Assembly: GCF_026343185.1 (NCBI RefSeq)
Contig: NZ_JAPEMA010000003.1
Location: forward strand, 186,001 to 250,000
Origin: Streptomyces sp. NBC_00091
Lineage (GTDB): Bacteria; Actinomycetota; Actinomycetes; Streptomycetales; Streptomycetaceae
Direction of reading: 5' to 3'
Length of the DNA stretch: 64,000 bases
The position numbers and the translations under genes are program-made. Position 1 is the stretch's first letter. Each line of letters starts with the position of its first letter. The notes below the pieces were generated by a model that had not been told where the DNA came from, made no database searches, and worked only from the letters and a program-made list of their open reading frames with translations. Below, piece by piece: positions 1 through 64,000 of this stretch.

Positions 1-3000
1 GCCGGGGCCGCTGCCCCCGCCGGCGGGGGCGGCGTCGAGCCAGTAGCGGCTGCGCTGGAAGGCGTACGTGGGGAGGTCCACCCGGCAGGCGGGCCGGTCG
101 GCGAGCGGCGGGGTCCAGTCGACGGGCAGGCCGCGGGTCCAGGCCTCGGCGAGGGCGCCGAGGAAAGCCTCCGGCTCGGGACGGTCCTTGCGCAGCACGG
201 GGGTCAGCAGCCCGGAGAAGGTCTCAGGAAGCGACTCCCCCGCCATGGCGGCGAGGACGCCCTGGGGGCCCAGCTCCAGGAAGTGGGTGACGCCCTGTCC
301 GGCGAGGTGGGCGACACCGTCCCCGAAGCGGACCGCGCCCCGGACGTGCCGGACCCAGTAGTCGGCCGTGAACTCCGTGATCTGCCCGCCGGTCACGTTC
401 GAGACGACCGGGATCGCGGGAGCGGTGTAGGTGAGGGATTCCGCGACCTCGCGGAAGGCCTCCAGCATCGGCTCCATCAACGGCGAGTGGAAGGCGTGCG
501 AGACGGTCAGCCGCTTGGTCTTGCGACCCTGCTCGGCCAGCTTGGCGGCCACCTCCAGGACAGCCTGCTCGGCGCCCGAAATCACCAGCGAGGAAGGCCC
601 GTTGACCGCCGCGATGTCGACATCGGCCGACAGCAGCGGGCGCACCTCGTCCTCGGTGGCCCGTACGGAGACCATCGCCCCGCCCTCGGGCAGGGCGCCC
701 ATCAGGGCACCACGGGCCGCCACCAGACGAGCCGCGTCAGCGAGGGAGAGGACCCCGGCGACGTGCGCGGCCGCGATCTCACCGATGGAGTGACCGGCGA
801 CGAAGTCCGGACGGAGTCCGTAGGACTCCAGCACCCGGAAGAGCGCGACCTCGATGGCGAACAGCGCGGGCTGGGTGACCTCCGTGCGGTGGACCTCCTC
901 CCCGCCACCGAAGACGAGCTCCTTCAGCGGCAGGTCGAAGTGGGCGCACACCTCGTCGAAGGCGTCCGCGAACAGCGGCTGCTCCTCGTACAGTTCACGC
1001 CCCATGCCCGGCCGCTGCGCGCCCTGACCCGAGAACAGGAAGGCGGTACGGGCGCCCGGGACGGACTCGCCCCGGAAGGTGCCGGGCGCCGAGGCGCCGG
1101 CCGCGAGGGCGTCGAGGCCCTCCAGGTAGCCCTCCCGGCTGTCGGCCAGCACCACCGCGCGGCTCTCCAGCTGGGCGCGCCAGGCCAGCAGCGCGGAGGC
1201 GGTGCTCGCCGTGTCCAGCCCGGGGCACGCCTCGGTGAGGTCGCGCAGGCGGCGCGCCTGCTCGGTCAGGGCGTCCGGGGTGCGGGCGGAGACCAGCCAG
1301 GGCAGCAGCTCGCCGGGCGCGGGCTCCGGGGCGGGCACGGGCTCCTGCTCCTGCTCCTGCGGGCCCTCTTCGATGATCACGTGGGCGTTGGTGCCGCTGA
1401 CGCCGAACGAGGAGACGCCGGCCCGGCGCGGGCGGCCGGTCCGCGGCCACTCCGCGGCCTCGGTGAGCAGCTCCACCGCGCCCGCGGACCAGTCCACGTG
1501 CGGGGACGCCTCGTCGACGTGCAGGGTCTTGGGCAGCACCCCGTGCCGCATGGCCATGACCATCTTCATGATGCCGGCGACACCGGCGGCGGCCGAGGTG
1601 TGGCCGATGTTGGACTTGATCGAGCCGAGCAGCAGCGGCCGGTCCTCCGGCCGGTCCTGGCCGTACGTGGCCAGCAGGGCCTGGGCCTCGATCGGGTCGC
1701 CCAGCGCGGTGCCCGTACCGTGCGCCTCGACGGCGTCCACGTCCTGCGCCGTCAGCCGCGCGTTGGCCAGCGCCTGGCGGATCACCCGCTGCTGGGAGGG
1801 CCCGTTGGGGGCCATGAGGCCGTTGCTGGCGCCGTCCTGGTTGGTCGCCGTCCCCCGGACGACGGCCAGGACCCGGTGGCCGTTGGCCTGGGCGTCGGAG
1901 AGCTTCTCCAGGAGGAGCACGCCGGCACCCTCCGACCAGGCGGTGCCGTCGGCGGAGGAGGAGAACGCCTTGCAGCGGCCGTCGGCGGCCAGGCCGCGCT
2001 GGCGGCTGAACTCGACGAACAGGTCGGGCGTCGGCATGACGGTGACACCGGCGGCCAGGGCCATCGTGCACTCGCCCTGCCGCAGTGACTGCGCGGCGAG
2101 GTGCAGGGCGACGAGGGAGGAGGAGCAGGCGGTGTCGACGGTGACGGCCGGGCCCTCCAGCCCGAAGCTGTAGGCGATGCGGCCGGAGATGACGCTGGTC
2201 AGGTTGCCGGTGAGGGAGTAGCCCTCGGCGCCCTCGGCGCCCATCTGCCGGAGCCCGCCGAAGTAGCCGGGCTGGGTGGCGCCGGCGAAGACGCCGATGG
2301 GCGCGGACTTCACGCTCGTCGGGTCGATGCCGGCCCGCTCGAAGGCCTCCCAGGAGGCCTCCAGGAGCAGCCTCTGCTGCGGGTCCATGGCGACGGCCTC
2401 GCGCGGCGAGATCCCGAAGAAGGCCGGGTCGAAGTCGGCGGCGTCGTGGAGGAACCCGCCCTCGCGGACGTAGGTGGTGCCGGGGTGGTCCGGGTCCGGG
2501 TGGTAGAGGGCCTCCAGGTCCCAGCCGCGGTCGACGGGGAAGGGGGAGATGACGTCGGCGCCCGTGTCGACGAGCTGCCACAGGTCCTCGGGCGAGCGGA
2601 CCCCGCCGGGGTAGCGGCAGGCCATGGCGACGATCGCGATGGGCTCGTCGTGCGCCGCCGCGCCGGCGGTGTGGCCGGTGACGGCGCCGGTGTTCTCTCC
2701 GAGCACCTCGGCGCGGACGTAGGCGGCGACGGCGGCGGGGGTCGGGTAGTCGAAGGCGAAGGCCGTGGGCAGCCGCAGTCCGGTGGCGGTGTTCAGCCGG
2801 TTGCGCAGGTTGACGGCGGCGAGCGAGTCGAAGCCCAGCTCCTTGAAGGCCCGCTGCGGGTCGATGGCGGCCGGCCCGTCGTGGCCGAGCACGGCGGCGG
2901 CATGGGCGCGTACGAGGTCCAGGGTGGTGCGGAGCTGCTCGGCCTCGGGGAGGTCGCGGAGCTTCTCGCGAAGCGCCGACCCGGCGGCTTCATCGGCCTC

Positions 3001-5931
3001 CGCGTCGGGTGCGCCGTGCAGGGCCGCGAGGGCGGTGAGGGTTTCGGGGGCGCGGCGGCGGCGCAGCCAGGAGGCCATGTCGGGGAGGGCCTCGCGCAGC
3101 GGCTTGTCGCCGTCGATGTCCAGGGTGGCGATGAGGGTGTCGACGTCCTCCTCGTCCACGGCCTGCCAGAACCGCTCCTCGGCCGCGTCGCGGGGGGCTG
3201 CGGTCTGGGGGGTCAGCCAGTAGTGGCGGTGCTGGAAGGCGTACGTGGGCAGTTCGACGGAACGCGCCGGGTCGCCCGGGGTGAGGAGCGGGGTCCAGTC
3301 GACGGGCAGGCCGCGGGTCCAGGCCTCGGCGAGGGTGCCGAGGAACGCGGCGGGCTCGGGGCGGTTCTTGTCGAGGGCGGCGGTGACCAGGCCGTCGAAG
3401 TCCTCGGGGAGGTTCTCCTGGGCCATCGCGGCGAGCACCCCGGCCGGGCCGAGTTCCACGAAGTGGGTGACGCCGCGCGCGGCGAGGTGCCGGACGCCGT
3501 CGCCGAAGCGGACGGCGGCCCGGACGTGCTCCACCCAGTAGGCGGCCGTGAAGTCCGTGATCTGCCCGCCGGTCACGTTGGAGACGACCGGAATGGCGGG
3601 AGCGGTGTAGGTGAGGGATTCCGCGACCTCGCGGAAGGCCTCCAGCATCGGCTCCATGAGGGGCGAGTGGAAGGCGTGCGAGACGGTCAGCCGCTTGGTC
3701 TTGTGACCCTGCTCGGACAGCTGCGCGGCCACCTCCAGGACGGCCTGCTCGGCACCCGAAATCACCACGGACTGCGGGCCGTTGACCGCAGCGATGTCGA
3801 CATCGGCCGACAGCAGCGGGCGCACCTCGTCCTCGCTGGCCCGTACGGAGACCATCGCCCCGCCCTCGGGCAGCGCACCCATCAGGGCACCACGCGCCGC
3901 CACCAGACGGGCCGCGTCAGCGAGGGAGAGGACCCCGGCGACGTGCGCGGCCGCGATCTCACCGATCGAGTGACCCGCCACGAAGTCCGGACGCAGACCG
4001 AAGGACTCGGCCAGCCGGTACAGGGCCACCTCGACCGCGAAGAGCGCCGGCTGGGTGAACTCCGTACGGTCGACCTCGTCCCCGCCGCCGAAGACGAGCT
4101 CCTTCAGCGGGAACTCGAAGTGTCCGCACACCTCTTCGAACGCCGCCGCGAACACCGGCTGCGCCTCGTACAGCTCACGGCCCATGCCGGGACGCTGCGC
4201 ACCCTGACCCGAGAACAGGAAGGCGAACTTCCCCGGGCGTGCCGTGCCCTCGGACAGTGACCCGTCCGGGGTGCCGTCCGCGAGGGCCCGCAGGCCGGAG
4301 CGGAAGCCGTCCGTGTTGCCGGCGTTCTCGGCCAGGACCACCGCGCGGTGCTCCAGCGCCGAGCGGGTGGTCACGAGCGCGGCGGCGACGTCCGCCGCCG
4401 GTGTGGCGGGGTCGAGGCCGAGGAGGCGCTCGGCCTGGCCGCGCAGCGCCTGCGCGCTGTGCGCGGAGACCACCCACGGCAGCAGCCCGGCGGCCGGTTC
4501 GGCGGTGGTCGGAGTCTGCGGTGCCTCGGGTGCGCCGGCGGGCGCCTGCTCCACGATCACGTGGGCGTTGGTGCCGCTGATGCCGAACGAGGAGACGCCG
4601 GCCCGGCGCGGACGGTCCGCCTCCGGCCATGTGACCTGCTCGGTGAGCAGTTCGACGGCGCCCGTCGACCAGTCGACCTGGGGGGTGGGCTCGTCCACGT
4701 GGAGGGTGCGCGGCAGCACGCCCTCCCGCATCGCCATGACCATCTTGATGATGCCCGCGACCCCCGCCGCGGCGGCCGTGTGGCCGATGTTCGACTTGAT
4801 CGAGCCCAGCAGCAGCGGCCGGTCCTCCGGCCGGTCCTGGCCGTACGTGGCCAGCAGGGCCTGGGCCTCGATCGGGTCGCCCAGCGCGGTGCCCGTACCG
4901 TGCGCCTCGACGGCGTCCACGTCCTGCGGGGCGAGCCGCGCGTTGGCCAGCGCCTGGCGGATCACCCGCTGCTGGGAGGGCCCGTTGGGGGCGGTCAGGC
5001 CGCTGCTCGCGCCGTCCTGGTTGACGGCGGAGCCGCGGACCACGGCGAGGACGCGGTGGCCGTTGCGGCGGGCGTCGGAGAGCTTCTCCAGGAGGAGGAC
5101 GCCGACGCCCTCGCCCCAGATGGTGCCGTCGGCGGTGGAGGAGAACGCCTTGCAGCGGCCGTCGGCGGCCAGGCCGCGCTGGCGGCTGAACTCCTGGAAC
5201 AGCCACGGGTTGGGCATGACGGTGACGCCGCCGGCGATCGCCATGGAGCACTCGTCGGCGCGCAGGGCCTGGGTGGCCTGGTGGACGGCGACGAGGGAGG
5301 AGGAGCAGGCCGTGTCGACGGTGATGGCCGGGCCTTCCAGCCCGAAGGTGTAGGCGACGCGGCCGGAGATGACGCTGTTGACGTTGCCGGTGAGGGTGTA
5401 GCCCTCGACCTCGCGGTGCGGGGTTCCCGTGCCCCCGCCCAGGTAGCCGGGGTTTCCGGCGCCGACGAAGACGCCGGTACGGCTGCCCTTGAGGGTGGCG
5501 GGGTCGATCCCGGCGCGTTCGAAGACCTCCCAGGAGGACTCCAGGAAGAGCCGCTGCTGGGGGTCCATGGCGAGGGCCTCGCGCGGCGGGATCCCGAAGA
5601 AGCCCGCGTCGAACCCGGCCGCGTCGCGGACGAATCCGCCCTCCCGGACGTAGCTGCTGCCGTGGGCGTCCGGGTCGGGGTCGTAGAGGCCGTCGAGGTC
5701 CCAGCCGCGGTCGGTGGGGAAGGCGACGATGCCGTCGCCGCCTTCCGCCACCAGCCGCCACAGGTCCTCCGGCGAACCGACGTCCCCCGGATAGCGGCAG
5801 GCCATGGCGACGATGGCGATCGGCTCCTGCTCCTTCGCCTCCGCGGCCTGCAGACGCTTGCGGGTCTGCTGGAGGTCGGCGGTGACGAGTTTCAGGTAGT
5901 CGCGGAGCTTGTCTTCGTTACTGCTGGCCAT
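1..5931 (-). CDS. Type I modular polyketide synthase, modules 5 and 6 (3' end outside window)
   Basis: Third PKS subunit in reading order; 1977 codons are open and the frame runs off the left edge. The start at 5931 (ATG) has a GGAGG ten bases upstream and opens a coiled-coil N-terminal docking helix of about 35 residues. Module 5 has a KS (VDTACSSS, Cys209), an AT with GHSIGE and HAFH (His752; malonyl type), and an ACP (LGFDSL, Ser1036). There is no DH, ER or KR between AT and ACP, so the beta-keto group should be kept. The AT-ACP linker (about residues 912-965) resembles the dimerization element that normally precedes a KR. Module 6 has a KS (Cys1269) and a malonyl-type AT (HAFH, His1812); whatever follows is cut off after the post-AT linker. 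It lies 45 bp after the preceding PKS gene, so it is probably cotranscribed. The family is certain; the AT specificities are motif-based. Confidence 0.95.
3040..3205 (-). other. Leftover KR dimerization element in module 5 linker
   Basis: Between the AT and ACP of module 5 the protein carries a short helical segment with the pattern [12 protein letters not shown] followed by [16 protein letters not shown]. In KR-containing modules without a DH this element sits just before the ketoreductase. Here the sequence passes within about 60 residues to the ACP and no Rossmann motif is present. The simplest reading is that a KR was deleted and left its N-terminal element behind. Confidence 0.7.
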
Positions 5932-5976
5932 CGTGGCAGTGCCTCCGGTGGGACGGTCAGGACGACGGGTCGGGGA

Positions 5977-8900
5977 TCAGCTGAGACCGAGTTCCTTCTC
6001 GATGAGGGCGAACATCTCGTCGTCGCTCGCCGAGGTGATCTCCGCGGTCCCGTCGGAGGTCTGTGCTTCGTCGTCGGTGTCGGTCTCGGTGTCGGTCTGC
6101 TCGAGCTTCCACAGGATCGAGCGGAGCCGGTTGACGGCGCGTTCCCTGCCGTCGCTGCCCTCCGGCAGCGCGGCGACGGCCGCCTCCCAGCCGGCCATGG
6201 CGTCGAGCACCGCGGCCTCCCGGGAGCCCTCGCCCGGGTCCAGTTCCGTGTGCAGGAAACCGGCGAGGGCGGCGGGCGACGGATAGTCGAAGATCAGCGT
6301 GGTCGGGAGCCGGAGACCGGTGGCCGCGCCGAGTCCGTTGCGCAGTTCCACGGCCGTCAGCGAGTCGAATCCGAGGTCGAGGAAACCGCGTTCGGTGTCG
6401 ATGGCCGCCGGGTTGGGGTGGGCGAGGACGGTGGCCACCTGGCTGCGGACCAGGTCGAGGAGGGCTTCGGCGCGTTCGGCGCCGGTGAGGCGGGACAGCC
6501 GCTCCGCGAGGGCCGAGGCCCCCGGGGCGGCGGCCGCCTCGCCCGCGGCCCGGCGTACGGAGGCCCGTACGAGCCCCTTGAGCACACCGGGCAGCCGGCC
6601 CGCGTCGGCCTGGCCGCGCAGCGCCGTGGTGTCCAGGCGTACGGCGGCCAGCAGGGCCTCGTCGTGGCGTGCCGCTTCGTCGAACAGGGCCAGGCCCTGT
6701 TCGGTGGCGAGCGGCAGGACGCCGCTGCGGCTCATCCGCGCGAGGTCGGCGGTGTCGAGTCCGGCGGTCATGCCGCTGGACTCGGCCCACTGGCCCCAGG
6801 CGAGGGAGACGCCCGGCAGGCCCTGGGCGCGCCGGTGCTGGGCGAGGGCGTCCAGGAAGGCGTTGGCTGCGGCGTAGTTGCCCTGGCCGGGGCCGCCCAT
6901 GACGCCGGCCACGGAGGAGTACAGGACGAAGGCGGTCAGGTCCAGGTCGCGGGTGAGTTCGTGCAGGTTGACGGCGGCGTCGACCTTGGGCCGCAGTACG
7001 CGGGCCAGCCGGTCGGCGTCGAGCGAGCCGAGGACTCCGTCGTCCACGATTCCGGCGGTGTGGACGACGCCGCGCAGCGGCCGGTCGGCGGGGACGGCGG
7101 CGAGGAGGGCGGCCAGCGCGTCGCGGTCGGCGGCGTCGCAGGCCACCACCTCGGCCGTAGCACCCAACTCGGCTATCTCGGCGACCAGTTCGGCGGCCCC
7201 GGGGGCGTCCGGGCCGCGTCGGCCGGCCAGCAGCAGGTTCCGTACGCCGTGCTCGGTGACCAGGTGCTTGGCGACCAGCGCGCCCAGAGTGCCCGTACCG
7301 CCCGTGATCAGGACGGTGCCGGCCGGGTCCCAGCCCTGCGGGACCGTCAGGACGATCTTGCCCACGTGCTTGGCCTGGCTCATGAACCGGAAGGCCTCCG
7401 GGGCCCGCCGGATGTCCCACGCACGGACCGGCAGCGGCCGCAGCACGCCCGCCTCGAACAGCCGGCCCAGCTCGGCGAGCATCTCCCCGATCCGCTCCGG
7501 ACCCGCACCCTCGACCATGTCGAAGGCCTGGTACGTCACTCCGGGGTGGAGCCGGGCGACCTCTTCGGGGTCGCGTACGTCCGTCTTGCCCATCTCGAGG
7601 AAGCGGCCGCCGCGCGGCAGCAGCCGCAGCGAGGCGTCCACCAGTTCCCCGGCCAGGCAGTCCAGGACGACGTCGACGCCCTCGCCGCCGGTGGCGGCGG
7701 AGAAGCGCTCCTCGAAGGAGGCGTCACGGGAGGAGGCGATGTGCGCCTCGTCCAGCCCGAGTTCGCGCAGCACGTCCCACTTGCCCTCGCTGGCCGTACC
7801 GAACACCTCGGCACCCAGGTGGCGGATGAGCTGCACGGCGGCCATGCCGACGCCTCCGGCGGTGGCGTGGACGAGGACCCGCTCGCCGGCCTTCAGGCCC
7901 GCCAGGTCGACGAGCCCGTAGTAGGCGGTGAGGAACACGGTCGGGATCGCGGCGGCCTGCTCGAAGGTCCAGCCGTCGGGGATGCGGACCACCAGGCGGT
8001 GGTCGACGACCGCGACGGGGCCGAACGCGCCCCGGATGAGACCGGTGACCTTGTCCCCGACCTCGACGCCGGTGACCCCGGGGCCCACCTCGGTGACGAT
8101 GCCGGCGCCCTCGTTGCCCATACGGGCCAGACCCGGGTACATACCGAGCGCGATCATCACGTCGCGGAAGTTCAGGCCCGCGGCGCGGACCGCGACACGG
8201 ATCTCGCCCTCGGCCAGCTCCATCCCGGCGGCCGGGGACGGGACGAAGCCCAGGCTGTCGAGCGTCCCGGCCTTGGTGCTGTTGAGGATCCAGGAGGAGC
8301 CGGCGGGCAGGACCGGGGCGCCGCCCGCGGCGGATGCTCCGGCGGCCCGGACCAGGCGCGGTACGAGCAGCGCGCCGTCGCGGAGCGCTGCCTGCGGCTC
8401 GTCCCCGGTGAACACCGCGTCGGGGAAGGCCAGTCCGGTGCCGGGGTCGGTCTCGGTGTCGGGGTCAGTGTCGAGGAGGACGAAGCGGCCGGGGTTCTCG
8501 GCCTGCGCGGCCCGCACCAGACCCCACAGGGGGGCCTGCGCCAGGTCCGTGACGTCCTCGCCGGGCAGTACGGCCACCGCACCGCGCGTGACGACGACCA
8601 GCCGGGTCGCCCCGAGGCGCTCGTCGGCCAGCCAGGTCTGCAGGGTGTCGAGCAGCGCGGCGGTGGTCCCGTGCGCGGCTCCGGCCAGTCCTCCGGCCGG
8701 GGCGACGGCCAGGGATCCGGCGTGCAGGAGGACCGCGGCGGGGACCGGCGCGCCCTCGTCGAGGGCGGCCCGCAGGGAAGCGAGGTCCGCGTGGTCCGCA
8801 CCCGCACCGCCGATCGCCACCCGCGGCCCACCGGCGGTGCCGGCGGCCGGCGGAGCGGCGGTCCAGTCGAGCCGGTACAGGGCGTCGGAGTGACCGGCAC

Positions 8901-11900
8901 CCGCCACGGCGGCGGTCAGCTGCTCGGCGGCGACCGTACGGGTCGCCAGCGAGGCGACGGAGACGACCGGGTTGCCGGCCGGGTCCGCGATGTCGAGCGA
9001 GAGGGAATCCGGGCCGGCCGGCGTCAGCCGCACCCTCAGCCTGGACGCGCCCACGGCGTGCAGACGCACACCGCTCCAGGCGAAGGGCAGGCGAACCTGC
9101 CCCGCGTCCGTGGCCGGCCCGGCGACAGCGAGCCCGTGCAGCGCAGCGTCGAGCAGGGCCGGATGCAGTGCAAACCAGCCCGCCTCATCCTGCTGCGCAT
9201 CGGGCAGCCCCACCTCGGCGAACACCACGTCACCGTCGCTCCGACGCCAGGCCCGGGCCAACCCCTGGAAGGCCTGCCCGTACCCGTAACCGGCTGCGGC
9301 GAGCCCCTCATAGAACCCGTCGAGATCGACCGGCTCGGCGTCCGCCGGAGGCCATACGGCCAGGTCGGACAGGGGTTCGGGGGCCGTTTCGGGGGCAGGG
9401 GCAAGCCGTCCGGCGGCGTGCCGGGTCCAGACCGCGTCGGCGTCCTCGGGACGCGAGTGGACGCTCACCGGCCGGCCGCCGTCCTCGTCCACGGCACCGA
9501 CGAGCACCTGGAGCAGGACGCCACCCCGGTCGGGGATGACCAGGGGCGTCTCGATGGTGAGCTCCTCCAGCTCGCCGCAGCCCGCTTCGTCGCCCGCGCG
9601 GAGCGCGAGTTCCACGAAGGCGGTGCCGGGCAGCAGGACCGTGCCGGCCACCGCGTGGTCGGCGAGCCAGGGGTGGCTGTGCAGGGAGAGCCGCCCGGTG
9701 AGCAGCAGCTGCCCTCCGTCGGCGGGCGTCACGGTGGCGCCGAGCAGCGGATGTCCGGCAGCGCCGAGTCCGGCCGCGAGGACGTCCGCGGAGGCGGAGG
9801 CGGCGGGGCGCGGCCAGTAGCGGCTGCGCTGGAAGGCGTACGTGGGCAGGTCCACGGCGGCCGGGGCCGCCGCCGTACCGCCGGCCAGGGCCGCCCGGTC
9901 GACGGGCAGGCCGCGGGTCCAGGCCTCGGCGAGGGCGCCGAGGAAGGCCTCGGGCTCGGGGCGGTCCTTGCGCAGGACGGGGGTCAGCAGCCCGGAGAAG
10001 GCCTCGGGAAGCGACTCCCCCGCCATCGCGGCGAGGACGCCCTGGGGGCCCAGCTCCAGGAAGTGGCCCACGCCCTGCTGCTCGGCGAGGTACCGGACCC
10101 CGTCGGCGAAACGGACCGCACCCCGGACGTGCTCCACCCAGTAGGCGGCCGTGAACTCCGTGATCTCCTCGCCGGTCACATTGGAGACGACCGGAATCGC
10201 GGGGGTCCCGTAACTCAACCCCTCCGCGACCTCGCGGAAGGCCTCCAGCATCGGCTCCATAAGGGGCGAGTGGAAAGCGTGCGAGACCGTGAGGCGCTTG
10301 GTCTTGCGACCCTGCTCGGCCAGCTTGGCGGCCACCTCCAGGACAGCCTGCTCGGCGCCCGAAATCACCAGGGAGGAAGGCCCGTTGACCGCCGCGATGT
10401 CGACATCGGCCGACAGCAGCGGGCGCACCTCGTCCTCGGTGGCCCGTACGGAGACCATCGCACCGCCCTCGGGCAGGGCGCCCATCAGGGCACCACGGGC
10501 CGCCACCAGACGAGCCGCGTCAGCGAGGGAGAGGACCCCGGCGACGTGCGCGGCCGCGATCTCACCGATGGAGTGACCGGCCACGAAGTCGGGGCGGATT
10601 CCGTAGGACTCGGCCAGGCGGTACAGCGCCACCTCGATCGCGAAGAGGGCGGGCTGGGTGAACTCCGTACGGTCGATCTCCTCCCCACCCCCGAACACGA
10701 GGTCCTTCAGCGGGAAGTCGAAGTGTCCGCACACCTCGTCGAACGCCGCCGCGAACACCGGCTGCGCCTCGTACAACTCACGCCCCATCCCCGGCCGCTG
10801 CGCACCCTGACCCGAGAACAGGAAGGCCAGCTTCCCGGGCTGGACCGGGGCCTTGGTGGCCTCGGTCAGGGCGTCGAGTCCGGCCAGCAGGCCGTCCAGG
10901 CCGGTGGCGGTCACCGCGCCGCGGTGTTCGAGCGCGGAGCGGGTGGTGGCGAGGGAGTGCGCGACGGCGCGCGGGTCCAGGCCGGTGTGGGTACGGGCGT
11001 ACGCGGCGAGCCGTGCCGCCTGGGCGCGCAGGGCCTCGGGGCCGCGGCCGGAGACGGTCCACGTGACCGGGCCGCCGTCCGTGTCGGGGGCGGCGAGGGC
11101 GGGCGCCGTCGCGGGCGCCTGCTCCAGGACGACGTGGGCGTTGGTGCCGCTGGCTCCGAAGGAGGAGACGCCCGCGCGGCGCGGGCGGCCGGTCTGCGGC
11201 CATTCCACGGACTCGGTCAGGAGTTCCACCGCGCCCGCCGACCAGTCCACGTGGGCCGACGGCTCGTCGACGTGCAGGGTCTTGGGCAGGATCCCTTCGC
11301 GCAGGGCCATGACCATCTTGATGACGCCGGCGACGCCGGCGGCGGCCTGGGCGTGTCCGATGTTGGATTTGACGGAGCCGAGCCACAGCGGCCGGTCCTC
11401 GGGCCGGTCCTGGCCGTAGGTGGCGAGCAGGGCCTGGGCCTCGATGGGGTCGCCGAGGGTGGTGCCGGTGCCGTGGGCCTCGACCGCGTCGACGTCGTGC
11501 GTGGTCAGCCGGGCGTTGGCGAGGGCCTGTTCGATGACCCGCTGCTGGGAGGGGCCGTTGGGGGCGGTCAGTCCGTTGCTGGCGCCGTCCTGGTTGACGG
11601 CCGAGCCGCGCAGTACGGCGAGGACCCGGTGGCCGTTGGCCTGGGCGTCGGAGAGCTTCTCCAGGAGGAGCACGCCGGCGCCTTCGGACCAGCCGGCTCC
11701 GTCGGCGGCGGCGGAGAAGGACTTGCAGCGGCCGTCGGCGGACAGTCCGCGCTGCTTGCTGAACTCGACGAACACGCTGGGGGTGGCCATGACGGTGACG
11801 CCGCCGGCCAGCGCCATGGTGCACTCGCCGGCCCGCAGGGCCTGGGCGGCCAGGTGCAGGGCGACCAGCGAGGAGGAGCAGGCGGTGTCGACGGTGACGG

Positions 11901-14900
11901 CCGGGCCCTCCAGCCCGAAGGCGTACGAGAGGCGGCCGGAGACGACGCTGCCGGAGGTGCCGGTGAGCAGGTAGCCCTCGGCGCTGTCGGCGGCGCGCTC
12001 CACGTGGCTGGCGTAGTCGTGGTACATGACGCCGGCGAAGACGCCGGTGCGCGTGCCCTTGCGTTCCGCCGGGTCGAGTCCGGCGCGTTCGAAGGCCTCC
12101 CAGGAGGCTTCGAGGAGGAGCCGCTGCTGCGGGTCCATGGTGACGGCCTCGCGCGGCGAGATCCCGAAGAGTTCGGGGTCGAAGTCGGCGGCGTCGTAGA
12201 GGAACCCGCCGTTGCGGGTGTACGAGGTGCCGGGGCGGCGTCCCTCGGGGTCGTAGAGGGCGTCGAGGTCCCAGCCGCGGTCGGTGGGGAATCCGGCGAC
12301 GGCGTCGCGGCCTTCGGTGACGAGCCGCCACAGGTCCTCGGGCGAGCCGACGCCGCCGGGGTAGCGGCAGGCCATGCCGACGATCGCGATCGGCTCGTCG
12401 GGGGCGTGGGCGGGCGCCGGGGTGGCCGGGGCGGGGGTGGTGGTGGCGGGGGTGAGGATCCCGGAGAGGACGTGACGGGCCAGGGCGGCCGGGGTGGGGT
12501 GGTCGAAGATGAGCGTGGCGGGGAGTTTCAGGCCGGTGGCGGCGTTCAGCCGGTTGCGCAGTTCGACGGCGGTGAGGGAGTCGAAGCCGAGTTCCTTGAA
12601 GGCCACCTCGGGGCGGATCGCGGAGGGGTCGGCATGGCCGAGCACGGCGGCGACCTGGCCGCTGACGAGGCCGAGGAGTTCGCGTTCGCGTTCGCTCTCG
12701 CCGAGCGGGGCGAGCCGCCGGGCGAGGGAGGAGGCCTCGGCGTCGGAGCCGGTTTCGACGGCGCGCCGGGCGGGGGTGCGGACGAGGGAGCGCAGCAGTG
12801 CGGGCAGCAGCCCGGCGGCGGCGCGCGTGCGCAGGGTCGCCGCGTCCAGGCGTACGGGGACCAGGACAGGTTCGGTGTCGGTATCGGTGTCGGTGTCGGC
12901 GACGGCCGCGTCGAGGGCGGCGAGGCCCTGGGCCGCGCTGAGCGGGAGGATGCCGGCGCGGGAGGCCCAGCCGAGGTCGCCGTCGGTGAGGTGACCGGTG
13001 AGGCCGCTGGTCTCCCACAGGCCCCAGGCGAGGGAGCGGGCCGGCAGGCCCTGGTCCTGGCGGTGGGCGGCGAGGGCGTCCATGAAGGCGTTGGCGGCCG
13101 CGTAGTTGGCCTGGCCGGGGTTGCCGAAGACACCCGCGGCGGAGGAGAAGAAGACGAGGGCGGTGAGGTCGAGGTCGCGGGTCAGCTCGTGGAGGTTCCA
13201 CGCGGCGTCCACCTTGGGACGCATCACCGCGTCCAGACGCTCGTCCGTCAGCGAGGCGATCAGACCGTCGTCCAGGACACCGGCCGCGTGGACCACACCC
13301 GTCAGGGGACGGTCCGCCGGGATCGCGGCCAGCAGCGAAGCCAGCGCCTCCCGGTCCGCAGCGTCACACGCCACGACCTCCACACCGGCACCCAACTCTC
13401 GTATGGAGTCGGCCAGTTCCAGAGCACCCGGCGCCTCCGGGCCACGACGGCCCGTCAGCAGCAGGTGCCGCACCCCGTGCTCGGTCACCAGATGCCGGGC
13501 CACCAGCGCACCCAGCGCACCGGTACCCCCGGTGACCAGCACCGTCCCCTCCGGGTTCCAGGGGGTGTCCCCGGTGGGTGCGGCGGTGGCGCGGACCAGG
13601 CGCGGGGCGAGGGCGGTGCCCGTGCGCAGGGCGAGCTGGGGTTCGCCGGTGGCGACGGCCCGTTCCAGGGCGGCGCGGGAGGCGTCGGTGCCGTCGAGGT
13701 CGGCGAGCTGGATGCGGTCGGGGTGTTCGGCCTGCGCCGAGCGGACCAGGCCCCACAGGGGGGCGAGGGTCAGGTCGGGCGCGGGGTCGCCGGGTCCGGT
13801 GCGGACCGCGCCGGTGGTGGTGACGACCAGGCGCAGGGCGGCGAGGCGTTCGTCGGCCAGCCAGTCACGGAGGGTGGCCAGGAGCGCGGCCGTGGCGGCG
13901 CGGGCTGCGCGGGCCGGGTCGTCACCGGAGCCGGAGTCCGCGTCGGGGCCGGTGGTGTCAGGGCCCGGGTGGGTGAGGAGGACGTGGGTGGGGGCGGCGG
14001 TTCCGGCGTCGAGGGCGGCGGTCAGCGCGCCGAGGTCGGGGAAGTCGGTGCCGCCGAGCTCGGCCCAGCCGCCGGCGGGCGCGTCGGCGGGCAGCGGGAC
14101 GTCGTTCCAGGTGACGCGGTGCAGGGTGTCCGTGCGGGCGCCCTGGAGGCGGTCGGGGGTGACGGACAGCAGGCTGAGGGCGTCCACGGTGGCGACGGGC
14201 CGGCCCTCGGGGTCGGCGAGGTCCACGGCGAGTTCGCCGGTGGCGGCCGGGGTGATGCGGACCCGCAGGGCGGGCGCTCCGGTGGCGTGCAGGCGCACTC
14301 CGCTCCACGCGAAGGGCAGCCGGACGCCGTCGAAAGCGGTGTCGGTCCCGAGGAGGGTGGCGTGCAGGGCGGCGTCGAGGAGGGCGGGGTGCAGGCCGTA
14401 GGCGGCCGCCTCCTCGCGCTGCGCGGAATCCAGCGCCACCTCCGCGTACACGGTCCCGCCCGCGCTCCAGGCGGCCTTCAGGCCCTGGAAGGCGGGCCCG
14501 TACGCGTAACCGGCCTCGGCCGTCCGCTCGTAGAACCCCCCGATGTCGACCGGCTGCGCACCGGCCGGCGGCCAGACGGCCAGGTCCACGGCGCCGGCGG
14601 GGGCGGCGGCGGGGGCGACGACGCCGGTGGCGTGCCGGGTCCAGGGGGTGTCCGCGCCGGAGTCGTCGGGCCGTGCGTGGACGGCCACCGGGCGGCTGCC
14701 GTCGGCGGCGGGTTCCGCGACCACGAGCTGGAGCTGGACGGTGCCGGTCGCGGGCAGGGCGAGGGGGGTCTCCAGGGTGAGCTCGCGCAGCTGTCCGCAG
14801 CCCGCCTCGTCGCCCGCGCGGACGGCGAGTTCGACGAAGGCGGTGCCGGGCAGGAGGACGGTGTCACCGACGGCGTGGTCGGCGAGCCAGGGGTGGCTGT

Positions 14901-17835
14901 GCAGGGAGATCCGGCCGGTGAGCAGGAAGCGGTCGCCGTCGGCGGCGCGTACGGACGCGCCCAGCAGCGGGTGTCCGGCGTCGGCCAGTCCCGCGGCGGA
15001 CACGTCGGCGCCGCCGGCCGCCGCCTCGGCCCAGTACCGGCGGCGCTGGAAGGCGTACGTGGGCAGGTCGGCCGTACGGGGGGCGTGTCCGGCGAGCACG
15101 GCGGGCCAGTCGGGGGAGGCGCCCCGGGTCCAGGCCTCGGCGAGGGAGGTGAGGAAGCGCTGCGGGCCGCCCTCGTCGCGGCGCAGGGAGCCGAGGGCGA
15201 CGGCGGGCACGCCGGCCGCGTCGATGGTCTCCTGGACGCCGACGGTGAGCACCGGGTGGGCGCTGACCTCGATGAAGAAGCCGTGGCCGCGTTCGAGGAG
15301 GGCGCGGATGCCGTCCTCGAAGCGCACGGTCCGGCGCAGGTTGGTGTACCAGTACTCGGCGTCGAGTTCGGTGCCGTCGACGGGCCGTCCGGTGACCGTG
15401 GAGAGGAACGGCACGCGGGTCTTGCGCGGGGTGATGCCGGCGAGGGCGCCGATGACGGCTTCGCGGATCTCTTCGACCTGGGGGCCGTGGGAGGCGTAGT
15501 CGACGTTGACGCGGCGGGCGCGGACGCCGTCGGCCTCACAGGCGGCGAGCAGTTCGTCGAGGGCCTGCGGAGTGCCGGAGACGACGGTGGAGCGGGGGCC
15601 GTTGACGGCGGCGACGGCGAGCCGGTCGCCCCAGGCGCGGATGCGTTCCGCGACGGCGTCGGCGGTGTCGGCGACGGACATCATGCCGCCCTTGCCGGCC
15701 AGCGCGAGGAGGGCCTTGGCGCGCAGCGCGGAGACCTTCGCGGCGTCCTGGAGCGACAGGGCGCCGGAGACGGCGGCCGCGGCGATCTCTCCCTGGGAGT
15801 GGCCGACGACTGCGGCGGGTTCGATGCCGCTCGCCCGCCACAGCTCGGCGAGGGAGACCATGACGGCCCACAGGACGGGCTGGACGACGTCGACGCGGTC
15901 GAAGCCGGGTGCGCCGTCCTCCTGGCGCAGGACGGCGAGGAGGGACCAGTCGGTGTACGGGGCGAGGGCCGCGGCGCACTCGTCGAGGCGGGCGGCGAAC
16001 GCCGGGGAGGAGCCGTACAGTTCGACGGCCATGCCCACCCATTGGGAGCCCTGCCCGGGGAAGACGAAGGCGGTCTTGCCCTCGATGTCGGCGGTGCCCT
16101 CGACGAGCCGGGCGGCGCTCTCGCCGGCGGCGAGCCGGGCGAGCGCGTCCAGCCGGGCGTCCGCGCCAGCGTCGGTTCCGCCGTCGGCGCCGGTGTCCGG
16201 GCCGGCGACGACGACCGCGCGGTGGGCCAGTGCGGAGCGGGTGACGGCGAGGGAGAGGGCGGTGTCGGCGGGGCGCGGGGCGTCCGCGCCGGCGTCGGTA
16301 CCGGCGTCCGTACCGGCGGCGAAGGCGTGCAGCCGGCCGGCCTGGCCGCGCAGGGCGGCCTCGCTGTGGCCGGAGAGCGGCCAGGGCGTGGGGGCCTCGG
16401 CCGTGAAGGGGGCGGGGCCGGCCGCCGCGGCGGGGGCGTCCTCCTCGGCGGGTGCGGCCTGCTCCAGGATGAGGTGGGCGTTGGTGCCGCTGATGCCGAA
16501 GGCGGAGACGGCGGCCCGGCGGGGGCGTTCGCGGTCGGGCCACTCCTGGGCGTCGGTGAGGAGTTCGACGGCGCCGGCCGACCAGTCGACGTGCGGGGTG
16601 GGCTCGTCGACGTGGAGGGTCTTGGGGAGGACGCCGTTGCGGATCGCCATCGTCATCTTGATGACACCGGCGATGCCGGCGGCCGCGGCGGTGTGTCCGA
16701 TGTTGGTCTTCAGCGAGCCCAGCCACAGCGGGGCGTCCTGCGGCCGGTCCTGGCCGTAGGTGGCGATGACGGCCTGCGCCTCGATCGGGTCGCCGAGGGT
16801 GGTGCCGGTGCCGTGCGCCTCGACGACGTCGACGTCCCGCCCGCGCAGCCGGGCGTTGGCCAGGGCCTGGCGGATGACGCGCTGCTGGGAGGGGCCGTTG
16901 GGGGCGGCGAGGCCGTTGCTGGCGCCGTCCTGGTTGGTGGCGGAGCCCCGGATGACGGCGAGGACGCGGTGACCGTTGCGGCGGGCGTCGGAGAGCCGTT
17001 CGAGGACGATCACGCCGACGCCCTCGCCCCAGCCGGTGCCGTCGGCGGCGGCCGCGAAGGCCTTGCAGCGGCCGTCCTCGGACAGGCCGCGCTGGCGGCT
17101 GAACTCGACGAACAGGCCGGGGACGGACATGACGCTCACGCCGCCGGCGAGCGCCATCGAGCACTCGCCGTTGCGGAGCGCCTGGGCGGCGAGGTGCAGG
17201 GCGACCAGCGAGGAGGAGCAGGCGGTGTCGACGGTGACGGCCGGGCCCTCGAAGCCGTAGTGGTAGGCGAGCCGTCCGGAGACGACGCTGCCGGAGGTGC
17301 CGGTGAGGGAGTAGCCCTCGGCGCCGCCCTGGGTGTTGTGGCCTCCGACGATGTAGGCGGGCGTCGCCGCGCCCACGTACACGCCGGTCTGGGTGCCCTT
17401 GAGGGTGCCGGGGTCGAGCCCGGCCCGTTCCAGCGCCTCCCAGGAGGTCTCCAGCAGGACCCGCTGCTGCGGGTCCATGGCCAGTGCCTCGCGCGGGGAG
17501 ATGCCGAACAGGCCGGGGTCGAACTCCGGCGCGTCGTGCAGGAAGCCGCCGGAGCGGGTGTACGTGGTCCCGGGGTGATCGGGGTCCGGGTGGTAGAGGG
17601 TGTCCAGGTCCCAGCCCCGGTCGGCCGGGAACCCGGATATCGCGTCGCGTCCCTCCGCGACCAGCCGCCACAACTCCTCGGGGGAGCGGACCCCGCCCGG
17701 GTAGCGGCAGGCCATGCCCACCAGGGCGATCGGCTCGCTGCCCCGGCTCTCGGCCTCACTGAGCCGCTGCCGGGTCTCGTGGAGCTCGGCGGCCACTCGC
17801 TTGAGGGACTCGACCAGCTTGTCCTCGTTCGCCAT
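5977..17835 (-). CDS. Type I modular polyketide synthase, modules 3 and 4
   Basis: Second PKS subunit, 3952 residues. ATG start at 17835 with a GGAAGGA about ten bases upstream. It opens with a coiled-coil docking helix (first 30 residues) and ends in an acidic C-terminal docking segment. Module 3: KS (Cys206), AT with GHSQGE (Ser680) and YASH (Tyr780), so methylmalonyl type; DH (His987, motif [10 protein letters not shown], with Asp where Gly is usual); KR with TGGTG near 1432 and a VLDD motif (B-type); ACP (Ser1753). Module 4: KS (Cys1986), malonyl AT (HAFH, His2519), DH (His2727, intact [10 protein letters not shown]), ER (LNFRD near 3219, GGVGM near 3325), KR (TGGTG near 3511, VDD motif), ACP (Ser3825). 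Expected chemistry: module 3 leaves a methyl-branched alkene, module 4 a saturated two-carbon unit. It sits 38 bp after the loading-module gene and 45 bp before the next PKS gene. Confidence 0.97.
13265..13554 (-). repeat. KR segment of module 3 nearly identical to module 1
   Basis: This 290-bp stretch inside the module 3 KR matches 25150-25439 in module 1 without gaps; I count two mismatches. The sequence just upstream and downstream is visibly more divergent. This points to recent gene conversion or recombination between modules. Confidence 0.85.
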
Positions 17836-17873
17836 CGCGGCGTGTCCTTCCCTGTTCTCGCGGTCGCCGGGGA

Positions 17874-20800
17874 TCAGGAGACCCCGAGCTCGTTCTGGAT
17901 GAAGTCGAGTACCTCGTCGGCCGAGGCCGACTGGAGCCGGTCCGCCACGTCCTCCCCGCCGGCGGACGCCGTCGGTGCGGAGGCGGACGCGGCCGCCTTC
18001 CAGCGCTGGAGGAGTTCCTCGATGCGGCCGGTCACCTCGTCGTGTCCGGGTGCCTCCGGGTCGGCGGCGAGCACGGCCACTTCGAAGCGGCCGAGTTCGG
18101 CGAGCAGGTCGGCGCCGGGGGTGGCGGCGGCCTCCTCGGGTACCAGCTCGTTCAGCAGGTGCTTGGCGAGCGTGCTGGCCGTCGGGTAGTCGAAGATCAG
18201 CGTGGGGGGCAGCCGCAGTCCGGTGGCGGCCCCCAGCCGGTTGCGGAACTCGACGGCGGTCAGCGAGTCGAAGCCGAGTTCCTTGAAGGTGCGGTCCGCG
18301 CCGACGGCGGCGGGCGCCCCGTGTCCGAGGACGGTGGCGACGTTGGTCCGCACCAGCTCCAGCAGCAGGTGCTCCCGCTCCGATTCCGGCTGGGCGGCGA
18401 GCCGCCGGCCCAACGGCTCGGCGCCCTCGGCGACGGCCGGTCCGGCGATGCGGCGTGCCGGGGCGCGTACGAGGCCCTTGAGCACGTCGGGCAGGGAGCC
18501 GTCGCGGGCCTGCCCGCGCAGGCCGGCCAGGTCCAGCCGGACGGGGGCGAGCAGCGCCTCGTCCTGGCGCAGGGACTCGTCGAGGAGGGCCAGGCCCTGC
18601 TCGTTGGTCATGGGCAGGAAGCCGGACCGGCCGAGGCGGGCGAGGTCGGTGGTGTCGAGTCCGGCGGTCATACCGCTGGACTCGGCCCAGTGGCCCCAGG
18701 CGAGGGAGATGCCCGGCCGTCCGTGGGCGCGCCGGTGCTGGGCGAGGGCGTCCAGGAAGGAGTTGCCCGCCGCGTAGTTGGCCTGGCCCGCGTTGCCGAG
18801 GACGCCGGCCGCCGACGAGTAGAGGACGAAGGCGGTCAGGTCCAGGTCGTGGGTGAGTTCGTGCAGGTTGACGGCGGCGTCGACCTTGGGCCGCAGTACG
18901 CGGGCCAGCCGGTCCGGGGTCAGGGCCTCCAGGACGCCGTCGTCGACGACTCCGGCGGTGTGGACGACTCCGCGCAGCGGCCGGTCGGCGGGGACGGCGG
19001 CGAGCAGGGCGGCCAGTGCGTCGCGGTCGGCGGCGTCGCAGGACACCACCTCGGCCGTGGCACCCAACTCGGCTATTTCAGCGACCAGTTCGGCTGCCCC
19101 GGGGGCGTCCGGGCCGCGTCGGCCGGCCAGCATCAGGTTCCGTACGCCGTGCGTCGTGACCAGGTGCTTGGCGACCAGCGCGCCCAGGGTGCCCGTACCG
19201 CCCGTGATCAGGACGGTGCCGGCCGGGTCCCAGCCCTGCGGGACCGTCAGGACGATCTTGCCCACGTGCTTGGCCTGGCTCATGAACCGGAACGCCTCCG
19301 GCGCCCGCCGGATGTCCCACGTACGGACCGGCAGCGGCCGCAGTACGCCCGCCTCGAACAGCCGGGCGAGCTCCGTCAGCATCTCCCCGATCCGCTCGGG
19401 ACCGGCCTCCATCAGGTCGAAGGCCTGGTAGCGCACGCCCGGGTAGGCGTCGGCCACGTCCTGCGGGTCGCGGATGTCGGTCTTGCCCATCTCGATGAAG
19501 CGGCCGCCGCGCGGCAGCAGCCTCAGCGAGGCGTCGACCAGTTCCCCGGCCAGGCAGTCCAGGACCACGTCCATGCCCCGGCCGCCGGTCGCGTGCGTGA
19601 ACCGCTGCTCGAAGGAGGTCGAGCGGGAGGACCCGTAGTGGGCGCCCTCCAGCCTGACCTGCCGGCGCAGTACGTCCCACTTGCCCTCGCTGGCCGTGCC
19701 GAACACCTCGGCACCCAGGTGGCGGGCCAGCTGGACGGCGGCCATGCCCACGCCGCCGGCCGCCGAGTGCACGAGGACGCGTTCCCCGGCCTTCAGCCCG
19801 GCCAGGTCGACCAGCCCGTAGTAGGCGGTCAGGAACACCGCGGGCACGGAGGCGGCCTGCTCGAAGGACCAGCCCTCGGGCATCCGCGCCACCATGCGCG
19901 CGTCGGCGACGGCCGCCTCGCCGAACGCGTGCGGGACCATGCCCATCACCCGGTCGCCGGGGGCGAGGTGGGTGACGCCCGGGCCCGTCTCGGTGACGAC
20001 GCCGGAGGCCTCGCTGCCCAGGACGATCTTGTCCGGGTACATGCCGAGCGCCATCAGGACGTCACGGAAGTTCAGACCGGCGGCACGGACCGCGAGCCGC
20101 ACCTGGCCGGGGGCCAGCGGCTCGGCCGCCTCCGGGAACGGGACGAGGGCCAGGCTCTCCAGGGTGCCGCCGCCGGTGGTGTCGAGCCGCCAGTACGGGG
20201 CGTCCTGCGGCGGGGCGAGCAGGGCCCCCGCGTCGGCGCGGGCCAGGCGCGGGACGAGGAACTCCCCGTCGCGGACGGCGATCTGGCTCTCGCCGGTGGC
20301 GACGGCCGGGATCACCGGGGCGTCCTCGACGGCGGTGTCCGTGTCGATCAGCACGAGCCGGCCGGGGTTCTCGGCCTGCGCGGAGCGCACCAGGCCCCAC
20401 AGCCCGGCGTGCGTCAGGTCGGTGACGTCCTCGCCCGGGCGGGCCGCGACCGCGCCGCGCGTCGCCACGACCAGGCGGGACGAGGCGAACGCGGGCTCGG
20501 CGAGCCAGTGCTGGAGCGTGCTCAGCAGACCTTCGGTGGCCTCCCGTACGCCGTCCGCCCGTACGGCGGTACGCGTCCGGGCGACCGGCAGCAGCACCGC
20601 GTCGGGGGCGGGGGCGCCGCCCGCGACGGCGGCGGCCAGCGCCTCGAGGTCGGGGTGGGCCGGCAGGCCCCCCTCGTCGGGGTCGGCCGGGGAGCCGAGC
20701 ACCGCCCAGTTCAGCTGCGGTGCGTCGGCGGCGGTGACCGTCGTCCAGTCGACCCGGTACAGGGCGTCCTGGTCGGCCGACCTCGCCCGGTGCAGCTGGT

Positions 20801-23800
20801 CGTGGGAGACCGGCAGCAGGGTGAGGGAGTCGATGGTCGCGACCGGCAGCCCGGCCGGGTCCACGACGGTGACCGCCACCGCGTCGGCGCCCGCGGGCAC
20901 CAGGCGGACCCGTACGGCCGAGGCCCCCTCGGCGTGCACGGTCACCCCGCTCCAGGCGAAGGGCAGCCGCAGACCGCTGTCGGCACCGGACGCGACGTCG
21001 AGCAGCATGCCGTGCAGGGAGGCGTCGAGCAGGGCCGGGTGCACGCCGAAGGCGGCGGCCTCCTCCTGCCGGTCCGGGTCGAGGACGACCTCGGCGTAGA
21101 CCTCCTCGCCGGACCGCCAGGCGGCCTTGAGGCCCTGGAAGGCGGGCCCGTAGGCGTAACCGGCCTCGGCGAGGCCCTCGTAGAACCCGCGCAGGTCGAC
21201 GGGCCGGGCCCCGGCCGGCGGCCACACCGCGAACTCCGCGCCGCTCGGCGCGGGCCCGGCGGCGGTGAGGGTACCGGTGGCGTGCCGGGTCCACGGCAGG
21301 GCCGCCTCGGCGCCTTCCGGCCGCGAGTGGATCACGATGCTGCGGGAGCCCGACTCCTCGTCCGGGGCGCCCACGGCGATCTGGAGGCGGGCCGCGCCGT
21401 GCTCCGGGAGCGCGAGCGGGGCTTCCAGGGTCAGCTCCTCCAGGCGGCCGCAGCCCGCTTCGTCGCCCGCGCGGAGCGCGAGTTCCACGAAGGCGGTGCC
21501 GGGCAGCAGGACCGTGCCGGCCACCGCGTGGTCGACGGCCCACGGAAGGGTGTCGGCGGACAGCCGGCCGGTGAGGACCAGCCCGTCCCCGTCGGCCAGG
21601 TCGACCGAGGCGCCGAGCAGCGGGTGGGCGGCGGAGGTGAGGCCGAGTCCGGCCGCCGCGCCGTTCGAGGTGCGGGAGGGGGCGAGCCAGAACCGCTCGT
21701 GTTCGAAGGCGTACGTCGGGAGGTCCACCCGGCGGGCCGGGCGGCCGGCGAGGAGCGGGGTCCAGTCGACGGGCAGGCCGCGGGTCCAGGCCTCGGCGAG
21801 GGCGCCGAGGAAGGCCTCCGGCTCGGGACGGTCCTTGCGCAGGACGGGGGTCAGCAGCCCGGAGAAGGCCTCGGGCAGGCTCTCCCCCGCCATCGCGGCG
21901 AGGACGCCCTGGGGGCCCAGCTCCAGGAAGTGGCCCACACCCTGCTCCTCGGCGAGGTACCGGACCCCGTCGGCGAAACGGACGGCGCCACGGACGTGCT
22001 CCACCCAGTAGTCGGCCGTGAACTCGGTGATCTGCCCGCCGGTCACGTTCGAGACGACCGGGATCGCGGGAGCGGTGTAGGTGAGGGATTCCGCGACCTC
22101 GCGGAAGGCCTCCAGCATCGGCTCCATGAGGGGCGAGTGGAAAGCGTGCGAGACCGTGAGGCGCTTGGTCTTGTGACCCTGCTCGGCCAGCTGCGCAGCC
22201 ACCTCCAGGACAGTCGCCTCCGCGCCCGAAATCACCACGGACTCCGGGCCGTTGACCGCAGCGATGTCGACATCGCCGCTCAGCAGCGGGCGGACCTCGT
22301 CCTCGGTGGCCCGTACGGAGACCATCGCCCCGCCCTCGGGCAGGGCGCCCATCAGAGCACCACGCGCCGCGACCAGACGGGCCGCGTCAGCAAGGGAGAG
22401 AGCCCCCGCCACATGCGCGGCCGCGATCTCGCCGATGGAGTGACCTGCCACGAAGTCGGGGCGCAGACCCAGAGACTCGGCCAGGCGGTACAGGGCCACC
22501 TCGATGGCGAAGAGGGCGGGCTGGGTGAACTCCGTACGGTGGACCTCCTCCCCGCCGCCGAAGACGAGGTCCTTCAGCGGGAAGTCGAAGTGTCCGCACA
22601 CCTCGTCGAAGGCCGCCGCGAACACCGGCTGGGCCTCGTACAGCTCACGGCCCATCCCCGGCCGCTGCGCGCCCTGACCCGAGAACAGGAAGGCGAGCCG
22701 CTCGCCGGTGCCCGTGAGGCCCTGGGTCACGCCGGGCGCGCCCGTGCCCTCGGCGAGGGCGCGGAGTCCGGCCGCGAAGCCGTCCCGGTCCTCGGCGAGC
22801 ACCACCGCGCGGTGCTCCAGCGGCGACCGGGTGGTCAGCAGTGCGGTGGCGACGTCCGCGGCCGGGACGGAGCCGTCCAGGTCCAGCAGCCGTGCGGCCT
22901 GGCCGCGCAGTGCTCCGGCGCTGCGCGCCGAGACCACCCAGGGCAGCAGCTGGGCGGGCTCGGGCTGCTGCTCCGTGGCGGGCGCGGGCTCCTGCGGCCC
23001 CTGCTCGATGATCACGTGGGCGTTGGTGCCGCTGATGCCGAACGAGGAGATGCCGGCCCGGCGCGGGCGGCCGGTCTGCGGCCACTCCACGGCCTCGGTG
23101 AGCAGCTCCACGGCGCCCGCGGACCAGAGCACCTCGGGTGTGGGCTCGTCGGCGTGCAGGGTCTTCGGGAGGACCCCCTCGCGCATGGCCATGACCATCT
23201 TGATGACGCCCGCGACGCCGGCGGCGGCCTGGGCGTGTCCGATGTTCGACTTCAGCGAGCCGAGCCACAGCGGCCGGTCCTCGTGCCGGTCCTGGCCGTA
23301 GGCGGCGAGGAGGGCCTGGGCCTCGATGGGGTCGCCGAGGGTGGTGCCGGTGCCGTGGGCCTCGACGGCGTCCACGTCCTGCGGGGCGAGCCGGGCGTTG
23401 GCGAGGGCCTGGCGGATCACGCGCTGCTGGGCGGGGCCGTTGGGGGCGGTCAGGCCGTTGCTGGCGCCGTCCTGGTTGGTGGCCGTCCCCCGGACGACGG
23501 CGAGGACGCGGTGGCCGTTGCGGCGGGCGTCGGAGAGCTTCTCCAGGAGGAGCACGCCCACGCCCTCGGCCCAGCCGGTGCCGTCGGCGTCGGCGGAGAA
23601 GGACTTGCAGCGGCCGTCGGCGGCCATGCCGCGCTGGCGGCTGAACTCGACGAACACGCCGGGGGTGGCCATGACGGCCACGCCGCCGGCCAGCGCCATC
23701 GTGCACTCGCCCTGGCGCAGGGACTGCGCGGCCAGGTGCAGGGCGACCAGTGAGGAGGAGCAGGCGGTGTCGACGGTGACGGCCGGGCCCTCCAGCCCGA

Positions 23801-26800
23801 AGGTGTAGGCGACGCGGCCGGAGACCACGCTGCCCTGGGTGCCGGTCAGGCCGTATCCCTCGACGCGCTGCGGGTTCTCCTCGACGCGGAAGGCGTAGTC
23901 GTGGTGCATGGCTCCGGCGAAGACGCCGGTCCGGCTGCCGCGCACGGTGTCGAGGTCGAGCCCGGCCCGCTCGAAGACCTCCCAGGAGGCTTCCAGCAGG
24001 AGCCGCTGCTGCGGGTCCATGGCGAGGGCTTCGCGCGGCGAGATCCCGAAGAGGACGGGGTCGAAGTCGCCCGCTCCGTAGAGGAATCCGCCCTCGCGGG
24101 CGTAGGTGGTGCCCAGCCGCTCGGGGTCGGAGTCGAAGAGGGTGGCGAGGTCCCAGCCGCGGTCGGTGGGGAATCCGGCGACGGCGTCGCGGCCTTCGGC
24201 GACGAGCCGCCACAGGTCCTCGGGCGAGCCGACCCCGCCGGGGTAGCGGCAGGCCATCCCGACGATCGCGATCGGTTCGTCGGGGGCGACCGCGGCGGCC
24301 GCGGCCGGTTCGTCGGTGTCGGCGGCCGGTGCTCCGTCCTGTGCGCCGAGCAGCTCGGTGAGCAGGAAGCGGGCGGCCGCGGTGATCGTGGGGTGGTCGA
24401 AGACGATGGTGGCGGGCAGCCGCAGGCCCGTGGCGGCGCCGAGCTGGTTGCGCAGTTCGACGGCGGTGAGGGAGTCGAAGCCGAGCTCCTTGAACGCCTT
24501 GTCGGGGCGGATCGCGGAGGGGTCGGCGTGGCCGAGCACCGCCGCGACCCGGCCGCGCACGAGGTCGAGGAGTTCGCGTTCCCGCTCGGCTCCGTCGAGG
24601 GCGGCGAGGCGGCGGACCAGCGAGGAGACCTCGGCCTCCGGGGCGGCCGCCTCGACGGTGCGCCGGGCGGGGGTGCGGACCAGGGAGCGCAGCAGTGCGG
24701 GCAGCATGCCGGAGGCGGCGCGCGTGCGCAGGGTCGCCGCGTCCAGGCGTACGGGGACCAGCAGGGGTTCGCCGGGTGCGCGCAGCGCGGAGTCGAGCAG
24801 TGCGATGGCGTGGTCGGAGGCCAGCGGCAGGATGCCGGCGCGGGTCATCCAGCCGAGGTCGCCGTCCTTGAGGTGGGCGAGCATGCCGCTGGACTGCTCC
24901 CACAGGCCCCAGGCGAGGGCGGTGGCGGGCAGGCCCTGGGCGTGCCGGCGGTGGGCGAGGGCGTCCATGAAGGCGTTGGCGGCCGCGTAGTTGGCCTGGC
25001 CGGGGTTGCCGAAGACACCCGCGATGGAGGAGAAGAAGACGAGGGCGGTGAGGTCGAGGTCGCGGGTCAGCTCGTGGAGGTTCCACGCGGCGTCCACCTT
25101 GGGACGCATCACCGCCTCGAGGCGCTCGTCGGTGAGCGAGGTGACCAGTCCGTCGTCCAGGACACCGGCCGCGTGGACCACACCCGTCAGGGGACGGTCC
25201 GCCGGGATCGCGGCCAGCAGCGAAGCCAGCGCCTCCCGGTCCGCCGCGTCACACGCCACGACCTCCACACCGGCACCCAACTCCCGTATGGAGTCGGCCA
25301 GTTCCAGAGCACCCGGCGCCTCCGGGCCACGACGGCCCGTCAGCAGCAGGTGCCGCACCCCGTGCTCGGTCACCAGATGCCGGGCCACCAGCGCACCCAG
25401 CGCACCGGTACCCCCGGTGACCAGCACCGTCCCCTCCGGCTTCCAGAGGGGGCGGCGGGCGGCCGGCTCGGTGGCCCGGACGAGGCGCGGGGTGAGCAGG
25501 GAGCCGTCGCGGACGGCGAGCTGGGGTTCCCCGGTGGCGAGCGCGGCGGCCAGGTCGGTGCTGCCGCTGTCCCACGGGTCGAGGTCGACCAGGACGAAGC
25601 GGTCCTGGTTCTCCGTCTGGGCGGAGCGCACCAGACCCCACAGCGGGGCGTGCACGAGGTCGGTGACGTCCTCGCCGGCGCGTACGGAGACGGCTCCGCG
25701 CGTGACGATCACCAGCCGGGCGGCGGCCAGCCGGTCCTCGGCGAGCCAGTCCCGGACCAGGCCGAGGGCGGCGGCCGTCGCCGCACGGGCGGCTTCGGCG
25801 GTCCGGGCTTCGTCCGTGTCCGCACCCGTGGCGGGTGCGCAGGAGAAGACGACCGTCGAGGGGACGGCGAGCCCCTGGTCGAGGGCGGCGGTGAGGTCGG
25901 CGAGGCGCGGGTAGGCGGCGCCGCCCAGCTCGGTCCAGTCGGGGAGCGCGACGTCGCCCACGGTCGCGGGAACCGCCGACCACTCGACGCGGTGGAGTCC
26001 GTCGCGGTGTGCGCCGCGCAGGGCTCCCTCGGCGACGGGCCGCAGTACGAGCGACTCGACGCGGGCCACGGGGCGGCCCTCGGCGTCGGCGACGTCCAGC
26101 GCGACCGTGTCGGTGCCGAGCGGGGTCATGCGCAGGCGGAGGGAGGTGGCGCCGGTGGCGAGGAGGGACACGCCGCTCCACACGAAGGGCAGCCGGACGC
26201 CGGAGTCCTCGCCGCGGGCGGCGCGGACGAGCTGCTCGGAGTGGAGGGCGGCGTCGAGGAGGGCGGGGTGCAGGCCGAAGGCGGCCGCCTCCTCGCGCTG
26301 CGCGGAATCCAGCGCCACCTCCGCGCACACGGTCCCGCCCACGCTCCAGGCGGCCTTCAGGCCCTGGAAGGCGGGCCCGTACGCGTAACCGGCCTCGGCC
26401 GTCCGCTCGTAGAACCCCTCCATGTCGACGGGCTGCGCACCGGCCGGCGGCCAGACGGCCAGGTCCACAGCGCCGGCGGGGGCGGCGGTGGGGGCCAGGA
26501 AGCCGTTGGCGTGCCGGGTCCAGGCGGCGTCCGTGTCGGCGTCGTCGGGCCGTGCGTAGACGGCGACGGGGCGGCGGCCGGAGCCGTCGGGGGCTCCGAC
26601 GACCGCCTGGACCTGAACGGCTCCGCGCGGGGGGAGCACGAGCGGGGCTTCGAGCGTGAGCTCTTCGAGGTGCTCGCAGCCGGCCTCGTCACCGGCCCGG
26701 ACGGCCAGTTCGACGAAGGCGGTGCCCGGCAGCAGGACGGTGTCCAGAGCGCCGTGGTCGGCGAGCCAGGGGTGGCTGTGCAGGGAGATCCGGCCGGTCA

Positions 26801-29800
26801 GCAGGAAGCGGTCGCCGTCGGCGACCCGTACGGACGCGCCCAGCAGCGGGTGCCGCGCCTCGGCGAGGCCCGCCGCGGACACGTCGGCGCCGCCGGTGGC
26901 CGGGGCGTCGAGCCAGTGGCGTGCGCGCTGGAAGGGGTAGGTGGGCAGCTCGGTCGCCGCGTGGGCGCCGGAGCCGGTGAGGACGGAGTTCCAGTCGACG
27001 TCGACGCCGCGGGTCCAGGCGGTGGCGAGCGAGGTGGTGAACCGGGCGAGGCCGCCCTCACCACGGCGCAGCGTGCCCGTCGCCAGGATCTCGGCGCCGG
27101 CCGCTTCGGCCGTCTCCACCAGCCCGTACGTGAGCACCGGGTGGGCGCTGGACTCCACGAACGCCCGGAAGCCCTCCGCCAGGAGGGAGCGGACGACGGG
27201 CTCGAAGGAGACGGGCTGCCGGCAGTTCTCGTACCAGTAGGCGGCGGTCAGCTCGGAGCCGTCCAGGACCTCGCCGGTGACGGTGGAGTACAGCGGGACG
27301 GAGCCGGTCCGCGGCTCCACGAAGCCCAGCAGGTCCAGGATCCGCTCCTTGAGGCGGTCGACCTGGGCGCAGTGGGAGGCCACCGTGGAGGGGATGACCT
27401 TGGCCCGGATGCCGTCGGCCTCCAGGGCCGCGACCAGTTCCTCCAGAGGAGCGACCTCACCGGCGACGGTGACCGTGCCCGGGCCGTTGATGCCCGCGAT
27501 GGACAGCGCGTCCCCGTACGGGGCGATCCGGGCCCGGACCGCGTCCGCACCCAGCGACACCGAAGCCACCGCGCCACGGCCCACCAACTCGTCCGCGAAC
27601 AGCTGCGAACGCAGCACGACCACCTTGGCCGCGTCCTCGAGCGACAGCGCACCCGACACGGCCGCGGCCGCGATCTCGCCCTGCGAATGCCCCACGACCG
27701 CGTCCGGCACCACACCGGCCGCACGCCACAGCTCCGCCAGGGACACCATCACGGTGAACAGCACCGGCTGGAGCACCTCGATACGGGTCAGCTCCGGAGC
27801 ACCCTCGGCCCCCCGCAGCACACCCTCCACGGACCAGTCGACGTGAGCCTCCACGGCCCCCGCGACCTGCGCGAACCGGGCCGCGAACACCGGCGAGGAA
27901 TCGAGGAGTTCGACCCCCATACCGGCCCACTGCGAACCCTGACCGGGGAAGACGAACACCGTCTTGCCGCCCGCGTCCGCCACACCGGACACCAGCGGAG
28001 CCTCCAGACCCGCCAGCAGTTCCTCGCTGGAGGAGCCCAGCACCGCCGCCCGGTGGCCGAAGACCGAGCGGTGCCCGGCGAGGGCGGCGGCGACGGCGGA
28101 GGCGGGGGTCTCGGGGTGCTCGGCCGCATGGGTGCGCAGCCGGGCGGCCTGCTCGCGCAGGGCGTCCTCGGTCTTGGCGGACAGCAGCCACGCCACGGGG
28201 CCGGCGACGGCGGGTGCCGGCTCCGGCTCGGGCGACGCCGACGCCGGGGCCGACGCCGGGGCCGGGGCCTCTTCGAGGATGAGGTGGGCGTTCGTACCGC
28301 TGATCCCGAAGGAGGAGACGCCCGCGCGGCGCGGGTGGCCCGTCTCCTCGGCAGCGGGCCACGGACGGGCCTCGGTGAGCAGTTCGACGGAGCCCGCCGA
28401 CCAGTCGATGTGCGGGGAGCGCTCCTCGGCGTGCAGGGTCTTGGGCAGGACGCCGTGGCGCAGGGCCAGGATCATCTTGATGACGCCCGCGACACCCGCG
28501 GCCTGCTGGGTGTGGCCGGTGTTGGACTTCAGGGAGCCGAGCCACAGCGGCCGGTCCTCGTCGCGGCCCTGGCCGTAGGTGGCGAGCAGGGCGTGCGCCT
28601 CGATGGGGTCGCCCAGCTTGGTGCCGGTGCCGTGGGCCTCGACGGCGTCGACGGTGTCGGCGGTGACGCCCGCGTTGGCCAGGGCCTGGCGGATCACGCG
28701 CTGCTGGGAGGGGCCGTTGGGGGCGGTCAGGCCGTTGCTGGCGCCGTCCTGGTTGGTGGCGGAGCCCCGGATGACGGCGAGCACCTGGTGGCCGTTGGCG
28801 TGCGCGTCGGAGAGCTTCTCCAGCAGCAGGACGCCCGCGCCCTCGGCCCAGCCGGTGCCGTCGGCGTCGGCGGAGAAGGACTTGCAGCGGCCGTCGGCGG
28901 ACAGGGCGCGCTGGCGGGTGAGTTCGACGAAGAGGCCGGGGGTGGGCATGACGGTGACGCCGCCCGCCACGGCGAGGGTGCACTCGCCCTGGCGCAGGGA
29001 CTGCGCGGCCAGGTGCAGGGCGACCAGCGAGGAGGAGCAGGCGGTGTCGACGGTGACGGCGGGGCCCTCGAGGCCGAGGGTGTAGGCGATGCGGCCGGAG
29101 GCGACGCTGGGCGTGCTGCCGGTCATCAGGTAGCCCTCGGTGGACTCCGTGCCCTCGTGCAGGCGCGGGCCGTAGTCCTGGAAGGTCGCGCCGATGAACA
29201 CGCCGGTGTCCGTGCCCTTGAGGGCGAGGGGGTCGAAGCCGGCCCGCTCCAGGGCTTCCCAGGAGGTCTCCAGCAGCAGCCGCTGCTGCGGGTCCATGGC
29301 GGCGGCCTCGCGCGGCGAGATGCCGAAGAAGGCGGGGTCGAAGAGGGTGGCGCCGTCGAGGAAGCCGCCCGCCCGCACGTAGTGCGTGCCCGGCCGGCCC
29401 TCGGGGTCGTAGAGGCCCTCCAGGTCCCAGCCGCGGTCGGTGGGGAAGGGTCCGGTGACGTCCCGGCCGGCGGCGAGGACCTCCCACAGGGCCTCGGGCG
29501 AGTCGGTGCCGCCGGGGAAGCGGCAGGCCATGGCGACGACGGCGATCGGTTCGTCGTCGGCCGCGGCGCCGGTGCGGCGGGCGGTCGCGGCCGGGTCGGC
29601 GAGGTGGCCGAGGGCGCGTTCCGCGAGGTTGCGGGCGAGGGCGACGGGCGTGGGGTAGTCGAACAGCAGGCTGCTGGGCAGGGCCAGTCCGGTGCTGCGG
29701 GTGAGGCCGTCGCGCAGTTCGACGGCGGTCCAGGAGTCGAAGCCGAGCTCGTGGAAGGTCTCGCGCAGGTCGATGTCGCGGGCGTCGTCGTGGCGCAGGA

Positions 29801-32711
29801 CGGCCGCGATGTCCGCGCGGAGCAGGTCGAGGACGGCCTGCTCGCGGTCGGCGGCGGGGAGCGCGGTGAGGCGGGCGCGCAGGGCTCCGGCGTCGGAGTC
29901 CGTCTCCTCGTCCAGGCCGTCGTCGGCGGCGGAGGCGGAGGCGGCTGCCGGGGCGGACGCCGGGGCCGCCACCGGGGCGGCGGTCGCCGCGTCGATCCAG
30001 TGGCGGCGGCGCTGGAAGGCGTAGGTCGGCAGGTCCAGCCGGGGAGCCGGGCCGGTCGTGCCGAGGAGGGTCTCCCAGTCCAGTTCCGGGGCGGCGCCCA
30101 GGGTGTGCAGCCGGGCGAGGGCCGTGGTGAGCGACTGCGGCTCGGGCTGCTTGCCGGTGCGGGCGACGGGCACGAACGCGGCGTCCTCGCCCGCGCACTC
30201 GCGTCCGGCGGAGGACAGGGCGCCGTCGGGGCCGAGTTCCACGTACGTGGTGACGCCGGCGGCGTCGAGGTGGCGGATGCCGTCGGCGAAGCGGACGGCC
30301 TCGCGGACGTGGCGCACCCAGTAGTCGGCGGTACCGATCTCCTCGTCGGTGACGATCCGCCCGGTCAGGTTGGAGACGACGGGGATGCGGGCCGGGGCGT
30401 AGGAGACGGAGGCTGCGACGGTGCGGAACGCGTCGAGCATGCCGTCCATGTGCGGGGAGTGGAAGGCGTGGCTGACGGGCAGCCGCTTGGTCTTGCGGCC
30501 CTGCGCGGCGAAGTGCGCGGTGAGGGCGTCGACGGCGTCCTCGTCGCCGGAGACCACGACGGAACGGGGGCCGTTGACGGCGGCCACGCACACCCGGTCG
30601 GTGCGCCCGGCGAGCAGCGGCGCGACCTCGGCCTCCTCGGCCTGGAGGGCGGCCATCGCGCCGCCCTCGGGGAGGGCGTCCATGAGACGGCCGCGGGCGG
30701 CGACGAGCGCGGCGGCGTCGGGCAGGGTCAGGATCCCGGCGACGTGCGCGGCGGCGAGTTCGCCGATGGAGTGGCCGACGACGAAGTCGGGGCGGACGCC
30801 GAGGTGGCCGAGCAACCGGTGGAGGGCGACCTCGAAGGCGAACAGCGCGGGCTGGGTCCATGCGGTGCGGTCGAGGAGGGCGGCCTCGTCGGTGCCCGGG
30901 GCGGCGAAGGCGATCTCGCGCAGCGGGCGGGGCAGGTGCGCGTCGAAGGCGGCGCACACCTCGTCGAAGGCGGCGGCGAACGCGGGCTGTGCGGAGTGCA
31001 GTTCGCGCCCCATGCCGGGGCGCTGGCTGCCCTGGCCGGAGAAGAGGAACGCGGTGGTGCCGGAGCCGGCCCGGCCGCGGACCAGGTGCGGGGAGCCGGC
31101 CGCGGCGGCGAGCGCGTCGAGTCCGGCGGTGAGGCCGGTGAGGTCCTCGGCGAGGACGACGGCCCGGTCCTCGTGGGCGGTACGGGTGGCGGCCAGGGCG
31201 TGCGCGAGGTCCGCGGCCGTCCCGGTGTGGGTGGCGGCGTACGCGCCGAGCCGGGCGGCCTGGGCACGCAGGGCCTGCTCGCCGCGGCCGGAGAGCGGGA
31301 AGAGCAGCGTCCGGCCGGTCCCGGAGTCCTGGTCTCCGCCGGCGGCGGGGGCGGGCGCGGGGGTCTCGGCGGGGGCCGGGGCCTCGGCGAGGACGACGTG
31401 GCAGTTGGCGCCGCCGAGGCCGAAGGCGCTGACGCCCGCGACGAGGGGGCGGGCGGGGTGCGGCCAGGGGCCGGCCTCGGTCTGCACCCGCAGCCGCAGC
31501 GCGTCGAGGTCGATGGCGGGGTGGGGGGTGCGGTGGTGGAGGCTGGCCGGCAGTTCGCGGTGGCCGACGGCGAGTGCCGCCTTGATGAGGCCGGCGATGC
31601 CCGCGGCGGCTTCGAGGTGGCCGATGTTGGTCTTGGCGGAGCCGACGGGCAGCGGGTCGGCCGCGTCGCGGGCCGCGCCGAGGGCGGAGCCGAGCGCGGC
31701 GGCCTCGACGGGGTCGCCGACCGGGGTGCCGGTGCCGTGCAGTTCGACGTACTGGACCTCGGCGGGGTCGGTGCCGGCGGCCTCCAGGGCCCGGCGGATG
31801 ACGTCGGCCTGGGCGGTGGGGCTGGGCACGGTGAGGCCGTCGGTGGCCCCGTCGTGGTTGACGGCGCTGCCGAGCAGGACGCAGTGGACGCGGTCGCCGT
31901 CGGCGAGGGCCCGGTCGAGGGGCTTGAGCAGGACGAGTCCGCCGCCCTCGCCCCGGACGAAGCCGTTGGCGCGCTCGTCGAAGGTGTGGCAGCGGCCGTC
32001 GGGCGACAGGGCACCGAACCCGGCGGTGATCTCGGAACTGGCGGGCGTGACGCGCAGGTTGACGCCACCGGCGATGGCCAGGTCGGCCTCCCCGCTGAGC
32101 AGTGCCTGGCAGGCCAGGTGCACGGCGACGAGGGAGGAGGACTGGGCGGTGTCGACCGTCAGGCTGGGTCCGTGCAGGCCGAGCGTGTACGAGACCCGGT
32201 TGGCGATGACGCCCCGGTTGAGCCCGGTGAAGGTGTGCTGCCCGGTGCCCGCGCCGCCGGAGCGGCGTACGAGGTCGGCGTAGTCGTCCCAGATGGCGCC
32301 GACGAACACGCCGGTGCCGCTGTTCTTGAGGGTGCCCGGCCGGATGCCGGCGTCCTCCAGGGCCTCCCAGGCGAGTTCGAGGACGAGCCGCTGCTGCGGG
32401 TCCATGGCGGCGGCCTCGCGCGGCGAGATGCCGAAGAACCGGGCGTCGAAGGTGTCGACGCGGTCGAGGTAGCCGCCGCGGGCGGCGGCCGGACCGGCCC
32501 CTGCCGGGACGACGTCGCGGCGCGCTTCGGGCGCGTCGGTGACGGCGTCGGTGCCGTCGCGCAGCAGCCGCCAGTACGCGGCGGGGCCGTCGGCCTGCGG
32601 GAACCGGCAGGAGATGCCGATGACCGCGATCGGCCCGGTGGTACGGCCTGGTGTGCCGGACTCCTCCGGAGCCGCCGTCGTCTGCCGTACCGAATTCACC
32701 GGGTCAGCCAC
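17874..32711 (-). CDS. Type I modular polyketide synthase: KSQ loading module plus modules 1 and 2
   Basis: First PKS subunit, 4945 residues from a GTG at 32711 preceded by AAGGGGGAG; an ATG 28 codons upstream lies in the promoter region and lacks this signal. Loading module: KSQ with VDTAQSSS (Gln190 replaces the active Cys), AT with GHSIGE and HAFH (His748, malonyl), ACP (LGFDSW, Ser993). KSQ domains decarboxylate malonyl-ACP, so the starter should be acetyl. Module 1: KS (Cys1225), AT with GHSQGE and VASH (Val1777), DH (His1986, [10 protein letters not shown], Asp replacing Gly), KR with VLDD (B-type), ACP (Ser2747). Module 2: KS (Cys2984), malonyl AT (HAFH, His3522), DH (His3728, [10 protein letters not shown]), ER (LNFRD near 4213, GGVGM near 4311), KR (TGGTG near 4499), ACP (Ser4816), C-terminal docking helices. 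VASH is neither the usual malonyl nor the usual methylmalonyl signature and suits a bulkier extender such as ethylmalonyl. The gene diverges from the extender-supply gene at 33024. Confidence 0.97.
25150..25439 (-). repeat. KR segment of module 1 nearly identical to module 3
   Basis: Partner of the repeat at 13265-13554. It covers the nucleotide-binding TGGTGALG region through the VLDDG stereochemistry motif of the ketoreductase, so both KRs should have the same stereochemical outcome. Confidence 0.85.
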
Positions 32712-32824
32712 GATCTCCCCCTTCGCCTGTTTGCCTGATGTGTCTTCAGGGATCCGCCGGGCGCGCGGGCGGACCGAGGACCGGGGGAATTCCATGCAGA
32801 CCGTCGAGACGCTGACGTCCAGCT

Positions 32825-32840
32825 CTAAAGGTCGGCTAAA
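32825..32840 (-). promoter_or_regulatory. Copy of the shared AGCCnnSCTTTAG motif, towards the PKS genes
   Basis: On the minus strand this reads TTTAGCCGACCTTTAG, matching the motif GCAAGCCnnGCTTTAG seen at 42239 and 62659 in 10 of 14 defined positions, including AGCC and CTTTAG. It points towards the PKS genes and ends 113 bp from their GTG. It is the weakest of the three copies. Confidence 0.4.
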
Positions 32841-32870
32841 AACAGTTCCCGGTCACTGGCCTGCCGGATC

Positions 32871-32889
32871 GCTAGGGGCGGCTAGGGGG
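32871..32889 (+). promoter_or_regulatory. Tandem GCTAGGGG direct repeat, candidate operator
   Basis: GCTAGGGGCG is followed at once by GCTAGGGGGC: two near-identical 10-bp units on the same face of the helix. The CTAG core is uncommon in this GC-rich DNA. The position midway between two divergent starts suits an activator site; SARP proteins bind direct repeats about one turn apart. Confidence 0.45.
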
Positions 32890-33023
32890 CGGAGCAAGGG
32901 TTACCGCCCGGCTCGGGCTCCGAGAACCATTGCTGAATGTCCCATTCGAGCACCCCGCGGTGAATGCATTTCCCGCACTTTCCCGCGCTTTCTGCCCACC
33001 GCCACGGTGAGGAGCCGCCCGTC

Positions 33024-34055
33024 ATGACAGCAATCGGAATTCTGGGCACCGGGTCTTATCTGCCTGCCGACACGGTCTCCAATCGGCTCGTCGCGCAGCG
33101 GGCGGGGGTCACGGAGGACTGGATCCTGCAGAAGACGGGCATCCGGGAACGCCGCTACGCGGCCGAATCCGAGGCCACCTCCGATCTGGCGGTCGAGGCG
33201 GCGCGGGCCGCACTGGACGCGGCGGGGATCTCGGCGGCGCAGCTGTCGTGGATCGTGGTGGCGACGTCCACCCCGGACTCCCCGCAGCCGGCCACGGCCT
33301 GTCTGGTCCAGCACCGGATCGGTGCGGTGAACGCGGCCGCCTTCGACCTGAATTCGGTGTGCAGCGGTTTCGTGTTCGGTCTGGTGGCGGCGGCCCGGCT
33401 GCTGCCGGAACAGGACGGCGGGGTCCGCGGTCACGCCCTGGTCATCGGCGCCGACGTGTACTCGCGCATCATCGACCGCGAGGACCGGCGCACCGCCGTC
33501 CTGTTCGGTGACGGTGCGGGTGCCGTGGTGCTGGGCCCGGTGCGGTCCGGCTACGGGGTCCTCGGCTCGCACCTGGCCAGCCGTGGCGACCAGGCGGAAC
33601 TGATCCACGTCGAGGCCGGCGGCAGCCGGCTGCCCGCCTCGGAGAAGACGGTCGCGGAGGGGCTGCACCACTTCAGGATGAACGGGCGCGGCGTGCGCGA
33701 TTTCGTGGCCGCCGAACTGCCGCGCGCGGTCGGTGAGGTGCTGGACCGGCACGGTCTGGAGCGCTCCGAGGTCGACCACTTCGTCCCGCACCAGGCCAAC
33801 GGCGTGATGCTGGGCGAGACCGTGCCCCGCCTGGGCCTGCCCCGCGCCCGTACGCACCTCACCGTGGCCGAGCACGGAAACACCAGTGCCGCCTCCATTC
33901 CCCTCGCCCTCGACGAGGCGTACCGGTCCGGGGCGTTCCGGGACCGGGACGTCGTGCTGCTCGCCGGTTTCGGCGGCGGCATGTCCCTGGGCACGGTTCT
34001 CGTCCGCTGGGACGAGCAGGCGGCTCCCGCTCCCCGAAAGGACTCAGCAGCATGA
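33024..34055 (+). CDS. 3-oxoacyl-ACP synthase III-like (KASIII), probable acetoacetyl-CoA-forming extender enzyme
   Basis: 343 residues, the usual KASIII length. The start at 33024 has GAGGAG nine bases upstream; an ATG 20 codons earlier has no such signal. The triad is intact: Cys113 (SVCSGF), His256 (PHQAN), Asn286 (EHGNTS). It overlaps the dehydrogenase gene by ATGA (34052-34055), so the two are translationally coupled. KASIII-hydroxyacyl-CoA dehydrogenase pairs working with a crotonyl-CoA carboxylase/reductase are known to build unusual alkylmalonyl-CoA extenders. The inferred role is condensation of acetyl-CoA (or another short acyl-CoA) with malonyl-CoA or malonyl-ACP to give acetoacetyl or a homologue. 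It diverges from the PKS genes. The acyl substrate cannot be read from the sequence. Confidence 0.9.
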   Translation: MTAIGILGTGSYLPADTVSNRLVAQRAGVTEDWILQKTGIRERRYAAESEATSDLAVEAARAALDAAGISAAQLSWIVVATSTPDSPQPATACLVQHRIGAVNAAAFDLNSVCSGFVFGLVAAARLLPEQDGGVRGHALVIGADVYSRIIDREDRRTAVLFGDGAGAVVLGPVRSGYGVLGSHLASRGDQAELIHVEAGGSRLPASEKTVAEGLHHFRMNGRGVRDFVAAELPRAVGEVLDRHGLERSEVDHFVPHQANGVMLGETVPRLGLPRARTHLTVAEHGNTSAASIPLALDEAYRSGAFRDRDVVLLAGFGGGMSLGTVLVRWDEQAAPAPRKDSAA

Positions 34056-35818
34056 CGGCAGCATCCGCGGCACCCCTTCCCGGTTCCCTGCCCTTCACCG
34101 CGGTCGCGGTGATCGGCCTCGGTACGGTCGGATCCGCGCTGGCCCGCTCGCTCGCCTCGGCGGGCGCCCGGGTGGTGGCGGTGGAGGCTGACGGTGACGC
34201 CCTGGCCGGCGGCCGGGAGCGCGTCCAGCGCGGGCTGGAGGATCCGGCGGCCCGGGCCCGGATCACGTACACGGCCGATCTCGCGGCCATCACGGGCAGC
34301 GAGCTGGTCGTGGAGGCGGTGCCGGAGGACTTCGCGCTGAAGACGCGGGTGCTGCGGCAGGCCGACGGACTGTGCGGTCCGCAGGCGGTGTTCGCGACGA
34401 CGACCTCGCTGTCGGTGACCCGGGTGGCGGCGGCGTGCGGGCGGCTGCCGCGCACGGTCGGCCTGCACCCGGTCGGGCACGCCCCGGACGGCGGTGTGGT
34501 GGAGGTGGTGACCACGCCCCTGACCGATCCGTCGGTGGGGCGGGCCGCCGAGGAGCTGGTGGGTGCGCTGGGCCGGATGGCCGTGGCCTCCAGCGACCAG
34601 CCGGGCTTCACGGGCGGGGGGCTGCTGATGGCCTACCTGAACGGCGCCGTCGCGATGTACGAGCGCCGTTACGCGTCGCGCGACGACATCGACGCGGCGA
34701 TGATGCTGGGCTGCGGGCTGCCGCTGGGGCCGCTGGCCCACCTCGACCTGATCGGTCTGGACACGGCGCGCGACACCCTGCGCGGCCTGTACGAGCAGAC
34801 GGGGGAGGCGCAGTTCCTGCCGCCGCCGCTGCTGGACCACATGGTGACGGCGGGGCTGCTGGGCGCGAAGGCGGGCCGGGGGTTCCACACCTGGCCCGAG
34901 GGCCCGGCGGGTCCCCGGGCCGCGGCCGGCGCGCAGGGGGGTCCGGCGGGAGGTTCCGCGCGGCCGTCGCGGCCGGTGCGCAGCGTCGGGGTGATCGGGT
35001 CCGGCACGATGGCGTCGGGCATCGCCGAGGTGTTCGCCCGGTCGGGGTACGCGACGCGGCTGGTGGCCCGTACGGACGTCCGCGCGAAGGCGGCGCTGGA
35101 CAAGGTCGCCGGCTCCGTGGAGCGCGGGGTCAAGCGGGGCCGGATCAGCGCCGAGGACGCCCGGGCCACGCTGGAGCGGCTGGTTCCGGCGGACTCGCTG
35201 GAGGCGGTGGCGGACTGCGACCTGGTGGTCGAGGCGGTCGCCGAGGAACTCCCCGTCAAGCGGGAGGTCTTCCGGGGGCTGGACGCGGTGTGCCGTCCGG
35301 GTGCGGTACTGACGACGACGACCTCGAGCCTGCCGGTGGTGGAGTGCGCGGCGGTCACCTCGCGGCCCGAGGACGTGCTCGGCATGCACTTCTTCAATCC
35401 GGCTCCGGTGATGCGGCTGGTGGAGGTGGTCGGCACGGTGCTGACGGCGCCGGACGCGCTGGGGACGGTCCACGAGGTGTGCGCGCGGCTGGGCAAGCAC
35501 CCGGTCGGGATCGACGACCGGGCCGGGTTCATCGTCAACGCCCTGCTGTTCCCGTACCTCAACAGCGCGGTGCGGCTGCTGGAGGAACGCCGGGCGGTGG
35601 CCGGGGAGATCGACGCGGTGATGACGCGGGGCTGCGGCTATCCGATGGGGCCGCTGACGCTGCTGGACACGATCGGTCTGGACGTGTCGCTGCAGATCCA
35701 GAACAGCCTGCACGCCTCGTTCCGGGAGCCGTCGCTGGTGCCGGCCCGGCACCTGGAGCACCTGGTGGACGCGGGGTACCTGGGCCGCAAGAGCGGCCGG
35801 GGCTTCCACACGTACTAG
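34052..35818 (+). CDS. Two-domain 3-hydroxyacyl-CoA dehydrogenase (tandem duplication)
   Basis: 588 residues, twice the size of a normal 3-hydroxybutyryl-CoA dehydrogenase. It has two complete NAD(P)-binding plus C-terminal helical halves. The N-half has VIGLGTVGS near residue 20. The C-half has VIGSGTMASG near residue 315 and the canonical catalytic signature HFFNP followed by VEVV. In the N-half HFFNP reads HPVGH, so the His and distal Glu are kept but the FFN core is lost. Each half ends in a matching G-RGFHT motif, which supports an internal duplication. Coupled to the KASIII by an ATGA overlap. Likely reaction: reduction of 3-ketoacyl-CoA to 3-hydroxyacyl-CoA before dehydration and reductive carboxylation by CCR. 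An FkbK-like role on glyceryl-ACP is a weaker alternative, given the FkbH gene at 50271. Confidence 0.88.
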   Translation: MTAASAAPLPGSLPFTAVAVIGLGTVGSALARSLASAGARVVAVEADGDALAGGRERVQRGLEDPAARARITYTADLAAITGSELVVEAVPEDFALKTRVLRQADGLCGPQAVFATTTSLSVTRVAAACGRLPRTVGLHPVGHAPDGGVVEVVTTPLTDPSVGRAAEELVGALGRMAVASSDQPGFTGGGLLMAYLNGAVAMYERRYASRDDIDAAMMLGCGLPLGPLAHLDLIGLDTARDTLRGLYEQTGEAQFLPPPLLDHMVTAGLLGAKAGRGFHTWPEGPAGPRAAAGAQGGPAGGSARPSRPVRSVGVIGSGTMASGIAEVFARSGYATRLVARTDVRAKAALDKVAGSVERGVKRGRISAEDARATLERLVPADSLEAVADCDLVVEAVAEELPVKREVFRGLDAVCRPGAVLTTTTSSLPVVECAAVTSRPEDVLGMHFFNPAPVMRLVEVVGTVLTAPDALGTVHEVCARLGKHPVGIDDRAGFIVNALLFPYLNSAVRLLEERRAVAGEIDAVMTRGCGYPMGPLTLLDTIGLDVSLQIQNSLHASFREPSLVPARHLEHLVDAGYLGRKSGRGFHTY

Positions 35819-35819
35819 A

Positions 35820-35863
35820 GGTGTAGCGCGGGCGGGACGGGTGTGCCCCGCCCCCGCTACACC
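35820..35863 (+). terminator. Hairpin terminator after the KASIII-dehydrogenase operon
   Basis: Inverted repeat starting two bases after the stop codon: GGTGTAGCGCGGGCGGG pairs with CCCGCCCCCGCTACACC with one mismatch across a 10-nt loop. No T-run follows, as is common for Streptomyces terminators. Confidence 0.75.
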
Positions 35864-35881
35864 CTTGGCGGATTATGTAAG

Positions 35882-35920
35882 TTCACAAATTTCTGAATGT
35901 TCGATAGAGTGGCATACATG
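35882..35920 (+). promoter_or_regulatory. Leaderless-type promoter of the DedA gene, twin of 37027-37065
   Basis: TTCACA (-35) and TAGAGT (-10) are 17 bp apart, and the -10 ends seven bases before the ATG at 35918. Transcription would therefore start at or next to the start codon. The 39-bp block from TTCAC to ATG matches the ABC-ATPase promoter in layout and in a TTCTGAA core. Confidence 0.6.
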
Positions 35921-36547
35921 CAGCTCGACATGACAGCCGACGCCCTTCCGCTCTCCTGGTGGATCCTGGCCCTCGCACTGGCCGCGGTGTTCGGCGATTC
36001 GCTCCTGCCGGTGCTGCCCAGCGGCACCCTCGTGGTGACCGCGGCCGCCTGGACCGCGCAGCACCAGATCTCCCCGGTGCTGCCGGTCCTCGCGGTGGCC
36101 GCCGCGTCCTTCCTCGGCGACCTGGCCCTGGTCCTGCTGGCCCGGCGCGGCTCCTCCTGGCTGCACACCCGCCTCGACCGGCGGCCCGCCTGGCGGGAGG
36201 CGACGGCGCGGCTCCAGGGCGGTCTGGCCCGGCACGCCGGCCGGGTGGCGCTCGCCGCGCGCTTCGTCCCCGCCGGGCGGACCGTGCTGGACATCGCCCT
36301 CGGCACCTCGCCCGCCCTGCGCCCGCGCCAGCTGACGTGGTCCGCGCTGGCCGGACTCCTGTGGGCGGCCTACCTGGTGACGCTCGGCCACCTCGGCAAC
36401 CGGTGGTTCGACACGGCCTGGCTGGGCCTGGCCGTGTCGGTCGGCGCGACGGTGGCCGTCAGCGCCCTCGCCGCCCGGATGGTCACCCGCCGCGGTGAGC
36501 GCGCCAGCGGTCCATCAGCGAGTCCAGTTCCAGCTTCACGAAGCTGA
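35918..36547 (+). CDS. DedA-family integral membrane protein
   Basis: 209 residues from the ATG at 35918; an in-frame ATG seven codons upstream would lie inside the promoter. Several hydrophobic segments: WWILALALAAVFGDSLLPVL, a second helix near VLPVLAVAAASFLGDLALVL, and C-terminal pairs. RFVPAGRTVLDIALGTS matches the conserved R-x-P-x-x-R segment of DedA proteins, which are membrane proteins linked to lipid scrambling and envelope stress. The 3' end overlaps the end of the convergent regulator gene by 65 bp. Its promoter resembles that of the ABC ATPase, so the two may share a regulator. A direct role in polyketide synthesis is not evident; export or self-protection is possible. Confidence 0.78.
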   Translation: MQLDMTADALPLSWWILALALAAVFGDSLLPVLPSGTLVVTAAAWTAQHQISPVLPVLAVAAASFLGDLALVLLARRGSSWLHTRLDRRPAWREATARLQGGLARHAGRVALAARFVPAGRTVLDIALGTSPALRPRQLTWSALAGLLWAAYLVTLGHLGNRWFDTAWLGLAVSVGATVAVSALAARMVTRRGERASGPSASPVPASRS

Positions 36548-36980
36548 AGAAGTCGGCCGTCTCCTCGGCCCGCATGCCCGCCGGCGTATCGGGACCCAGC
36601 GCCTCCACCCCCTGCTTGAGGGTGGCCGCCCAGCGGTTGAGCATCTGGTCCCGGCTGGTGACCGTCTCGTACCAGAGGTCCGCGTGGACCCGGTAGATCT
36701 CCCGCCGCTCGCCCGGCGCCCGCTCCCGGCCGACCATGTGCACCTGGGCGAGGTAGCGGACCGCGCCCGAGACCGCGGCCGGGCTGACCTTCAGCCGCTC
36801 CGAGAGCTCCGCGGCGCTCAGCGCGCCCGCGTCCTCGGCGAGCAGACACGCGAAGACCCGGGAGGGCATCCGGGGCACCCCGGCGGCCACGAGGTCGGCG
36901 GCGAACCGTTCGACGAAGGCCGAGACCTCCTCGCTGTAGCCCCGCTGTTCGCTTTCGCTGGCGCTGGCAGTGGCGTCCAC
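36483..36980 (-). CDS. GbsR/MarR-family winged-helix transcriptional regulator
   Basis: 165 residues from a GTG at 36980 with GGGGGAG five bases upstream. The winged-helix core is at about residues 40-85 (FACLLAEDAGALSAAELSER, then KVSPAAVSGAVRYLAQ). The C-terminal helices end in FFSFVKLELDSLMDRW, typical of the GbsR-like group that sits next to ABC exporter genes. It diverges from the ABC ATPase at 37063 across 82 bp that hold inverted and direct repeats, so it probably represses its neighbour and itself. Its 3' end overlaps the DedA gene on the opposite strand. Confidence 0.85.
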   Translation of the reverse strand: MDATASASESEQRGYSEEVSAFVERFAADLVAAGVPRMPSRVFACLLAEDAGALSAAELSERLKVSPAAVSGAVRYLAQVHMVGRERAPGERREIYRVHADLWYETVTSRDQMLNRWAATLKQGVEALGPDTPAGMRAEETADFFSFVKLELDSLMDRWRAHRGG

Positions 36981-37010
36981 ACCGTCTCCCCCGTGATCGA
37001 CCCGTCAGGC

Positions 37011-37053
37011 GATACCTTCCGATAGCTTCACGATATTCTGAAACTAAGGTATC
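37011..37053. promoter_or_regulatory. Candidate operator between GbsR-type regulator and ABC ATPase
   Basis: GATACCTT (37011-37018) and AAGGTATC (37046-37053) form a perfect 8-bp inverted repeat. The same arms also belong to a direct repeat, ATACCTTCCGA and GTATCTTCCGA, 38 bp apart. The right arm overlaps the -10 region of the ATPase promoter, so binding would block transcription. Confidence 0.55.
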
Positions 37054-37065
37054 TTCCGAAATATG
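37027..37065 (+). promoter_or_regulatory. Leaderless-type promoter of the ABC ATPase gene
   Basis: TTCACG and TATCTT lie 17 bp apart, with the -10 ending seven bases before the ATG at 37063. There is no ribosome binding site in the usual window. Layout and the TTCTGAA spacer core match the promoter at 35882-35920. Confidence 0.55.
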
Positions 37066-37983
37066 ATGATGGCAATCGAGATTGCCGGACTGTACAAGTC
37101 GTTCGGCCGCACGCACGCGCTGAAGGGCCTGGACCTGCGCGTCGAGAAGGGCGAGGTGCACGGCTTCCTCGGCCCCAACGGCGCCGGCAAGTCCACCACC
37201 CTGCGGATCCTCCTCGGCCTGATCCGCGCCGACCGCGGCCGCGTGCGGCTGCTGGGCGGCGACCCCTGGCGCGACGCGGTCGCGCTGCACCAGCGGGTCG
37301 CCTACGTGCCCGGCGACGTGAACCTGTGGCGCAACCTCTCCGGCGGCGACGCCCTCGGCTTCCTCGGGGGGCTGCGCGAGAACACCGACCCCCGGTTCAC
37401 CAAGGAGCTGATGGAGCGCTTCGAACTCGACCCGGGCAAGAAGGGCCGTGCGTACTCCAAGGGCAACCGGCAGAAGGTCGCCCTGGTCGCCGCCTTCGCC
37501 TCCGACGCCGAGCTGCTCGTCTTCGACGAACCCACCTCGGGCCTCGACCCGTTGGCCGAGGAAGTCTTCCAGAGCTGTGTCGGCGAGGCCACCGACGAGG
37601 GCCGTACGGTCCTGCTCTCCAGCCACGTCCTCACCGAGGTCGAGGCACTGTGCGACCGCGTCAGCATCGTCCGGGACGGGCGCACGGTCGAGACGGGCAC
37701 GCTCGCCCGGATGCGGCACCTGTCGCGCACCTGCGTCACGGCCGAACTCGCCGCCCCCGTCGAGGGCCTGGAGGAACTGCCCGGGGTCCACGGCCTGGAG
37801 GTGCACGGCACGGAGGTCAGCGCCCAGGTCGACCCCGAGCACCTCGGCACGCTCCTGCGGGTGCTGTCCCAGACGGGCGTACGCAGCCTCGTCAGCCGGC
37901 CCCCGACCCTCGAAGAGCTGTTCCTGCGCCACTACCGCCCCGAGGCCGAGCCGGTGCCCGCCGGGGCCCCGGGGCCGCGCTGA
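37063..37983 (+). CDS. ABC transporter ATP-binding protein (no permease alongside)
   Basis: 306 residues starting MMM at 37063. Walker [10 protein letters not shown] (about residues 40-48), signature region YSKGNRQKV instead of LSGGQ, Walker [14 protein letters not shown], and H-loop SSHVLTEVE. The C-terminal 80 residues form the small domain usual in drug/lantibiotic-type exporters of the DrrA/CcmA group. Such ATPases normally precede a multi-span permease gene, but the next gene, 20 bp away, is a convergent acyl-CoA synthetase. The ATPase must therefore work with a permease encoded elsewhere or be a remnant. Probably controlled by the divergent GbsR/MarR regulator. Confidence 0.88.
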
Positions 37984-38002
37984 GGGCCGCGCCGGCGTCA
38001 CC

Positions 38003-39343
38003 TCACCCCTCCCCCGACAGCAGCAGCCGCTTCTGGGTCTTGCCCATCGCGTTGCGCGGCAGCGCGGCGACGAACCGCACCTCGCGCGGCCGCTTGTGCA
38101 CCGAGAGGCGGGCGGCGACGAAGTCGGTGAGCTCGGCCCCGGTCACCTGCGAGGCCACGACGAACGCCACGACGCGCTGGCCCAGATCGGAGTCCGGCAC
38201 CCCGACCACCGCGGCCTCGGCCACGCGCGGGTGGTCCAGGAGCGCGTTCTCGATCTCGCCCGCCCCCATCCGGTAGCCACCCGACTTGATCATGTCGACG
38301 GAGGCCCGGCCCACGATGCGGTGGGTGCCGTCCGCGTCGATCGCCGCGATGTCGCCCGTACGGAACCAGCCGTCCTCGGTGTACGAGGCCGCCGTGGCCT
38401 CGGGACGCCCCAGGTAGCCGGAGAACAACGTGGGCGCGGTCAGCTGGAGTTCGCCGATCTCCTCCCCCGGCCCGGCCGCGATCCGCGTACGGACCCCGGG
38501 CAGCGGCGTCCCCACCGCGCCCGGCCGCAGCGGGCCGTCCGCGCGGCCGCTCACCGTGATCAGGGTCTCCGTCATCCCGTACCGCTCGACCGGCCGGCTC
38601 CCCGTCAGCTCCTCCAGCCCGCGGAAGACCCGCTCCGGCAGCGGGGCGCTGCCCGAGACCAGCAGCCGCGCGGAGCGCAGCGCCCGGGCCCGCTCCGGGT
38701 CCCCGACGACGCGGGACCACACCGTGGGCACCCCGAAGTACAGGCTGCCGCCCGCCTCGGCGTACGCGGCCGCGGTGGGCCGGCCGGTGTGCACGAGGCG
38801 GCTGCCGGTGCGCAGCGCGCCGAGGACGCCGAGGATCAGGCCGTGGACGTGGAACAGCGGCAGCCCGTGGACCAGGGTGTCCTCGGCGTTCCACTGCCAG
38901 GCCTCGGCGAGGGCGTCCAGACCGGCGGCGATGGCGGCGCCGCCGAGGACGACGCCCTTGGGCGCGCCGGTGGTCCCGGAGGTGTAGAGGATCATCGCGG
39001 GGGCGTCGGCCGCCGGTGCGGGGCCGCTCCAGGCGGCCCGGCGGGCGAAGTCCACCGTGACGGGGCAGGCGCCCGAGTCACGCAGGATGTGCTCGCGTTC
39101 GGCGACGCCCGCGTCGGGCGGTACGGGCACCACGGGCACCCCGGCCAGCAGGCAGCCGGCCACCGCGGCGACGGTCTCCAGGGAGGCCGTGGCCTCGACC
39201 GCGACGGCGGGGGCGCCCGCCACGTCGGCGGCCACCGCTCCGGCCGCGCCGAGCAGTTCCTCGTACGAGGCGGTCCGGCCGGCGACGGTGACCGCGTCCG
39301 CACGGTCCCCGTACACCCCTTGCAGCGCCGTGAGCACGGGCAT
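38003..39343 (-). CDS. matB: Malonyl-CoA synthetase (MatB-like acyl-CoA ligase)
   Basis: 446 residues. ATG at 39343 with AAGGAG just upstream. ANL-superfamily motifs: P-loop YTSGTTGAPKG, HGLPLFHVHGL, adenine-binding ERYGMTETL, the RTGD motif, hinge region with KSGGYRMGAGEIE, and the C-terminal catalytic Lys in ALPRNAMGK. VERYGMTET and the GGY-x-GAGEIE hinge are typical of MatB enzymes, which turn malonate or methylmalonate plus CoA and ATP into the PKS extender thioesters. In this cluster it would supply the malonyl and methylmalonyl ATs. It lies 92 bp after the SARP gene on the same strand. It is somewhat shorter than classic MatB, and another short-chain acyl-CoA ligase activity is possible. 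Confidence 0.8.
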   Translation of the reverse strand: MPVLTALQGVYGDRADAVTVAGRTASYEELLGAAGAVAADVAGAPAVAVEATASLETVAAVAGCLLAGVPVVPVPPDAGVAEREHILRDSGACPVTVDFARRAAWSGPAPAADAPAMILYTSGTTGAPKGVVLGGAAIAAGLDALAEAWQWNAEDTLVHGLPLFHVHGLILGVLGALRTGSRLVHTGRPTAAAYAEAGGSLYFGVPTVWSRVVGDPERARALRSARLLVSGSAPLPERVFRGLEELTGSRPVERYGMTETLITVSGRADGPLRPGAVGTPLPGVRTRIAAGPGEEIGELQLTAPTLFSGYLGRPEATAASYTEDGWFRTGDIAAIDADGTHRIVGRASVDMIKSGGYRMGAGEIENALLDHPRVAEAAVVGVPDSDLGQRVVAFVVASQVTGAELTDFVAARLSVHKRPREVRFVAALPRNAMGKTQKRLLLSGEG

Positions 39344-39435
39344 CTCTCCTTACGTCGGTACGTGGTGACGCGTGACGCGTCGGTCGGTCCTTCGGCGGTC
39401 CTTCGGCGGTGCGGCTGCGTGCGGCGGCGTGCGGC

Positions 39436-42081
39436 TCAGGCGGCGGCGCGCAGGCGCCACACCCCGGGCCGGGTCTCCGTCCAGTCCGGCAGCGGGAGGC
39501 CGCCGCGCACCTGGCGCAGCCAGCGGACCGCGTACGCCTCGCGCCGCCGGTCGCCGAGCCGCGCCGCCAGGGCCAGGCACTGCGCGAAGTGCGGCTCCGC
39601 GGCGGCGGGGCCTTCCGTCTCCAGGGCGAGCAGCGCCCGGACCCGGCGGGCCTCGTAGTGGTCGCGGGGGTCGGCGGGCGCCGCGTCGAGGACCCGGCCG
39701 ATCAGCCGGGCCGCGTCCGTGACGGCCGAGGAGTCCAGGCTCAGTTCGGCCAGGCCCGTCAGGGCGCGGTCGCGTTCGGGCCGGGCGTCGGCGCCGTCGG
39801 CGGCCCTCAGGGCCCGCCGGTAGAGCCCGCGGGCCGCGTCGGTCCGGCGGCGCTGCCAGGCCAGGTCGCCGAGCGAGCACAGCAGCCGGGACTGGGCGCC
39901 GAGGTCGCCGGAGCGTTCGGCCGCGTCCAGGGCCCGGGTGTGCGCGCGTTCCCAGTCGTCCCAGGCCGCGTGGGCCTCCAGGGGGGCGGTGAGGCCGTCG
40001 GCGAGGCGCACGGTGTGGACCCACAGTCCGGCCGCGTGGGCCCGGCCCAGGGCCGAGGTCAGTGCGGTGCGGCGGTGCGCGAACCACTCGGCGGCGTGCG
40101 GCAGTCCGTCGGCCTCCCGCGCCTCGGCGGCCAGGGCGTCGGCGAGCCGGGCCACGGCCCGCGCCACCTCGCCGGGGGGCTCCTCGGCGGTGAGGAGCTC
40201 GCCGGCCAGCAGCCGCCACAGCACGTGCAGGCGGTAGGCGCCGCGGGGTTCGGCCCGTAGCAGCCCGGCTTCCACGAGGCTCTCCAGCACGGCTTCGGCG
40301 GCCGGTTCGGGCGTACCGAACAGGGCGGCCGCGTCGGCGGTGGGGAAGGGGCCGTCGGGCAGCAGTCCGAGCAGCCGGAAGGCGCGCTTCAACGGTTCGC
40401 CGGCCTCGTCGTACGCGCCCCGCAGGGCCGCGTCCAGGCCGGGCTGCGCGGAGCGGAGTTCGGCGAGCCGGGCGTGCTCGTCGGACAGTCGGGCGGCCAG
40501 GGAGGCCACGGTCCAGTGCGGGCGCGCGGCCAGCCGGCCCGCGAGGGCCCGTACGGCCGACGGCAGCCGCCCGCAGGCCCCGACGACGGCGGCGCAGGCC
40601 CCGTCGGGGCCGTCGTCCTCCCCGTCGCGGCCCGACGCGGCCAGCAGCAGCCGGCGGGCCTGCGCCGGGGCGAGGACGTCCAGCAGGTGCACCCGGGTGA
40701 CCGGGACCGCCGGGGCCCTGCGGCCGGTCAGCAGCGCGGTGCTGCCGGGGGTCGTGGGCAGCAGGGGGCCGGCCTGCTCCGCGCCGGCGGCGCCGTCGAG
40801 CACGAACAGCATCCGCCGGCCCAGGGTGAGCCGGTCCAGGGTGCGGCGCAGCCCGTCGAGGTCGTCGGGCAGCGGCCCGGTGACGCGGCAGCGGCGCAGC
40901 AGCAGGGTGAGGGCGGCGGCGGGCCCGAGCGGTTCGCCGGTGTCGTCGCGCAGGGGCAGGAACACCCGGCCGTCGGGGAAGAGGTCGCCGGCGCGGTGCG
41001 CGGCGGCCAGGGCGAGGGCGGTCTTTCCGACGCCGGCGGGACCGGTGAGCGCGACGCAGCCGCCCGCCGGGACGTCCCGCAGGAGCGTCTCCAGCGCGGC
41101 GAGGTCCTCGTCGCGTCCGGTGAACAGCGGGTCGGACGGCGGGATTTCACCGACCGGCCCGGTGGCCGGCGGCAGTACGGGATCCGGCCCGGCGGCCGGC
41201 GTCGCGAACGGCCCGGCGGCCGGCATCGCGGCGGGTGCGGCCGTGGCGCGCCCGCCCGCGGTCGCCGCGGACCGCGCCGCGTCGGCGCGGTCCGGTACGG
41301 CGCCCGAGGGGCGCTGCAGTGCGGTGTCCCCGGCGAGGATCCGGCCGTGGAGCTGCTGGAGGGGCGGCCCCGGCTCGATCGCCAGTTCGTCGACGAGGGT
41401 GCGCCGCAGCCGGGCGAAGGCCTCCAGCGCGTCGGCCTGCCGGCCGGTGCGGTAGAGCGCCACCATCAGGTGGGCGTGGAACTCCTCGCGCATCGGCAGT
41501 TCGGTGGCGAGAGCCTGGAGTTCACCGACGAGGTCGTGGTGGCGGCCCAGTTGCAGGTCGGCCCGGATGCGCTGCTCCAGTGCGGCCGTGCGCAGTTCGC
41601 CGAGGCGGATCGCGGTGCTGTCGAGCAGCGCCCCGTGGGGGGTGTCGGACAGCAGGGGGCCGCGCCAGAGCGCGAGCGCGCGGCGCTGGAGGTCGGCGGC
41701 GGCCGGGGCGTCCTGGCGGGCCATGGCGGCGCGGCCCCGGGCGTGCAGGTCCTCGAAGGCGGTCAGGTCCAGCCGGTCCGGGTCCAGCCGCATGAGGTAG
41801 CCGGGCGGCCGGGTGACCAGGCCGTCGCGGCCCGCGTCGGGGTCGGCGGCGTGCAGGAGCTTGCGCAGCTGCGAGATGTAGACCTGGAGCGTGGTCGTCG
41901 CGGTGCGCGGCGGGTCCTCGCCCCACAGTTCGTCGATGAGGCTGCCCACGGACACGATCTCGTTGGCCCGTACGAGCAGCGTCGCGAGCACCACGCGCAT
42001 CTTCGCCGCGCGGGGCGTCACGCGGTGCGCGTGCCGGCCGGCCGCGTCCACTTCCAGTGGCCCCAACACCCGAAATCGCAT
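39436..42081 (-). CDS. Large SARP/AfsR-type pathway regulator (SARP-BTAD, NB-ARC, TPR)
   Basis: 881 residues from the ATG at 42081. Order: an OmpR-type winged-helix SARP domain (MRFRVLGPLEV to about residue 95, with LQVYISQLRKLL as recognition region), a bacterial transcriptional activation domain (to about 255), a proline/alanine linker, an NTPase with Walker A GPAGVGKTALAL and a downstream LFVLDG, then helical repeats in the last 250 residues. AfsR-like activators bind direct repeats upstream of antibiotic genes. It diverges from the FAAL operon across 259 bp, and matB follows on the same strand. The repeats at 32871-32889 are possible targets. Confidence 0.93.
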   Translation of the reverse strand: MRFRVLGPLEVDAAGRHAHRVTPRAAKMRVVLATLLVRANEIVSVGSLIDELWGEDPPRTATTTLQVYISQLRKLLHAADPDAGRDGLVTRPPGYLMRLDPDRLDLTAFEDLHARGRAAMARQDAPAAADLQRRALALWRGPLLSDTPHGALLDSTAIRLGELRTAALEQRIRADLQLGRHHDLVGELQALATELPMREEFHAHLMVALYRTGRQADALEAFARLRRTLVDELAIEPGPPLQQLHGRILAGDTALQRPSGAVPDRADAARSAATAGGRATAAPAAMPAAGPFATPAAGPDPVLPPATGPVGEIPPSDPLFTGRDEDLAALETLLRDVPAGGCVALTGPAGVGKTALALAAAHRAGDLFPDGRVFLPLRDDTGEPLGPAAALTLLLRRCRVTGPLPDDLDGLRRTLDRLTLGRRMLFVLDGAAGAEQAGPLLPTTPGSTALLTGRRAPAVPVTRVHLLDVLAPAQARRLLLAASGRDGEDDGPDGACAAVVGACGRLPSAVRALAGRLAARPHWTVASLAARLSDEHARLAELRSAQPGLDAALRGAYDEAGEPLKRAFRLLGLLPDGPFPTADAAALFGTPEPAAEAVLESLVEAGLLRAEPRGAYRLHVLWRLLAGELLTAEEPPGEVARAVARLADALAAEAREADGLPHAAEWFAHRRTALTSALGRAHAAGLWVHTVRLADGLTAPLEAHAAWDDWERAHTRALDAAERSGDLGAQSRLLCSLGDLAWQRRRTDAARGLYRRALRAADGADARPERDRALTGLAELSLDSSAVTDAARLIGRVLDAAPADPRDHYEARRVRALLALETEGPAAAEPHFAQCLALAARLGDRRREAYAVRWLRQVRGGLPLPDWTETRPGVWRLRAAA

Positions 42082-42340
42082 GCAGCCCCCGTTCCTCGGC
42101 ACTCCGGTGGCACGGGTGGCGGCAGACTCCCCCAGCTGCCCGGCCCTCGTCACCCTAGGGCCGGGCGCACCCCCGGCTTCGGACAGCCGGACCCCTGATC
42201 CGGCGACGCGCACCCTGGCCCGGGGCGGCCGGGGACCCGCAAGCCATGCTTTAGGCGCGGCGAGGAGCATGCCGAGGCGTTGGCGGCAGGGGCGCCGGGC
42301 GTTCGGCAGTTGCCCCGGATGCGCCAGAAGGGGGCTGACG
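42082..42340. promoter_or_regulatory. Divergent promoter region between SARP gene and FAAL operon
   Basis: 259 bp without a gene. It contains a CCCTAGGG palindrome at 42153-42160, the shared motif at 42239-42254 and, at its right end, the AAGGGGG ribosome binding site that decides the TTG start of the FAAL gene. Confidence 0.55.
42239..42254 (+). promoter_or_regulatory. Shared motif GCAAGCCnnGCTTTAG upstream of FAAL operon
   Basis: Reads GCAAGCC-AT-GCTTTAG. The same 14 defined bases recur at 62659-62674 upstream of the carboxylase gene, in the same orientation and at a similar distance (86 versus 66 bp to the start codon). A weaker copy lies upstream of the PKS genes. Probably a binding site for a cluster regulator. 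Confidence 0.6.
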
Positions 42341-44146
42341 TTGACTGGATTCGCTACGTTCACCGATGTGCTCCGCGGCCGGGCCGCGGAACTCGGCGAG
42401 CGCGACGCTCACGTGTTCCTCGGTGACGCCCCGGGCGCCGCCGCCGAGCACCTCACGTACGGCGAGCTGGACCGGGCGGCCCGGGCCATCGCGGTGCGGC
42501 TGCGCGAGCACGGCGCCCTGGGGCAGCCGGTGCTGCTGCTGTACCCGCCGGGCCCCGGGTTCCTGAAGGCGTTCGCCGGCTGTCTGTACGCCGGCGCCGT
42601 CGCCGTGCCCGCCCCGCTCCCCGGTGACCGGGGCGAGCGGCTGCAGCGCGTGTCGGGGATCATCCGCGACACCGGCGCGCAGCTGGTGCTGACCGACTCC
42701 GCCCACGCCCCCGACGTGTCGCTGTGGCTCGCCATGGCGGGCCGGGGCGAGACGGTGTGCCTGGCCACCGACGTGGAGGAGGGGCTGAACGCCGAGGCCT
42801 GGCAGCCGCCCCGCACCGGCCCGGACGACCTGGCGTTCCTCCAGTACACCTCGGGTTCGACCTCCCGGCCGCGCGGGGTGATGGTCAGTCACCGCAACCT
42901 CCTCGCCAACATGGAGGCCATGCGCAACGTCCTGGGCTCCACCGCCGAGGACGTGTTCGGCAGCTGGCTGCCGCACTACCACGACATGGGACTCATCTGC
43001 CATCTGCTGCACCCGCTGTGGCTGGGCACCTCGTCGGTGCAGATGTCCCCCACCGCCTTCGTCAAGCGGCCGGTGCGCTGGCTGCGCTCGATCGGCGAGT
43101 ACGGGGTGACCATCGGCGGCGGCCCCAACTTCTGCTACGACCTGTGCCTGCGCCGGATCACGGACGAGCAGCTCGCCGGCCTGGACCTGAGCAGCTGGCG
43201 GCTGGCGATCAACGGCGCCGAACCGGTGCGCCACCAGACCCTGGAGGCCTTCGCCGAGCGCTTCGCCGCGGCCGGTTTCCGCCGCGGGAGCCTCTTCCCG
43301 GCCTACGGGCTCGCCGAGGCCACGCTCGTCGTGTCCGGCGGCACGCCCGGCGAAGGCCCGCGCACCCTGACCGTCGACGCGGCCGGCCTCGAGTACGACG
43401 AGCTGCGCCCGCCGCGCCCCGGCCGGCCGGTGCGGACCCTGGTCGGGAGCGGCACCGTACGCGACTTCGCCGTGCGGATCGTGGAGCCGGTGATCGGCGG
43501 CGAGGTGCCCGCGGGCCGGGTCGGGGAGATCTGGGTGCGCGGCGACAGCGTCGCCCAGGGCTACTGGCGCCGTCCCACCGACACCGCCCGTACCTTCCAC
43601 GCCATGGTGGACGACGGGGACAGCGGCTTCCTGCGCACCGGCGACCTCGGGGTGATCGACGGGGACGAGCTGTACGTCACCGGCCGGCTCAAGGAAATGA
43701 TCATCCTCAACGGGCGCAACATCTATCCGCAGGACGTCGAGTGGGCGGTGCGCGAGACGGAGCCGGCCCTCGGGGCGGGCCAGGGCGCCGTGTTCACCGT
43801 GGACGCGGACCGCGAGCAGCTCGTCGTCGTGCACGAGGTGCGCCCCGAGAACGCCGACTGGGAGACGCTGCGCGCCCTCGCCCGGCGCATCCAGATCCTC
43901 ATCGGCCAGGACTTCGACGTGCCCGCGGCCAATGTGCTCCTGGTGCGGCCGGGCACCCTGCGCCGTACCACCAGCGGCAAGATCCAGCGGACCCTGATCC
44001 GCAAGCTGTTCCTGGAGGGCGAGGTCAGCGGCGAGTACGAGGTCCTCGACCCCGCCGTGCGCGCCCTGGTCCGTCCGCGCGACACGCTGCTCGGCAACGA
44101 CCTGCTGCGGCCCTCCGCCCGCGCCGCCGCGGAGACGGCGTGGTGA
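42341..44146 (+). CDS. Fatty acyl-AMP ligase (FAAL) loading an acyl chain onto an ACP
   Basis: 601 residues from a TTG at 42341 with AAGGGGG six bases upstream; no ATG or GTG nearby has such a signal. ANL-family motifs: YTSGSTSRPRGVMVSHRN, YHDMGLICHLL, PAYGLAEATLVV, RTGDLGVID, and the C-terminal Lys in TTSGKIQRTLIRK. The YHDMGL and AYGLAEATL signatures and the length are those of FAALs, which make acyl-adenylates and pass them to an ACP rather than to CoA. First gene of a coupled operon; its stop overlaps the next start (GTGA). The likely partner is the ACP at 45987. FAAL, acyl dehydrogenase and ACP trios occur in lipopeptide clusters such as ramoplanin and friulimicin, where they supply unsaturated acyl-ACPs. 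Confidence 0.9.
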   Translation: MTGFATFTDVLRGRAAELGERDAHVFLGDAPGAAAEHLTYGELDRAARAIAVRLREHGALGQPVLLLYPPGPGFLKAFAGCLYAGAVAVPAPLPGDRGERLQRVSGIIRDTGAQLVLTDSAHAPDVSLWLAMAGRGETVCLATDVEEGLNAEAWQPPRTGPDDLAFLQYTSGSTSRPRGVMVSHRNLLANMEAMRNVLGSTAEDVFGSWLPHYHDMGLICHLLHPLWLGTSSVQMSPTAFVKRPVRWLRSIGEYGVTIGGGPNFCYDLCLRRITDEQLAGLDLSSWRLAINGAEPVRHQTLEAFAERFAAAGFRRGSLFPAYGLAEATLVVSGGTPGEGPRTLTVDAAGLEYDELRPPRPGRPVRTLVGSGTVRDFAVRIVEPVIGGEVPAGRVGEIWVRGDSVAQGYWRRPTDTARTFHAMVDDGDSGFLRTGDLGVIDGDELYVTGRLKEMIILNGRNIYPQDVEWAVRETEPALGAGQGAVFTVDADREQLVVVHEVRPENADWETLRALARRIQILIGQDFDVPAANVLLVRPGTLRRTTSGKIQRTLIRKLFLEGEVSGEYEVLDPAVRALVRPRDTLLGNDLLRPSARAAAETAW

Positions 44147-45930
44147 GCGCCGTCGCCGTCGCCGCCGGGCCGGCCCCCCGGGCGCCGGTGCGGCGGCCCG
44201 CGCCGTCCCCGGAGTCGACGAGCGGCCGGGTCCGGGCCGCCGCGCTGGAGGCCCTGCTCGGCGACCCGGCGGCGCCCGGCAACCCGGCCGGGCACCGCGC
44301 GCTGCTCGCTTCCGACCAGGCGGCCGCGCTGTCCCCGGAGGCGGAGGGGCTGCTCGACGACTTCGGGATGCACCGCGAGTTCGTTCCGCGCGAGCTCGGC
44401 GGCCGCTTCGACTCCCCCGAGGGCCTGCTGCGGGTGATGCGGCCGGTGTTCCGCCGGGACGTGTCCCTCGGCATGGGCTACGGCATGACCACCTTCATGG
44501 CCGCCTCCGACGTGTGGATGCGCGGCAACGAGGAGCAGCGGTCGTGGCTGGGCGGCCTGCTCCTGGGCGGCTCGAAGGCGGCGATAGCCCAGCACGAGAC
44601 CGCGCACACCAACGACTTCGTCCGCAACCAGATCTCCGCGGACCCGGCCCCCGGCGGCGGCCTGTCGGTCACCGGGGCCAAGCCGGTGGTCAACAACCTG
44701 CACCGGGCCGACGCCCTGGTGCTGTTCTGCCGTACCGGCGGGCACTTCCCCGGCGGGACGCAGAGCGCCCTGCTGCTGGACCCGCACACCCTGCCCGCGG
44801 ACCGCTACCGCACCGAGCGGCGGCCCGCCGCGGTGGGCCTGCGGTCCTGCTTCTTCTCGGGCGTGCGCTTCGACGACTGCCCGGTGCCCGCCGACGCCTT
44901 GCTCGGCGCGCCCGGCAGCGGGGTCGCGACCTCGCTCCAGTCGTTCCAGATGAGCCGTACGCTGATGGCCTCCCTGTCGGTGGCCGCCGTGGACGCGAGC
45001 CTGCGCACGGCCGTGCTGGTGGACCGTCAGCGGGGGCCCGGCGCGGCCGGCACGGCGCCGGTGGACCCGCAGCACACGGCGAACACCCTGACCGGGGCGT
45101 TCGTGAACCTGCTCCTGTACGACTGCCTGGCGGTCGTCGCCACCCGGGCGCTGCACCTGCTGCCGGCCGAGACCAGCGTGTACTCGGCGGCCGTGAAGCT
45201 GCTGCTGCCGCGGGTGCTGATCGAGACGATGTACGACCTGTCCACCGTCCTGGGCTCGCAGCTGTACACGCGGGACGGCACCGTCGGCGTCCTGCAGAAG
45301 CACATCCGGGACGTGCCGGTGATCAGCCTCGGCCACGCGGGGACCGTCGCCTGCCAGGCGACGATCATCCCGCAGCTGAAGCAGCTGGCGAGCCGCTCCT
45401 GGTTCACCGAGGAGGAGGCCCCCGCCGCGCTGTTCCAGCCCGACGCGCCCCTGCCGGCGTTCCGCTACGACGCGCTCGCGCTGGCCAGCGGACGCGACAG
45501 CCTCAGCGCCTCGCTGCTGGCCGCCGCCGCGGAACTGCCGGGCCGCGACCCGGTGGAGCGGGCCCTGCGCACGATGACGGAGCACCTCGTCGAGGAGCTG
45601 CGGGATCTGCGCCGGCGGGTGCTCGCGCTGCCGCCGCTGGACGGCGGGACGCCGGTGGGACCGGCCTGGTTCGCGCTGACCGACCGTTACGTCCTGGTCC
45701 TGGCGGCGGCGGCCGTGCTCGGCGTCCGCCGCCACAACCGCCACGGCCTCGACCCGTTCCTGGCCGATCCGGCCTGGGCGGCGGCCGCCCTGCACCGCAT
45801 CACGTGCAGACTGGGCACCGAGCCCGTGGAGCTGCCCCCCGAGTGCCTGGCGCGCGTCCACCAGGAGGTCCTGGCCCGCTTCGGGGACCGGCGCAGCTAC
45901 GACCTGCACAACACCCCGCTTCCCGGCTGA
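44143..45930 (+). CDS. Acyl-CoA dehydrogenase-like flavoenzyme, probably acting on acyl-ACP
   Basis: 595 residues from a GTG overlapping the FAAL stop. The acyl-CoA dehydrogenase fold is visible: AQHETAHTNDFVRNQ in the middle domain, a beta-domain with FFSGVRFDDCPVPADALLG, then QSFQMSRTLMAS leading into the C-terminal helices. At almost 600 residues it is much longer than catabolic enzymes (about 380), as is usual for the dehydrogenases beside FAALs in lipopeptide clusters. Inferred role: FAD-dependent introduction of a double bond into the FAAL-loaded acyl-ACP. An FkbI-like role in oxidising a glyceryl-ACP is possible because an FkbH gene lies in the same operon, but the neighbouring FAAL and ACP make acyl desaturation more likely. 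Confidence 0.82.
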   Translation: MSAVAVAAGPAPRAPVRRPAPSPESTSGRVRAAALEALLGDPAAPGNPAGHRALLASDQAAALSPEAEGLLDDFGMHREFVPRELGGRFDSPEGLLRVMRPVFRRDVSLGMGYGMTTFMAASDVWMRGNEEQRSWLGGLLLGGSKAAIAQHETAHTNDFVRNQISADPAPGGGLSVTGAKPVVNNLHRADALVLFCRTGGHFPGGTQSALLLDPHTLPADRYRTERRPAAVGLRSCFFSGVRFDDCPVPADALLGAPGSGVATSLQSFQMSRTLMASLSVAAVDASLRTAVLVDRQRGPGAAGTAPVDPQHTANTLTGAFVNLLLYDCLAVVATRALHLLPAETSVYSAAVKLLLPRVLIETMYDLSTVLGSQLYTRDGTVGVLQKHIRDVPVISLGHAGTVACQATIIPQLKQLASRSWFTEEEAPAALFQPDAPLPAFRYDALALASGRDSLSASLLAAAAELPGRDPVERALRTMTEHLVEELRDLRRRVLALPPLDGGTPVGPAWFALTDRYVLVLAAAAVLGVRRHNRHGLDPFLADPAWAAAALHRITCRLGTEPVELPPECLARVHQEVLARFGDRRSYDLHNTPLPG

Positions 45931-45986
45931 CGGGCAACGGCCCCGACCACCGCTTCCCCCTTCGCCCGCACGCAAGGAGTCCAGGG

Positions 45987-46274
45987 ATGTCCCTGCCCGT
46001 GTCGCCGCACAGCGCGGCCCCGCTGCACCACTGGCTGACCGACCGCCTCGCCGTCTACCTCGACCGGCTGCCGGACAGCATCGACCCCACCGTGCCGCTC
46101 GCCGAGTACGGCATGGACTCGGTGGGGGCGCTGAGCCTGTGCGGGGACATCGAGGACACGTTCCACATCGCCGTGGACCCGTCGCTGGCCTGGGACCACC
46201 CGACCGTCGTCGCGCTGGTCGCCCACCTCACCGCCCGGGGCGTGACGGTTCCGGCCGCGGGGGTCTCCCCGTGA
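45987..46274 (+). CDS. Acyl carrier protein (partner of the FAAL)
   Basis: 95 residues. ATG at 45987 with AAGGAG upstream, 56 bp after the dehydrogenase: the only real gap in this operon. Phosphopantetheine site YGMDSVGALSL with Ser at about residue 46. It lies between the FAAL/dehydrogenase pair and the single-module PKS and overlaps the PKS start (GTGA), which suggests it carries the acyl chain from ligase to ketosynthase. Confidence 0.9.
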   Translation: MSLPVSPHSAAPLHHWLTDRLAVYLDRLPDSIDPTVPLAEYGMDSVGALSLCGDIEDTFHIAVDPSLAWDHPTVVALVAHLTARGVTVPAAGVSP

Positions 46275-49228
46275 GCTCCGCCTCCGTCGCCGTGGTCGGG
46301 CTCGACTGCGTCTTCCCGGGCGCGCCGGGCCCCGACGCCTACTGGGACCTGCTGATGCGCGGCGGCGACGCGACCGGGGAGCAGCCCGGCCCGCGCAGGT
46401 TCGGGCCGGGGTACGAGACGCCGGTGCGCGGCGGTTTCATCGACGACGCCGACGTGTTCGACAACGACTTCTTCACCGTCTCGCCGCGCGAGGCCGCGGC
46501 GATGGACCCGCAGCAGCGGCTGCTGCTCCAGTGCGCGTGGCGGGCCCTGGAGGACTCGGGGCGCTCCCCGCGGTCCCTGGCGGGCGGCGACACCGGGGTG
46601 TTCGTCGGCATGATGGGCAGCGAGTGGGGCCAGCTGCACCTGGGCGACTACGGGCGCGTGACCCCGCAGCTGGGCGCCGGGTCCAGCGCCGGCATGGCCG
46701 CCAACCGCATCTCGTACCACCTCGACCTGAAGGGGCCGAGCCTGTCCGTGGACACGGCCTGCTCCTCCTCGCTGGTCGCCGTGCACCTGGCGGTCAACTC
46801 ACTGCTGTCCGGGGAGTGCGGGACGGCGCTGGCCGGCGGGGTCAACCTGATCCTGACCCCGGCGCTGGGGCTGGTGTACGGGCAGATGGGGCTGGCCTCG
46901 CCGGACGGCCGGTGCAGGCCCTTCAGCGCCGACGCGAACGGCATCGCCCGCAGTGACGGCGTCGGGGTGGTGGTGCTGCGGCGGCTGGAGGACGCACTCG
47001 CCGACGGGCAGCGGGTCTACGCCGTCATCCGGGGCACCGCCGTCAACCAGGACGGGCGCAGCAACGGCGTCACCGCGCCGAACCGGCACTCCCAGCGGGA
47101 GGTCGTCGCGGCCGCGTACCGCCGGGCCGGGGTCACCCCCGACCAGGTGCGGTTCGTCGAGGCCCACGGCACGGGCACGGCGCTCGGCGACATCATCGAG
47201 TGCGGGGCCCTGGGCGAGGTGCACGACGTACCGCGCGAGGAGCCGTGCGCGATCGGCTCCGTCAAGGGCAATCTCGGGCACACGGAGGGGGCCGCGGGCA
47301 TCGCCGGGCTGATCAAGGTGGCGCTCGCGCTGCACCACCGGATCGTGCCCGCGAGCCGGTTCGCGGACCGCGAGAACCCCCAGCTGCGGCTCGCCGAACG
47401 GGGGCTGGCCCTGCTGAAGGTCCCGGTGCGGCTGCCCGCCGGCGAGGTCGTGGCGGGCGTGAGCAGCTTCGGCATGGGCGGGACCAACGCGCACGCGGTG
47501 CTCGCCGCCGCGCCCCGTACGGCCCGCACCGGGCGCCGCCGGGCGGCGGCCGCGCCGGCCGGGGTGTTCACGGTCTCGGCCGACACCCCGGAGGCGCTGC
47601 GCCGCAACCTCGCCGCGCAGGCGGAGGCGGTGGCCGCCCGCCCGCGCGGGGACGCCGCCGCGCTGTGCTGGACCAGCAACCGGGTCAAGACCGGGCTGCC
47701 CTACCGGGCGGCGTTCACCGCCACCGACACCGTCGAGCTGGCGGCGGCGCTGCGCGGGGCGGCCGAGGACGGGCGGCTCGCCGCCGGGATCGCCGACCGG
47801 GCCTGGCGTCCGCCGGTCATCGGGTTCCTCTTCACCGGCCAGGGCGTCCAGGAGCCCGGGATGACGGCCGCCCTGTACCGGCAGTCGCCGCTGTACCGGC
47901 GCCGGCTCGACGAGGCCGACGCGGCGCTCGCCCCGCACCTGGGCGGCTCGGTGCGCGACCTGATCCTCGGCGGGGATCCGGCCCTGCACCGCACCCGCTG
48001 GGCGCAGCCCGCCCTGTTCGCCGTCGGCCATGCGCTGGCGGCCACGCTGAGCGGCCTCGGCGCGGGGCCGCACGTCGTACTGGGGCACAGCGTCGGGGAG
48101 TTCGCGGCCGCCGTGACCGCCGGGGTGCTCACGCTGGACGAGGCGGCCCGGCTGGTCGCGGAGCGGGCACGGCTGATGGACGCGCTGCCCGAGGGCGGCG
48201 GCATGCTGTCGGTGCGGGCGGGGCGCGAAGCGGTCGAGGAGTTCCTCACCACCGGTCCGGGGGTGTCCCTCGCCGCGGTCAACGGCCCGCGGAACACGGT
48301 CCTGTCGGGCGGGCTCGCGGAGCTGGAGCGGGTCGCCGGCGTGCTCCGCGAGCGCGGCACGCACTGCCGTACGGTCGGCGTCTCGCACGCCTTCCACTCG
48401 CCGCTGATGGCTCCCGTCCTGGAGCCGCTGGCCGCCGCCGCCGCGGGGATCACGCCCGCCGCGCCGCGCATCCCCGTCGCCTCCACCCGGTACGGGCGGC
48501 TGCTGGCCGACGAGCCGATGGACGGCGCCTACTGGGCCGGGCAGGCGGCCGGGCCGGTGCTGTTCGCGGACGCGCTGGCCGACCTGGTGGCACGGACCGC
48601 CCCGACCGCGCTCGTGGAGATCGGCCCGGCGCCGCAGCTGATCCAGCTGGTGGGCCGGTCCGGGCTGGCCGACGGGATCCGGCTGCTGCATCCGGCGCCG
48701 GGCCGGGATGCGACGGCCCGCGACCTGGCCGAGACCGTCGCCGCCCTGTACCGCTCCGGGCTGGAGCCGCAGTGGGACGAGCTGTACGAGCCCGCCTGGC
48801 GCACCACCGAGCGGCTGCCCCCGTACGCCTTCTCCACCGAGCACCGCTTCTGGCACACCGCGACCGCCCGCCCGCAGGCCCCCGCGGCCCCGTCCGCGCC
48901 GGGACCCGCCCCGGCGGCCCCGGAGCGGACCCGCCCCGACGACGGCGAGGGCGAGGGCGAGGGGAGCCAGGACCCGGTGCTGGCCGCCGTGGTGCGGGCC
49001 GTCGTGGAGGTGGGCGGCTATCCGCCCGAACGCGTCGGGCGCCGGTCCCGTTTCTACGAGGACCTCGGCTTCGATTCTGTGATGATCATGCAACTCAAGG
49101 ACCGGATCGAGACCGCGCTGCCACAGGCCGGCGGTATCGCGGTGCAGCAACTGCTGCCCGCGCTGCGTTCGGTGGGCACCCTGGCCGACTTCGTCGGCGA
49201 GTGGATCAGTGTGGGGGTACGACCGTGA
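46271..49228 (+). CDS. Single-module type I polyketide synthase, KS-AT-ACP
   Basis: 985 residues from a GTG overlapping the ACP stop. [10 protein letters not shown] (Cys164), EAHGTGT, GNLGHTEG. AT: GHSVGE (Ser607) and HAFH, so malonyl type. A glutamate/glycine-rich linker (DDGEGEGEG) leads to an ACP with LGFDSV (Ser936). There are no reductive domains and no thioesterase, so it should add malonyl units without reduction and leave a 3-ketoacyl-ACP. It has no coiled-coil docking helix like those of the large PKS subunits, which fits free ACP partners. The acceptor is probably the FAAL-derived acyl-ACP, and its 3-ketoacyl product is what a tetronate-type KASIII would need. Its stop overlaps the KASIII-like start. 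Number of rounds unknown; one is the simplest. Confidence 0.9.
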   Translation: MSSASVAVVGLDCVFPGAPGPDAYWDLLMRGGDATGEQPGPRRFGPGYETPVRGGFIDDADVFDNDFFTVSPREAAAMDPQQRLLLQCAWRALEDSGRSPRSLAGGDTGVFVGMMGSEWGQLHLGDYGRVTPQLGAGSSAGMAANRISYHLDLKGPSLSVDTACSSSLVAVHLAVNSLLSGECGTALAGGVNLILTPALGLVYGQMGLASPDGRCRPFSADANGIARSDGVGVVVLRRLEDALADGQRVYAVIRGTAVNQDGRSNGVTAPNRHSQREVVAAAYRRAGVTPDQVRFVEAHGTGTALGDIIECGALGEVHDVPREEPCAIGSVKGNLGHTEGAAGIAGLIKVALALHHRIVPASRFADRENPQLRLAERGLALLKVPVRLPAGEVVAGVSSFGMGGTNAHAVLAAAPRTARTGRRRAAAAPAGVFTVSADTPEALRRNLAAQAEAVAARPRGDAAALCWTSNRVKTGLPYRAAFTATDTVELAAALRGAAEDGRLAAGIADRAWRPPVIGFLFTGQGVQEPGMTAALYRQSPLYRRRLDEADAALAPHLGGSVRDLILGGDPALHRTRWAQPALFAVGHALAATLSGLGAGPHVVLGHSVGEFAAAVTAGVLTLDEAARLVAERARLMDALPEGGGMLSVRAGREAVEEFLTTGPGVSLAAVNGPRNTVLSGGLAELERVAGVLRERGTHCRTVGVSHAFHSPLMAPVLEPLAAAAAGITPAAPRIPVASTRYGRLLADEPMDGAYWAGQAAGPVLFADALADLVARTAPTALVEIGPAPQLIQLVGRSGLADGIRLLHPAPGRDATARDLAETVAALYRSGLEPQWDELYEPAWRTTERLPPYAFSTEHRFWHTATARPQAPAAPSAPGPAPAAPERTRPDDGEGEGEGSQDPVLAAVVRAVVEVGGYPPERVGRRSRFYEDLGFDSVMIMQLKDRIETALPQAGGIAVQQLLPALRSVGTLADFVGEWISVGVRP

Positions 49229-50274
49229 CAGCAGTGACCGAGACCGCCCTGTACGTGGCGGGCACGGGCACCGCCCTGCCCGGCGACCCGGTGGACAACA
49301 CCCGGCTGGGCAAGATGTTCGGGATCAGCGAGGAGTGGATCGACCTCTTCGTGGGGACCCGTACCCGCCACTTCTGCTGGGACCTGGGCACCGGCACCCT
49401 CACCCACAGCCTCGCCGACCTGTGCGCCGAGGCCGCCGGGCGGGCCCTGGCCAACTCCGGGCTCGCCCCCGCCGACCTCGACTTCCTGATCCTGACCACC
49501 GCCACGCCCGACACCCTGCTGCCCACCACCGCGACCGTGGTGGCCGACCGGCTGGGCCTCAGCCACCTGCCCGCCTTCCAGCTCCAGGCGGGCTGTTCGG
49601 GCGCCGTACAGGCGCTGGACGTAGCCCGCGCGCTGCTCGCGGGCGGCCACCGCGCGGGCCTCGTGGTCGGCGGGGACGTCACCGACCGGTTCCTCGACCC
49701 GGGGCGCGAGGCGCTCAGCCTGCCGACCGAGGAGCTGGTCAACTACGTGCTGTTCGGCGACGGGGCGGGCGCGGCCGTGGTCGGCACGGAGCCCGTCGGC
49801 GAGGCCATCGCCGTACGGAGCCTGCTGCACCGGTTCACCGGGCGGGGCCGCTCCCCCGGCCAGATCGTCGACTGGCAGGGCGTCGCCCGCCACGACGCGG
49901 GCCGGCAGATGCTGTTCGAGGACTACAAGGCCATCGAGGAGAGCGTGCCGCCCATGGCCTCGGAGATCTTCTGGGAGCTGCTGGCCGCCACCGGCTGGAG
50001 CCGCGAGGACCTCCACTACGTGCTGCCCCCGCAGCTGTCGGGCCGGATGACGGCCCGCATCACCGAGCACCTGGACGTGCCGGAGCTGCGCGAGGTGTCC
50101 TGTGTGGCCGACACCGGGAACACGGGCAACGCCCTGCCGCTGATCCAGCTCGACCGGCTCGCCGGAGAGCTGGGCGAGGGGGAGCGGGCCCTGGCCGTGA
50201 TCGTCGAGTCCAGCAAGTGGATCAAGGGCGGGCTGGCGCTGGAGCGCGTCCCGGAGACGGACTGCACCGGATGA
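49225..50274 (+). CDS. KASIII-like enzyme lacking the catalytic His, tetronate-type coupling candidate
   Basis: 349 residues from a GTG overlapping the PKS stop. The KASIII fold is clear and the nucleophile Cys124 (QAGCSGAVQ) and Asn299 (DTGNTGN) are present, but the PHQAN motif reads PPQLSG (Pro269 where His is expected). Loss of His argues against ordinary decarboxylative condensation. The order KASIII, FkbH, ACP is that of tetronate clusters such as RK-682 and tetronomycin, where a KASIII-like enzyme couples glyceryl-ACP with a 3-ketoacyl thioester. Inferred role: joining the chain from the KS-AT-ACP protein, or from the large PKS, to glyceryl-ACP. Stop overlaps the FkbH start (ATGA). Confidence 0.8.
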   Translation: MTAVTETALYVAGTGTALPGDPVDNTRLGKMFGISEEWIDLFVGTRTRHFCWDLGTGTLTHSLADLCAEAAGRALANSGLAPADLDFLILTTATPDTLLPTTATVVADRLGLSHLPAFQLQAGCSGAVQALDVARALLAGGHRAGLVVGGDVTDRFLDPGREALSLPTEELVNYVLFGDGAGAAVVGTEPVGEAIAVRSLLHRFTGRGRSPGQIVDWQGVARHDAGRQMLFEDYKAIEESVPPMASEIFWELLAATGWSREDLHYVLPPQLSGRMTARITEHLDVPELREVSCVADTGNTGNALPLIQLDRLAGELGEGERALAVIVESSKWIKGGLALERVPETDCTG

Positions 50275-52286
50275 CCGCCCCCACGACACCCACCGCCGCC
50301 GCCACCGGGGCCGGGGCCGGGGCAGCCGCGCCCGCAGCCGGTTCCCGTACCGGCCCGGCCGACCCGGTGCGCGAGCTGCGCGCGCTGCACCGCGCGGGCC
50401 GGCTCGCCGAGGCCTGGCCCCGCGTCGCCCCGCTGCTGGCCGAGCTGACCGACCACGGGGACCGGGAGCCCGAGGCCGTCCGCACCGACCTGGTGCGCGC
50501 CGGCCGGGTCCTGGCCGCGCTCCCGGCGGCCGGGGTCCTCGCCGCGCACCCGGACACGCCCCTGGTCACCGTGGCCGTCACCGGGCACTCCACCCTGGTC
50601 CAGCTCACCGACCCGCTCGTCGCCGAGCTGGCCCGGCACGGGCTGCTCTCCCGGGTGGTGCACGGGGACCACGGCGCCTACCTGCGCGACCTGCACGACC
50701 CCGACGGCGAACTGCGCCGCCACCGCGCCGACCTGACCCTGTGCGTCCTCGACGCGGGCGCCGTCTTCGACGAGCTCCCCGAGCCCTGGACCTGGCAGGA
50801 CGTGGAGGCCGGCTGCGCCCGGCTGCTGGAGCGGCTGCGCTCGGTCACGGCCGCCCACGCCGCGGACGCCGCCGGCACCCTCGTGCTGAACACCCTGCCC
50901 CTGCCCCGCACCCGGCTCCAGCAGCTCGTCGGACAGCGGGAGCGGGCCCTGCTCGGCGCGGTGTGGCGGGAGTTCAACGCCCGGCTGCTGCGACTGGCGG
51001 CCGAGCACCCCACGGCGGCCGTGGTCGACCTGGATCCGCTGATCGCCGACGGCGGCCCGGCCGCCGACCCGCGCCTGGCCCTGTACACCCGCGCCCCGTA
51101 CACCGAGCAACTGCTCGCCGCCTACGCCCGGGAGGCCGTGCACGTGCTGCGCGCCCGCCGCGGCATGACCCGCAAGTGCCTGGTCCTGGACCTCGACGAC
51201 ACCCTGTGGGCGGGTATCCTCGGCGACGACGGACCCGAGGGGATCACCGCCGCCGCGGGCACCCTGGCCGGGGAGCCGCACGCGGCCCTGCAGCGCACCG
51301 CGCGCCAGCTCGCCGCCCAGGGCGTGCTGCTCGCCGTCAGCAGCAAGAACGACACCGGACCGGTCCTCGGCGTGCTCCGCGACCACCCGGACATGGTGCT
51401 GCGCGAGCGGGACTTCGTACGGATCCACGCCAACTGGCAGCCCAAGGACGGCAACCTGCGGGAGATCGCCGCCGCCCTCGGCATCGGCACCGACGCGCTG
51501 GTCTTCGCCGACGACTCCCCCGCCGAGCGCGCCCTGGTGCGGGCCCGGGTCCCCGGCGCCGCCGTCGTGGCGCTGGGCACGGAGCCGGCCCTGCACGTCG
51601 GCCGACTGCTGGCCGACGGCTGGTTCGACACGCCCCGGCTGACCGGCGACGACCTCGCCCGCACCGCCCGCTACCACGAGGCGGCCGCCCGCGGGGAGCT
51701 GGAGCGCGGCAGCGGATCGTACGAGGAATACCTGCGCGACCTGGGCGTCCGCGTGCGCATCGCGCCGCCGCAGCCGCACGAGCTCGACCGGATCGCCCAG
51801 CTGTCGCTGCGCACCAACCAGTTCAACCTCACCGGCGAACGGCTCGGCGCGGACCGCGTCGCCGCGCTCGCCGCCGACCCCGCGGGCCTGCTGCTCGCGG
51901 TGCACGTCGGCGACCGGTTCGGCGACAGCGGCCTGGCCGGCGCGGTCCGCGCCCGGTACGCCGCGGACGGGCTGCGCCTGGACGGTTTCTGGCTCAGCTG
52001 CCGGGTCTTCGCGCGCGGGGTCGAACAGGCCGTCCTCGCGACCCTGCTGGCGCACGCGGCCGGCCGCGGCCTGCCCGCCGTACACGCCCTCCACCGGCCG
52101 ACCGCCAAGAACACCAGGGCGGCCGGCTTCTACCCCTCACTGGGCTTCACCGAGACCGCCAGGGACCCTGACGGCTCGCTGCACTACCGCCACGACCTGG
52201 CGCGACTGCCCCCCGTACCCGACCACTTGACGACCGATTCACGCCTCGGAGGGGACGACGATGAGCCTGCCGGAACCACCCGCTGA
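50271..52286 (+). CDS. FkbH-like protein, probable glyceryl-ACP synthase
   Basis: 671 residues. The N-terminal third is a variable SGNH-like segment. The HAD-type domain begins near residue 300 with KCLVLDLDDTLWAGILGDDG, the hallmark of FkbH proteins, followed by SSKND and FADDSPAE. The C-terminal third is GNAT-like (LSLRTNQFNLTG onwards). FkbH enzymes take 1,3-bisphosphoglycerate, dephosphorylate it and pass glycerate to a dedicated ACP. That glyceryl-ACP goes to tetronates or, with FkbI/FkbK/FkbG, to methoxymalonyl-ACP. No O-methyltransferase is seen in the window, and a KASIII-like gene and an ACP flank it, which favours the tetronate-like use. Overlaps the next ACP gene by 26 bp. Confidence 0.9.
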   Translation: MTAPTTPTAAATGAGAGAAAPAAGSRTGPADPVRELRALHRAGRLAEAWPRVAPLLAELTDHGDREPEAVRTDLVRAGRVLAALPAAGVLAAHPDTPLVTVAVTGHSTLVQLTDPLVAELARHGLLSRVVHGDHGAYLRDLHDPDGELRRHRADLTLCVLDAGAVFDELPEPWTWQDVEAGCARLLERLRSVTAAHAADAAGTLVLNTLPLPRTRLQQLVGQRERALLGAVWREFNARLLRLAAEHPTAAVVDLDPLIADGGPAADPRLALYTRAPYTEQLLAAYAREAVHVLRARRGMTRKCLVLDLDDTLWAGILGDDGPEGITAAAGTLAGEPHAALQRTARQLAAQGVLLAVSSKNDTGPVLGVLRDHPDMVLRERDFVRIHANWQPKDGNLREIAAALGIGTDALVFADDSPAERALVRARVPGAAVVALGTEPALHVGRLLADGWFDTPRLTGDDLARTARYHEAAARGELERGSGSYEEYLRDLGVRVRIAPPQPHELDRIAQLSLRTNQFNLTGERLGADRVAALAADPAGLLLAVHVGDRFGDSGLAGAVRARYAADGLRLDGFWLSCRVFARGVEQAVLATLLAHAAGRGLPAVHALHRPTAKNTRAAGFYPSLGFTETARDPDGSLHYRHDLARLPPVPDHLTTDSRLGGDDDEPAGTTR

Positions 52287-52542
52287 TCTCCCGGGCTTCC
52301 TCGCCCTGATCGGTGAGGAACTCGGACTGGAACTGACCGAGGAGCAGGCCCGCGCCGACCTGGACACCCTGCCGTCCTGGGACTCGGTGCACCTGCTCCG
52401 GCTGGTCATGCTGATCGAGCAGGAGACGGGGCGCCGCGTGCCCGTCTCCGCCGTGCTGCGGGCCCGCAGCATCGCGCAGATCCACGCCGAGGTGCTGGCC
52501 GTCACCGGCGGCCGGGCCCTGACCCCGGGCGGTCTGCTGTGA
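52261..52542 (+). CDS. Acyl carrier protein, probable glyceryl carrier
   Basis: 93 residues with the site LPSWDSVHLLRLVMLIE (Ser42). The WDSV form and the position right after FkbH fit the small ACPs that accept glycerate. Ribosome binding site GGAGGGG inside the end of the FkbH gene. Its stop overlaps the PPTase start (GTGA). Confidence 0.9.
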   Translation: MSLPEPPADLPGFLALIGEELGLELTEEQARADLDTLPSWDSVHLLRLVMLIEQETGRRVPVSAVLRARSIAQIHAEVLAVTGGRALTPGGLL

Positions 52543-53387
52543 ACGGTCCGGCGTCCGTGGCGCCGGGCGAGCCGATCGCGGTGCGCGCCGACGGCACCGA
52601 CTGGGAGGCGGTCCGCGCCGACCTGCGCACCTACGGCACGGCCCTGGTGCACGGCACCCTCGACGACTGGCGCCCGAAGGACGCCGACGGTCCCGCGCTG
52701 CGCGCCGTACTGGGCCGCGACTGGGCCCGCTACAGCGGCATGGCGCACGAGGACATCCGGGAGCGGTACGCGGCCTCGCGGCGGCTGCTCAAACACGCGG
52801 CGGCGGCGGCCCTGCACGCGGACGCGGCGGACCTCGAACTCACCTACGGACCCACGGGGCGCCCGTACCTGCGCGGCTGCGACCAGATCGACATCAGCCT
52901 CAGCCACACCGGCAACCTGCTGCTGGTCGGCCTGACCACGCGCGGGCTCATCGGCGTCGACGCGGAGCTCACGGACCGCCAGATCTACAGCAAGGGCCTG
53001 GACCGGCACATCTGCACCCCGGCCGAGCGCCTGAACCTCGCCGAGCTGGACCCGGCGGAGCGCAATCCGCGGCTGGTGCGGCTGTGGACCCTGAAGGAGG
53101 CCTACAGCAAGGCCATCGGGCAGGGCATGCAGTTCCGGTTCACCGAGTTCGGCTTCGGGCCGGACGGCCGGCCGGTGCGCGTGCACCGGCCGGACGGCAC
53201 CCCGGGCGCGGGCGCCGAATGGGCCTTCCGTACGTACTACCTCGACGTGGGCGGCGTCGCGTTCTGCGTCAGCGCGGCCGTCTACGACGCGGGGCTGGGC
53301 CGCACCCTCGACACCGAGATCACCACGATGCTCGACGCCGAGGCCGCCGAGGCCCTGGGGCGGGCGCTGCGGGCCGCAGCCGGCTGA
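52539..53387 (+). CDS. 4'-phosphopantetheinyl transferase, Sfp type
   Basis: 282 residues from a GTG overlapping the ACP stop. Sfp-type motifs: TYGPTGRPYL, ISLSHTGNLLLVGL, the Mg-binding IGVDAE (about residues 138-143) and WTLKEAYSKA (about 182-191). It converts apo-ACP and PKS carrier domains to holo forms using CoA. Last gene of the coupled operon; it may serve both the two free ACPs and the giant PKS proteins. The gene converges on the AfsA-type gene with 31 bp between stops. Confidence 0.9.
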   Translation: MNGPASVAPGEPIAVRADGTDWEAVRADLRTYGTALVHGTLDDWRPKDADGPALRAVLGRDWARYSGMAHEDIRERYAASRRLLKHAAAAALHADAADLELTYGPTGRPYLRGCDQIDISLSHTGNLLLVGLTTRGLIGVDAELTDRQIYSKGLDRHICTPAERLNLAELDPAERNPRLVRLWTLKEAYSKAIGQGMQFRFTEFGFGPDGRPVRVHRPDGTPGAGAEWAFRTYYLDVGGVAFCVSAAVYDAGLGRTLDTEITTMLDAEAAEALGRALRAAAG

Positions 53388-53418
53388 CCGCCCCCTAGGC
53401 CCTGCCGTCAAGGCCCCG

Positions 53419-54411
53419 TCAGTGGTCCTCCACGACCACGGTGATCGCCTCCAGGACGGTACGGCCCGCCTGGGTGAGGGTCAGGGTGAGGGGCGCCGTA
53501 CGCCGGCCCGCGGCGTCCCGCCCCGGCCTGCCGGTCACCGCGGCGCAGCGCAGCGGCAGGTCGGCCTCGGCGTATCCGCGGACGTGGACCTGGAGCGAGG
53601 CGAGGGCGCTGCGCCCGGGCTCGAAGCCGTAGCCGCGCCCCACGGCCAGCAGGGAGGTCTGGCGCAGGGATTCCAGCAGCGCCGGGGCGGGCACGTGCCC
53701 GTCCCGCGCGGCGCTCTCGCCGAGCCAGTGCGGGGGCACGGCCACCCCGACGGACAGCCGGCCGTCGCGGGGTCCGGAGGGGTCGTGCAGCAGGACGTTG
53801 GCCGGATCGCGGCGCCCCACCTCCTCTGCCTCGACCGGGGCGCCGGCGGGTGCCGCGCGGTCCTGTCCGGCCATCGAGGAGAGCGCGGCCAGCCTGCTGT
53901 GCTCGCGGTGGTTGCGGTGCACCATCGGGGCGAGGAAGACCAGGTTCGCCGTGCCCGTGCCGCAGCGCACGTCGTCGATCTCCAGCGTGGTACGGAACTC
54001 CAGCGCGCGCGGCACCCCGTCGATGACCTTGTCGGGGCGGACGCTCATCGTGGTGGCCAGCCGCCCGGGGGCGGCCCCGGGCCGGGTGCGCCACAGCCCG
54101 ATGTCGGTCACCTCGATGCCCACCTGGTAGAAGATCCCCGTGCGCTTGCCGGGCACGCGGAAGTGGGTGCGGCCGATGAACTCGCCGACCTCGCGGACCA
54201 TGTCGGCCGCCGCCACCACGTCGTGGAAGTGCCCCGGGCCGTCGTCGAGCAGCGGGTGACCGGACGTCAGGTCGCCCAGCAGGACGAACTCCTCCGCCAC
54301 GGGCGGCGCGGCGGCCCGGCCGTGCCGCTCCCAGGGCTGCGGACGGTGCACCAGGTGCCGTGCGGCAGCCCGGGCGGTAGTCGGTCCCGCGGCGATGACG
54401 GCGGTGTCCAT
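53419..54411 (-). CDS. AfsA-type gamma-butyrolactone synthase family protein
   Basis: 330 residues. ATG at 54411 with GGAGGGAGG eight bases upstream. Two AfsA hotdog repeats: the first begins near HLVHRPQPWE and contains FIGRTHFRVPGK; the second starts near RRDPANVLLHDP and ends with VHVRGYAEADLPLRC. AfsA proteins condense a 3-ketoacyl chain from ACP with dihydroxyacetone phosphate, the first step to A-factor-like signals. No TetR-type receptor and no butenolide phosphate reductase are present in the window. The product may be a hormone precursor, or the protein may have a role in making the cluster's own metabolite, since the next operon also handles 3-ketoacyl and C3 units. Confidence 0.87.
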   Translation of the reverse strand: MDTAVIAAGPTTARAAARHLVHRPQPWERHGRAAAPPVAEEFVLLGDLTSGHPLLDDGPGHFHDVVAAADMVREVGEFIGRTHFRVPGKRTGIFYQVGIEVTDIGLWRTRPGAAPGRLATTMSVRPDKVIDGVPRALEFRTTLEIDDVRCGTGTANLVFLAPMVHRNHREHSRLAALSSMAGQDRAAPAGAPVEAEEVGRRDPANVLLHDPSGPRDGRLSVGVAVPPHWLGESAARDGHVPAPALLESLRQTSLLAVGRGYGFEPGRSALASLQVHVRGYAEADLPLRCAAVTGRPGRDAAGRRTAPLTLTLTQAGRTVLEAITVVVEDH

Positions 54412-54516
54412 GGCTGGCCCTCCCTCCGGCCCCCACCGGGTGCTGAGGCCTCACGCCCAGGCTGCCGGGGGGCCGGCGGCGGTAACCAGCCATGGAACCT
54501 GGCAGGTTGCTGCCCG
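54412..54516. promoter_or_regulatory. Upstream region of the AfsA-type gene with an inverted repeat
   Basis: AACCAGCC (54484-54491) and GGCAGGTT (54501-54508) form an imperfect inverted repeat, and AACCTGGCAGGTT (54496-54508) is a perfect 5-bp-arm palindrome inside it. The core CCTGGCAG recurs, inverted, at 55595-55608 upstream of the LuxR gene. Possible site for that LuxR protein or for a butyrolactone receptor encoded elsewhere. Confidence 0.4.
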
Positions 54517-55563
54517 TCAGCTAGTGCCCGCGCCCGAGGGGACGAAGTCGGCGTCGAGCAGCCCGTACAGCGCGACGTTCACGCCGGTCTGGAAACGGCT
54601 CGTGGACTCCATCTCCTCCATGATCCGGGCGATGTGCCGGCGGCAGGTGCGTACCGACATGCCGAGCCGGCGGGCCACCATCTCGTCCTTGTGGCCCTGC
54701 GCCATGAGCCGGATGATCGACCGCTTCAGGTCGTCGGCGATGTCGGCGGTGTCCTCGGCGCCGGGCGTGAACGGCGTGGCCCCGGCCCACATGTGGTCGT
54801 AGACCTTGCACAGGAAGGCGACGAGCGTGGGCTCGCGGACCACGATCGCACCCGGGAAGCGGCCCTCCACGTGCTGCTCCGGAAGGAAGGCCACCTCCCG
54901 GTCGTAGACCACCATCCGGTCGATCACCTCGTCGGTGGTGCGCACTTCGGCGCCCTCGCCCGTGATCGCGCGGACGTAGTCGGCGGTCGCGAGGTCGCTG
55001 CGGACGGTGTGCTGGTACAGGTGCTTGATCTGGACGCCGCGCCGGAGCCGGTCGAGGGCCTTGGGCCGGGCCGCGTCCATGCGCTGGGCGTTGCGGGACC
55101 CTCCCGGCATGGCCGTCAGCAGCTCGTCGCGGCAGCGGGCCCCGCACTCGTCCAGCATCTTCTGGAGCACACCGACGTCGCTGACGACGTCGAAGGCCTC
55201 CGTCTGATTGCGTCTTCGGCGGTTCTCGAAGTACGCCGGCAGCAGCGCCAGCATCTGGGTCTTCACCCCGGTCACCGACTGCTGCTTCTCGCGGATCTCG
55301 GCTTCCACCGGTCCCACGAGGTCCGCGGCCGCGGCATCGGGGCTCACCGGCACCAGCGCGTCCGGGCGGCCCGGCATCGGGCGCAGCAGGCGGAGCTCGC
55401 CGAGCGCCTCCTCGATCCGGGCGGCCTCTGCCTCCGGCAGGTCCAGCGCGGCCGCGATCTCGGTTCGGACGAACCGGCCCAACAGGACGGCGTGGTGATA
55501 AGCGGATGCGCTTATGTCATCCAACTCGCCGAACGCGGACCCCTGCAGGGAACTTCCTGACAT
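54517..55563 (-). CDS. LuxR-family transcriptional regulator with N-terminal winged-helix-like region
   Basis: 348 residues from ATG 55563, preceded by a weak GGGGGTGG; an ATG six codons upstream (55581) is an alternative with no visible ribosome binding site. The C-terminal HTH (about residues 275-325) contains LMAQGHKDEMVARRLGMSVRTCRRHIARIMEEME. The N-terminal part (AAALDLPEAEAARIEEALGEL) resembles a TrmB/MarR-like helix-turn-helix, and the middle is a sensor-like region without an obvious ligand motif. This layout is common for orphan LuxR regulators in Streptomyces. Transcribed towards the AfsA-type gene, 105 bp away, and divergent from the small exported peptide. Probably regulates these neighbours; the target is not shown. 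Confidence 0.82.
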   Translation of the reverse strand: MSGSSLQGSAFGELDDISASAYHHAVLLGRFVRTEIAAALDLPEAEAARIEEALGELRLLRPMPGRPDALVPVSPDAAAADLVGPVEAEIREKQQSVTGVKTQMLALLPAYFENRRRRNQTEAFDVVSDVGVLQKMLDECGARCRDELLTAMPGGSRNAQRMDAARPKALDRLRRGVQIKHLYQHTVRSDLATADYVRAITGEGAEVRTTDEVIDRMVVYDREVAFLPEQHVEGRFPGAIVVREPTLVAFLCKVYDHMWAGATPFTPGAEDTADIADDLKRSIIRLMAQGHKDEMVARRLGMSVRTCRRHIARIMEEMESTSRFQTGVNVALYGLLDADFVPSGAGTS

Positions 55564-55594
55564 CCCGTTTGCCACCCCCATGTGCTGACAGGAC

Positions 55595-55608
55595 TTGCTG
55601 CCAGGCAA
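55595..55608. promoter_or_regulatory. Inverted repeat between LuxR gene and small exported peptide
   Basis: TTGCTGCCAGGCAA has 4-bp inverted arms and, on the other strand, contains CCTGGCAG, the same core as the palindrome upstream of the AfsA-type gene. It lies 32 bp upstream of the LuxR start, a good place for autoregulation. Confidence 0.35.
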
Positions 55609-55697
55609 CTTTACGCCTGCCCATTTGGCTTGGAGTGATCCGTGTCCGCTGGTCAGGATGTTCCTGCAAACGAAAGTTGTCGACACGGGGGTTAGAC

Positions 55698-55901
55698 ATG
55701 AACAGCGTTGCCATGCGAAAGACTGCCACTGCACTCGTTCTCCTGTTCGGACTGTGGGGTGCCGCCGCCGGCACCGCGGAGGCGTCCGAGGCCGGAACCG
55801 GAATCACGGTCGCCGCGGCGGGCTCCATCGCCGGCCTGAGCGTGAGCCAGCCCGTTCTGAACTGCCTGCAGGACGACGAGTGGCACGCCGGCTGCCCGTG
55901 A
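55698..55901 (+). CDS. Small exported peptide of unknown function
   Basis: 67 residues. ATG at 55698 with GGGGG about seven bases upstream; a second ATG (55713) would give the same signal peptide without five residues. It has a positively charged start, a hydrophobic stretch (TALVLLFGLWGAAAG) and a likely signal peptidase site after TAEA, leaving a mature peptide of about 37 residues. The mature part has a glycine/alanine/serine-rich first half and a tail NCLQDDEWHAGCP with two Cys that could form a disulphide loop. I recognise no family. It sits between two LuxR-type regulators, divergent from one and convergent on the other, and ends before a strong terminator. A secreted signal, a structural peptide or a precursor peptide are all possible. 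Confidence 0.6.
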   Translation: MNSVAMRKTATALVLLFGLWGAAAGTAEASEAGTGITVAAAGSIAGLSVSQPVLNCLQDDEWHAGCP

Positions 55902-56003
55902 GCAGCGGCTACTAGCCGCGTCCTTTAGCAGGCCACAAGCGCGTAGGGGGAGGATCCGGAGCACGGGCTCCCGGATCCCCCGCCGGTAGAGCCGGGCCGT
56001 TCA

Positions 56004-56043
56004 CCCCGCTGGTTTCGGAAAAACTTTTCCGAAACCAGCGGGG
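56004..56043. terminator. Perfect 19-bp inverted repeat, bidirectional terminator
   Basis: The arms CCCCGCTGGTTTCGGAAAA and its exact complement are separated by only AC. The palindrome lies between the ends of the small peptide gene and the convergent LAL gene, and its centre is A/T-rich. It is most likely a terminator for both. A protein-binding palindrome is less likely given the convergent position. Confidence 0.85.
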
Positions 56044-56109
56044 TTTCGGCTTGAAAGGGATTTACATCACCAGAAACATACTGCCCATGGCACTTGCATC
56101 TACCGGTAG

Positions 56110-58467
56110 TCAGCGGTTATTGGCACTGAGTCCGACGATGTGAGCGACCTGTGTGCGGGAATTCATACCGAGCTTCTTGAAGATCCGGCCCATATACGTC
56201 TCCACGGTCTTCACACTGATGTCCAGCCTCACCGCTATCTGCTGGTTCGTCCGGCCTTCCCCCACCAGTGCGGTGACGACGCGTTCCCGTTCACTGAGCA
56301 GTGACATCCGGCTCGCGTCGAGGGGTTCACCCGCGTGCGACCCGATGCGGCGCTCCGCCTCCCGCGCGGCGGCGGCGAGGGCGGGCACGGCGGTCTGTTT
56401 CGCCAGATCGTCCGTCAGCCGGATGCGCTCCCGGGCACCTTTGGCGTGCCCGGCCGCCAGGTCGGCCTCCACCAGGCCCAGCGCCAGCAGCCCCGCCAGA
56501 TGCGCCTGCCCGTGGCCGAGCGCCGCCGCCAGGCCCGGCTCCAGGTGCCGGCGCGCCCGCTCGGGCTCGCCCAGTTCCGTCTCGGCGGCGCCCAGCCAGC
56601 GCAGCGCCTCCAGGCGGGCGGCCGGCTCCGTGCCCCCGGGCCGCGCCAGCAGCGCCTGCGCCTCGTCCGCCGCCACCCGGGCCGACGGGCCGTCACCGGC
56701 CGCAGCGCACGCGGCGGCGAGCAGGGCGTACGCGTGCCCCCGCGCCCCGGGATCGTCCGCCGGAGCGGTCCGCAGGGCCTGCTCGGCCGCGCGCCGGGAC
56801 TCCTCCGGGCCCGCCCCCGCGCGTGGTTCCAGGGCCAGCGCGGCCCGTTCGGCGTCGGCGGCGGGACCGCCGGGGGGCAGGCCGCCGTCGCCGTCGAGCA
56901 CGGACCGGGCCTGGGCGTGGCGGCCGCTCCAGCGCAGGGCCCGGGCCTGCCACACCGCCGTGTCGGTCCGGCCGCCGGGCAGCCGGTCCTCGTGCGAGCG
57001 GGGTCCGGTCTCCTCGTAGCCGCGAACCGCCTCCTCCAGCCGGCCCGACAGCACCAGCGCCTTGTTGAGCAGGAGCCGCACCTCCACCGGTACCGCGCCC
57101 GCCGCCATCACCCGGCGCAGCGCGGCGGCGGCGCGGGCGGGCCGGGTGTAGAGGCCCGCGCGGGCGCTCAGCGCCAGGGAGCGGATGTCCTCCAGCCCGA
57201 TCTCGGGGGCGTGTTCGAGGTGCGCGGCCAGCGCGTGGCGGGCCGCGGCCCCCGCGTCACCGGCGCCGCCGTCACCGGAACCGCCGTCACCGGCGCCGCC
57301 GTCACTGCCAGCGCCGTCACCGCCGGCGCCGTCCTGCCGCCCGCCGGCCTCCGCGCGCAGCGCCTCCAGGGCGCGTCCCAGCGCCACGCTGCGCCAGCCG
57401 GCGCCCGCCGCGTGGTGGGTCAGCGCCCGTACCGCCGGGTGCACGAAGCGAAAGCGCGTACCGGCCCCGCCGTCGGGCCGGACCAGGCCCTCGCCGTGCA
57501 GTTCGTCGATCCCGCCCAGCGCGTGCTCCACCGGCATGCCCGCGGTGCGCGCGAGCGCGGCGGCGGTGAACGGGTCGCCGAGGACGGCGGCGGCGCACGC
57601 GCAGCGCCAGCCGAGGGACGACAGGGTGTGCAGGTCGATCGCGTCGGGCGCCAGCACCGGCGGTATCCCCGTGGCCAGTTCGGCCGTCCCGTAGAGCCGG
57701 GGGCCGGGCTGCGCGCCCCGGGACAGGGCGTGCAGCAGCCCCGGCACCCCGGCGGCGTCGCGCAGGACCAGCTCGGCGGCGAGCGCCGGCGTACCGCCCG
57801 GCAGCAGGGCGCGGGCGTCGGCGGCGGGCAGCGGTGCCAGGGCGAGGTGGCACACCCCTGCCGCGTCGTACGGCACGGCCGACAGGTGACGGCCCCCCGG
57901 CACGGAGCGGTGCGCGAAGACGGTCAGCACGGGGGCGGCCGGGGGATGGCGGACGAGGTGGTCGAGCAGGTCGAAGACCTCGGGGCCGGCCCGGTGCACG
58001 TCGTCCAGCACGAACAGCGTCCCGCGCTCCCCCAGCAGCCCCAGCAGGGCGCGCAGGGCCCGCACCGCGGCGCCGGGGTCGGGACGTTCCCCGGCTCCGG
58101 GCAGGGTGGCGAGGGCGGGGAAGACGGGCGCCAGCGCGCGCGTGCGCGCCTCGCCGAGGCGCTCGAACAACGAGCCGTCGGCCCGGGCCAGATGGTCGTC
58201 CAGGGCGTCCACCACCACCTCGAAGAGCCGGGTCCGCCCGGCCCTCGGCACCCGCCCGGACGCGACCGTCCAGCCCTCCTTGTGCGCGGTGGCGGCCAGT
58301 TGGTACAGCAGCCGGCTCTTGCCGCTCCACGGCTCGCCGGTGAGCCGGACGAACCGGGGCCCGTCCCCGGCGAGCCACAGCTCCCGGTGGAGCACCGCGA
58401 GATCGCGCGTCCGGGCCGCTGTCAACGGCTGCTGATGGTGAAGCACGGCCATCCCCCTCGTGAACAC
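56110..58467 (-). CDS. LAL-family (large ATP-binding LuxR) transcriptional regulator
   Basis: About 785 residues from GTG 58467 (GGGGGA three bases upstream) or 780 from ATG 58452, where GAGGGGG directly abuts the codon; the start is uncertain. Walker A GEPWSGKSRLL lies at residues 39-49 counted from the ATG, and Walker B-like LFVLDDVH near 155. A long helical-repeat region follows. The C-terminal LuxR HTH has LLSERERVVTALVGEGRTNQ and SVKTVETYMGRIFKKLG. A glycine/aspartate-rich linker encoded by tandem 15-bp repeats lies at about 57250-57330. LAL proteins are pathway activators of many macrolide and polyene clusters. It is shorter than the 900 or more residues common in the family. It diverges from the MFS gene and is a candidate for binding the 16-bp motif shared by three promoters. 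Confidence 0.9.
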   Translation of the reverse strand: MFTRGMAVLHHQQPLTAARTRDLAVLHRELWLAGDGPRFVRLTGEPWSGKSRLLYQLAATAHKEGWTVASGRVPRAGRTRLFEVVVDALDDHLARADGSLFERLGEARTRALAPVFPALATLPGAGERPDPGAAVRALRALLGLLGERGTLFVLDDVHRAGPEVFDLLDHLVRHPPAAPVLTVFAHRSVPGGRHLSAVPYDAAGVCHLALAPLPAADARALLPGGTPALAAELVLRDAAGVPGLLHALSRGAQPGPRLYGTAELATGIPPVLAPDAIDLHTLSSLGWRCACAAAVLGDPFTAAALARTAGMPVEHALGGIDELHGEGLVRPDGGAGTRFRFVHPAVRALTHHAAGAGWRSVALGRALEALRAEAGGRQDGAGGDGAGSDGGAGDGGSGDGGAGDAGAAARHALAAHLEHAPEIGLEDIRSLALSARAGLYTRPARAAAALRRVMAAGAVPVEVRLLLNKALVLSGRLEEAVRGYEETGPRSHEDRLPGGRTDTAVWQARALRWSGRHAQARSVLDGDGGLPPGGPAADAERAALALEPRAGAGPEESRRAAEQALRTAPADDPGARGHAYALLAAACAAAGDGPSARVAADEAQALLARPGGTEPAARLEALRWLGAAETELGEPERARRHLEPGLAAALGHGQAHLAGLLALGLVEADLAAGHAKGARERIRLTDDLAKQTAVPALAAAAREAERRIGSHAGEPLDASRMSLLSERERVVTALVGEGRTNQQIAVRLDISVKTVETYMGRIFKKLGMNSRTQVAHIVGLSANNR
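57250..57330. repeat. Tandem 15-bp repeats inside the LAL gene
   Basis: About five copies of a unit close to GCCGCCGTCACCGGC with small changes, encoding the Gly/Asp/Ala-rich linker GDGGSGDGGAGDAG of the LAL regulator. In frame, so likely a length-variable flexible linker. Confidence 0.7.
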
Positions 58468-58693
58468 TTTCCCCCAGGCCAGCCTCGCCCACGCCCGCGC
58501 GCCCGCGCAGCTCCACCGGACCGTCACTAGCTGCTTGTCAGCTACTGCGGAGGGCTGTCGGCGGGGGGTGCGGGACGTCCGGGGGTTCCCTGACGCCCCG
58601 TCCGGAGCCGCTGCCCGGGAGTCCCATGTGACCTGCGGAAAAGGGGAGAAGTACCGACTGGCCGGACCGCCCCGGCGCGGCGACGATCGGGGC
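58468..58693. promoter_or_regulatory. Divergent region between LAL regulator and MFS transporter
   Basis: 226 bp without a gene. Its clearest element is TAGCTG-CTTGT-CAGCTA at 58528-58544, a perfect 6-bp inverted repeat with a 5-bp spacer, placed between the two divergent starts. Likely operator for control of the exporter and/or the LAL gene. Confidence 0.5.
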
Positions 58694-60127
58694 ATGTCCG
58701 CCCGTACACGTCTCGGCTACGCCTCCGGCTCCCTGGTGACCGGAGCCTTCAACACGCTGCCCGGTCTGCTCCTGCTGCCCTACCTGACCGACACCCTCGG
58801 TGTCGGGGCCGCCCTGGCGGGGGCCGTCGTCCTGGTGCCCAAGGTCTGGGACGTGCTGCTCACCCCGCTCGCGGGGCGGATCGGCGACCGCTCCCACGGC
58901 CGGTGGGGCCCGCGGCGGGGCCACATCCTGGGCGGCGGACTCGGGGTGGCCGCCGCCTTCGCGCTGATGTTCGCGGGGGCCGCGAAGGGTCCGGCGGGGG
59001 CCCTGTGGGCGGCCGCGGGCTTCCTGCTCACCGCGACCGCGTTCGCGTTCTTCCAGGCGGCGTACGCCGCGCTGCCCGCCGAGATCACCGCGAGCCCGCA
59101 GGAGCGGGTGCGGCTGGTGGGCGGGCGGGTCGCGGGCATCGCCGTCGCCGCCCTGGTCGCCGGATCGGCCGCGCCGGCCGTCGTCGAGGCGGGCGGCGGG
59201 GGTCTGTCCGGGCACCGCTGGGCCGGGCTGTTCGGCGCCCTCGTGATCGCCGCCGGGACGCTCGGCGTGTTCCTCGGGACCTCCCGGGCCGGCGCCACCG
59301 CCTCCACCGGGTCCGCGGGCGCCCCGCGGGACGGGGGGACGCGGCACCCCGCCGGCCCCCGGGCGTGGTTCGCCGTACTGCGCGGCGATCCGCAGTACGC
59401 CGCTCTGCTGCGCGGGGCGGCCGCCCTGGTCGTCGGCACCGGGGTGCTGCTCGCGGGCTGCCCCTACTACGCCGAACACGTCCTGGAGCGGCCCGGGATG
59501 ACCGGGGTGCTGGTCGCCGCGTTCGTCCTGCCGAACCTGTTCACCACGGGGCTCTGGTCCCGCGTGGGCGCCCGGTACGGTCACCGGCGCGTGCTCGGCC
59601 TCTCCTGCGCCCTGTTCGGCGGCGGCAGCCTGCTGTTGTTCGCCGCTCCCGTCCTGCCGCTGTTCTGGGCCCCGGTGGCGCTCCTCGTGGTCGGTGCCGG
59701 GCACGCGGGGCAGCTGCTGTTCCTCTACGCGATGCTCGCCGAGTGCTCGGCCCGGGACGCCGTCCGCACCGGGCGCAGCCGGGCCGGTGCGATGTCGGGG
59801 CTGTTCAGCGCCGGCGAGGCCCTCGGCCTGGCCGTCGGGCCGTTCCTGATGGGGCTGGTGCTCCAGCTGTCCGGCTACGTCTCCTCGGACACCGGGCACG
59901 CCACCGGCCAGAGCTCCGGCGCCGCGTGGGGCGTCCTGGCGGGGATGGCGCTGCTGCCGGCGCTGGCGACGGCGGCCGGGCTGGTGCTGCTGCGCGGCTT
60001 CCGGCCCGCCTCCCCCGCCCCGGTGGATCCCGCCCCGGTGGATCCGGCGCCGGGAGCGGTGGCGGCCGCTGCGGCGGCCCGGGCGGAGCTCACGCCAGCC
60101 GGGGGAAGGCCGCCGGTTCGGGGGTGA
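58694..60127 (+). CDS. MFS transporter of the GPH/MFS_2 type, probable exporter
   Basis: 477 residues from ATG 58694. About twelve hydrophobic segments in two groups of six. The first loops carry PKVWDVLLTPLAGRIGDRSHGRWGPRRG, the D-x-x-x-D-P-like loop-2 signature of the GPH cation-symporter group, with a matching GARYGHRR in the second half. A proline/alanine-rich tail follows the last helix. In an antibiotic cluster it most likely exports the product or takes up a precursor; GPH proteins classically move sugars, so substrate and direction are open. The 3' end overlaps the convergent HypE-like gene by 38 bp. It diverges from the LAL regulator. Confidence 0.85.
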   Translation: MSARTRLGYASGSLVTGAFNTLPGLLLLPYLTDTLGVGAALAGAVVLVPKVWDVLLTPLAGRIGDRSHGRWGPRRGHILGGGLGVAAAFALMFAGAAKGPAGALWAAAGFLLTATAFAFFQAAYAALPAEITASPQERVRLVGGRVAGIAVAALVAGSAAPAVVEAGGGGLSGHRWAGLFGALVIAAGTLGVFLGTSRAGATASTGSAGAPRDGGTRHPAGPRAWFAVLRGDPQYAALLRGAAALVVGTGVLLAGCPYYAEHVLERPGMTGVLVAAFVLPNLFTTGLWSRVGARYGHRRVLGLSCALFGGGSLLLFAAPVLPLFWAPVALLVVGAGHAGQLLFLYAMLAECSARDAVRTGRSRAGAMSGLFSAGEALGLAVGPFLMGLVLQLSGYVSSDTGHATGQSSGAAWGVLAGMALLPALATAAGLVLLRGFRPASPAPVDPAPVDPAPGAVAAAAAARAELTPAGGRPPVRG

Positions 60128-61112
60128 CCGCCACCGGGGGGCGCCCCTGGTCGCGGACGAGCTCGACCGGGGCGGCGCCGTCCTCGACCACCGCGCCGAT
60201 CTCCGCCGCGAACCGCCCGTACGGGTGGGCGCGCAGCGCGGCCAGGACCCCGGCCACCGCCTCCGGCGCGACGAGCAGGCACAGGCAGCTCTCGCTGGAG
60301 GCGTGCAGCGGGTCCACCGCCATGGCCTCCAGGGCCATCCGGGCCTCGTACTGCACGGGCAGCGCGCTCTCCTCGACCCGCAGGGTGTGGCCCAGTTCGC
60401 GGGCGTACGCGTGCAGCGCGGCGGCCAGGCCGCCGCGCGTCACGGTCCGCACCGCCCGGATCCCCTGCCCGCCGCCGGCCGCGCGGGCCCGGTCCAGCAG
60501 CCCGGCCAGCGGCGCGCAGCCGCTGGGGACCAGGCTCTCGAAGCCGAGGCCCCGGCGCACCGACAGGATGTGGGCGCCGTGTCCGCCGAGCGGGGAGCTG
60601 AGGACGACGCGGTCCCCGGGGCGGGCGTCGCGGCTGCGCGGCGGGGCGCCGCGGAAGGCGCCGATCCCGGTGGTGTGCAGGTAGACCTGGTCCGCCTCGC
60701 CCGCCCGGACGACGCGTACGTCCACGCCGGCGACCACCACGCCGGCCTCCCGGGCCGCGTCGCGCACCGAGCGGCCCAGCCGGTGCAGCTGCTCCAGCGG
60801 CAGGCCCGCCTCGACGACCGCCGACAGGGTGAGGGCCAGGGGGCGGGCGCCGGCGGCGGCGAGTTCGTTGACGGTGGCGCACACGGCGACCCGCCCGATG
60901 TCCCCGCTGCCGTAGAACGGCGGGTCGACGACATGGGCGCCGGTCACCACGGCGGGCGGGTCCTGGCCGAGGGGCGGACAGGCGCCGAGCACGTCGGCGA
61001 GGGCCTCCTCCAGCAGGGCGCGCAGCTCACCGCCCGGGGGCAGCTCGTCGTCGTGGGCGAGGGCGACCTGGCCGCCGAGGACGGCGGCCCCGGCGGCGCT
61101 CGTCCCCGTCAT
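60090..61112 (-). CDS. HypE/AIR-synthase-related protein with altered active-site motifs
   Basis: 340 residues from ATG 61112, which overlaps the CCR stop (ATGA). The whole chain follows HypE: DPPFYGSGDIGRVAVCATVNELAAAGARP, then GLPLEQL, SSPLGGHGAHILSVR, TRGGLAAALH and ALPVQYEARM. HypE and its PurM-like relatives use ATP to dehydrate a carboxamide. Several expected residues differ: the STDS-like stretch before the VDP is VTGAH, the DxTRGG motif reads TVTRGG, and the C-terminal PRIC that carries the substrate in hydrogenase maturation ends PRLA. So it cannot be a standard HypE, and no hydrogenase genes are nearby. Coupling to CCR suggests a role in extender supply or in a tailoring step such as ATP-dependent dehydration; it could also be a catalytically dead paralogue. 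Confidence 0.78.
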   Translation of the reverse strand: MTGTSAAGAAVLGGQVALAHDDELPPGGELRALLEEALADVLGACPPLGQDPPAVVTGAHVVDPPFYGSGDIGRVAVCATVNELAAAGARPLALTLSAVVEAGLPLEQLHRLGRSVRDAAREAGVVVAGVDVRVVRAGEADQVYLHTTGIGAFRGAPPRSRDARPGDRVVLSSPLGGHGAHILSVRRGLGFESLVPSGCAPLAGLLDRARAAGGGQGIRAVRTVTRGGLAAALHAYARELGHTLRVEESALPVQYEARMALEAMAVDPLHASSESCLCLLVAPEAVAGVLAALRAHPYGRFAAEIGAVVEDGAAPVELVRDQGRPPVAVTPEPAAFPRLA

Positions 61113-62491
61113 CCGGTTTCCGGCAGCGTACGGCCGTCGCGGAAGCGGTTGATGGCGTCGAGGTGCTCGGCGCGCAGCTCGTGGTCGCGGACGCCCAGGC
61201 CCTCCTCGGGGGCCAGCGCGAGGACGCCGACCTTGCCCTGGTGGAGGTTGCGGTGGACGTCGTAGGCGGCCTGGCCGGTCTCCTCCAGCGGGTAGACCTT
61301 GGAGAGGGTGGGGTGGATCCGGCCCTTGGTGATGAGGCGGTTGGCCTCCCAGGCCTCGCGGTAGTTGGCGAAGTGCGAGCCGATGATCCGCTTGAGTGAC
61401 ATCCACAGGTAGCGGTTGTCGTACTCGTGCATGAAGCCGGAGGTGGAGGCGCAGGTGACGATCGTGCCGCCCTTGCGGGTGACGTAGACGCTCGCGCCGA
61501 AGGTCTCGCGGCCCGGGTGCTCGAAGACGATGTCCACGTCCTCGCCGCCGGTCAGCTCGCGGATCCGCTTGCCGAAGCGCTTCCACTCGCGCGGGTCCTG
61601 CGTGTGCTCGTCCTTCCAGAACTTGTAGCCCTCGGCGTTGCGGTCGATGACCGCCTCCGCGCCCATGGAGCGGCAGATGTCGGCCTTCTCCGGGCTGGAG
61701 ACCACGCAGATCGGGTTGGCCCCGCCGGCCAGGGCCAGCTGGGTGGCGTACGAGCCGAGGCCGCCGCTGGCGCCCCAGATCAGGACGTTGTCGCCCTGCT
61801 TCATGCCGGCGCCGTTGCGCGAGACCAGCTGACGGTACGCGGTGGAGTTGACCAGGCCCGGTGAGGCGGCCTCTTCCCAGGTCAGGTGGCGCGCCTTGGG
61901 CATCAGCTGGTTCGACTTGACGAGGGCGATCTCCGCCAGGCCGCCGAAGTTGGTCTCGAAGCCCCAGATGCGCTGCTCGGGGTCGAGCATCGTGTCGTTG
62001 TGGCCGTCGGCCGATTCCAGTTCCACCGACAGACAGTGCGCGACGACCTCGTCGCCGGGGTGCCAGCGGTTGACGCCGGGGCCGGTGCGCAGGACCACGC
62101 CCGACAGGTCGGAGCCGATGATGTGGTACGGCAGGTCGTGGCGCGCGGCGAGCGGGGACATCTTGCCGTAGCGCTCCAGGAAGCCGAAGGTCGCCAGCGG
62201 CTCGAAGATGGAGCTCCACACGGTGTTGTAGTTGACCGAGGAGGCCATGACGGCCACCAGGGCCTCGCCCGGGCCCAGTTCCGGCAGCGGGACCTGCTCG
62301 ACGTGCATGGACTTGCGGGAGTCGCGGTCACGGGTCGCGATGCCCGCGAACATGTCCGTATCCGACTTGTGCACGGTCACCGCGCGGTACGACTCGGGCA
62401 GCGGCAGGGCCGCGAAGTCGGCAGCGGTGACAGCGGGAGAACCGCTGCCAGATGCGGTCGACGCGGCGATCGCGTCGAGGATTTCCTTCAC
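61109..62491 (-). CDS. ccr: Crotonyl-CoA carboxylase/reductase
   Basis: 460 residues from a GTG at 62491 with GGAGG five bases upstream. It is a medium-chain reductase with strong CCR character: the N-terminal extension, SSVNYNTVWSSIFEP, the long FLERYGKMSPLAARHDLPYH insert, LIWGASGGLGSYA at the NADPH site, VFEHPGRETFGAS, and HEYDNRYLWMSLKRIIGSHF. CCR reduces crotonyl-CoA with NADPH and adds CO2 to give ethylmalonyl-CoA; homologues make longer alkylmalonyl-CoAs. With the KASIII/dehydrogenase pair at 33024-35818 it completes an extender route, and the module 1 AT with VASH is the likely user. It is cotranscribed and coupled with the HypE-like gene and diverges from the carboxylase beta subunit. 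Confidence 0.95.
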   Translation of the reverse strand: MKEILDAIAASTASGSGSPAVTAADFAALPLPESYRAVTVHKSDTDMFAGIATRDRDSRKSMHVEQVPLPELGPGEALVAVMASSVNYNTVWSSIFEPLATFGFLERYGKMSPLAARHDLPYHIIGSDLSGVVLRTGPGVNRWHPGDEVVAHCLSVELESADGHNDTMLDPEQRIWGFETNFGGLAEIALVKSNQLMPKARHLTWEEAASPGLVNSTAYRQLVSRNGAGMKQGDNVLIWGASGGLGSYATQLALAGGANPICVVSSPEKADICRSMGAEAVIDRNAEGYKFWKDEHTQDPREWKRFGKRIRELTGGEDVDIVFEHPGRETFGASVYVTRKGGTIVTCASTSGFMHEYDNRYLWMSLKRIIGSHFANYREAWEANRLITKGRIHPTLSKVYPLEETGQAAYDVHRNLHQGKVGVLALAPEEGLGVRDHELRAEHLDAINRFRDGRTLPETG

Positions 62492-62740
62492 AGAGGCCTC
62501 CGGCGGTTCGGACGTGACGTTCCACTGATACGCATCCCGGCCCCCGAAGTCCCGGGCGCGGCACATGCAGTGGGGTCCGCACGGGCGAGGTAGGGGTGCC
62601 CCGGGTGCCGGGCGGAGCGGGCGGCCGTGTCCGGGCGGCGGTGTCGGGGCGGCCGCGTGCAAGCCCGGCTTTAGCCCGCCGCCGGACGCTCGTCGCCGCG
62701 CACCGGCCGGACCGGCGCGTCTGCGTCGAAAGGGGCCCTC
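62492..62740. promoter_or_regulatory. Divergent promoter region between CCR and acyl-CoA carboxylase genes
   Basis: 249 bp without a gene. It contains the shared motif at 62659-62674 and, at its ends, the GGAGG of CCR and the AAAGGGG of the carboxylase gene. Confidence 0.55.
62659..62674 (+). promoter_or_regulatory. Shared motif GCAAGCCnnGCTTTAG upstream of carboxylase
   Basis: Reads GCAAGCC-CG-GCTTTAG, identical at all 14 defined positions to the copy at 42239-42254. It points to the carboxylase gene, 66 bp away, and could also act on the divergent CCR. Confidence 0.6.
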
Positions 62741-64000
62741 ATGAGCACCCAGGAGGAAATCCGGCACGCGTCGCTGCGGGAACGCACGGCGGAGCTCGCC
62801 GTCCTGCGGGAGCAGGCGGTACGGGGTCCGAGCGAGAAGGCGACCGAGGCCCAGCACGCCAAGGGGAAGCTGACCGCCCGCGAACGCCTCGAACTCCTCT
62901 TCGATGAGGGGACGTTCACCGAGATCGAGGGGCTGCGCCGGCACCGTGCCACCGGCTTCGGCCTGGAGTACAAGAAGCCGCACACCGACGGAGTCATCAC
63001 GGGGTGGGGACTGGTCCACGGCAGGACCGCCTTCGCGTACGCCCACGACTTCCGGATCTTCGGCGGCGCACTGGGCGAGGCCCACGCACAGAAGATCCAC
63101 AAGCTGATGGACCTCGCCGAGACCACCGGGGCACCTCTGGTGGGCCTGTGCGACGGCGCCGGCGCCCGCATCCAGGAGGGCGTCACCGCGCTCGCCGGCT
63201 ACGGCGGCATCTTCACCCGCAACGTGCGCAGCTCCGGGGTGATCCCGCAGATCTCCGTGGTCATGGGCCCGTGCGCCGGCGGGGCCGCGTACTCCCCGGC
63301 GCTGACCGACTTCGTCTTCATGGTCCGCGGAACCTCGCAGATGTTCATCACGGGACCCGACGTGGTCCAGGCGGTCACCGGCGAGGCCGTCACCAGCGAG
63401 ACCCTCGGCGGGGCCGACAGCCACGCGGGGACCTCCGGCGTCGCGCACTTCGCGTACGACGACGAGGAGAGCGCGCTGGAGGACGTGCGCTACCTGCTGT
63501 CGCTGCTGCCCGCCAACAACCGCGAACTGCCGCCGGCCGGCGACACCGACGACCCGCCCGGCCGGCGCTGCGAGCGCCTGGCCGACCTGGTGCCGTCGCG
63601 CCCCAACCAGGCGTACGACATCCGCGAGCTGATCGAGGAGGTCGTCGACCACGGGGAGCACTTCGAGATCCACGCCCGGTGGGCGCAGAACGTCGTCTGT
63701 ACGCTGGCCCGGCTCGGCGGGCAGACCGTCGGCATCGTCGCCAACCAGCCCTCCTGCATGGCGGGCGTCCTCGACATCCAGGCGAGCGAGAAGGCCGCGC
63801 GCTTCGTGCAGTTCTGCGACGCCTTCAGCATCCCGCTGGTGACGCTGGTCGACGTACCGGGCTTCCTGCCGGGCGTGGGCCAGGAGCACGGCGGGGTGAT
63901 CCGGCACGGGGCCAAGCTGCTGTACGCGTACTGCAACGCCACCGTGCCGCGGATCTCGCTGATCCTGCGCAAGGCCTACGGCGGCGCGTACATCGTCATG
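62741..64000 (+). CDS. pccB: Acyl-CoA carboxylase beta subunit (propionyl/acetyl-CoA carboxyltransferase), 3' end outside window
   Basis: 420 residues seen, cut by the right edge. ATG at 62741 with AAAGGGG five bases upstream. Carboxyltransferase motifs: HAKGKLTARERLELLFDEGTF-like N-terminus, GLCDGAGARIQEG, VVMGPCAGGAAYSPALTDF (acyl-CoA oxyanion hole), ASEKAARFVQFCD, DVPGFLPGVGQEHGG (carboxybiotin side) and RKAYGGAYIVM. These enzymes carboxylate propionyl-CoA or acetyl-CoA to methylmalonyl- or malonyl-CoA with a biotinylated alpha subunit, which is not in the window. Here it would feed the PKS, chiefly module 3 (methylmalonyl). Substrate preference cannot be fixed from the sequence alone; homologues beside CCR can also carboxylate longer acyl-CoAs. 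Confidence 0.9.
   Translation, partial: MSTQEEIRHASLRERTAELAVLREQAVRGPSEKATEAQHAKGKLTARERLELLFDEGTFTEIEGLRRHRATGFGLEYKKPHTDGVITGWGLVHGRTAFAYAHDFRIFGGALGEAHAQKIHKLMDLAETTGAPLVGLCDGAGARIQEGVTALAGYGGIFTRNVRSSGVIPQISVVMGPCAGGAAYSPALTDFVFMVRGTSQMFITGPDVVQAVTGEAVTSETLGGADSHAGTSGVAHFAYDDEESALEDVRYLLSLLPANNRELPPAGDTDDPPGRRCERLADLVPSRPNQAYDIRELIEEVVDHGEHFEIHARWAQNVVCTLARLGGQTVGIVANQPSCMAGVLDIQASEKAARFVQFCDAFSIPLVTLVDVPGFLPGVGQEHGGVIRHGAKLLYAYCNATVPRISLILRKAYGGAYIVM

Follow-up and report, generated by a model that had tools for sequence, protein, structure and literature searches.

The RK-682 locus (rk) of Streptomyces encodes a KASIII (RkD), an FkbH protein (RkE) and ACPs (RkC and RkF), and its pathway uses a beta-ketothioester donor. 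The chain of RK-682 is fatty-acid-derived and the end product is a 5-hydroxymethyl acyl-tetronate. The same kind of trio is present in the acyl-tetronate pathway of agglomerin (agg, Pantoea), in which the exomethylene group is assigned to Agg4, an E2-like acyltransferase, together with Agg5, which has an alpha/beta fold. The modular PKSs for abyssomicin and tetromadurin also have a KASIII-FkbH-ACP trio, which there releases the modular PKS chain. FkbH with a discrete ACP is found in both tetronate and methoxymalonyl-type pathways (PMC7489565). In the rotihibin genes rthH-I-J-K of S. scabiei, a FAAL, two acyl-CoA-dehydrogenase-like proteins and an ACP are adjacent and the acyl chain is handed to an NRPS (PMC8552735).

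A FAAL operon making a tetronate was not found described in the open-licence papers searched, and no open-licence paper was found that joins at least three of FkbH, KASIII, tetronate and FAAL. Tetronate and AMP ligase occurred together in one open-licence review, where they concern two separate compounds, and the main text of a 2025 FAAL review mentions neither tetronate, RK-682, FkbH nor KASIII.

Here we analysed a stretch of 64,000 nucleotides from Streptomyces sp. NBC_00091 (the window), which contains an operon whose logic resembles that of RK-682 and is thus not new in kind. The likeness is one of gene content. Compared with RK-682, the window has an additional dehydrogenase-like gene between the FAAL and the first ACP, a predicted unsaturated chain, a LuxR/SARP/AfsA set beside the operon and a link to a modular PKS.

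Gene content and predicted pathway of the operon

The genes of the operon are as follows.

42341..44146, + strand: FAAL (fatty acyl-AMP ligase), TTG start; PF00501, 213.9 bits
44143..45930, + strand: acyl-CoA-dehydrogenase-like protein, type b; in alignment, His takes the place of the usual catalytic Glu
45987..46274, + strand: ACP1, predicted carrier for the FAAL product, starting at the ATG at 45987; PF00550, 55.7 bits (scanned from 45927)
46271..49228, + strand: one-module PKS, KS-AT-ACP, by Pfam domains and sequence
49225..50274, + strand: KASIII of the putative tetronate-forming type, by match to 5by7 (368.7 bits), motif and tree
50271..52286, + strand: FkbH, predicted glyceryl transferase/phosphatase; TIGR01686, 272.8 bits (cut-off 146.65)
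52261..52542, + strand: ACP2, predicted glyceryl carrier, Ser in WDSV; PF00550, 22.5 bits (cut-off 20.8)
52539..53387, + strand: phosphopantetheinyl transferase (PPTase); PF01648, 48.7 bits (cut-off 25)

An earlier note on this DNA had placed eight plus-strand genes in this order at 42341-53387, and all eight were recovered, each with a family match and without an internal stop codon. Its count of six overlapping junctions among the seven was also confirmed, with the PKS/KASIII overlap depending on the start chosen. The FAAL/dehydrogenase, ACP1/PKS, PKS/KASIII, KASIII/FkbH and ACP2/PPTase junctions overlap by 4 nt and the FkbH/ACP2 junction by 26 nt; 56 nt separate the dehydrogenase gene from the first ATG of ACP1. 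The gene caller placed the KASIII start later, at 49234, which agrees with the annotated start in the relatives W1SF4 and NBC_01276 and turns the PKS/KASIII junction into a 5-nt gap.

The first four genes would feed the acyl chain. The best matches of the FAAL were fatty acyl-AMP ligases or PKS/NRPS proteins with such a domain, those in NCBIfam all below their curated cut-offs, and the best among solved structures was 7r7f (511 bits). The FAAL, the dehydrogenase-like protein and the ACP are adjacent, as in FAAL-dehydrogenase-ACP lipid initiation, and at the RthJ place the second dehydrogenase of the rotihibin genes showed 39-41% identity to that of the window and the same His. Canonical acyl-CoA dehydrogenases carry a catalytic Glu, either within the C-terminal domain or where isovaleryl-CoA dehydrogenase has it. 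By alignment, this Glu is absent at both places: a His aligned gap-free to the Glu of IYEGT in 4n5f, and Ser/Thr is found at the isovaleryl-CoA dehydrogenase position. In the structure model, pLDDT fell below 50 at 395-400, the region of the His. Desaturation by this protein is uncertain because the usual Glu base is absent, and the analysis flags a group of acyl-ACP dehydrogenases in which His stands in for the expected catalytic Glu. The one-module PKS has TACSSSL in its KS and HAFH in its AT, the latter motif presumably of the malonyl type. No KR, DH or ER domain was found in it by Pfam scan, so that the donor would be a beta-ketoacyl-ACP with its keto group unreduced.

The next three genes look like a tetronate-forming trio. 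The best solved relative of the KASIII was 5by7, with 368.7 bits vs. 113.4 for the next; it is described as a 3-oxoacyl-ACP synthase III, and no paper naming it was found in the open-licence literature. Alignment to 5by7 showed that the Cys is kept and that LPPQL replaces the HQAN motif, whose His is Pro. LPPQL and the Cys were found in all 102 aligned KASIIIs, those of modular-PKS loci among them. The 5by7 match, the motif and the tree assign the KASIII to the tetronate-forming group, its link to RkD being by description. The FkbH protein was without a Pfam match; FkbH and a discrete ACP, which the FabH-type acyl-tetronate pathway requires, are both present, with TIGR01686 and PF00550 scores above their cut-offs.

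We infer each chemical step and role from the observed gene set, its conservation, motifs, clades and linkage. The FAAL would activate a fatty acid and load it onto ACP1, and the dehydrogenase-like flavoprotein would put in a double bond, for which an alpha,beta position is a guess. The KS-AT-ACP would carry out one malonyl extension and keep the 3-keto group. FkbH would transfer a glyceryl group from 1,3-bisphosphoglycerate to ACP2, and the KASIII would couple both chains by a C-C and a C-O bond, giving a free 3-(alkenoyl)-5-hydroxymethyl-tetronate. The carriers would be armed by the PPTase. The predicted product is an unsaturated relative of RK-682 with no exomethylene step after ring formation. 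The logic proposed in the earlier note, in which a FAAL-loaded acyl-ACP is extended once with malonyl, keeps its keto group and is coupled with glyceryl-ACP, is thus backed by the sequence.

Operon types among relatives

The operon was compared with 101 loci. A KASIII scan of genome contigs gave 258 pattern hits and 103 relatives, of which the best 80 were used; 21 further loci came from 150 relatives of the genome of Streptomyces sp. NBC_01276 (G001). One KASIII split over two contigs (G070) was left out. The loci were sorted by hand into types A (22), B (34), C (9), D (3) and M (33); two type B loci with identical KASIIIs (L026 and L090) are probably one, so type B holds at most 33 distinct loci. 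Type A has the eight-gene set of the window. Type B, which includes the locus of S. scabiei 87.22, mostly has two dehydrogenases together with an E2-like acyltransferase and an alpha/beta hydrolase, and in many type B loci FkbH lies at the other end. Type C is without the dehydrogenase and has an FrsA-like hydrolase in seven of nine loci. Group D comprises three outliers, one of them a cyanobacterial MAG. Group M has no FAAL operon in view, and 26 of its 33 loci had other PKS hits. The FAAL-fed groups made up 68 of the 101 loci, with the FAAL itself in view in 60 and eight loci on cut contigs assigned by their other genes. The joining of the two halves, for which the earlier note knew of no pathway, therefore has company: RK-682 does it in kind, and types B and C do so in other genomes.

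The gene order was repeated across the 22 type A loci, which indicates that it is more than chance. All eight genes were called in 17 of these; in two (L044 and L045) the sequence begins inside the operon, and gene-caller misses in three (L023, L024 and L051) were recovered by tblastn, the dehydrogenase of L051 as a match in two pieces. Leaving L051 aside, junctions were mostly close: the majority lay between -26 and about 70 nt, and a small number reached as much as 149 nt. The nearest relative was plasmid NZ_CP108444.1 of NBC_01276 (contig C3), which was collinear with the window at 91-93% DNA identity, about 0.7 kb being left out of the comparison. Against this relative, dN/dS was 0.09-0.33 for seven of the genes and 0.88 for ACP2, which at 93 codons is too short to inform. 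Seven plasmid records had at least 80% of the operon in one place, and the window is perhaps plasmid DNA, judging from its relatives.

A maximum-likelihood tree of the KASIIIs (quick method, 102 rows) separated the operon types. SH-aLRT support was 100 for type A with the window, 100 for type C, 98 for group M (32 of 33, L116 outside) and 89 for type B (33 of 34, L036 outside), suggesting that the KASIII, or the trio, keeps to its operon type. In group M, where no FAAL operon is in view, the KASIIIs of 32 of the 33 loci thus formed a clade apart from that of the window. Deep links were weak; with C joining M at 74, the FAAL-fed groups did not come out as a single clade in this tree and may not be one.

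The operon types also differed in the enzymes expected to shape the end group. Relatives of the S. scabiei E2-like protein were detected in 31 of 34 type B and 23 of 33 M loci, and relatives of its FrsA-like protein in 24 of 34 and 22 of 33, respectively. In contrast to agglomerin with its Agg4/Agg5 pair and to type B, neither was detected in any of the 22 type A loci, nor in the 1.85 Mb (83 sequences) surrounding the operon in 19 extended type A loci, one of them the window. A third hydrolase query around these 19 loci gave two hits only, at 25-26%. Type A being without the exomethylene pair, its predicted product would retain the 5-hydroxymethyl group.

Neighbouring regulators and modular PKSs

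The operon is flanked in the window by the following genes.

39436..42051, - strand: SARP (BTAD) regulator, start by gene caller; PF03704, 151 bits (scanned 39436-42363)
53419..54411, - strand: AfsA-related hotdog protein; PF03756, 50.5 bits (cut-off 24)
54517..55581, - strand: LuxR-type regulator ("HTHx"); PF00196, 27.5 bits (cut-off 23.5)
56110..58395, - strand: LuxR-type ATPase regulator, start by gene caller; PF00196 and PF13191 (scanned 56110-58695)
58694..60127, + strand: MFS transporter, start by gene caller; PF13347 (scanned 58460-60127)

Relatives of these genes recurred beside the operon. In 19 extended type A loci, whose flanks were unequal and in one of which (G054) the regulator side was hardly covered, a LuxR-type regulator was detected in 19, AfsA in 18, SARP in 17 and the MFS transporter in 15. 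The conserved unit therefore exceeds the eight genes and includes these four. AfsA and SARP had appeared rare in type A (7 and 5 of 22) when flanks reached at most about 10 kb, an impression that the wider flanks removed. Within 10 kb, AfsA and SARP occurred together in 19 of 34 type B loci, and no relative covering most of AfsA or of SARP was found in the nine type C loci.

For 19 type A loci, comprising the window, three plasmids and 15 of the 22 loci compared, 39-99 kb each was searched for modular PKSs, recognized by a KS at least 60% identical to a KS of the window. The seven remaining type A loci were on short contigs or near contig ends. Six of 34 type B and six of nine type C loci, picked for long contigs, were compared over 59-101 kb. 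A modular PKS was present near 18 of the 19 type A loci vs. none of the 12 type B and C loci (Fisher p 9e-8, with loci counted as independent); when loci were grouped by lineage as we judged it, the link was seen in six of seven vs. none of nine (p 0.0009). Type A flanks were lengthened after a first negative result, and the B and C spans were still mostly as long or longer. Four of 11 genomes had at first seemed to carry type A operons standing alone, and longer flanks showed a PKS in all four. The one exception among the 19 type A loci (G042) showed no modular KS over its 99 kb, the nearest other KS being about 52 kb from the operon's end. The distance between PKS and operon was about 8-31 kb in 17 loci and about 45 kb in one (G078), and the four plasmids examined, of the seven with the operon, each had a modular PKS beside it. 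KSs below the threshold were found in two type C genomes (two of 43% in G067, one of 29% in G178) and one type B genome (28%, G088).

The PKSs linked to type A were of at least four kinds by marker genes.

Kind I (window, NBC_01276, W1SF4): KSQ loading, KASIII, 3-hydroxyacyl-CoA dehydrogenase, CCR
Kind II (NBC_00825, NBC_00523, CB01249): adenylation protein
Kind III (six genomes): PLP-enzyme and adenylation marker, with a KamA-type protein in the one genome checked
Kind IV (four genomes): PLP decarboxylase, ligase and amidase, the full set in two and the amidase alone in two

Modules of kinds III and IV, where drawn, were mostly DH-KR, and the PKSs of G165 and G078 fitted none of the four marker sets well. 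The main PKS of the window opens with its own KSQ loading module, so that the operon is not needed for its starter supply. The NBC_01276 PKS frame that is most distant from the loading module has a KS as its last domain, with neither ACP nor TE behind it, and next to it come an NTF2-like protein and a free thioesterase-like gene; the main PKS had been thought to end in its own thioesterase, which turned out to be this separate gene. The far end of the NBC_01276 PKS, outside the span of the window, has a methyltransferase.

Role of the operon product

The operon is probably self-contained and would release a free 3-acyl-tetronate. Since the cassette and its regulators are kept near PKSs of differing kinds, this product is most likely a co-regulated companion of those clusters, or an autoregulator, rather than a piece of one polyketide. 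It is unlikely that the neighbouring polyketide carries or incorporates the acyl-tetronate, or a glyceryl-bearing acyl group, from the operon. The nearly constant presence of a modular PKS around type A and its absence from view around the 12 type B and C loci favour such a building block, as do the shared SARP, AfsA and MFS genes and the last PKS frame of NBC_01276, which leaves chain release unexplained. Against it, one operon type accompanies at least four kinds of PKS, which would need a common pendant, no modular PKS came into view around the operons of types B and C that were examined, no transfer enzyme was seen in the operon and the KASIII lies outside the clade of modular-PKS loci. 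The earlier suggestion that the operon supplies part of the main polyketide accordingly keeps the PKS linkage in its favour, with the KASIII in a FAAL-operon clade, the KSQ loading module and the diversity of PKSs speaking against it. The pattern is better explained by a free companion product or signal than by a pendant common to these polyketides.

Regulation by the operon product was weighed in the same way. The acyl-tetronate, or an AfsA butenolide made from the same 3-ketoacyl-ACP, might be read by the adjacent regulators and switch on the linked PKS, a scheme to which we give a low probability. The near-constant LuxR-type regulator, AfsA and SARP are consistent with it, different PKSs would be expected beside a signal module, and NBC_01276 has, just past the window's end, an annotated TetR-like protein (253463-254110) that could be a receptor. 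Also in its favour, AfsA-like enzymes join a dihydroxyacetone unit to a beta-keto thioester (PMC12304814). However, AfsA is often paired with SARP in regulation, and the presence of the pair in type B, where six genomes examined had no modular PKS in view, indicates that it accompanies the operon even in the absence of a PKS. Among the window proteins scanned, no TetR family member was found. Far less probable still, FkbH and ACP2 might supply a methoxymalonyl-type extender to the main PKS, with the remaining genes an unrelated lipid-tail cassette. FkbH with a discrete ACP does occur in both kinds of pathway, and the methyltransferase of NBC_01276 lies beyond the window; but among the window proteins scanned no methyltransferase family was found, including the O-methyltransferase expected of a methoxymalonyl-ACP pathway, and the KASIII, which has the tetronate-locus motif, and ACP2 stay in the operon with FkbH.

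With a free acyl-tetronate as the preferred product, we tentatively suggest that type A may be a portable signal or companion cassette, one operon lineage with near-constant regulators paired with at least four PKSs. It might make an autoregulator, the KASIII and AfsA being competing outlets for the 3-ketoacyl-ACP, or an obligate partner compound. If these readings are right, fatty-acid-fed tetronate pathways of types A, B and C, for which no earlier description was found, would be widely distributed, and product classes could be predicted for many Streptomyces genomes, with S. scabiei 87.22 of the exomethylene type. A small tetronate would then have been paired repeatedly with different polyketide clusters.

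The main PKS and its surroundings

Beside the eight-gene operon lies a modular PKS with KSQ loading (the main PKS), which is accompanied by an alkylmalonyl-type supply set; PKS and supply set together occupy window 1-35818 and 61109-64000. The genes of this set are named as in the annotation of Streptomyces sp. NBC_01276 (plasmid NZ_CP108444.1), the nearest relative of the window:

32964-34055, KASIII
34052-35818, 3-hydroxyacyl-CoA dehydrogenase
61109-62566, CCR
starting at 62741, acyl-CoA carboxylase beta

The CCR gene is adjoined by a gene for an AIR-synthase-related protein (window 60090-61112), and the same arrangement was found in NBC_01276 and in W1SF4, another type A relative. NBC_01276 carries the same PKS as the window, and its PKS frame most distant from the loading module (L124:14641-19899) stops after a KS and a linker. 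Neither an ACP nor a thioesterase was detected at the end of this frame, after which an NTF2-like and a free thioesterase-like protein are encoded. The NBC_01276 plasmid also carries, some 18 kb downstream of the operon, a second group encoding an ACP, a KS-AT-ACP protein and a long-chain acyl ligase (NZ_CP108444.1 259999-266684).

Dehydrogenase active-site residue

The type b dehydrogenases (the window protein encoded at 44143-45930, L129 and the protein at the place of RthJ, the second dehydrogenase of the rotihibin cluster of S. scabiei) have a conserved His at the alignment position that the catalytic Glu occupies in acyl-CoA dehydrogenases; the partner type a dehydrogenase has Asp at this position.

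Related loci in other genomes

The gene order in a Xenococcaceae cyanobacterium MAG (L094) is FAAL, two dehydrogenase matches, ACP, PKS, KASIII, FkbH and ACP. FAAL-fed loci of type B, most of which have two dehydrogenases and an agglomerin-type exomethylene pair, were detected in S. stelliscabiei (L074), in S. longisporoflavus (L064), which is a tetronasin producer, and in S. scabiei 87.22 (L079, NC_013929.1 6961784-6982785). The S. scabiei locus contains two dehydrogenases, AfsA and SARP, and its predicted product is an exomethylene acyl-tetronate.
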